Source: a gamma proteobacterium symbiont of Ctena orbiculata (GTDB lineage Bacteria > Pseudomonadota > Gammaproteobacteria > Chromatiales > Chromatiaceae). From it: a stretch of DNA of 33,083 nt. A model generated the notes under the pieces. It ran no database searches, was not told the origin of the DNA, and saw nothing but the letters and a program-made list of their open reading frames with translations. Shown here piece by piece: positions 1 to 33,083 of the stretch (position 1 is the first letter of the stretch; every line of letters begins with the position of its first letter). Where the stretch lies: positions 1-33,083 of the forward strand of contig QBVC01000041.1 of NCBI GenBank assembly GCA_003058495.1. The letters are read 5' to 3'. The translations under genes and the position numbers were made by a program.

Positions 1-1
1 T

Positions 2-445
2 GGAAGTGGCGTGGTTTCGTATACAAAAAATGGCCAGTTAGTAAATAGCAGGGTTTTGAAACAATGCTCTCATGCGCTCTGCTCTGTTGTCACAATAGTC
101 ACTGCTGATGAGAATGCATCGTTTGCTGCAACAGAAATACACGCAGTTAATACTTCCAGAGGCTGGCTGAGAATCAATCAATTAAAGGTAGATGATAAAG
201 TGATCTACCTGGCCGATAATGGTAAAACCGCTTGTCATACTGTTTTGTCCATAGAAAAGACGCAACGAAGAGAGATGGTTTATAATCTTATTGTTGAAGG
301 TCATTATACTTTCATCACCAGAAGCTGCCTTGCTCATAGTTTTTCATATTTTCGTACGATAAAAATTCTGGCTTATGAGTTCTTGAGGCGTGTACGATCC
401 ACAGTCAACATAGTATGGAGTCCATTTTCGTTTTGGGCAAAGTGA
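2..445 (+). CDS. Hint (intein/hedgehog-like) domain protein, 3' part
   Basis: The frame is open to the left edge, so only the C-terminal 147 residues are present; a GTG at 11 is unlikely to be the true start. The pattern fits a Hint self-processing domain of the kind seen in polymorphic toxins: an ATEIHA block, then GWLRINQLKVDDKV (typically GW..A..L..GD.V), then VYNLIVEGHYTFIT (typically VYNL.V...HTY.V) and a terminal LAHS where active domains usually have VHN. The changed C-terminal asparagine suggests altered or lost cleavage. About 32 residues follow, rich in aromatic and basic residues, with no recognisable toxin fold. The stretch is visibly AT-richer than the nif genes downstream. The Hint call is moderate; a role in a toxin is inference. 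Confidence 0.55.
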   Translation, partial: GSGVVSYTKNGQLVNSRVLKQCSHALCSVVTIVTADENASFAATEIHAVNTSRGWLRINQLKVDDKVIYLADNGKTACHTVLSIEKTQRREMVYNLIVEGHYTFITRSCLAHSFSYFRTIKILAYEFLRRVRSTVNIVWSPFSFWAK

Positions 446-470
446 ATTATACGAAGGCATAAGCAAGGAT

Positions 471-508
471 CCCGGAAAGCGACACTACTGAGTCGTGCGC
501 TCTCCGGG
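471..508 (+). promoter_or_regulatory. Hairpin overlapping the ribosome binding site of the next gene
   Basis: CCCGGA (471-476) pairs with TCCGGG (503-508). After one mismatch, AGCG (478-481) pairs with CGCT (498-501). The 3' arm runs into the Shine-Dalgarno sequence GGGAGG (506-511) of the gene at 521, so folding would hide it. No T-run follows, which argues against a simple terminator. Confidence 0.4.
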
Positions 509-520
509 AGGTCTGTCCTA

Positions 521-901
521 TTGAGGAAACAGTATCATTTCAGATATGGCAAAACTGGGCTGTACGCCTGGGATGTTGATCGTTTGATTGATCTATCCAG
601 GGATATAGAGCCTAAGCTGATTTATCTAGATTCAATAACAGAGTTGGATGAGAATTTTTGGTTTGGTGGCGAAGGTGACAACCCTACATGTAGGGCTATA
701 GCAGAACATGCAAGGCTGATACAAAATACAGATTTGTCCTTTCCAATAATACTGTGCTCAAAGGGCAGAATCATGGACGGTATGCATCGAGTATGTAGAG
801 CGCTTATCGAGGGAGAGGATCAAATCACGGCGGTGCAGTTCGTTATTGATCCTGAACCGGACTTTGAAGATATTCAATCTCCGGATGAACTGCCTTATTG
901 A
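521..901 (+). CDS. ParB-like small protein of unknown role
   Basis: A 126-residue soluble protein. The segment ILCSKGRIMDGMHRVCRAL (about residues 77-95) resembles the signature of ParB/sulfiredoxin-like folds (DG.HR...A), where this loop binds nucleotide or DNA. No HTH domain follows, so this is a stand-alone domain and not a partition protein. The TTG start at 521 is chosen because GGGAGG lies 9 bases upstream. The C-terminus is acidic. It sits between a Hint-domain fragment and a small membrane protein on the same strand, so an immunity or accessory role in a toxin locus is possible, but nothing in the sequence proves it. Confidence 0.55.
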   Translation: MRKQYHFRYGKTGLYAWDVDRLIDLSRDIEPKLIYLDSITELDENFWFGGEGDNPTCRAIAEHARLIQNTDLSFPIILCSKGRIMDGMHRVCRALIEGEDQITAVQFVIDPEPDFEDIQSPDELPY

Positions 902-956
902 AACTGAAAGATTATGTATCGGATACAGAGAACCGGAAGAATTGAGTTGAGTTGAA

Positions 957-1253
957 ATGGTATTTTGGATTCTGTATCTGCTGCTTATGGTCGTTCCTCT
1001 ATTGGTGGTTTTTAAGCGCAAGAACTATTTGACCTTTTTGTTTACATTTTTGCCCTTTCTGATGTATGCGATTTACGACGTGCAATCAGAGTGCATTGCC
1101 ACTAATAACAGCTCTGAAGCTTGCGTCTGGGGCTATCTGCAATATATCTACGCTGCTGTTTTCGGCAGTGTGTTCTACCTATTGGTGTCAGCAGCACAAT
1201 TTTTGATAACGAAACTGAGGGCGAAATCGAGCGATGCGGAGACGCGCATTTGA
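957..1253 (+). CDS. Small membrane protein, unknown
   Basis: A 98-residue protein with three probable membrane segments: residues about 2-19 (FWILYLLLMVVPLLVVF), 24-40 (YLTFLFTFLPFLMYAIY) and 64-86 (YIYAAVFGSVFYLLVSAAQFLI). The charged KLRAKSSDAETRI tail is probably cytoplasmic. The loop between segments 2 and 3 has two cysteines (SEC...EAC) that could form a disulfide if periplasmic. It starts at ATG 957 without a strong ribosome binding site. I do not recognise a family. Its position in a run of small unrelated genes suggests accessory DNA. Confidence 0.5.
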   Translation: MVFWILYLLLMVVPLLVVFKRKNYLTFLFTFLPFLMYAIYDVQSECIATNNSSEACVWGYLQYIYAAVFGSVFYLLVSAAQFLITKLRAKSSDAETRI

Positions 1254-1312
1254 TAGTGTCAGCGCCTGGATGAACGAAATATGAATTCTTGAATGCCAAC
1301 CCTGTGTTTCGA

Positions 1313-1750
1313 ATGAGCATAGAGTTCAACCCAATCTCTGAGTTATCAGAGATAAAAGCGCTTCTGGAAGGCTGTGGGCTCCCTACGGAAGATATGGATT
1401 TGAAAAAATCTCTCTATTTTTACGGCAAGAAAATTGATTCTATGATTGTTGCTGTGGTCGGTTTTGAGATTCTGGGTAGGAACGCTTTGATAAGATCGGT
1501 AGCTGTCTCCGCGGGCTACCGTGGAAAGGGGATAGGCAAAAGATTGGTGAGCTTCGCCGAGTCCACCGCCGCATCAAAGGGGGTTGAAAAACTGTATTTG
1601 CTCACGACTGATGCTCATGACTATTTTTGCGCATTGGGATACAGGTCTGTGAGTCGCGCTGTGGTGCCGGAAGCAATCGAGAATACGCAACAATTTTCCA
1701 CTATCTGTCCCTCAAACGCCCTGCTCATGAGCAAGGAACTCCCCTGTTGA
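1313..1750 (+). CDS. GNAT acetyltransferase, ArsN2-like
   Basis: A 145-residue GNAT-fold protein. The acetyl-CoA loop is at about residues 64-77 (SAGYRGKGIGKRLV, matching the R/Q-x-x-G-x-G/A motif). The C-terminal half, LYLLTTDAHDYFCALGY followed by a conserved-looking R..VPEAI..T.QFS..CP.SA..M.K.L pattern, is characteristic of the ArsN2 family found in arsenic resistance operons. The other residues of an ars operon (arsR, arsB, arsC) are absent here, so its substrate is unknown. ATG 1313 is used; a TTG at 1289 would add eight residues. Neither start has a good ribosome binding site. The family call is fairly firm, the function open. Confidence 0.7.
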   Translation: MSIEFNPISELSEIKALLEGCGLPTEDMDLKKSLYFYGKKIDSMIVAVVGFEILGRNALIRSVAVSAGYRGKGIGKRLVSFAESTAASKGVEKLYLLTTDAHDYFCALGYRSVSRAVVPEAIENTQQFSTICPSNALLMSKELPC

Positions 1751-1891
1751 TTAGAGAAGAACTGCAGGAAAACTCTTCATCGAACCAATTTGCCGAGTGC
1801 GAATCAAACACCGCAGACCCCTGGTTGTGACGGGTTCTCTCGATTTGGGCCGATAACAGGATAGGGATGCAACGGCAGGCGAAGAAATCTA

Positions 1892-2413
1892 ATGAATCGA
1901 CGGACTTTTCTGAAGACTTCGGCTATATCAGGATGTCTCCTGGGTGCAGGCGCTCTCTATTGGCCCAACAGGTGGAAATATATCGTCGTCCACCACAGCG
2001 CCGGGAACTTCGGCAGTATCGAATTTCTGCAACGGGTGCATCGGGAGCGGCAGGCCGGAGATCCCGTCGATGCCATCCCCTATCACTATGTCATCGGTAA
2101 TGGCAACGGTATGGAAGAGGGCGAAGTCGGAAGCGATTGGCGTCAGCGATATGCAATCTGGGGTGCCCATGTATCGGGCAGGAACATGGACAGGAATCTA
2201 CGCGGCATCGGCATCTGCCTGATAGGCAACTACGATCTTGAACCGGTACCTGAAGGCCAGTACATCGCTCTGGTGGCGCTGACCAAGGCCCTGATGACGA
2301 AGTATCAAATAGCGGCCGAGAATGTCTCGGGACATGGCCATACAGAGGGTGAGCTGACCAACTGCCCAGGCAGGTTCTTTCCGATGGAGAGGTTCCTGAG
2401 GGAAATTGCCTGA
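1892..2413 (+). CDS. Tat-exported N-acetylmuramoyl-L-alanine amidase
   Basis: A 173-residue Amidase_2/PGRP-fold protein predicted to cleave the amide bond between muramic acid and the stem peptide in the periplasm. The N-terminus has a twin-arginine signal (RRTFLK at residues 3-8, then a hydrophobic stretch), so export of the folded zinc protein by Tat is likely. Zinc-binding candidates are His34 (YIVVHHSAG), His148 or His150 (SGHGHTEGE) and Cys158 (NCPGRF), the usual H...H...C/D set. Tyr64 and the GNYD segment fit the family core. It is a single compact domain without a cell-wall-binding module. It precedes the nifB promoter region but is not obviously part of that operon. Confidence 0.8.
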   Translation: MNRRTFLKTSAISGCLLGAGALYWPNRWKYIVVHHSAGNFGSIEFLQRVHRERQAGDPVDAIPYHYVIGNGNGMEEGEVGSDWRQRYAIWGAHVSGRNMDRNLRGIGICLIGNYDLEPVPEGQYIALVALTKALMTKYQIAAENVSGHGHTEGELTNCPGRFFPMERFLREIA

Positions 2414-2495
2414 TGGCGCAAAGCGGGTTGTACCCTACTCGATAGTCAGCCTGATTGAGCCCCCATGTCTTTGCCGGACAACGCTGCGGCATCCC

Positions 2496-2511
2496 TGTAG
2501 CGGATACGACA
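2496..2511 (+). promoter_or_regulatory. NifA upstream activator site 1 (nifB)
   Basis: TGTAGCGGATACGACA matches TGT-N10-ACA exactly. Its centre lies about 105 bases before the -24 element at 2609, in the usual range for NifA acting through DNA looping. Confidence 0.7.
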
Positions 2512-2528
2512 GTCGCCCTCCATCAAGC

Positions 2529-2544
2529 TGTATTCAATCCTACA
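2529..2544 (+). promoter_or_regulatory. NifA upstream activator site 2 (nifB)
   Basis: TGTATTCAATCCTACA is a second exact TGT-N10-ACA. It is offset from site 1 by 33 bases, close to three helical turns, so both would face the same side of the DNA. Confidence 0.7.
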
Positions 2545-2607
2545 TCAGTTTCGTTTAGCGTCCGGTAAATCGAAACAATTCAATGAGATAGTCACGTTCA
2601 TAAAAGA

Positions 2608-2624
2608 CGGCACGCTGATTGCAT
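2608..2624 (+). promoter_or_regulatory. Sigma-54 (-24/-12) promoter of the nifB operon
   Basis: CGGCACGCTGATTGCAT has GG (2609-2610) and GC (2621-2622) separated by exactly ten bases, with the TTGCA -12 box intact. Only the first T of TGGCAC is changed. Transcription would start near 2634, giving a leader of about 47 bases before nifB. Confidence 0.8.
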
Positions 2625-2680
2625 CCTCGCTTGTCAAAGCGACGTGAATCCCGCTGGGATCCTATTTTGGAGGCGATGTG

Positions 2681-4186
2681 ATGGAATTGAAGGTGATCGG
2701 TCAATCTACTGAACAGCCCGCTGGGGGCTGCAGCTCTTCCGGCTGCGGCGGTTCCAGCGACCAGTTATCGCACCTGCCGGAGAGCATACGGCAGAAGGTT
2801 CAGGACCATCCCTGCTATTCGGAGGATGCCCACCACCACTTCGCACGCATGCATGTCGCGGTGGCGCCGGCCTGCAACATCCAGTGCCACTACTGCAACC
2901 GCAAATACGACTGCGCCAACGAGTCGCGTCCCGGCGTGGTCTCCGAACTGCTGACTCCCGATCAGGCGGTGAAGAAGGTGATGGCGGTGGCGGCCAACAT
3001 CCCGCAGATGACGGTGCTGGGCATCGCCGGTCCCGGCGATCCCCTGGCCAACCCGGAGCGTACCTTCGAGACCTTCCGCCAGCTCACCGAGAAGGCCCCC
3101 GATATCAAACTCTGCGTCTCAACCAACGGTCTCTCCCTGCCCGAGCAGGTGGAGGAGCTGAGCAAGCACAACATCGACCATGTCACCATAACCATCAATT
3201 GTGTCGATCCCGAAATCGGCGCCAAGATCTACCCCTGGATCTTCTGGAACGACCGCCGCATCAAGGGCAGGAAGGGCGCCAGGATCCTCATCGAGCAGCA
3301 GCAGAAGGGGCTGGAGATGCTCACCGCGAAGGGCATCCTGGTGAAGGTCAACTCGGTGATGATCCCCGGTGTCAACGACGAACACCTGGAAGAGGTGAGC
3401 AGGGTGGTGAAGGCCAAGGGGGCCTTCCTGCACAACGTGATGCCACTGATCGCCGAGGCGGAGCACGGTACCTTCTACGGCGTCATGGGCCAGCGCGGTC
3501 CCACCCACGATGAGCTGCAGGATCTGCAGGACAAGTGCGCCGGCGACATGAACATGATGCGCCACTGCCGCCAGTGCCGCGCCGATGCGGTGGGCATGCT
3601 GGGCGAGGACCGGGGCGACGAGTTCACCATGGACAAGGTGGAGACCATGGAGGTCGACTATGAAGCGGCCATGGCCAAGCGGGCCGAGTACCAGGCGGCG
3701 GCCCTGGCGACCCTGAAGGCGCAGCGCAGCAATAACGGCGAGAGCTTCGTCGCCCTCTCTTCCCTCAAGGTGAAGAAGAGAGAGAACCGTCCGGTGCTGA
3801 TGGCGGTGGCCACCAGCGGCGGCGGCGTGATCAACCAGCATTTCGGCCATGCCGGGGAGTTCCTGATCTACGAGGCGTCGATGACCGACGTGCGTTTCAT
3901 CGGCCACCGCAAGGTCGATCTCTACTGCTCGGGTGGTGATACCTGCGGCGATGCCGAGACCACCCTGCAGAAGATCATCCGCACCCTGGAGGGCTGCGAG
4001 GCGGTGCTCTGTTCCAAGATCGGCTACGAACCCTGGGAGCAGTTGGAAGAGGCGGGTATCCAGCCCAACGGCGAGCACGCCATGGAGCCCATCGAGGAAG
4101 CGGTCGCCGCGGTCTACGCCGAGATGGCGGAGAACGGCCAATTGGATCAACCCAAAACCTCTGCCCAGTTGCAGGTCAGTGCCTGA
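2681..4186 (+). CDS. nifB: NifB, FeMo-cofactor precursor synthase
   Basis: A 501-residue radical-SAM protein that fuses [4Fe-4S] clusters and inserts carbide and sulfur to make NifB-co, the core of the nitrogenase cofactor. The SAM cluster motif is Cys65-x3-Cys69-x2-Cys72 (CNIQCHYC). Residues about 45-330 form the radical-SAM domain, with further cysteines in the C.QCRADAVG block. After a linker, residues about 370-490 form the NifX/NafY-like cofactor-binding domain (VATSGGGVINQHFGHA onward). ATG 2681 is chosen over GTG 2678 because GGAGG lies 7 bases upstream. It is the first gene of the operon behind the NifA sites and sigma-54 promoter. Length and domain order are normal for proteobacterial NifB. 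Confidence 0.97.
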   Translation: MELKVIGQSTEQPAGGCSSSGCGGSSDQLSHLPESIRQKVQDHPCYSEDAHHHFARMHVAVAPACNIQCHYCNRKYDCANESRPGVVSELLTPDQAVKKVMAVAANIPQMTVLGIAGPGDPLANPERTFETFRQLTEKAPDIKLCVSTNGLSLPEQVEELSKHNIDHVTITINCVDPEIGAKIYPWIFWNDRRIKGRKGARILIEQQQKGLEMLTAKGILVKVNSVMIPGVNDEHLEEVSRVVKAKGAFLHNVMPLIAEAEHGTFYGVMGQRGPTHDELQDLQDKCAGDMNMMRHCRQCRADAVGMLGEDRGDEFTMDKVETMEVDYEAAMAKRAEYQAAALATLKAQRSNNGESFVALSSLKVKKRENRPVLMAVATSGGGVINQHFGHAGEFLIYEASMTDVRFIGHRKVDLYCSGGDTCGDAETTLQKIIRTLEGCEAVLCSKIGYEPWEQLEEAGIQPNGEHAMEPIEEAVAAVYAEMAENGQLDQPKTSAQLQVSA

Positions 4187-4197
4187 GGAGATCGATC

Positions 4198-4476
4198 ATG
4201 GCTTACGAGATTATTGAAACCTGCGTCAACTGCTGGGCCTGCGAACCGCTCTGCCCGAGCAACGCGATCCTTGAGGCGCGCCCCCATTTCCTCATCGATG
4301 CCAGGAAGTGCACCGAGTGCGAAGGGGACCATGCGGATCCGCAATGCGCCAGCATCTGCCCCATCGAAGGGGCCATTCTCAACCCCTTTGGCGAGGCTGC
4401 CAATCCGCCCGGGTCGCTGACCGGCATTCCGCCGGAGAAGATGGCCGAGGTGATGGCCGAGATTCAGGCGCGCTAG
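4198..4476 (+). CDS. fdxN: 2[4Fe-4S] ferredoxin, FdxN type
   Basis: A 92-residue bacterial-type ferredoxin. The first cluster motif is Cys9-x2-Cys12-x2-Cys15-x3-Cys19. The second is Cys38-x2-Cys41-x8-Cys50-x3-Cys54, with the longer loop typical of the nif-linked and YfhL-like group. A C-terminal tail of about 30 residues follows. It starts 12 bases after nifB with a GAGGAG ribosome binding site. Ferredoxins directly downstream of nifB are known to feed electrons or clusters to NifB in other diazotrophs, and that is the likely role here. Confidence 0.9.
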   Translation: MAYEIIETCVNCWACEPLCPSNAILEARPHFLIDARKCTECEGDHADPQCASICPIEGAILNPFGEAANPPGSLTGIPPEKMAEVMAEIQAR

Positions 4477-4547
4477 CAAATCCCTACTTAACCGCAGTGA
4501 GGGCACTGCCGGTTGAGACAACCATTCAGATGATGAAGGAGAAGCTC

Positions 4548-4766
4548 ATGGATTACCAAGATCATGAACCACAGCTCCAGCCGGCGCCGGTGACCGGCGA
4601 CAACAGCATCAATCCCGCTCGTCGCTGGTTCAACCAGATCGTGATGCATGCCTCCCATCCGCAGCTGCAGGGTAAGCCCGAATGGGTGCATCTGCCGGAC
4701 CGTGTGTGGAAGCGGAATTCCGCTCTGCTGATGAGCATCCACCAACGCAAACGGATCGATGGCTGA
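4548..4766 (+). CDS. 72-aa unknown protein between fdxN and nifO
   Basis: A 72-residue protein starting at ATG 4548, preceded by AAGGAG with 6-base spacing; ATGs at 4530 and 4533 lack such a site. It is soluble, without cysteines, and rich in Pro, Gln, His and Trp (RRWFNQIVMHASHPQLQ; PEWVHLPDRVWKRN). Its last codons overlap the start of nifO by 8 bases, which indicates translational coupling. I do not recognise the family. Its position inside a nif operon and its good ribosome binding site support a real gene with a nitrogenase-related role, but no function can be read from the sequence. Confidence 0.7.
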   Translation: MDYQDHEPQLQPAPVTGDNSINPARRWFNQIVMHASHPQLQGKPEWVHLPDRVWKRNSALLMSIHQRKRIDG

Positions 4767-5184
4767 ACTGCTCTTTTATGAAAAACCCGGATGCGTGGGA
4801 AACCTGAAGCAGCAGTCGCTGCTGCGCAGCCAGGGTGTTGTATTTGTCATCCGTGATCTGCTCAGCGAACCCTGGTCGGCCGAACGGCTGCGCCTCTATT
4901 TTGCCGACAAACCGGTGGCGGAGTGGTTCAACACCACGGCGCCCGCGGTAAAGTCGGGGGATCTCCCCATCGATGATCTGAGCGAGGCGGAGGCCCTGGC
5001 GATGATGGTCAGCAATCCGATCCTCATCCGTCGGCCCCTGCTCGAGCTGGGGGAGCTGAGGCAGTCGGGGTTTGTTCCCGGCGTGGTTCTGCAGGCGCTG
5101 GGCGTGGAACTGGATCCATCGGAAAAACTGCAGGAGTGTCCGATGCGGGAGGAAGGGGCGATCCCATGCGAGGGACCGGGGTGA
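4759..5184 (+). CDS. nifO: NifO, ArsC-like nitrogenase-associated protein
   Basis: A 141-residue protein of the ArsC/Spx thioredoxin-like fold, matching the nitrogenase-associated NifO group. The N-terminus LLFYEKPGCVGNLKQQSLL has the CxxN-type active-site loop with one cysteine (Cys12) where ArsC has its catalytic cysteine. The later RRPLLELGE segment corresponds to the conserved I.RP.ie of the family. In Azotobacter NifO influences molybdenum allocation between nitrogenase and nitrate reductase; the same is likely but unproven here. It overlaps the preceding 72-aa gene by 8 bases and the following flavodiiron gene by about 19 bases. Confidence 0.85.
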   Translation: MAELLFYEKPGCVGNLKQQSLLRSQGVVFVIRDLLSEPWSAERLRLYFADKPVAEWFNTTAPAVKSGDLPIDDLSEAEALAMMVSNPILIRRPLLELGELRQSGFVPGVVLQALGVELDPSEKLQECPMREEGAIPCEGPG

Positions 5185-6464
5185 ACGGCGATATCGATGT
5201 CTCCCGTCATCGCCACGCCGTGGAGTTTGCCGACGGCGTCTACTGGATCGGTGCCCTCGATCCGACCCTGCGGACCTTCGATATCATTCTCAGCACCGCC
5301 AACGGCACCACCTACAACGCCTATCTGATCCGGGGCAGCGAGGGGGTCGCGGTGGTCGATACGGTGAAGGAGAACTTCAGTGACGAGTTCTTCGCCCGCC
5401 TCGAGTCCGAGGCCGATTACAGCGAGATCAAGGTCATCGTGCTCAACCACCTGGAACCCGACCATACCGGCGCCCTGCCGGAGCTGATGCGCAGGGCGCC
5501 CCAGGCGAAGCTCTATATCTCCCAGCGCGCCACCTCGATGCTGAAAGCGCTGCTGAAACCTTCCAACGACGCCTTCGCATACACCACGGTCAATACCGGC
5601 GACAGGGTGAGCCTGGGTGACCGTACCCTGGGTTTTCTGCATACCCCCTTTCTCCACTGGCCCGATACCCAGTGCACCTATCTGGAAGAGGAGGGGATCC
5701 TCTTCTCCGGGGATGTCTTCGGCTGTCACTATTGCGACAAGCGGCTGTTCAACGACCGGGTCGGCGATTTCCGCTTCTCCTTCGACTACTACTACGCCCA
5801 CATCATGCGCCCCTTCAAGAGGCACGTGATGGATGCGCTCAAGCTTATCGAACCCTTGACCCTGAAACAGATCGCACCCACCCACGGGCCGATCCTTCGC
5901 GAGCGTCCCCGGCGCTATGTCACCCACTACCGGGAGCTCTCCACCTCGAGCCTGACCCGGGAGATCGGCTCCGACGACCACTCGCTGGTGATCTTCTACA
6001 TGAGCTCCTATGGCAACACCGCGCGCATGGCGGAGGAGATCAGCGAAGGAGCGGGAGGGGTGGCGGGGGTGCGCGTATCGATCTATGACCTGGAAGGGGG
6101 GGAGACCGAACCCTTCGTCGATCTCATCGAGGAGGCGGATGCCCTGCTGTTCGGTTCACCCACGATCAATGGCGACGCGGTAAAGCCGGTATGGGACCTG
6201 CTCTCGTCCCTGGCGGTGGTCAACCTGAAGGGGAAGATCGGCGGCGCCTTCGGCTCCTTCGGCTGGAGCGGCGAGGCGGTGCGCATGATCGAGGACCGGA
6301 TGCGTGGTTTGAAGATGCACATTCCCCACGAGGGGTTGCGCGTCAAGCTGATACCCACCGAGGAGGAGCTGGATGAATGCCGGTCGTTCGGCCGGCAGAT
6401 TGCGGAAGTGTTGATCGGCAAGCGCCGGGAGAAGGCGGTAATCGACTTTGCCGATCTGGTGTAA
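5166..6464 (+). CDS. A-type flavodiiron protein (O2/NO reductase)
   Basis: A 432-residue cytoplasmic protein with a metallo-beta-lactamase-like diiron domain (about 1-260) and a flavodoxin domain (about 273-415). Candidate diiron ligands are His95, Glu97, Asp99 and His100 (HLEPDH), His164 (LHWPD), Asp183 (SGDVFG) and His240 (PTHGP), a full set. The FMN phosphate loop is MSSYGNT at about 279-285. Flavodiiron proteins reduce O2 to water or NO to N2O with electrons from a small carrier. ATG 5166 is chosen because GGAAGG lies about 9 bases upstream; GTG 5136 and GTG 5181 are alternatives. Lying between nifO and two [2Fe-2S] genes in a NifA-driven operon, it is probably an oxygen scavenger protecting nitrogenase. 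Confidence 0.9.
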   Translation: MRGTGVNGDIDVSRHRHAVEFADGVYWIGALDPTLRTFDIILSTANGTTYNAYLIRGSEGVAVVDTVKENFSDEFFARLESEADYSEIKVIVLNHLEPDHTGALPELMRRAPQAKLYISQRATSMLKALLKPSNDAFAYTTVNTGDRVSLGDRTLGFLHTPFLHWPDTQCTYLEEEGILFSGDVFGCHYCDKRLFNDRVGDFRFSFDYYYAHIMRPFKRHVMDALKLIEPLTLKQIAPTHGPILRERPRRYVTHYRELSTSSLTREIGSDDHSLVIFYMSSYGNTARMAEEISEGAGGVAGVRVSIYDLEGGETEPFVDLIEEADALLFGSPTINGDAVKPVWDLLSSLAVVNLKGKIGGAFGSFGWSGEAVRMIEDRMRGLKMHIPHEGLRVKLIPTEEELDECRSFGRQIAEVLIGKRREKAVIDFADLV

Positions 6465-6526
6465 GGCTCCTGCAAGAAAACAATTTCGGATAAAAGTTTT
6501 AACGTTAAACATTAAGGTGAATAGCT

Positions 6527-6811
6527 ATGGCTAAAGCAAAAGTAACATTCGAGGATATCGAGCAGACGGTGAACGTGCCTGCGGGAACCCGCGTCATCGA
6601 GGTCTCGGAGAAGATAGGTGCGGGCATCATCTACGGCTGCCGGGAAGGCGACTGCGGTACCTGCATGATGCATGTCACGGATGGCTGGAACAACCTGACC
6701 GAGCCTTCGGTCCTGGAGGAGAAGATCCTCAAGGAGAACATGGCGAGCCGCCACGATCGCCTCGCCTGTCAGGCACAGGTTCTGGGTGACTGTACGGTCA
6801 AGCCGGCCTAA
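6527..6811 (+). CDS. [2Fe-2S] plant-type ferredoxin
   Basis: A 94-residue ferredoxin with cluster ligands Cys38-x4-Cys43-x2-Cys46 (CREGDCGTC) and Cys81 (RLACQAQ), the plant/cyanobacterial spacing. A typical AAGGTG ribosome binding site precedes ATG 6527. The 62-base gap upstream is the largest in the first part of the operon and holds a TTAACGTTAA palindrome but no sigma-54 site. It may donate electrons to the flavodiiron protein or to nitrogenase; its neighbour is the related FeSII protein. Confidence 0.88.
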   Translation: MAKAKVTFEDIEQTVNVPAGTRVIEVSEKIGAGIIYGCREGDCGTCMMHVTDGWNNLTEPSVLEEKILKENMASRHDRLACQAQVLGDCTVKPA

Positions 6812-6838
6812 AAGAGTTTTGTAACGAGGTTTATCAAC

Positions 6839-7195
6839 ATGCCACTGATTACGTTTAGCAACCCCAGCTACAAGGATAAGACGGTCTACGCCGTTGCCGG
6901 TAGTTTTACTGAAACAGTCCTCAAGATTGCCAAGTCCAACAAGATCCCGATCAGTTTCGATTGTGGTGAAGGCGACTGCGGCAGCTGTGTGATCCGGGTG
7001 AAATACCTCGGTGATCGCGAACCGATGGGCTACCACCTGGAAGAGAAGGAGAAGGAGGTGCTGCGCTCGCTGGGCAAGATCAGCAAGGATGAGCTGGAGC
7101 GCCTGATCGTCGAGGACACCCCGAGCGAATGGCGGCTTGCCTGTCAGTTCATCCCCAGGGACGAGGATGTGGTCGTCGAGTACGAGGCGGTCTGA
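6839..7195 (+). CDS. Shethna FeSII-type protective [2Fe-2S] protein
   Basis: A 118-residue [2Fe-2S] protein with Cys42, Cys47, Cys50 (DCGEGDCGSC) and Cys102 (RLACQF). It differs from ordinary ferredoxins by an insert of about 25 residues between the third and fourth cysteines (EKEKEVLRSLGKISKDELER). This matches the FeSII protein of Azotobacter, where a similar lysine-rich segment (KERNVLKSVGKLPKSEEER, from memory) clamps the NifH-NifDK complex under oxygen stress. The function is therefore predicted as conformational protection of nitrogenase against O2. Its stop codon overlaps the nifQ start (TGATG at 7193-7197), so the two are translationally coupled. Confidence 0.88.
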   Translation: MPLITFSNPSYKDKTVYAVAGSFTETVLKIAKSNKIPISFDCGEGDCGSCVIRVKYLGDREPMGYHLEEKEKEVLRSLGKISKDELERLIVEDTPSEWRLACQFIPRDEDVVVEYEAV

Positions 7196-7770
7196 TGGCC
7201 ATGCCTGCCTTGGCCGGCGAGACGGTCGAGGAGCTCCATGCCAGGCTGATGTCGGCGCGCCGGGGGGACTCCATCGAGGAGACCCTGGCGCGCATGCTGG
7301 CATCCTGGGCTTGTGGCCAGGGCGCCATGCCGGCGTGGCTGGGCCTGGGCGAGATGGAATATCGCCGCATGATGGCCTGCCATTTTCCCGGCATCGACGC
7401 ACTTGGCTTGAAGGAGAGTGCAGACGGCATGGACCCCGGACGCCTGGACGAGATGGATGACCTGAAAAAACTGTTGCTGGAGAACCGCAGCGGTATCACA
7501 CAATCAGAGATCTGGATGGCCGATATCCTGGTCGCGGGCTGCATGGGCAGCGATCACCTGTGGCAGGACCTTGGGCTATGGTCCCGGAGCGACCTTTCAA
7601 GGTTGATGATGGAGAACTTCGAACCCCTGGCGAAACGCAACGACCGCGACATGAAGTGGAAGAAGTTTCTCTACAAGCAGCTGTGCGAGACCGAGGGGAT
7701 CTACACCTGCCGTTCGCCCAGCTGTGAGGTCTGCGTCGATTATGACAACTGCTTCGGCAGTGAAGGGTAG
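7195..7770 (+). CDS. nifQ: NifQ, molybdenum donor for FeMo-co synthesis
   Basis: A 191-residue protein ending in the NifQ signature Cys-x4-Cys-x2-Cys-x5-Cys (CRSPSCEVCVDYDNC). In characterised NifQ this motif holds a [Mo-Fe-S] cluster that delivers molybdenum to the NifEN/NifH cofactor assembly step. The helical N-terminal region, including SWACGQG and the LLLENRSG segment, fits the family. ATG 7195 overlaps the stop of the FeSII gene; ATG 7201 is an alternative. Its stop (TAG 7768-7770) abuts the GTG start of draG. Confidence 0.93.
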   Translation: MAMPALAGETVEELHARLMSARRGDSIEETLARMLASWACGQGAMPAWLGLGEMEYRRMMACHFPGIDALGLKESADGMDPGRLDEMDDLKKLLLENRSGITQSEIWMADILVAGCMGSDHLWQDLGLWSRSDLSRLMMENFEPLAKRNDRDMKWKKFLYKQLCETEGIYTCRSPSCEVCVDYDNCFGSEG

Positions 7771-8711
7771 TGTTGGTCACGCCCAATCAATCAGCACAGT
7801 CCACTAAATCGCTTTCACTAGGGCAGCGGGCGGTCGGTGCCTATGTAGGACTCGCGGTGGGTGACGCCCTGGGCGCCACGACCGAGTTTCTCACCCCCAG
7901 GGAGATCCGGGAGAAGCATGGCGTCCATGACAGGATTCTGGGGGGCGGCTGGCTGCGCCTGAAGGCCGGTCAGGTCACCGACGACACGGAGATGAGCCTG
8001 GCGCTGGGTGAGTCCATACTCGCCCGTCGGGGGGTCGAGGCGGCTGCGGTCGCCGAGGCCTTCAGCGAATGGATGCGCGGCAAGCCGATCGACATCGGCA
8101 ATACCGTGAGGCGGGGGATCGTTCACTACCGCACCACGGGCGAGAGCGCGGTGGCCATGAACGAGTTCGATGCCGGCAACGGCGCCTGCATGAGATCCCT
8201 GCCCATTGCCCTCTTTTACTGCGATGCATCCCATGAAGAACGAATGCTCGCCTCGCGCGCCCAATCCCACACCACACACAACAACCCCCTGGCCGATGCC
8301 GGTACCGAGACTATGGTGGAGATGGTTGTCTCAGCCATGAGAGGCCTGGACAAATCGATGCTGGAGACGATGGCGCTGTCGCTGGTCTCCCGGTTTCCTC
8401 TCTATCGCTTCGATAAACGGCGCATGGAGAATCCCAGCGGTTACATCGTCGAGACCCTGCGTGCGGTGTTTCAGGCGTTCTTTTCCAATTACAGCTATCA
8501 GGAGACCCTCATCGACGTGGTCAACCGGGGAGGGGACGCGGATACCACCGGGGCTATTGCCGGTATGCTCGCGGGGGCCTACTATGGTGAAGAGGGCATA
8601 CCCCATCACTGGCGCGAGAGTTTGAACACCAAGGCAATGCTGGCATGCCGGGACCAGGCGCTCAGCCTGCTGGCCCAGGGCAGACAGAAATACACGACTC
8701 AGGATCGATGA
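7770..8711 (+). CDS. draG: DraG, dinitrogenase reductase-activating glycohydrolase
   Basis: A 313-residue ADP-ribosylglycohydrolase that removes ADP-ribose from NifH Arg101 and so restores activity. Dimanganese ligands are seen in TDDTEM (residues 70-75) near the N-terminus and in RGGDADTTGAIAGMLAGAYYG near the C-terminus. GNTVRRG in the middle is also typical. The GTG start at 7770 shares a base with the nifQ stop; a TTG follows directly. Placing draG inside the nifB operon, about 20 kb from draT, differs from the classical draTG pair of Rhodospirillum and Azospirillum. Its stop overlaps the next ATG (ATGA). Confidence 0.93.
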   Translation: MLVTPNQSAQSTKSLSLGQRAVGAYVGLAVGDALGATTEFLTPREIREKHGVHDRILGGGWLRLKAGQVTDDTEMSLALGESILARRGVEAAAVAEAFSEWMRGKPIDIGNTVRRGIVHYRTTGESAVAMNEFDAGNGACMRSLPIALFYCDASHEERMLASRAQSHTTHNNPLADAGTETMVEMVVSAMRGLDKSMLETMALSLVSRFPLYRFDKRRMENPSGYIVETLRAVFQAFFSNYSYQETLIDVVNRGGDADTTGAIAGMLAGAYYGEEGIPHHWRESLNTKAMLACRDQALSLLAQGRQKYTTQDR

Positions 8712-9142
8712 GGATTCGACAGGCAACCGCGGCGGACATCGACACCCTGTCGGCGCTGCTCGATCAGCTCTTCTCCATTGAACAGGACTTCACCCCCGAT
8801 CGCGGCAAGCAGCGTGTGGGTCTGGAAGAGCTGCTTGCGGCGCCGGACGCCTATCCGGTTGTGGCCGAGGATGAAGGCAGGGTCGTGGGTATGGCAACCC
8901 TGCAGGTATTGATCTCCACTGCTGAAGGCGGCCGCTGCGGGTTGATAGAGGATCTGGTGGTCAGCGAGTCGTACAGAGGTCGGGGCATAGGTCGGGCGCT
9001 TATGGACCATCTCATCCGATGGGCGGACAAGAAAGGCCTAACCAGACTCCAGCTTCTGGCGGACAGGGACAACCAACCAGCGTTGGCGTTCTACAAAAAG
9101 CAGGGCTGGTCGACGACAAGATTGATCGCATTGAGAAAATAA
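8708..9142 (+). CDS. GNAT family acetyltransferase
   Basis: A 144-residue GNAT protein, last gene of the operon. The acetyl-CoA loop is SYRGRGIGRALM at about residues 88-99, and DNQPALAFYKKQGW near the C-terminus is the conserved beta6-beta7 region. ATG 8708 overlaps the draG stop (ATGA), so it is co-translated with draG. The substrate is unknown; the overlap suggests a role tied to nitrogen fixation, perhaps protein or small-molecule N-acetylation, but that is inference. Confidence 0.85.
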   Translation: MRIRQATAADIDTLSALLDQLFSIEQDFTPDRGKQRVGLEELLAAPDAYPVVAEDEGRVVGMATLQVLISTAEGGRCGLIEDLVVSESYRGRGIGRALMDHLIRWADKKGLTRLQLLADRDNQPALAFYKKQGWSTTRLIALRK

Positions 9143-9320
9143 CCGGTTCAGGCTGTATGAGCACGATTGATTGGTTCAAGCTGAATCCCGCAGGCATTCA
9201 AAGCCTAGGGTGCGGCTTGCCGCAGCGCGATCCTTGGCTATGGCATTGTTTAATATAGGATTGGTTTTTCCTACATCCTGCATGGATTTAAGCAGCCGGA
9301 GCTTATGCTATGTTGGGAAA

Positions 9321-10775
9321 ATGAAACTCTCCAACAGCTATGCCCATCTCGGTGAGATCTTCTTTGAAAGCATCCTGCCGGATCCGGTAAATGATCCCAA
9401 GTTGTTTCTTTGGAACAGCGAGTTGGCGGAGGAGCTGCAGATTTCAGAACGACTGGAGTTGCCGCCGGAGGAGCTGGCGGAGTTATTCTCCGGCAACAGG
9501 CTGCTGCCGGGTTCGGAGCCTATCGCCCTGGCCTATGCCGGCCATCAGTTCGGCCAATTCGTGCCCCAGCTTGGCGATGGCCGCGCCCATCTCATCGGTG
9601 AGATCGTCGACCGCTCCGGTGAAAGAAGAGACATCCAGCTGAAGGGATCGGGTCAGACCGCTTTTTCCCGCAGCGGCGACGGGCGCTATGCCCTCGGACC
9701 CGCGATCAGGGAGTACATCATGGGCGAGGCCATGCATGCCCTGGGCATTGCGACAACCCGCAGCCTGGCGCTGACCACCACGGGCGAGGCGGTCTATCGC
9801 GAAACTGCCCAACCCGGTGCGGTACTGACCCGCATCGCATCGAGCCACCTGCGTGTGGGCACCTTCGAGTATTTCGCCGCCAGACAGAATCGCCGGGCAC
9901 TCGAACAGCTCTGCGATTTCGCCATCAACCGTCACTATCCCGAACTGGAACAGGGTGGCGACGAACGCTTCCTGCAGCTGTTCGACAAAGTCATGCAACG
10001 CCAGATCGACCTGGTTGTCGAGTGGCTCCGGGTGGGATTCATTCATGGCGTCATGAACACGGACAATACGGCCATATCCGGGGAGACCATCGACTTTGGC
10101 CCCTGCGCCATGATGGGAAGCTACAGCCCAAAGACGGTCTTCAGCTCGATTGATCGAGACGGACGCTACGCCTTCGGCAATCAACCCGCCATCGTACAGT
10201 GGAATATGGCACGTTTTGCCGAGACCCTTCTGCCCCTGATTGACAGCAATGAAGAACAGGCCATCGAAACCCTGGGTGCGCGTCTTGAGAACTTTTCGTC
10301 GCTGTTCAAACAACGCTACCTGCGGATGATGGCAGGTAAACTTGGACTGTCCAGGTTGACGTCAGCGGATGAAGCCCTGATCCTTGCCCTGTTGGATAGG
10401 CTCGAACAGAAACGACTCGATTACACCACAAGCTTCGATCGCCTGACCCGGTCGCTGTCGTCCCAGTCGGTTGCACAGCAATCGATCGACGAATTGGCAG
10501 ATTGGTATACAGATTGGCGTCAACGCCTGGCGAGCCAGGAAGAGGATGCGAAAACGATACAATCGCGGATGCGACATGCCAACCCAGTCGTGATTCCCAG
10601 AAACTACCACATGGAACAGGTCATCGGGGAATGTCTGGAGAGCGGCGATTCCAGTGCGGCAGACAGCTTCCTCGATGTCCTAAGGTCTCCCTATCACGCA
10701 ACCAGCAATACCCTGCAGTATCAGCTTGTACCGGATGGTGCCGATGTCGGTTATCAGACGTTCTGTGGCACCTGA
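9321..10775 (+). CDS. selO: SelO, protein AMPylase pseudokinase
   Basis: A 484-residue member of the SelO/YdiU (UPF0061) family, which transfers AMP from ATP to protein side chains and has been linked to redox stress responses. Typical segments are YAGHQFGQFVPQLGDGRAHLIGE, IQLKGSGQTAFSRSGDGRYAL (glycine-rich nucleotide region), HGVMNTDNTAISGETIDFGPCAMM (metal-binding DFGPCA) and the C-terminal QTFCGT, whose Cys is conserved. ATG 9321 begins the conserved LSNSYAHLGE sequence; the open frame upstream to 9171 looks non-coding. It stands alone, 178 bases after the nifB operon, and converges with the large TIR gene. Confidence 0.93.
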   Translation: MKLSNSYAHLGEIFFESILPDPVNDPKLFLWNSELAEELQISERLELPPEELAELFSGNRLLPGSEPIALAYAGHQFGQFVPQLGDGRAHLIGEIVDRSGERRDIQLKGSGQTAFSRSGDGRYALGPAIREYIMGEAMHALGIATTRSLALTTTGEAVYRETAQPGAVLTRIASSHLRVGTFEYFAARQNRRALEQLCDFAINRHYPELEQGGDERFLQLFDKVMQRQIDLVVEWLRVGFIHGVMNTDNTAISGETIDFGPCAMMGSYSPKTVFSSIDRDGRYAFGNQPAIVQWNMARFAETLLPLIDSNEEQAIETLGARLENFSSLFKQRYLRMMAGKLGLSRLTSADEALILALLDRLEQKRLDYTTSFDRLTRSLSSQSVAQQSIDELADWYTDWRQRLASQEEDAKTIQSRMRHANPVVIPRNYHMEQVIGECLESGDSSAADSFLDVLRSPYHATSNTLQYQLVPDGADVGYQTFCGT

Positions 10776-10882
10776 CGCAGGAAGTCATCTATCAAGGGTT
10801 GATTGACCTGAACCAATGCCATGCCGCAGTTGATTCCCTGCTGTTGCGCATGTGCTGTCACATTGCATTGCTGTTATCAGTA

Positions 10883-13800
10883 TCAATGAGTTGCCAGACA
10901 AAGAAAATGCACATAACCCGATTGATCGCCAACAGCGATATATTTACCGTTTGGCGTTACACCGATAGCCGTGATTTGATGGTCGAGTGTCATTGCAGCG
11001 ATGAAAGAGGATCTGTTCAAGTCATACGCCATCAATGTGTCATGATAGACAGAGTAGGCATAGTCACCGTTAGGTGATATCGCCACGGTATCGACTTTTC
11101 CCACATTGCCATTGAAACACATCCGCTCACGGCCGCTGTCCAGCTCCCAAACTTTGATGGTGTCATCCCTTCCGGCGGTAATTGCATACTCTCCATCCGG
11201 TGTGACTGCAATATCCAGAATCGCACCCTTGCAAGGCTCGTTTCTGACTAATTTCGAACTTTCATCCAGGGCGCACACTATACATGATCCGAACAGGGAG
11301 CCAAGTATGACTCGCCTTTCATCCGCATCGTAAGTCATCAAGGTACATTCGAAATCGCCTATCTCTTTCAGCATGGTATGTCCTGTATTCACATCCCATA
11401 CGCATACTATTCCGTTTGCGCAGAAAACCACTTGGGAGCCGTCGCGGGATATTACGATCTGGGCATTGTGATTGATCGGTTTGTCAATGATATCGACTGT
11501 CGGCGTGACTTCGAGTTCATCTAAAAGCTCTTCGAGCAGTGCATCGCCGACCTTTAGGGCGGAAAGAGCTCTTTTGTTGTCTTTGGATACCAATGCCCTG
11601 ATCCATCTCCCGCTTGCCAAATCCCAGACACGTATTGTCTTGTCCCTCGATATGGATACACCGCGGGAGCCATCTGCAGAAAACGCGAGGCCGCGAATGT
11701 CCCTGGTATGGCCTTTCAACACATGGCTTGGTGATAGTTCGGAAAGATTCCATATCCTCAGAGTATGGTCAGCGGATCCTGTGACCGCACGCGATCCATC
11801 CGGTGTGATTCGCAGTACCCGGATCCAGCCGCCTTGACCGCTGAGAGAGCCAATACGATCAGGAACAATATCGCAGCCGGGTTCGGCAGTCTGATCTATT
11901 GTTGTGCTATTCGATTGCATTCTCCAAACAACAAGATCGTTGTCTTGGGAGCTGGAGATTGCATAGTCGCCATTTGGAGAAATCGACAAGTGCGACACGG
12001 CTTCCAAATGTGCTTGCCGTGTTTGCCGGAGGGTCGCCGTTTCTATATCCCAGTGACGAATGGACCTGTCCGTGGATCCGGATATGGTTCTTCCGCTGGA
12101 TGCAGCAATAGCAAGGGATTTCACATAACCAGAGTGGCCTTCCAGTATCCTTAATGTCTCAAAGGTTTCAAGCCGCCATACCCTTAGTGTTCTGTCTCTC
12201 GAACCGGAGATGACATTTTTACCGTCAGCTGTGAATGCGACCGTCTCGACACTGCCCGTGTGACCTTGCAAGGATCCCAGGCACACCCCGGTTGCAATAC
12301 TCCAGACGCGAAGCGTGTGATCGTCGGCGCCGGAAACCAGCAGATCTCCATCAGGGGCAATCGCCAGGGTTCTGACTACCCCGGTATGACCCTCCAGACG
12401 CTTCGACTCCTGGTTGTCTGTCAGGTTCAGGAGCATGATCGACCAATCTCCGACTCCGAAGGCCAAACAACGGTTGTCGGGGGTAATCGCCACGGAATTA
12501 AGCTGGTGATACAAACCCTTGAAGAGCCGTTCAGATTGGCCGGTGTTGAGATTCCAGCGTCGAACAGTGCCGTCTTCCGAGACTGATGCGGCATATTTCC
12601 CGTCTGTAGCGACGGCGACGCCTTGAACCGCGAGTGTATGGCCACTGAGCACAAGCAAGAGGCGGCCACTCTCAAGGTCCCAGAGGCGTATGGTCCGATC
12701 ATCGGAAGCGGAAAGGATTCGCATTTCGTCTGGGGTGATAGTGACAGCATACACGACACCTTGATGCCCCTCATAGGTGCGGATTACCCTATTGTTTTCC
12801 AGGTCCCACAGGCGCAGAGTGTAGTCTTCCGAACCTGATACGGCCCGCCGCCCATCCGCTAAAATGGCCAACGCCTCCACTGAGCCAATATGGCCCTTCA
12901 TGATGCCAGTCAATGCGCCGCCGGGATGAGTCAATGACGCATCCGCCAACAGTAGACCCGGGACTGGACGGTTTGCATCAGCTTGATCGAGCAGTTCATC
13001 GACTATCAATGACCTGCCCCGATCGAGACGTCCCATTAGTTGAATGTAGATTTGCCCAGGGTCATTCGAGAGAGCATAGGATGCGAGCTGCAATGCATCT
13101 CTGACCATTCTCGTTTCATCACTGTTCTTCAAGCGTTCGAAGTCTTTTAGGATTGTTTGTATTTCAACGTTTTCCAGCCTGGCCTTGAGCCAGTCAAAAT
13201 CCAAAAGAAGTTCAAGCAGCTTTTGATTGTCATCCGCCTGCTGCAGATGCCAGCCTATCCATTTCCACGCATAATGATTGGGCAGTAGGCGGGATGCCTG
13301 CCACCACTGATCCACCAGACGGGCGTGGATGGTGGCCGTTTCAGTAAGAAGTGACTTAAGATAGGATTGAAGTACCCTGTGAATTCGAATACCGCCTGTT
13401 TTGAGGTCAAAATCGAGTAGTGCAGCCCCATCCAATCGCTGAATCAGCTCTTCAGTATCAAATTCATCCAAGCCCCAAAGGTTGGCTACCGATTCAAGCG
13501 GGATGAAGGTGTCTCTAGGAAATATTGCGAGTTCCGCGCAACGCCTTTGGTCCGCTTCAGCGAAGAGCTCGAGGCTGACGGATACTGTGCTGGCCACGGT
13601 GTCGTGCCTGTTGTCCGGATTTGTGCGATCGAAGGCTGTAACTCCCCGCTTGTCCATTGCTCGATTGAGATATGACACCGCGCCATCTAGAGAATCGCCG
13701 CGTTCAACCCTTTCCCATAAATGAGAAGCGGCCAATTTCAGCAACAGCGGCCATTCACCGAATCTACGTGCAAGAGATCGCAGTTTCGGTAAATTCTCCG

Positions 13801-14782
13801 GCATGTATTCGACCCTTGAGGAGAGCATCTTTACCGCCTGATCATCGGTCATCTTATCGACGATGATTCGGCTGCTGGTCGTGTCGGTGAGGACGCTCAA
13901 CTGTCGCGTCGTAACAAGTCGAGAGCATTGATGTCCACCCCTCAGAAAAGGTTTAAGATGGTTGGCATGCCAAACATCATCGATAACCAATAAACAGTTT
14001 TTTTGATCGAGGCGGGATGAAACCTGAATGGATGCATCATCAATATCTATGAATGGCAGGCGTTCGCCTGTAAGCGCGGCATAGAGTTTCGTCAATGCGC
14101 CTTGAATATCAGGTTGTTCACCGAGGCTTACCCATAATATTCCATCATCATAAGCGTTGATAATCTGTTCACTATGACACAGGCTGCAGGCCAAGGTCGT
14201 TTTGCCAAATCCTCCTGGACCCTGGAGGGCAGTTGTTGAAAACTGGGGATTGTTATGTGTTTCATCAAGCAGGTAAGAGAGGACAGTTTCGAATTCATCC
14301 TGGCGTTCGACATAGTGATGGGGTAAGTCCGGCGCCATGAAGGGGACTCGATTGTCTTTTCCCGGACTCTTGAGAAAGTTGATGAGGGTATCCCATTCAT
14401 GTGCCGGGTCATAGAAGTGAGTTTTTCTCATCCAACTTGGCAGCAGATTGAAATCCAGCTCTGCAGCCGAGATGCCCAGTACAGGGCAAACGCGAACGCC
14501 TTGCTGCCTTGCATAGCGCCACTCTTTCACAGCCACTTCCGACTGAAATGCAGCCGGCGTAATCACCATTAAGAGGATCTCGACCTTTTCGAGGGCATCC
14601 GTTATCTGTTTCCACCAACCGATCCCTGCCTGCATTTTCGAACGGTCTTGCCAAAAGGTGATATCTGGATGTTCCTTTTCAATCCTTTCACGAAGTGATG
14701 CAGCAATATCGGCGCCATCCGAGTGTGCATAAGAAACGAATACCCGAGGGTGAAGACCGAAATTATGCGGATTGTCTGACAT
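10883..14782 (-). CDS. TIR / NB-ARC / WD40 STAND-type sensor protein
   Basis: A 1299-residue protein. Residues about 11-130 form a TIR domain (RVFVSYAHSDG start; candidate catalytic Glu87 in FQSEVAVKEW), which in bacteria usually hydrolyses NAD+. Residues about 160-450 form an NB-ARC/STAND ATPase: P-loop GPGGFGKTT (188-196), Walker B CLLVIDDVW (263-271), SRLVTTR (287-293) and GEWPLLL in place of GLPLAL. A winged-helix and helical linker follow. From about residue 615 to the end there are some 14-15 WD40 repeats (GH...V....D......SGS.D.T.R.WD), enough for two seven-bladed propellers; the repeats are diverged from each other. The architecture fits antiphage TIR-STAND or APAF1-like signalling proteins: WD40 senses, NB-ARC oligomerises, TIR destroys NAD+. 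It is a single gene without a partner. Confidence 0.88.
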   Translation of the reverse strand: MSDNPHNFGLHPRVFVSYAHSDGADIAASLRERIEKEHPDITFWQDRSKMQAGIGWWKQITDALEKVEILLMVITPAAFQSEVAVKEWRYARQQGVRVCPVLGISAAELDFNLLPSWMRKTHFYDPAHEWDTLINFLKSPGKDNRVPFMAPDLPHHYVERQDEFETVLSYLLDETHNNPQFSTTALQGPGGFGKTTLACSLCHSEQIINAYDDGILWVSLGEQPDIQGALTKLYAALTGERLPFIDIDDASIQVSSRLDQKNCLLVIDDVWHANHLKPFLRGGHQCSRLVTTRQLSVLTDTTSSRIIVDKMTDDQAVKMLSSRVEYMPENLPKLRSLARRFGEWPLLLKLAASHLWERVERGDSLDGAVSYLNRAMDKRGVTAFDRTNPDNRHDTVASTVSVSLELFAEADQRRCAELAIFPRDTFIPLESVANLWGLDEFDTEELIQRLDGAALLDFDLKTGGIRIHRVLQSYLKSLLTETATIHARLVDQWWQASRLLPNHYAWKWIGWHLQQADDNQKLLELLLDFDWLKARLENVEIQTILKDFERLKNSDETRMVRDALQLASYALSNDPGQIYIQLMGRLDRGRSLIVDELLDQADANRPVPGLLLADASLTHPGGALTGIMKGHIGSVEALAILADGRRAVSGSEDYTLRLWDLENNRVIRTYEGHQGVVYAVTITPDEMRILSASDDRTIRLWDLESGRLLLVLSGHTLAVQGVAVATDGKYAASVSEDGTVRRWNLNTGQSERLFKGLYHQLNSVAITPDNRCLAFGVGDWSIMLLNLTDNQESKRLEGHTGVVRTLAIAPDGDLLVSGADDHTLRVWSIATGVCLGSLQGHTGSVETVAFTADGKNVISGSRDRTLRVWRLETFETLRILEGHSGYVKSLAIAASSGRTISGSTDRSIRHWDIETATLRQTRQAHLEAVSHLSISPNGDYAISSSQDNDLVVWRMQSNSTTIDQTAEPGCDIVPDRIGSLSGQGGWIRVLRITPDGSRAVTGSADHTLRIWNLSELSPSHVLKGHTRDIRGLAFSADGSRGVSISRDKTIRVWDLASGRWIRALVSKDNKRALSALKVGDALLEELLDELEVTPTVDIIDKPINHNAQIVISRDGSQVVFCANGIVCVWDVNTGHTMLKEIGDFECTLMTYDADERRVILGSLFGSCIVCALDESSKLVRNEPCKGAILDIAVTPDGEYAITAGRDDTIKVWELDSGRERMCFNGNVGKVDTVAISPNGDYAYSVYHDTLMAYDLNRSSFIAAMTLDHQITAIGVTPNGKYIAVGDQSGYVHFLCLATH

Positions 14783-14911
14783 TCAAGTGACTCAACCTAA
14801 ATTGACTGAGGATCGCCATCAACATTTGCCGCCATAGCGTGACGATCTATTGCTACATTTCTAAACGATTAATTCAACATACTTGTTACTGGCTAGGCAA
14901 TCAATAAACAA

Positions 14912-15880
14912 TCAAACCAAGATGTTATTGCTGTTTCGTATCGTACCCGGAGGGACGTCGAACTCCCTTTTGAACGCCCTGCTGAAGGCAGCCTCGGATT
15001 GGTATCCCAAACGGTCTGCAAGAACAGATAGCGGGATAGAACTTTGCGCAAGTTCCGCCCTGGCCAGCTGCATGCGCCATCGGGTGAGATAACGCATGGC
15101 GGAGTCACCCACCAGCTGGGTAAAGCGGGCTGAGAAGCCGGAACGAGACATCCCCACCTCCTTGGCCAGGGAGGCGACGCTCCAGGGTTTTTCGGGCTCG
15201 CGATGGATTGCGGCCAGGGCGCGGCCGATCTGTTTGTCACGCAGGGCGGCGAGCCAGCCCCGGTTGGCATCGGGTGAGGCGTCGAGCCAGGAGCGGATCG
15301 CCTGGATGATGAGGATGTCGGCGAGGTGGGTGATCACCGTCTCTCCGCCTGGGCGAAGCTCCCTGGCCTCGCGGGCGATAAAGCGCAGTGTGCTCTGCAG
15401 CCAGCTCCCTTCCTCCTCTTCCCAGGTATCGATCTGCAATAGCTTCGGTAACAGAGAGATGAGCTGCTGACCGGCCACATGGTCGAAGCGCACCAGGCCG
15501 CAGGTCAGATGGGTCAGCTCGCCGTCGCCGCCGTGGCGCATGATTTCATAGCGGTCGCTTACCTGTTCGACGGGAATATCGAAAAGGGGCCTTGTCTCCT
15601 GGTCGAGACTGCTGCGCACGACATGGCCCTGGCCATGGGGTACCAGGGCCAGGCTCCCCTGTTGCAGCAGGTGCGGCTCTTCGCCCTCGACCTCGAGCCA
15701 GCATTGGCCGGCCGTCACCACATGAAACATCATCCGACCCTCGAAGGGGGGGAGTTCCACTCCCCAGGGCGCGGTCAGCTCGGAACGGCAGTAGAAGGTG
15801 CCGTTGAGCCTGAGCAGATGGAGGGCCTCGCCGATCGGATCGGTGAAGTCCGGGATGGTTGTGCCGGTGCGTAATTTCAT
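14912..15880 (-). CDS. AraC-family regulator with cupin sensor domain
   Basis: A 322-residue regulator. Residues about 1-200 form an AraC-binding-type cupin (FYCRSELTAPWGVELP..EGRMMFHVVTAGQCWLEVEG), the type often found next to oxidoreductase genes. Residues about 225-315 hold two helix-turn-helix units: SVASLAKEVGMSRSGFSARFTQLVG and LSVLADRLGYQSEAAFSRAFKREFDVPPG. It is divergent from the NmrA-type gene at 16048 and probably controls it through the palindrome in between; the ligand is unknown. Confidence 0.88.
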   Translation of the reverse strand: MKLRTGTTIPDFTDPIGEALHLLRLNGTFYCRSELTAPWGVELPPFEGRMMFHVVTAGQCWLEVEGEEPHLLQQGSLALVPHGQGHVVRSSLDQETRPLFDIPVEQVSDRYEIMRHGGDGELTHLTCGLVRFDHVAGQQLISLLPKLLQIDTWEEEEGSWLQSTLRFIAREARELRPGGETVITHLADILIIQAIRSWLDASPDANRGWLAALRDKQIGRALAAIHREPEKPWSVASLAKEVGMSRSGFSARFTQLVGDSAMRYLTRWRMQLARAELAQSSIPLSVLADRLGYQSEAAFSRAFKREFDVPPGTIRNSNNILV

Positions 15881-15907
15881 GCCTTCACTTTAGTCTATGT
15901 CATGTGC

Positions 15908-15927
15908 TCGTCCATTTAAATGGACGA
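15908..15927. promoter_or_regulatory. 20-bp perfect palindrome between araC-type and nmrA-type genes
   Basis: A perfect inverted repeat centred on TTTAAA (half-site TCGTCCATTT). It is flanked by a direct repeat TTAGTCT(A/T)TGT on both sides (near 15892 and 15958). These are likely operator elements for the divergent AraC-type regulator. Confidence 0.5.
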
Positions 15928-16047
15928 TCTGCAAATAAATATAGACAAAGTGTGATTGTTAGTCTTTGTTCTCTCACCTAGCCTAAGTACATGGAACGAA
16001 GTCCCATATTCAACAGAACACCCAGATCAGTCGAGGAGACCGCACTC

Positions 16048-16893
16048 ATGAATCAATCACCCATTCTCATCATCGGTAAAAACGGCAAAACCGGCAGCCG
16101 CGTCAACCAGCGCCTGCAGACCCTGGGCCATACCACCCGCGGCGTCTCCAGATCCACCGATCCCGCATTCGACTGGGAGAGGCCGGAGACCTGGCGCGCC
16201 GCCATGCAAGGCACGCAGGCAGCCTACCTGAGCTATCAACCGGACCTCGCCGTCCCCCATGCGCAAGCCGATATCACGAACTTCGTTGAAATTGCCCGCG
16301 AAGTCGGCTTGCAGCATATCGTCCTGCTCTCGGGGCGGGGCGAAGAGGGCGCGCAGCGGGCGGAGGAGATTGTCATCAACAGCGGACTCACCTGGAATAT
16401 CGTCAGGGCGAACTGGTTCTTCCAGAACTTCAGTGAAGGCTTCATGCTGGAAGGGATCGAGGCGGGAGAGCTGATATTACCCGCGGGCGACACCCTCGAG
16501 CCCTTCGTCGATGCGGATGATATCGCGGATGTTGCCGTTGCCGCCCTGACCCAACCTGCGCTTCGCAATCGGCTGTTTGAACTCTCCGGACCCCGCGCCA
16601 TGACCTTTTCCCAATGCATGCGCGAGCTGTCCCAGGCCCTGGGACGTGAGGTGCGCTATACCAGGATTCCGGTCGATGACTTTATCGCTGCCCTGGCCGA
16701 ACAGGGTCTGCCGGAGGAGATGCAGTGGTTGATGCGGGAACTCTTTACCGTGGTTCTGGATGGCCGCAACAGCCGTCCGGCGCACGGCGTAGAAGAGGCA
16801 TTGGGCAGGCCCGCGACAGACTTCAAGCACTATATAGAGAAGACCATCGAATCCGGGATCTGGACGCAGGATAGGTTGAAGGCTTCGGCTTAG
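16048..16893 (+). CDS. NmrA-like NAD(P)-binding protein
   Basis: A 281-residue atypical short-chain dehydrogenase. The dinucleotide-binding loop is IIGKNGKTGSRV at about residues 8-19, close to GxxGxxG. HIVLLSGRG and WNIVRANWFFQNFSE are typical of the NmrA/NAD(P)H azoreductase-like group, which often lacks the catalytic YxxxK. The start at ATG 16048 is chosen from the GAGGAG site about 10 bases upstream; an ATG at 15991 lacks one. It may sense the NAD(P)/NAD(P)H ratio or reduce a quinone or electrophile. The pairing with a divergent AraC regulator and a nearby MDR reductase suggests a response to reactive compounds. Confidence 0.82.
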   Translation: MNQSPILIIGKNGKTGSRVNQRLQTLGHTTRGVSRSTDPAFDWERPETWRAAMQGTQAAYLSYQPDLAVPHAQADITNFVEIAREVGLQHIVLLSGRGEEGAQRAEEIVINSGLTWNIVRANWFFQNFSEGFMLEGIEAGELILPAGDTLEPFVDADDIADVAVAALTQPALRNRLFELSGPRAMTFSQCMRELSQALGREVRYTRIPVDDFIAALAEQGLPEEMQWLMRELFTVVLDGRNSRPAHGVEEALGRPATDFKHYIEKTIESGIWTQDRLKASA

Positions 16894-16923
16894 AGATGAG
16901 GAGATCGACGCTACGTAGATAGG

Positions 16924-16957
16924 CGGTAGAGAAGATAACTATCATCTCTACCGTTTA
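16924..16957. terminator. Hairpin terminator between convergent genes
   Basis: A 13-bp stem with one mismatch (16924-16936 with 16941-16953), loop AACT, followed by TTTATC on the plus strand. It lies 31 bases after the NmrA-type gene and could stop transcription from both sides. Confidence 0.6.
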
Positions 16958-17004
16958 TCTGCAAAGTCGCCTCTGTTCCAAATGCAGATACTGGGGACCA
17001 TGCG

Positions 17005-17976
17005 TCAAGGGCTTATCACCCTGATGACGATCTTCCCTTTATGAAGGCCTTCACCAAAGTAGCGTAAAGCCTCCGGCACTTCCTCCAAAGGGAAGGTCTT
17101 ATCGATCACAGGGGTGATTTTTTCGGATTCAATCAATGATTTGAGTTGATCGAGGCCTTTGTTCGGACCCTCGGCCACCAGACTGAACTTCCTGCGCTCG
17201 CCGGTGAAGGGCGCGATATATCGCTGCATGAGCACCGGGATGATCCGTGTACCGCCGATCATCGCATAGCTGCCGCCCGCCACGAGGGCGCGCTTACAGT
17301 CGGCTATGGATCGTATACCCTGGCAATCGACAATCAGATCGTAACGTTCACCCGTTTTCGTGAAATCCTGCTGTTTGTAATCGAGAACATGGTCTGCGCC
17401 CACTGATCTCACGACATCCAATTTGTGTGCTGCATCCACGCCCGTTACTTCCGTTTCGGCCAGCTTGGCCAGTTGAATGGCGAAGCTGCCGACGCCGCCG
17501 CCGGCACCGTTGATCAATACCCGTTGTCCCGGTCTGAGCGGTCCGGCTTTGAGGATCCCCTGCAGGGCCAGTACCCCTGCTTGAGGCACCGCGGCCGCGC
17601 TCTCGAACGTCGACCCTTGCGGTTTCGTCTCCATCGCGCTCTCCGGCGCGCAGGCATACTCCGCGAAGCCTCCCCAGCTGTCCCAAAGATCCCCGAACAC
17701 CTCATCCCCCGGCTTGAATCGGGTGACCTTGCTGCCGACGGCTTCCACCGTCCCGGCAATGTCGGCACCCAGCACCCGCTTATCCGCCTTTGGCTTGAAC
17801 GGACCGAAAAAAAGGCGGTTTATGAAGGTGCCGCTAAGAAACTCCCAGTCCCAGGAGTTGACAGACGATGCATGAACCTTCACCAGCAGCTCATCATCTT
17901 TCGGTGTTGGTTTGGGGATCTGTATCAGCTGCAGCGCATCCGGCGATCCATAGCGTGAAAATGCGATTGCTTTCAT
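17005..17976 (-). CDS. MDR-family NAD(P)-dependent oxidoreductase
   Basis: A 323-residue medium-chain dehydrogenase/reductase of the quinone oxidoreductase type. The GroES-like N-terminal domain (about 1-125) includes VLGADIAGTVEAVGSKV and FKPGDEVFG. The Rossmann domain holds INGAGGGVGSFAIQLAK (about 153-169). The structural-zinc cysteines of alcohol dehydrogenases are missing, so it probably acts without zinc on quinones or enones. ATG 17976 has GAGGA about 5 bases upstream. It is convergent with the NmrA-type gene. Confidence 0.87.
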   Translation of the reverse strand: MKAIAFSRYGSPDALQLIQIPKPTPKDDELLVKVHASSVNSWDWEFLSGTFINRLFFGPFKPKADKRVLGADIAGTVEAVGSKVTRFKPGDEVFGDLWDSWGGFAEYACAPESAMETKPQGSTFESAAAVPQAGVLALQGILKAGPLRPGQRVLINGAGGGVGSFAIQLAKLAETEVTGVDAAHKLDVVRSVGADHVLDYKQQDFTKTGERYDLIVDCQGIRSIADCKRALVAGGSYAMIGGTRIIPVLMQRYIAPFTGERRKFSLVAEGPNKGLDQLKSLIESEKITPVIDKTFPLEEVPEALRYFGEGLHKGKIVIRVISP

Positions 17977-18075
17977 GAGCGTCCTCTATTCAATCCCGGG
18001 ACAGAGCCTGGACACCAAGTTTAACACGGCGTGAAAACTTGCGTGTCCGGTATTGGGGCAGGGTGGCGCGATTAA

Positions 18076-19260
18076 TCAGCGGACGTAGTGGATGGCATCG
18101 TCGGTAAAAGCGCTCACGTCCGCCGAGGTCTGCCCATGGAAAATCTCGACCTTCAACCGCCGCTCCTCGACCAGCTGTACCAGGACCACCGCGTCGATGA
18201 AGCTGTAGTTGTCCATGGTCATGCCCTGGGTGAAACTGGAGCGGTCCCAGGGCGTGGCGCCGTCGTAATATTCGTAGCTCACCAGGTCGTACTTGACCAG
18301 GCCCGTCGAGACGCCCACATCGGCCGGATCGGGAGCGTTGCCGAGCACCCCGAACTGTCTCTGTTCACCCGCGTAATCCCCGAAGGAGGCGATGATGTGG
18401 TCGGGTACGATGTAGTCGTAGGAGAACGAGAGGTGCCCCAGCCAGTAGTTGTTCGGATCCAGGCCTGCATAGCCGTTGCTGTTTTCCCGGAACCAGCTGC
18501 CTACCAGACGGCCATCCATGTCGTGATCTATCTTGCCGCCAATCGGCTCGGCGGTGCGTAGTGATTTTGCCAGCAGGGTTTGCCGAATGGTGTCGTTGAA
18601 GTAGTCGAACGGGTCCGGGGTGTGGATCTTCCAGGGTTCCGCCGTGTAACTGTCAGGATTGACGAAGCCAGGGAGGGTGATGTCATAGTCCACCAGGTTA
18701 TAATCCACCGAGCCTGAGTAGCTGCCGATTATCTCACCGGCCGCTACTTCGATATCTGTGTTGACATACTGGCCATTCGTCGGTGCGAATGGCGACAACT
18801 TGTCCGCCAGGCTGTCCACATGGATATAGATCGATTGAATCGTGGTGCTGTGATCAACGACAATACGATAGTCGTCATTGTCGAAGTTGCCCATGTGCTG
18901 GATACTGCTCACCCTGCCCGCCGCGGGTGAGTAGACATCGATCACAATCGTCTCATTAGCGCCGAAATCAGGCGCCACATAGTATTGGTGATCGATCGGT
19001 GTTACATGGTTGCCGATCATGCCCCCCAGGGGCAGAATGAACTCGATCTTGGAGAGATCCAGCGGTGGATAGTCGAAGGGGAGTGTCTGATCGGCAACAT
19101 CGGGGGTGGTGTCATTGTCGCTGTTGACGTCACCGCCGCCATCGCTGTCGCCACCACCGCCACCGCCTCCACCGCAGCTGGCCAGCAACATGAGGCTAAG
19201 ACCCATGGCCAGCTTTGGGCATAGAGCACGGCAGAACTTCGGAGCTGTAGGTCTATCCAT
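18076..19260 (-). CDS. Lipoprotein with M23-like fold, function unknown
   Basis: A 394-residue predicted lipoprotein. Starting at ATG 19260, the signal peptide ends in the lipobox LASC with Cys29, followed by an eight-Gly run and an Asp/Ser/Gly-rich linker; serine and glycine after Cys favour the outer membrane. The region at about 75-180 recalls a lysostaphin-type (M23) beta fold: NHVTPIDHQYYVA, VYSPAAGRVSSIQ, YRIVVDHSTTIQSIYIHVDSL and AAGEIIGSYSG. Not all zinc ligands can be matched with confidence, so peptidase activity is doubtful. The C-terminal half is not recognised. A start at 19368 would put 36 extra residues before the signal peptide and is unlikely. Confidence 0.7.
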   Translation of the reverse strand: MDRPTAPKFCRALCPKLAMGLSLMLLASCGGGGGGGGDSDGGGDVNSDNDTTPDVADQTLPFDYPPLDLSKIEFILPLGGMIGNHVTPIDHQYYVAPDFGANETIVIDVYSPAAGRVSSIQHMGNFDNDDYRIVVDHSTTIQSIYIHVDSLADKLSPFAPTNGQYVNTDIEVAAGEIIGSYSGSVDYNLVDYDITLPGFVNPDSYTAEPWKIHTPDPFDYFNDTIRQTLLAKSLRTAEPIGGKIDHDMDGRLVGSWFRENSNGYAGLDPNNYWLGHLSFSYDYIVPDHIIASFGDYAGEQRQFGVLGNAPDPADVGVSTGLVKYDLVSYEYYDGATPWDRSSFTQGMTMDNYSFIDAVVLVQLVEERRLKVEIFHGQTSADVSAFTDDAIHYVR

Positions 19261-19631
19261 GGAACTGCGCCTGTAGGTTGGAAATCCATCTCTGGCGGGG
19301 ATTCTGGCTCCTCCCCTTGGACCGCTGGGTATCGGAACTAAAATCCTATGGCTTATCCGGTCTGGCAAGCTGTTGTCCGCCTGTCATACAATGGAGCGGT
19401 TGATGCAGTCTTTTCTTTAGCCGCTGTACCCGATTGCACCACCCGGCTGGTTATGATTTTTCGTGGATTAGTCTTAAGGGATGAAATAGAAAAAATTAAG
19501 TAACATCCTGATTCATTTAAGTTATCTCTGTAGCGGCCGTTACCAGAATTTCAACTAGTTGAAGAATCACGATAAATGATTCTTTGGTCCCTTGGACCAC
19601 TGCATCATCTCAATAGGGTGAATGACCAAAA
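19261..19631. other. Intergenic region between divergent lipoprotein and signalling genes
   Basis: About 370 bases with no credible gene. It must hold the promoters of both divergent genes; I see no clear sigma-54 or strong sigma-70 match. Near the plus-strand gene there are two tandem hairpins: AGAATCA (19563-19569) with TGATTCT (19577-19583), and TGGTCC (19585-19590) with GGACCA (19594-19599). They could be operators or leader structures. Confidence 0.45.
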
Positions 19632-22600
19632 ATGATGTCCGCACTCACGCTGAAACATATCTTGACCGCTGAAGTCGAGACGGTTTCACCGGACACTTCT
19701 GTCGACCAAGTCCTATCGACAATGGAACTGCGCCATATCAGTTGTCTGGTGGCAGTCGACCGGGAGCGTCGTCCCATAGGGATATTCACCGAGCAGGATG
19801 CAATCAGGCTGATGGCGGAAAAGCAGCCTATCCATAATCTCACCATGGGCGAGGTGATGAGCGGATCACCCCTGACCGCCGAAGAGAGTATGGATTTCCA
19901 TGATGCCTACCGCGTCATGACCGAAAAATCCTTTCGGCATCTACTGGTGATCGCCAAGGATGGCAAACTGATCGGCCTGGTCAGCGAGGCCGATTTCCTC
20001 CACCACATGGGTATGGAGTACCTGGTCGAGCTGAAGACCGTGGAGTCGGCCATGACGCGCCACGTGGTGACCCTGGAACCCGCCGAGACATTGGTCAGGG
20101 CGGTGCGGCTCATGTCTCAACGCCATATCAGCTGTGTGATCATCTGTACGCATGGAAAACCGCTAGGTGTACTGACCGAGCGGGATATCGTCCGCCTTGC
20201 CCAGACACTGGATCAAGCCGACGAGGTAAGCGTTGAACAAGTGATGCATACCCCGGTGATCTCCTGCCATATGGACATGCCGATGCAGGAGGCCGCGCGG
20301 ATTATGGAGAGAGAACGCATCCGCCGTCTCGCCGTCACCCGAACCGACGGAACCCTGTGCGGTATCATCACCCGGCATGACATCGTCAAGGCCCTCCAGG
20401 GCCGCTATGTCGAATATCTGCACGAGACCCTGCTGCGTACCAACCGGGATCTTGAGAACACCCTGAGCAATCTGCGTGAAGCCGAGCAGAAGGTCTTTCT
20501 GTTGAACCTGATCGAACAGATCGACGATGCCATCTATATCATCGAAGCGGAGAGCGGAAGTATCATCGAGGTCAACGAAAAGGCCTGCGATATGCTCGGC
20601 TACACCAGGGATCAGATCTGCAGCATGATGGTATGGGATATAGACACCGCTATCGAAAACGAGAGCCAATGGAGACGGACCCAGGCAAACCTGAAGATTC
20701 AAGGCAGTACGACCAAACCGGCCCTCCACCGCAGAGACGACGGCAGCTACATTCCGGTGGAGGTAAGCTCGAAATATCTGCGCCACGAGGAGAATGACTA
20801 CTCCCTTGCGGTTGCCAGGGACCTGACCCATGTAAAGCGCCAGGAGTCAAAGCTGCTGTTGTTGAGGGAGGCACTGGAGGCGACCCCCAATGCGATTGCG
20901 ATTGCCGATATCAACGGATCGGTGCTGTGGGCCAATCCGGCCTTCAATCAGCTTACGGGATATACCCAGGAGGAGGTCGGTGGGCTCACTTTTGACGAAA
21001 TAATCGACACCAATCAGCAGAATATATCGAGTTTGAGCGACCTTTGGCATGCTATCGTGGCCAAACACAGTTGGCGGGGTGAGATCACCAATATCAGAAA
21101 AGACGGCGGTCACTACCAAGCTGCATTCACCATGACCCCGGTTGTGGACGACAGCGAGGAGGTGTCCCACTACATAGCGGTAATCGAGGATATCACCGAA
21201 CGCCATAAACAGATGACCCGACTGCGTCTCTACGCCACCCTGTTCGAGAATACCCGCGAGGGTGTGATGGTGACCGATGGGGACGGGATTATCCGCATGG
21301 TGAATCAGGCGTTCTCCAAATTGACAGGCTATGATGAATCGGAAGCGCTTGGCCGGCTGCCCAATATCCTGAAATCGGGTAAACACGAGCTGAGCTTTTA
21401 TCAGCAGCTTTGGGGCGAGCTTCTCTCCGACGGCCACTGGCAGGGTGAGATCTGGAATCGACGCAAGAACGGCGAGGTCTACCCCGAGTTACTGAGTATC
21501 AGCAGCGTCAATGATGATCAGGATAAATTGAAATACTATGTGGGCGTATTCTCCGACATCAGCCAATTAAAGCAGACCGAGGCCAAACTGGATTACCTGG
21601 CCCACCACGATCCATTGACCCGACTGGCCAATCGCCGCCTCCTCATGTCGCAACTGGAATATGGCCTCAAGGCGGCGCATCGCAAACAGGAGCGGGTGGC
21701 GCTGCTGGTCATGGATCTGGATCGGTTCAAGGATATCAATGACAGCTATGGACACCTGATTGGCGACGAGCTGCTGCAACTGGTCGCCGGCCGACTCAAT
21801 CACCGCTTGCGCGAAAGCGATCTGGTGACCCGCCTGGGCGGGGATGAATTCGCGGTATTGATGCAGGGGCTGGGTCATCCGGAGGATGCGGCGCTGCTTG
21901 CCAGCGATATCATCCAAATCTTGAATGAGCCGTGCCAGCTCCAGGACGGGCTCGAGCTCTCGGTGGGCACGAGTATCGGCATCAGCCTCTACCCCGAGCA
22001 TGGCACGACAGCGGAAACGTTGCTGCAGCATGCGGACTCTGCACTCTATCAGGCGAAGAAGGAGGGCCGCGGGCGCTTCTGTTATTTCTCCGAAGAGATG
22101 ACCCAGGCCGCCCGCCAGCGCATCGAGATCCACAACAACCTGAGACACGCCCTCGCGGAACAGAGGCTCACTGTCTATTACCAGCCCCAGATCGAATTCG
22201 AGAGTAATCGCATCGTCGGCGCCGAGGCGCTGTTGCGCTGGCGCGATCCCGAACTGGGAGAGATCTCTCCCGATCTGTTCATCCCGGTCGCGGAAGAGAC
22301 CGGCTTGATCAGCCGCATGGGCGAGTGGGTCATGCGCGAAGTCTGCAATCAGGGAAAGGCGTGGATGGAGCAGGGCCGTCCACCGCTGTCGCTGGCGGTC
22401 AATCTATCCGTCCACCAGTTGCGCCAGGGAGATTTCGTGGAAAAGATCAGGCAGATAGTCGAAGAGTCGAACTATCCCGCCGGTCAACTCTCATTCGAGG
22501 TGACCGAGAGCGCCTTGATGGAGCGGGAGACAGAGGCGCTTGGCGTGTTGAACCAGCTGCGCAGGATGGGGCTGCATCTTTCCATCGATGACTTCGGTAC

Positions 22601-22946
22601 CGGTTACTCCTCCCTTGCCCATCTGCAACGCATGCCCCTGGACGAGCTCAAGATCGATAAGACGTTTATTGACGAAATCCCGCATAAACGGGCAGACATG
22701 GAGATCACTTCCACGATCATCGCGATGGCGAAAAATCTTGGCTTGATCGTACTCGCGGAAGGCGTCGAGACCGATGCGCAATACAAGTTCCTGCAGCAAC
22801 AGGGTTGCGATTTTTTCCAGGGATTCATCATCAGCCCGCCACTCAGTGCAGAAGCCTTCACGAGTCTCATGGATAACGAGCCTACGCGGTTGAGCAGAGG
22901 GGATTTCAGCCGCTGGCAGCCCCATGAAGCGTCAGGCCCGAAATAG
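19632..22946 (+). CDS. Four-CBS, three-PAS, GGDEF-EAL c-di-GMP signalling protein
   Basis: A 1104-residue cytoplasmic protein with no membrane segment. In order: four CBS motifs (two Bateman pairs, about residues 1-255), a short coiled coil (about 255-285), PAS1 (about 290-400), PAS2 (about 405-525), PAS3 (about 530-650), GGDEF (about 660-815) and EAL (about 835-1085). GGDEF at residue 736 is intact (RLGGDEFAVL). The EAL domain keeps AEALLRW near 863 and DDFGTGYSSL...KIDKTFI, so both cyclase and phosphodiesterase activity are possible. CBS pairs normally bind adenosine nucleotides, so the protein may link cell energy state, plus a PAS ligand or redox signal, to c-di-GMP. A transporter gene follows after 18 bases. 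Confidence 0.93.
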   Translation: MMSALTLKHILTAEVETVSPDTSVDQVLSTMELRHISCLVAVDRERRPIGIFTEQDAIRLMAEKQPIHNLTMGEVMSGSPLTAEESMDFHDAYRVMTEKSFRHLLVIAKDGKLIGLVSEADFLHHMGMEYLVELKTVESAMTRHVVTLEPAETLVRAVRLMSQRHISCVIICTHGKPLGVLTERDIVRLAQTLDQADEVSVEQVMHTPVISCHMDMPMQEAARIMERERIRRLAVTRTDGTLCGIITRHDIVKALQGRYVEYLHETLLRTNRDLENTLSNLREAEQKVFLLNLIEQIDDAIYIIEAESGSIIEVNEKACDMLGYTRDQICSMMVWDIDTAIENESQWRRTQANLKIQGSTTKPALHRRDDGSYIPVEVSSKYLRHEENDYSLAVARDLTHVKRQESKLLLLREALEATPNAIAIADINGSVLWANPAFNQLTGYTQEEVGGLTFDEIIDTNQQNISSLSDLWHAIVAKHSWRGEITNIRKDGGHYQAAFTMTPVVDDSEEVSHYIAVIEDITERHKQMTRLRLYATLFENTREGVMVTDGDGIIRMVNQAFSKLTGYDESEALGRLPNILKSGKHELSFYQQLWGELLSDGHWQGEIWNRRKNGEVYPELLSISSVNDDQDKLKYYVGVFSDISQLKQTEAKLDYLAHHDPLTRLANRRLLMSQLEYGLKAAHRKQERVALLVMDLDRFKDINDSYGHLIGDELLQLVAGRLNHRLRESDLVTRLGGDEFAVLMQGLGHPEDAALLASDIIQILNEPCQLQDGLELSVGTSIGISLYPEHGTTAETLLQHADSALYQAKKEGRGRFCYFSEEMTQAARQRIEIHNNLRHALAEQRLTVYYQPQIEFESNRIVGAEALLRWRDPELGEISPDLFIPVAEETGLISRMGEWVMREVCNQGKAWMEQGRPPLSLAVNLSVHQLRQGDFVEKIRQIVEESNYPAGQLSFEVTESALMERETEALGVLNQLRRMGLHLSIDDFGTGYSSLAHLQRMPLDELKIDKTFIDEIPHKRADMEITSTIIAMAKNLGLIVLAEGVETDAQYKFLQQQGCDFFQGFIISPPLSAEAFTSLMDNEPTRLSRGDFSRWQPHEASGPK

Positions 22947-22964
22947 AGACACCCGGGTTGATCG

Positions 22965-23876
22965 ATGATTAACCTGATCACACGTCTGTTTCCTCTCTGG
23001 GCCATCCTGTTCTCCCTGGTCGCGTATGCCAATCCCGATCTGTTCGTCGATCTGAAAGCGGCAATCGTACCTCTGCTGGGTGTGGTGATGTTCGGCATGG
23101 GGATGACCCTGAGCTGGCACAATTTCACCGCGGTATTGAAGCGGCCCGGGATCATCGGCCTGGGCGTGTTGCTGCAATACCTGGTGATGCCGTTGGTGGC
23201 ATGGCTGATTGCCCTGCTGCTGGGGTTGCCGCCCTACCTGATGGCGGGACTGGTATTGGTGGGGGCCTGCCCGGGCGGCACCGCATCCAACGTGGTCTGT
23301 TACCTGGCGCGGGGGGACGTGGCGCTCTCCATCACCCTCACCACCGCGTCGACATTGCTGGCGATCGTTGCAACACCCTTGCTCACCTGGCTCTACGTGG
23401 GGCAGAAGGTACCGGTGCCCGTTGCGAGCATGCTCTGGTCGATCTTCAAGATAGTCCTGATGCCGGTCGCGCTGGGCGTTCTGATCAACACCCTCTTCGG
23501 TCGCAGGCTAAGGGGATTGAAACATATATTTCCGCTGCTATCGGTGCTGGCGATCGTGGTCATCATCGCCATAATCGTGGCGCTCAACCGGGGCAACCTG
23601 GCCACTATGGGTATCAGCGTCGCATTCGCGGTGATTCTGCACAATCTGTTTGGTCTCGCGGGCGGCTACTGGCTGCCGCGTTCGCTGGGATGGGACGAGC
23701 GAATCTGTCGTACCCTGGCCATCGAGGTCGGGATGCAGAACTCCGGATTGGGTGTGGCCCTTGCGGTGAAATATTTCTCGGCCGCGGCGGCCCTGCCCGG
23801 CGCGCTGTTTTCCATCTGGCACAATCTCACCGGCTCGATGCTGGCGGGGTATTGGTCGAGACGCAATCTTCAATAG
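22965..23876 (+). CDS. BASS-family (bile acid:sodium symporter-like) transporter
   Basis: A 303-residue inner-membrane protein with nine to ten hydrophobic segments. VMFGMGMTLSWHNF, GACPGGTASNVVCYLARGDVALSITLTTASTLLAIV and AIEVGMQNSGLGVALA are hallmark BASS sequences; the last two form the crossed helices that bind sodium and substrate. The substrate of bacterial members varies (organic acids, pantoate, thiamine precursors) and cannot be fixed here. It starts 18 bases after the CBS-PAS-GGDEF-EAL gene, so it is probably in the same transcript; whether they are functionally tied is unclear. Confidence 0.9.
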   Translation: MINLITRLFPLWAILFSLVAYANPDLFVDLKAAIVPLLGVVMFGMGMTLSWHNFTAVLKRPGIIGLGVLLQYLVMPLVAWLIALLLGLPPYLMAGLVLVGACPGGTASNVVCYLARGDVALSITLTTASTLLAIVATPLLTWLYVGQKVPVPVASMLWSIFKIVLMPVALGVLINTLFGRRLRGLKHIFPLLSVLAIVVIIAIIVALNRGNLATMGISVAFAVILHNLFGLAGGYWLPRSLGWDERICRTLAIEVGMQNSGLGVALAVKYFSAAAALPGALFSIWHNLTGSMLAGYWSRRNLQ

Positions 23877-24047
23877 CTGTGCCAGATCCACCATGCCCTC
23901 CGGCAGCGAGCATCGGCTGGAAATTTATAACAAAACGATAACGTTTGAAGCAAACGGCTGGTCAGCATGGTCTCATGGAAGTAGTGTGGACAACCTGGGC
24001 AACACGCCATTGCAGGGTTGTCATGTGACCGTGATTGGAGGGTGCTG

Positions 24048-24680
24048 GTGAAATTTCGAACCGTAGGTTTGTTGCTGGTCGGCCTGGTATGCGCCGCGCC
24101 AAATGCCATGGCGGCAAAAGCCATATTGGCCGGTGGCTGCTTCTGGTGTATGGAGTCCGATTTCGAAAAGCTGGTCGGTGTCAGCGATGTCATCTCGGGC
24201 TTTACCGGCGGTATCCTGAAAAATCCCACTTACAACGGTAATCATTCGGGCCATTATGAGGCCGTGGAGATCACCTACGATCCAAACAAGGTCAGCTATG
24301 AAAAACTGCTCGATTACTACTGGGTGAATATCGATCCCTTTGATGACCGGGGGCAATTCTGCGACAAGGGACATAGTTATCTAAGCGCCATTTTCGTGGC
24401 GAATGAGAAAGAGCGGGCGATAGCCGAGAAGTTGAAGAAAACAGTAGAGGAGCAGTTTCCGGACAAAGTGGTTGCAACGAAGATATTGCCTGTATCGACG
24501 TTTTATCCGATCCAGGGAGAGGAAAGCTATCATCAGGATTACTATAAAAAATATCCCATCCGGTATAAGTACTATCGCTGGAATTGCGGCCGGGACCAGC
24601 GCTTGAAACAGCTCTGGGGTGACAAGGAAAGACTGAAGAAACCGGGAATATCCGGTTTGGATGGAAGCTACAGCGAGTAA
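24048..24680 (+). CDS. msrA: Exported peptide methionine sulfoxide reductase A
   Basis: A 210-residue MsrA that reduces methionine-S-sulfoxide in proteins. The active site is GGCFWC at residues 29-34 with catalytic Cys31. ESYHQDYY is the family signature near residue 160, and Cys residues in GQFCDKGHSY and WNCGRD are candidates for recycling. The N-terminus (KFRTVGLLLVGLVCAAPNAMA) is a signal peptide, so this copy acts in the periplasm. GTG 24048 is chosen because GGAGG lies 6 bases upstream; it gives a clean signal peptide. Oxidative protein repair outside the cytoplasm fits an organism living at oxic-anoxic borders. Confidence 0.92.
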   Translation: MKFRTVGLLLVGLVCAAPNAMAAKAILAGGCFWCMESDFEKLVGVSDVISGFTGGILKNPTYNGNHSGHYEAVEITYDPNKVSYEKLLDYYWVNIDPFDDRGQFCDKGHSYLSAIFVANEKERAIAEKLKKTVEEQFPDKVVATKILPVSTFYPIQGEESYHQDYYKKYPIRYKYYRWNCGRDQRLKQLWGDKERLKKPGISGLDGSYSE

Positions 24681-24766
24681 TCCTAAACGCTGTTAATTTG
24701 CATGATCAACCATCCTGTCTAAGAGAGAAACACATCACATTATTTTTCAAATCTTGATCTGGTGGG

Positions 24767-24788
24767 CAGCGGGTGCCTCGCTGTTTTT
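24767..24788 (+). terminator. Rho-independent terminator after msrA
   Basis: CAGCG (24767-24771) pairs with CGCTG (24779-24783) and is followed by TTTTT (24784-24788). The stem is short, but the T-run and position about 85 bases after msrA fit. Confidence 0.55.
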
Positions 24789-24891
24789 AAATTCAATACG
24801 CATTTGAAAGTTTCAGGAATGGTATTCCCATAACGATCCGGTTACAATCCGCCTGCGTTTTTCAATGAAAAAACAATGGAGTTTAAAAGAC

Positions 24892-25470
24892 ATGGACACG
24901 CGTACATTCAGGCATCCCGCCGCAGTTCTTCTGGTAACACTCTTCACCGGATTTTCGACACCACTCTACGCCATCGACTACTCGTTTGTAGAGGGCCGCT
25001 TTCTTCTCGATGCGGAATTCGACGATGTCGATGATGATGGTGACGGTTTTCGCTTCGCCGGCTCGTTTCAGGTCACCAACGAGATCTTTGCCTTCGCAAA
25101 GTACGATGACGTGGAACTCGATGACAGTGACGTGGATTTTTCGCTGTTGAGAATCGGCGCCGGCTATATTCATCCCCTCGACGCCAGCTGGGATGCCAAT
25201 GTATCGCTCGCCTATGCAGATGCCGAGGCCGATGGTCCCGGCGGCGAAGAGGATGAAAGCGGATTTGAACTCAGCGGCGGCGTTCGCGGCATGGTCAAGC
25301 CGCAGATAGAGGTGCGAGCGTCATTGAACTATTTGGATATCGAAGACAGCGACACCTATTTCACGCTGGGTGGCGACTACTACATTATGCCGAACATCTC
25401 TGCCGGCATCGAGCTCGACATGGGTGGCGACTATGAAACCGTGTCAATCGGAGCTAAATTCTATTTCTAA
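24892..25470 (+). CDS. Small outer-membrane beta-barrel protein
   Basis: A 192-residue secreted protein. The first about 27 residues are a signal peptide ending in PLYA. The rest alternates polar and hydrophobic residues in about eight strands and ends in KFYF, the C-terminal aromatic expected for outer-membrane barrels. Turns are strongly acidic (DDVDDDGDGF, DDVELDDSDVDF, GGEEDESG), which might bind cations. It resembles Ail/OmpA-like porin-family proteins in size, but I do not recognise a named family. ATG 24892 is chosen (GGAG about 11 bases upstream); an ATG at 24865 would add nine residues before the signal. Confidence 0.72.
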   Translation: MDTRTFRHPAAVLLVTLFTGFSTPLYAIDYSFVEGRFLLDAEFDDVDDDGDGFRFAGSFQVTNEIFAFAKYDDVELDDSDVDFSLLRIGAGYIHPLDASWDANVSLAYADAEADGPGGEEDESGFELSGGVRGMVKPQIEVRASLNYLDIEDSDTYFTLGGDYYIMPNISAGIELDMGGDYETVSIGAKFYF

Positions 25471-25498
25471 GCAACCGCTGATTAATTCTCTTTTCGTC

Positions 25499-25518
25499 AT
25501 CCCGGCGTATGCCGGGAT
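25499..25518. repeat. REP-like palindrome (CCCGGC...GCCGGG)
   Basis: ATCCCGGC and GCCGGGAT pair around GTAT, within a longer context CGTCATCCCGG...GGGATCCAG. Units of this form are dispersed repeats in many proteobacteria. It lies between convergent genes and may also act as a bidirectional terminator, although no T-run follows. Confidence 0.6.
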
Positions 25519-25567
25519 CCAGGAAAACGGGGTGTGTTGTTGATCCGTGTTGGAGCTGGGTCGATAA

Positions 25568-25957
25568 CTACTTTTTCAAATGTGAAGCAAGCGCGCTGTC
25601 CATTGTTTTCGCATGCAGATCAAACCATAGGGGCAACTGCTGGGTTATATAGGATCTTGCTATCAGGATAGAGCCTGAAGCAACCCGCTGCGCAAACCGG
25701 TCCAGTTCGCCCAGGATACGCTGATGCTCATCCGTATGCTCGCGGATTGCGGGAAAGTCTGATGTTTCCATCCATCGGTCTTCCTGTGCGAAGTGTTCCC
25801 TGGTATGAGTTACCAGATCTGCAAAGAGCGTTATGAACTCCTGTCTACCGGCCTCTCCCAATCGGTTTACCAAGGCTACGAAAGCGCGATGGGTGTTATC
25901 CATATCGTCAACACCCAGCAGATAACGTTGTTCGAAGTTTTCAATCAGCGCCCCCAT
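25568..25957 (-). CDS. Bacteriohemerythrin, O2-binding diiron protein
   Basis: A 129-residue four-helix protein with the complete hemerythrin ligand set: His23, His55 and Glu59 (HFAQE), His74 and His78 (HTDEH), His115 and Asp120 (HAKTMD). Such proteins bind O2 reversibly at a diiron site and can buffer, deliver or sense oxygen. It is the last gene of a three-gene minus-strand operon, only 3 bases after the four-cysteine gene. A sigma-54/NifA-type promoter precedes the first gene of the operon, so hemerythrin expression is likely switched on with nitrogenase, where it could lower free O2. Confidence 0.92.
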   Translation of the reverse strand: MGALIENFEQRYLLGVDDMDNTHRAFVALVNRLGEAGRQEFITLFADLVTHTREHFAQEDRWMETSDFPAIREHTDEHQRILGELDRFAQRVASGSILIARSYITQQLPLWFDLHAKTMDSALASHLKK

Positions 25958-25960
25958 GGT

Positions 25961-26191
25961 TCAACCATCCTGCTCCAGCCTTTGATAGTCGATCATCTTG
26001 GCGGTCTTGCGGGCGACATATTGGGCGAAGTCATCGACGTTTTCGTAGTCATAGGTGATGGCGAGCGTCGAAAGTTTCTGCATCAGCTCCCGCAGTTCGG
26101 CGATCTCTTTCAGCGTGCGGCCGCAGGTAAGACAGGTTTCGCCGTCATCCCGGCATGCACTCTTGCCTTGGCAGGGTGTGAAGCTGGCCAT
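25961..26191 (-). CDS. Small four-cysteine protein, DUF1289-like
   Basis: A 76-residue protein. The N-terminal half has Cys7, Cys13, Cys20 and Cys23 in the pattern PCQGKSACRDDGETCLTCGRTLKEI, which resembles DUF1289 (C...C....G.C.GC.RT..EI) and suggests a zinc or iron-sulfur site. The C-terminal half (TYDYENVDDFAQYVARKTAKMI) is helical and differs from the usual DUF1289 W/W ending. It lies 24 bases after the SIR2-like gene and 3 before hemerythrin, so the three are co-transcribed. The function is unknown. Confidence 0.68.
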   Translation of the reverse strand: MASFTPCQGKSACRDDGETCLTCGRTLKEIAELRELMQKLSTLAITYDYENVDDFAQYVARKTAKMIDYQRLEQDG

Positions 26192-26215
26192 GGTGAATCT
26201 GTGCTTCCCGTATCT

Positions 26216-27118
26216 TCAGCAGCCTACATCTTCCACAGAGGCAATCGCATCGCTGACCGGCGCCTGCGGTGGGCTGTCGGTTTCATTGAGGAGATCCTCG
26301 ATGTCGGCTTCGATAATCTCAATATTCATCTTTTTGCAAAAGCGGCGCTCCTTGTCATTGGGGTTTGGAATCAACGCCCAAGCCGCCGGACCACCGCCCG
26401 CCGCATAGATGATATCAGACAGCACCATGCGTTCCGTATCCCGATTCATCCTGAGGCCGAGAAAAAGGTATTGTTTACCCTTACGATAGGATTTCAGGAA
26501 CGTCGGTATGGCGAATCCTCCCATCAATTCAGTGATGTAATCGACGTAGTCGGCATCGGAGGCGATATAGGTGGAGTCGGGAAGGGGGCTGCCCATGGGT
26601 TTGAACAAGATAGGTAGCGCGGGGTCGACTTCCGCCTGATCGATCTCTTTCTCCGAGTATTTTTCGCCGTCGTAATGATGAATACGGAATCGGTAGTCGG
26701 TGCCTCCGACTCTGGCAATACCGCGAATCAAGGTATGAGCGGTAGCGCTGTAACTCTCCTGCAGCTGGGTGTCGCGGTTGATGTCGATGACATAGGGCGG
26801 TTTTATCCCGGCCAGCCAGGCGTGCAGGGGCGACTGGGTCCACCTCTGCTCACCGTAGAGGTTGTCAAGAAAGCGGTTGACCGCGCTTCTGCCGCGTTTC
26901 AACTCAACATCCATGGCCGCGCGGGCAAACTCATACATCAGTCTGGGCGCCATCGGTTTGCCGTTGTTCATGGCGTGAATGAGGCTGTCACTGTCGGCGG
27001 GAATGGGATCGTCTGTGTCAAAATGGGACGATCCATTGAGTGCGCCTGCACCGAGATAGGGCACGATATCCCCCGCTTCGACACCCGCTTTGAGCGTCTG
27101 GAAATTGATTTCCGCCAT
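26216..27118 (-). CDS. SIR2-like NAD-fold protein in a nif-type operon
   Basis: A 300-residue protein of the SIR2_2-like fold. The nucleotide-binding loop is VPYLGAGAL (residues 19-27). YVIDINRD (109-116) takes the place of the usual TTNxD. LFKPMGSPLPDSTYIASDADYVDYI (171-195) matches the K-H-G...dY block, but Met175 stands where the catalytic His is expected. YLFLGLRMNRDTERMVL (217-233) fits the G.S..D..... motif. The missing His suggests NAD binding without classical deacylation or NAD hydrolysis. ATG 27118 has GGAGG 7 bases upstream. It is the first gene of the operon with the four-cysteine protein and hemerythrin, behind a sigma-54 promoter. No defence partner gene is present. Confidence 0.75.
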   Translation of the reverse strand: MAEINFQTLKAGVEAGDIVPYLGAGALNGSSHFDTDDPIPADSDSLIHAMNNGKPMAPRLMYEFARAAMDVELKRGRSAVNRFLDNLYGEQRWTQSPLHAWLAGIKPPYVIDINRDTQLQESYSATAHTLIRGIARVGGTDYRFRIHHYDGEKYSEKEIDQAEVDPALPILFKPMGSPLPDSTYIASDADYVDYITELMGGFAIPTFLKSYRKGKQYLFLGLRMNRDTERMVLSDIIYAAGGGPAAWALIPNPNDKERRFCKKMNIEIIEADIEDLLNETDSPPQAPVSDAIASVEDVGC

Positions 27119-27155
27119 TGTTTGCCTCCATAAAGCCAGATCGATATAGATCATT

Positions 27156-27171
27156 AGCAAGAGGCAGGCCA
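27156..27171 (-). promoter_or_regulatory. Sigma-54 promoter of the SIR2-like/hemerythrin operon
   Basis: On the minus strand TGGCCTGCCTCTTGCT has GG and GC with exactly ten bases between, and the TTGCT -12 box is intact; the -24 box is TGGCC where the consensus is TGGCAC. The start point would be near 27145, giving a leader of about 27 bases that contains the GGAGG site of the SIR2-like gene. Confidence 0.6.
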
Positions 27172-27234
27172 ACCATACAAAACCAGGATAAACAGGATGT
27201 TATGCTGGCAAGTCTATGAGCTGCCCAGTGTGAT

Positions 27235-27250
27235 TGTAGGCTTTGTGACA
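27235..27250. promoter_or_regulatory. NifA-type activator site (SIR2-like operon)
   Basis: TGTAGGCTTTGTGACA is an exact TGT-N10-ACA. It lies about 65-80 bases upstream of the minus-strand -24 element, and between that operon and the divergent gene pair at 27408. Confidence 0.6.
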
Positions 27251-27360
27251 GAGCAGGCCGCAAGATGTGTTACTGAGAACCGGCATGCCGGCGAAGTGTG
27301 GTGCCCGGATATCCACTGCAAGATAAATTTGGCATGAATCCTGTTACCCGGATATCAACC

Positions 27361-27380
27361 GCGCAAACCATTGTTTGCGC
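27361..27380 (+). promoter_or_regulatory. Perfect hairpin before the DUF3144 gene
   Basis: GCGCAAAC (27361-27368) and GTTTGCGC (27373-27380) form an 8-bp stem with loop CATT, 27 bases before ATG 27408. There is no T-run after it. It may be an operator or a 5' leader hairpin. Confidence 0.45.
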
Positions 27381-27407
27381 TCTAGTGGAGACGTGGAGTA
27401 TCGAACC

Positions 27408-27656
27408 ATGCAGGAATCGGATTTTCGAGAAGTCGCTGATGAATTCATCCACCTTGCAAATGAGCTGAGTGAGGAATGGGCGACACCCTTTCTCAGTGCG
27501 GCCTTTATGTATGCGGCGGCGTGGTATAATACCCACCAATTTCACGCATCGGATGGGGCCGCGGAGAACCAGCCAAAGGCTGTCGATTACTATTGTGATC
27601 AATATCGTAAGATGTTGATGGAGTGTATGCATGATTTTTCGGGAACAAACAGATGA
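27408..27656 (+). CDS. DUF3144 family protein
   Basis: An 82-residue protein matching DUF3144: ESDFREVADEFIHLANEL followed by FLSAAFMYAAAWYNTHQF. It is helical, with no signal or membrane segment, and ends in a region with two cysteines (YYCDQY, MECMHDF). ATG 27408 is chosen for the GGAG 9 bases upstream. Its stop overlaps the next start (ATGA at 27653), so the two are coupled. The role is unknown; its place beside draT and nifH suggests a link to nitrogen fixation. Confidence 0.75.
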   Translation: MQESDFREVADEFIHLANELSEEWATPFLSAAFMYAAAWYNTHQFHASDGAAENQPKAVDYYCDQYRKMLMECMHDFSGTNR

Positions 27657-28015
27657 ACCTTCAGACCGCGATTGAAGCTCCCCATCCCGCTGCACTTTGG
27701 GCTCAAACAGCACCCCTCGATCCGTTGCAGATCGATTGCGTCACTACGGTCATGCTGAAGATCCTCGATAACAAATGCAAGATGCTCCCGGAAGAGCAGA
27801 TGGCGATGATGGCTATCTATAGCGTGGTCAAGGAGAAAAAGGGGCAACTCTTCGACAGCACTATCCACACCCGGATCGACGAGGCGCTGCAGGTCGGCGG
27901 CAGTCGATCACTCGAGCGTATCCACGAATTGCGCCTGTATGCCGAAGCGACAGTACCCAAACCGGTAATGAAGCATTTCAAAAGCTATCTGCGCGAATCT
28001 CTCTATGGCATTTGA
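27653..28015 (+). CDS. 120-aa unknown helical protein beside draT
   Basis: A 120-residue, mostly helical soluble protein (LDPLQIDCVTTVMLKILDNK; LPEEQMAMMAIYSVVKEKKG; SRSLERIHELRLYAEATVPKPVMKHFKSYL) with two cysteines. It starts inside the stop of the DUF3144 gene (ATGA), so the pair is translationally coupled. It ends 12 bases before the convergent end of draT. I do not recognise a family. Position between a nif-type regulatory region and draT makes a role in nitrogenase control plausible, but that is inference. Confidence 0.65.
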   Translation: MNLQTAIEAPHPAALWAQTAPLDPLQIDCVTTVMLKILDNKCKMLPEEQMAMMAIYSVVKEKKGQLFDSTIHTRIDEALQVGGSRSLERIHELRLYAEATVPKPVMKHFKSYLRESLYGI

Positions 28016-28027
28016 GTCATTGTCCGA

Positions 28028-28873
28028 TCATAGAATGTCAACCCTGACCCGATAGACGCCCCCGATCACCATGAATTCATTTTCGCCTTTCAGTCTACCG
28101 GGCAGCAGACCGGGAAAGTAGAGCAGTTTTTCCAGGGGAACCTCCGCTTGCAGGATATAGTCCCCGAACTCATCCGCCCGTTCACGCTCATCGGTGAATG
28201 AGTTGAGGTTGTTCAACAACAGGATGTACTCATGTTTGCTCGACTGCTGCAGTATCTCATGCTCTTTGATCTGATTGATGCCGCGATAGAGGGCGATGTG
28301 GGTCTGCTTTGAGTAGTGTTGTCTGACCTCGTGTTGACAAAAGGTATAGAGGAGGTCGAGCTGAGACTCGAGGCCGTTCGTGTTGTAGAGTCCTGCGGCG
28401 CGATCGCTGAGGTAGATCAGGTAGTCCGGCGTCGAATAGTCACCCAGCGGTCCACGATGATTTCGCGGCAGCAGACCGAATCGGGACTCGACCCAGCTTT
28501 TCAATACAGCGGCCTCCTTGCCGTCAGGATCGAACATCCATCCCCGTAATATCCTCAAATAGTCCGCCTTGTCCCGCTTATAGCGGCTCTGCTTCTCATC
28601 GAAACCGGCTTCATCCAGATGGTCGAGGAGAAAGCCTGAACGCATATAGTCCGAGAAGTGAATTGCCCGCTCATCTCTCTTCGCGAGGCCCTGCAGGGTT
28701 GAAAAGAGCGCAGCGTGAAGCTCTCGTACCCCATCGAGAAAGAGGGCCACCGGATGCTGCTGAAAGCTAAGGCTGCCGAGGACCGCCGCGGGCAGGTTGC
28801 AGTGGTTGATCGGCAGGCGGGCATTGGCGGGCAGGGAGGTCGCCGGCGGCGCCGATTGTTTGTTTTCATCCAT
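28028..28873 (-). CDS. draT: DraT, dinitrogenase reductase ADP-ribosyltransferase
   Basis: A 281-residue enzyme that transfers ADP-ribose from NAD+ to Arg101 of NifH and switches nitrogenase off when ammonium appears or energy falls. Family features: LPINHCNLPAAVLGSLSFQQHP near the N-terminus, ALYRGINQ (the NAD-binding Arg), LLLNNLNSFT, and GENEFMVIGGVYRV near the C-terminus, with the likely catalytic Glu. ATG 28873 is used; a TTG at 28939 would add 22 residues. There is no strong ribosome binding site at either. It is divergent from nifH, and a NifA-type site overlaps its first codons. The partner draG is about 20 kb away in the nifB operon. Confidence 0.93.
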   Translation of the reverse strand: MDENKQSAPPATSLPANARLPINHCNLPAAVLGSLSFQQHPVALFLDGVRELHAALFSTLQGLAKRDERAIHFSDYMRSGFLLDHLDEAGFDEKQSRYKRDKADYLRILRGWMFDPDGKEAAVLKSWVESRFGLLPRNHRGPLGDYSTPDYLIYLSDRAAGLYNTNGLESQLDLLYTFCQHEVRQHYSKQTHIALYRGINQIKEHEILQQSSKHEYILLLNNLNSFTDERERADEFGDYILQAEVPLEKLLYFPGLLPGRLKGENEFMVIGGVYRVRVDIL

Positions 28874-28876
28874 ACA
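28861..28876. promoter_or_regulatory. NifA upstream activator site of nifH
   Basis: TGTTTTCATCCATACA is an exact TGT-N10-ACA, about 100-114 bases upstream of the nifH -24 element. It covers the start codon and first four codons of draT on the other strand. A one-mismatch copy (TGT-N10-ACC) lies at 28890-28905. Confidence 0.7.
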
Positions 28877-28973
28877 TTTGCTGGGTGATTGTAGTGAACC
28901 CGACCTCGATCGGTCTTCTGGTTTAGTAAATATAAACAAATAAAATCAAATAGTTAATCTGTTGATTGCGGTT

Positions 28974-28989
28974 TGGCACGGCGCTTGCT
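28974..28989 (+). promoter_or_regulatory. Sigma-54 promoter of nifHDK
   Basis: TGGCACGGCGCTTGCT is a consensus -24/-12 promoter: GG (28975-28976) and GC (28987-28988) with ten bases between. Transcription would start near 29000, about 60 bases before nifH. Confidence 0.92.
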
Positions 28990-29010
28990 GCAGAGTGGAT
29001 GTCCAAGTGA

Positions 29011-29937
<927 letters not shown>

Positions 29938-29946
29938 GCAGCCGGC

Positions 29947-29975
29947 AACCGGCAGCCTGAAACCGGCTGCCGGTT
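29947..29975 (+). terminator. Strong hairpin between nifH and nifD
   Basis: AACCGGCAGCC (29947-29957) and GGCTGCCGGTT (29965-29975) form a perfect 11-bp stem with a 7-base loop, just after the nifH stop. There is no T-run, so it more likely stabilises nifH mRNA or attenuates readthrough than terminates fully. Confidence 0.6.
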
Positions 29976-30007
29976 AATGACAGCTCATCACAAACCTTTT
30001 ACCAAAG

Positions 30008-30050
30008 CCGTATGTCCGCGGATTGGCGGCGCGGCAGGAGAAAGACTATG
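30008..30050 (+). promoter_or_regulatory. nifD leader element, repeated before nifK
   Basis: A 43-base leader ending at the nifD ATG, including AGGAG. It is nearly the same as 31715-31757 before nifK. Within it CCGC (30016-30019) pairs with GCGG (30026-30029) around the loop GGATTG. Confidence 0.65.
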
Positions 30051-31529
30051 TCTTCTATGACACGTGAAGAGACCGAAGCCCTTATCCAGGAGGTGCTCGA
30101 GGTCTACCCTGAAAAAGCCCAGAAGGACCGCGCAAAACACCTCACGGTCAACGACCACGAGGTGGAGCAGTCCAAGAAGTGCATCACTTCCAACCGCAAA
30201 TCGCTGCCGGGGGTGATGACCATCCGCGGTTGCGCCTACGCCGGTTCCAAGGGTGTGGTCTGGGGTCCGATCAAGGACATGATCCACATCTCCCACGGCC
30301 CCGTCGGTTGCGGCCAGTACTCCCGCGCCGGCCGCCGTAACTACTATGTGGGCACCACCGGCGTCAACACATTCGGCACCATGAACTTCACCTCCGACTT
30401 CCAGGAGAAGGATATCGTCTTCGGCGGCGACAAGAAGCTGGCCAAGATCATGGAGGAGATCGAGACCCTGTTCCCGCTGAACAAGGGCATCACCGTGCAG
30501 TCCGAGTGCCCCATCGGTCTGATTGGCGACGACATCGAAGCCGTTTCCAAGAAGACCGCGAAAGAGATCGAAAAGCCGGTGGTTCCCGTCCGTTGCGAGG
30601 GCTTTCGCGGTGTCTCCCAGTCCCTGGGTCACCACATCGCCAACGACGCCGTGCGCGACTGGGTGCTGCACAACCGGGACAACGACAACAGCTTCGAGAG
30701 CACCGACTACGACGTCACCATCATCGGTGACTACAACATCGGTGGCGACGCCTGGTCGTCGCGCACCCTGCTCGAGGAGATGGGGCTGCGGGTCATCGCC
30801 CAGTGGTCCGGCGACGGCACCCTGGCCGAGATGGAGAACACCCCCAAGGCCAAGCTCAATCTGCTCCACTGCTACCGTTCCATGAACTACATCTCCCGTC
30901 ACATGGAAGAGAAGTACGGCATTCCGTGGATGGAGTACAACTTCTTCGGTCCCACCAAGATCGAGGAGTCCCTGCGCAAGATCGCCGCCTTCTTCGACGA
31001 GACCATCCAGGCCAACGCGGAGAAGGTGATCGAGAAGTACAAGGCCGAGTACGAGGCGGTGATCGCCAAGTACCGTCCCCGTCTCGAGGGCAAGAGAGTG
31101 ATGCTCTATGTCGGCGGCCTGCGTCCGCGCCACATCATCGGCGCCTACGAGGATCTGGGCATGGAAGTGGTCGGCACCGGTTACGAGTTCGCCCACAACG
31201 ACGACTACGACCGCACCATCAAGGAGATGGGCAACGCAACCCTGATCTACGACGACGTCACCGGCTACGAGTTCGAGGAATTCGTCAAGAAGGTCAAACC
31301 CGACCTGATCGGTTCCGGCATCAAGGAGAAGTACATCTTCCAGAAGATGGGCATCCCCTTCCGCCAGATGCACTCCTGGGATTACTCCGGTCCCTATCAC
31401 GGCTACGACGGCTTTGCCATCTTCGCCCGGGATATGGACATGACCCTGAACAATCCCTGCTGGAGCAAGATCCAGGCGCCCTGGCTGAAGGGCGAGGAAG
31501 AGGCCGAGGCCGCCGCGGCCGGCGCTTGA
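30048..31529 (+). CDS. nifD: NifD, nitrogenase MoFe protein alpha chain
   Basis: A 493-residue alpha subunit carrying half the P-cluster and the FeMo-cofactor. Counting from ATG 30048, P-cluster ligands are Cys62, Cys88 and Cys154; FeMo-co ligands are Cys275 (LLHCYRS) and His442 ([15 protein letters not shown]); Gln191 and His195 near the active site are also present. These numbers equal those of Azotobacter vinelandii, which shows there is no length change in the core and supports this start over ATG 30012. AGGAG lies 7 bases upstream. The alanine-rich tail ([11 protein letters not shown]) is specific to this lineage. Confidence 0.98.
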
Positions 31530-31541
31530 TTCATGGTTTGT

Positions 31542-31603
31542 GGTGGGGCAGGGCCCCACCCTACACCCTGAGATTGAGCGGTAGGGTGGGGCCCTGCCCC
31601 ACC
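31542..31603. repeat. Long inverted repeat (REP-type doublet) between nifD and nifK
   Basis: Two perfect 23-base arms (31542-31564 and 31581-31603) around a 16-base spacer. Each arm is itself a small hairpin (GTGGGGC/GCCCCAC). This is the arrangement of a REP/BIME doublet mobilised by RAYT-type transposases. It lies inside the nifHDK transcript. Confidence 0.75.
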
Positions 31604-31714
31604 GATGACCGCTCCAGTAAGCGCCGTTCGGGCCGGAGTTGCCTAATGGATAGTGAGCGGTGGTCGGTCTGATCTGACCGCCGGAACCGAACAAGCAGAT
31701 TCAATCTTAACCAA

Positions 31715-31757
31715 CCGTCTGTCCACAGATTGGTGGCGCGGTAGGAGAAATATCATG
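31715..31757 (+). promoter_or_regulatory. nifK leader element, copy of the nifD leader
   Basis: It matches the nifD leader over 43 bases with about nine differences. The hairpin is kept by paired changes: CCAC (31723-31726) with GTGG (31733-31736), loop AGATTG. AGGAGAAA and the spacing to ATG are the same. Confidence 0.65.
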
Positions 31758-33083
31758 AGCCAAGTAGTCGATGACATCAAACCCAGCTATCCGCTGTTTC
31801 GTACCGACGAATACATCGAGACGCTGAAGAACAAGCAGGAGGCCTTCGAGGAGAAGCATCCTGACGAGAAGATCCAGCAGACCTTCCAGTGGACCACCAC
31901 CGAGGAGTACAAGGAGCTGAACTTCAACCGCGAGGCCCTGACCGTCAACCCGGCCAAGGCGTGCCAGCCCCTGGGTGCGGTGCTCTGCGCCCTCGGCTTC
32001 GAGAAGACCCTGCCTTACGTGCACGGTTCCCAGGGTTGCGTGGCCTACTTTCGCACCTACTTCAACCGTCACTTCAAGGAGCCGGTGGCCTGTGTCTCCG
32101 ATTCCATGACCGAAGACGCGGCGGTGTTCGGTGGCCAGAAGAACATGTTCGCCGGCCTGGAGAACGCCAAGGCCCTCTACAAGCCGGAGATGATCGCCGT
32201 CTCCACCACCTGCATGGCCGAGGTTATCGGTGACGACCTCAACGCCTTCATCGGCAACGCCAAGAAGGAGGGTCACATCGAGGAGGAGTTCCCGACTCCC
32301 TTTGCCCATACCCCGAGCTTCGTCGGCAGCCATACGACCGGCTGGGACAACATGTTCGAGGGCATCCAGCGCTACTTCACGTTGAACTACATGGAAGACA
32401 AAGAGGTCGGCAGCAACGGCAAGATCAATATCGTGCCCGGCTTCGAGACCTATCTCGGCAACTACCGCGTAATGAAGCGGATGATGGAGGAGATGGGCGT
32501 CGACTACAGCCTGCTGTGCGATCCCACCGAGGTGCTGGACACCCCGGCCGACGGTGAGTACCGGATGTACGACGGCGGCACCAGCATCGATGAGATGAAG
32601 GATGCCCCCAACGCCATCGATACCCTGTTTCTGCAGCCCTGGCAGTCGGTGAAGAGCCGCAAGTTCACCAAGAACACCTGGAAGCAGCCGGCCACCGACG
32701 TCACCATCCCGATGGGCCTGGAGGCCACCGACGAGTTCCTGATGAAGGTCTCCGAGTTGACCGGCAAGCCGATTCCGGAGTCGCTGACCCGCGAGCGCGG
32801 CATCCTGGTCGACATGATGACCGACAGCCACGCCTGGCTGCACGGCAAGAAGTTCGGCCTCTACGGCGATGCCGATTTCGTCATGGGTATGGCCAAGTTC
32901 CTGATGGAGCTGGGCGCCGAGCCGACGCAGATCCTATGCAACCATGCCAACAAGCGTTGGAAGAAGGCGATGGAGAAGATACTGGCGGATTCGCCCTACG
33001 GTCAGAACAGCGAGGTCTACATCGGCAAGGATCTGTGGCACTTCCGTTCCCTGATGTTCACCAACAAGCCCGATTTCATGATC
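31755..33083 (+). CDS. nifK: NifK, nitrogenase MoFe protein beta chain (5' part)
   Basis: The first 443 codons of the beta subunit; the frame is open to the right edge, and about 80 more residues are expected. The P-cluster ligands Cys70 (KACQPLG), Cys95 (GSQGCVAY) and Cys153 (STTCMAEV) and the P-cluster Ser188 (TPSFVGSH) are at the same numbers as in Azotobacter vinelandii. ATG 31755 follows AGGAG. The long N-terminal extension before Cys70 is the NifK form of Mo-nitrogenase (group I type). Confidence 0.98.
   Translation, partial: MSQVVDDIKPSYPLFRTDEYIETLKNKQEAFEEKHPDEKIQQTFQWTTTEEYKELNFNREALTVNPAKACQPLGAVLCALGFEKTLPYVHGSQGCVAYFRTYFNRHFKEPVACVSDSMTEDAAVFGGQKNMFAGLENAKALYKPEMIAVSTTCMAEVIGDDLNAFIGNAKKEGHIEEEFPTPFAHTPSFVGSHTTGWDNMFEGIQRYFTLNYMEDKEVGSNGKINIVPGFETYLGNYRVMKRMMEEMGVDYSLLCDPTEVLDTPADGEYRMYDGGTSIDEMKDAPNAIDTLFLQPWQSVKSRKFTKNTWKQPATDVTIPMGLEATDEFLMKVSELTGKPIPESLTRERGILVDMMTDSHAWLHGKKFGLYGDADFVMGMAKFLMELGAEPTQILCNHANKRWKKAMEKILADSPYGQNSEVYIGKDLWHFRSLMFTNKPDFMI

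Follow-up and report, generated by a model that had tools for sequence, protein, structure and literature searches.

What keeps nitrogenase working while a cell respires is a long-standing question, and an acute one for bivalve gill symbionts. The stretch of DNA analyzed here, called the window (33,083 nucleotides, from a gammaproteobacterial symbiont of the clam Ctena orbiculata), raises it in the form of three minus-strand genes in the order SIR2-like, 4-Cys, hemerythrin, separated by 24 and 3 bases (Table 1). What might a SIR2-like protein do beside nitrogenase, and do its two small neighbors belong with it? An earlier note, made from the sequence by itself, had taken the three genes for a nitrogenase accessory module under a NifA/sigma-54 promoter, in which an NAD-fold protein and a metal-binding protein would work with an oxygen-binding protein to protect nitrogenase or sense its state. 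The genes and their spacing, the exact GG-N10-GC and the exact TGT-N10-ACA are all where that note placed them. The assumed nif setting is confirmed by draT, nifH, nifD and the start of nifK in the same cluster, in which nifB and draG are also present. The operon is a real, well-conserved nif accessory operon, and its main gene is probably known under another name.

Table 1. Features of the operon and of the surrounding nif cluster (positions in the window)
Feature	Positions	Strand	Basis
nifB	2678-4186		
draG	7770-8711		
Hemerythrin-domain protein, 129 aa, nif-type	25568..25957	-	Pfam Hemerythrin, TIGR02481, ligand set, profile score, tree
Small 4-Cys protein, 76 aa, CX5CX6CX2C, DUF1289-like N-terminus and two helices	25961..26191	-	DUF1289 below cut-off, alignment, model
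SIR2-like protein, 300 aa, type A, probable PnfA ortholog	26216..27118	-	Pfam SIR2_2 E = 4e-11, alignments, AlphaFold2 model, fold matches
-24/-12 sigma-54-type promoter TGGCCTGCCTCTTGCT, 37 nt before the SIR2 start	27156..27171	-	Motif score, conservation before orthologs
TGT-N10-ACA TGTAGGCTTTGTGACA, exact	27235..27250	.	Motif match, conservation upstream of orthologs
DUF3144 protein, between draT and the operon, opposite strand to both	27408..27656	+	Pfam DUF3144 E = 9.2e-16
120-aa protein adjoining DUF3144, no family match of weight	27653..28015	+	Kept in several same-genus loci
draT	28028..28939	-	Pfam DRAT E = 7.3e-100
nifH	29062..29937	+	TIGR01287 E = 7.5e-143
nifD	30012..31529	+	TIGR01282 E = 8.6e-267
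nifK, start only, after nifD, runs past the window end			

Some features of the surroundings are recorded here. Several loci of the same genus have homologs of both the DUF3144 protein and the 120-aa protein (27408-28015), and in Oceanobacter (loci L154 and L165) a relative of the latter, at 37%, is encoded close to nif genes and a hemerythrin. Just downstream of the operon there is a REP-like palindrome around ATCCCGGC...GCCGGGAT (25490-25525). Near draG and nifB are encoded a SelO-type protein adenylyltransferase (9171-10775) and a flavodiiron-like protein, ODP plus flavodoxin (5136-6464); the window also has a WD40-repeat protein of 1299 aa (10883-14782) and a GGDEF/EAL/PAS/CBS protein of 1104 aa (19632-22946). 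An Rfam search gave no match and a PHROGs search nothing of weight, and sigma-70 promoters and terminators in 25400-29100 number one each, fewer than in shuffles.

The promoter motifs are short enough that chance has to be dealt with. TGGCCTGCCTCTTGCT has two mismatches to TGGCACGN4TTGCW and scores 13.4 bits with approximate sigma-54 matrix weights, which is near the 99% level of the top scores reached by random 200-bp stretches of the window; nifH is preceded by a perfect -24/-12 site of its own (28974-28989). Motif counts in the window give no support by themselves, there being 36 -24/-12-like matches with 3 mismatches or fewer where 52.7 are expected and 8 occurrences of TGT-N10-ACA where 5.3 are expected, neither of which is beyond chance. 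What puts the operon promoter above chance is its conservation upstream of orthologs. A sigma-54-type site of at least 10 bits is found in 66 of 79 SIR2 upstream regions, lying 30-70 nt before the start in 64 of the 79, and with near-copies dropped the numbers are 59 and 57 of 72. Control regions before other ORFs have such a site in 93 of 835 cases and at 30-70 nt in 57 of 835, and random windows in 125 and 22 of 2000, respectively. TGT-N10-ACA occurs within 300 bp in 57 of 78 SIR2 upstream regions versus 239 of 3200 random windows. The NifA/sigma-54-type promoter asserted in the earlier note is therefore conserved across orthologs, both as the -24/-12 element and as the UAS, and in the window organism NifA presumably drives the operon. 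Loci with draT directly upstream also have a site some 40 nt ahead of the SIR2 start codon, and since its position is kept even there, the SIR2-like gene has its own promoter, beyond read-through from draT.

Sought away from nif genes, where equal frequency would have told against the earlier note, the SIR2-like gene is not found outside nif-bearing genomes in samples of the class and of the phylum. The window protein has matches in 29 of 369 class genomes, comprising 19 of type A (at least 60% identity, the window included), nine of type B (23-29%), and one in G164 that is an ordinary SIR2_2 protein with intact motifs and lies outside the nif family. All 28 family members are in nif-bearing genomes, 26 with nifD and the other two with nifH and nifB. 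In the phylum sample of 398 genomes, which shares G000 and G013 with the class sample, a profile built from both types matches 17 genomes at full length with E = 1e-85 or better, below which there are only two fragments at about 1e-11 in genomes already counted. These 17 are all nif-bearing, 15 with nifD and two (G425 and G603) with nifB present and nifH and nifD not found. In G603 contig C45, nifB and the SIR2 gene are roughly 1 kb apart, and partial pieces of both are present on another contig; in the other genome the contig is G425:C3. Within the window's own family, a type-A copy is present in 14/14 nifD-positive and 0/11 nifD-negative genomes. The gene is not essential to diazotrophy, since it is absent from 5 of the 31 nifD-positive genomes among the 369 of the class and from 26 of 41 in the phylum sample.

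At the level of the locus, a contig scan found 517 type-A relatives, the best 80 of which were kept. Among these best 80 of 517, nifH is in 29 pieces and draT in 23; 62 of the best 80 have at least 5 kb upstream, with nifH in 24 and none in 38. Allochromatium warmingii L149, the single locus examined among those 38, has the SIR2 gene next to a convergent draG, a 2Fe-2S ferredoxin and nifB. In Rhizobium etli, where type B is carried by the symbiotic plasmid, the order is nifB-fdxN-nifZ-nifT-SIR2; in Bradyrhizobium its neighbor is nifT, and a Methylococcus plasmid has it within a nif cluster. Part of the tight nif linkage of the SIR2-like gene could reflect hitchhiking beside nifH.

Such a gene has been described before. 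PST1325 of Pseudomonas stutzeri A1501, beside nifH, is labelled a SIR2 family protein in PMC11332353, and had been named pnfA in 2010 (PMC2820453). There, pnfA is divergent from nifH, is preceded by -24/-12 and TGT-N10-ACA elements, and depends on nifA and rpoN for its expression, and PnfA is not required for nifH transcription. A first subfamily of homologs, with 49-92% identity to A1501 PnfA, is given as confined to diazotrophs, and a second stands at about 20% identity. In a non-polar pnfA mutant, nitrogenase activity at 0.5% O2 was 23% of the wild-type level. Under plain anaerobiosis the mutant resembled wild type, and when nitrate served as electron acceptor it fixed no nitrogen. The authors proposed a role in electron transfer or oxygen protection, and likened the protein to UspA and ETF-alpha, not SIR2.

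The window gene has in common with pnfA the SIR2-family label, a length of about 300 aa, nifH linkage, both promoter elements, a diazotroph-only range (in our class and phylum samples) and the split into two subfamilies. It differs in being followed by the 4-Cys gene and the hemerythrin, and in being parted from nifH by draT, the DUF3144 gene and the 120-aa gene instead of being directly divergent. Compared with PnfA through its published description, the SIR2-like gene is probably the pnfA ortholog, judging by where it lies, its promoter, its restriction to diazotrophs, the naming of PST_1325 as a SIR2-family protein, and the existence of two subfamilies, published as 20% identical. The earlier note's remark that no system of this make-up had been described is not borne out for the main gene, which fits the NifA-sigma54-dependent PnfA needed for full nitrogenase activity (PMC2820453). 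The gene is probably already described as pnfA, the structural identity and the three-gene form being the new part. In the open-licence literature, SIR2, nifH and hemerythrin were not found together in any paper.

Other nif operons also have a SIR2-like gene, as in Rcc03262 of R. capsulatus, the rhizobial nifB-nifZ-nifT operons, and probably ZMO1821 of Zymomonas. The rhizobial proteins belong to type B and share 24-30% identity with the window protein, and their genes have nifT/nifZ/nifB as neighbors where the window gene has the hemerythrin. The R. capsulatus counterpart is entered as "NF" in a nifA1-nifA2 mutant (PMC6925177), read here as NifA dependence at the protein level.

The SIR2 fold itself is matched by Pfam SIR2_2 (PF13289) over its curated cut-off, and the AlphaFold2 model of the window protein has a pLDDT of 89.9. 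A fold search with the model finds anti-phage NADases closest, with matches to ThsA, KomC and DSR2, from which the window protein differs in being a stand-alone domain without the catalytic His and in belonging to the nif regulon instead of defense. The catalytic His of the xHG motif is replaced in 81/81 type-A and 9/9 type-B proteins, with Met175 in the window protein. The catalytic Asn is kept in 81/81 type A (N114 in the window protein) and is Trp in 9/9 type B; the GxG loop is kept and the GAGxS and GYS motifs are altered in the family alignments. Because type A has the Asn and also an invariant His128, an unusual chemistry is conceivable. For the "NAD-fold protein" of the earlier note, the SIR2 fold thus stands, without the His that SIR2 enzymes use in catalysis, and NAD binding is putative. 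Defense and family libraries add little: PADLOC has no match for the window protein and a weak one to ThsA (E = 4.6e-6) for a type-B relative, NCBIfam has no model for the family (44 members scanned, one weak chance match), and the best match in a viral fold library, at E = 0.1, is a Sir2 family protein of Marseillevirus. The window protein has a disordered tail with -GC as its last residues (26216-26240). Among the type-A proteins of the window and loci L097-L176, this C-terminal -GC, after a variable, low-confidence tail, is found in 34/81, the final Cys in 38/81, and it does not correlate with the partner genes (p = 0.83 and 0.37).

The partner genes were counted on the same strand within 2.5 kb downstream at the best 80 of the 517 type-A loci, some of which end early at contig ends. 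A 4-Cys gene, a hemerythrin gene or both are present in 49: hemerythrin in 38 and 4-Cys in 29, divided as both in 18, hemerythrin only in 20, 4-Cys only in 11, and neither in 31. The three genes taken as one module in the earlier note are thus no obligate unit. What is new here is the SIR2 fold with its catalytic His replaced, together with an operon containing 4-Cys and/or hemerythrin genes.

The window hemerythrin matches Pfam PF01814 (E = 3.5e-11, 44.1 bits against a cut-off of 25.3) and TIGR02481 (71.4 bits, cut-off 51.75), and scores 70.9 bits on the NCBI bacteriohemerythrin model NF033749, under its cut-off of 84. Its di-iron ligands H23, H55, E59, H74, H78, H115 and D120 are kept in 36/36 full-length downstream homologs. 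The full ligand set is common to bacterial hemerythrins of the DcrH-Hr type, from which it differs by its separate nif-type group and a -TMDSALAAHL end. Because hemerythrin-domain matches number 16 across the window's genome, adjacency to SIR2 is the signal, not presence. In a fresh class draw of 295 genomes, a nif-type hemerythrin profile finds nine at 147 bits or more, the next best being 108.6. Eight of the nine are type-A genomes, with the copy close downstream of SIR2 in six, 8 kb away on the other strand in G125, and elsewhere in G284. The other, G212 (G212:C37:76563-76940, L283), has a 147-bit copy in a genome without a nifD or SIR2 match. A tree of 40 nif-linked rows versus 13 others has 2 label changes (0/500 shuffles as low), the others having been chosen by the nif-type profile, with usable rows from 13/30 loci. 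By profile score and by this tree, the nif-type hemerythrins form a separate group; how the others were picked, the few usable rows, several long branches and an unsettled bootstrap mean that it is not proved to be one clade.

The 4-Cys protein is the least placed of the three. Its DUF1289 (PF06945) match, at E = 3.8e-4 and 20.7 bits, is below the cut-off of 27, and four of five relatives scanned match at 16.3-24.8 bits, one not at all. Among 23 aligned homologs Cys7, 13 and 20 are invariant and Cys23 is kept in at least 90%. The model has a pLDDT of 92.6, and its best fold-search match is at E = 5.2, nothing being under E = 1.

Several explanations can be set against these observations. ZMO1821, the SIR2-like protein of the Zymomonas nif cluster, is up under N2 fixation, where nitrogenase proteins are acetylated (PMC8600466), and an active NAD+-dependent deacetylase or NADase regulating nitrogenase or NifA, as proposed for it, would accord with the SIR2 fold, the kept GxG loop and Asn114 of type A. 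The replacement of the catalytic His in every protein of both types, with the Asn also lost in type B and two further motifs altered, makes an active enzyme very unlikely here. The NAD-type fold would also suit an accessory of the DraT/DraG switch, one that has NAD+ or ADP-ribosylated NifH as its ligand and adjusts how far the Fe protein is ADP-ribosylated. In many relatives draT is directly before the SIR2-like gene on the same strand, and draG adjoins it in L149, the sole Chromatiaceae locus examined. This link to draT is loose, draT being present in only 10/19 type-A and 3/9 type-B genomes and in 4/5 nifD-positive genomes that lack the SIR2 gene, and the SIR2-like gene has its own conserved promoter, so we regard such an accessory as improbable.

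A maturation factor for FeMo-cofactor or the Fe protein, with no oxygen or redox role and with the hemerythrin and 4-Cys genes as passengers, is suggested by the type-B positions behind nifT in R. etli and beside it in Bradyrhizobium. It is hard to reconcile with the P. stutzeri pnfA mutant, whose defect shows at 0.5% O2 or with nitrate and which is near wild type under plain anaerobiosis (PMC2820453), and we give it little credence. A binding protein that sustains nitrogenase in a respiring cell fits best, given that published phenotype, the lost catalytic His and the hemerythrin partner. Our preferred reading, to which we give a probability of about 0.55, is that the SIR2-like gene is the pnfA ortholog in the nif regulon, and that its product is a non-catalytic nitrogenase support factor of sirtuin/NADase fold with a partner from an oxygen-binding family.

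What goes beyond regulation, linkage and structure, namely the function of the module, O2 protection or sensing, and the role of the SIR2-like protein, we infer as follows. With the catalytic His absent, the support factor most likely acts through binding and does not break NAD+. It would bind a nucleotide and/or a partner on the nitrogenase side, and would keep the Fe protein active or supplied with electrons during respiration on O2 or nitrate, when respiration may compete for electrons or let oxidants reach nitrogenase. The hemerythrin would buffer or sense O2 beside it, and the 4-Cys protein may be a metal-binding or redox adaptor. The O2- and nitrate-dependent phenotype published for the pnfA mutant fits O2 protection or sensing. 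A more speculative extension, which we consider doubtful, is that the nif regulon of many Proteobacteria has its own pseudo-sirtuin, from the same SIR2 branch as the anti-phage NADases, serving as a non-catalytic NAD(H)/ADP-ribose sensor that reports respiration to nitrogenase. In sulfur-oxidizing symbionts and purple sulfur bacteria this sensor would form a complex with the 4-Cys metal adaptor and an O2-binding hemerythrin dedicated to it, perhaps through the flexible -Gly-Cys tail.

A nif gene published in 2010 and left unexplained, pnfA, is now tied to a structural class. The missing catalytic His removes the most obvious enzymatic guess for PnfA, and two operon partners can be named for it, one from an oxygen-binding family. 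With these three points in hand, the mechanism becomes testable by biochemistry and gene removal. If the pseudo-sirtuin sensor complex is true, nitrogen fixation could continue in the aerated clam gill.
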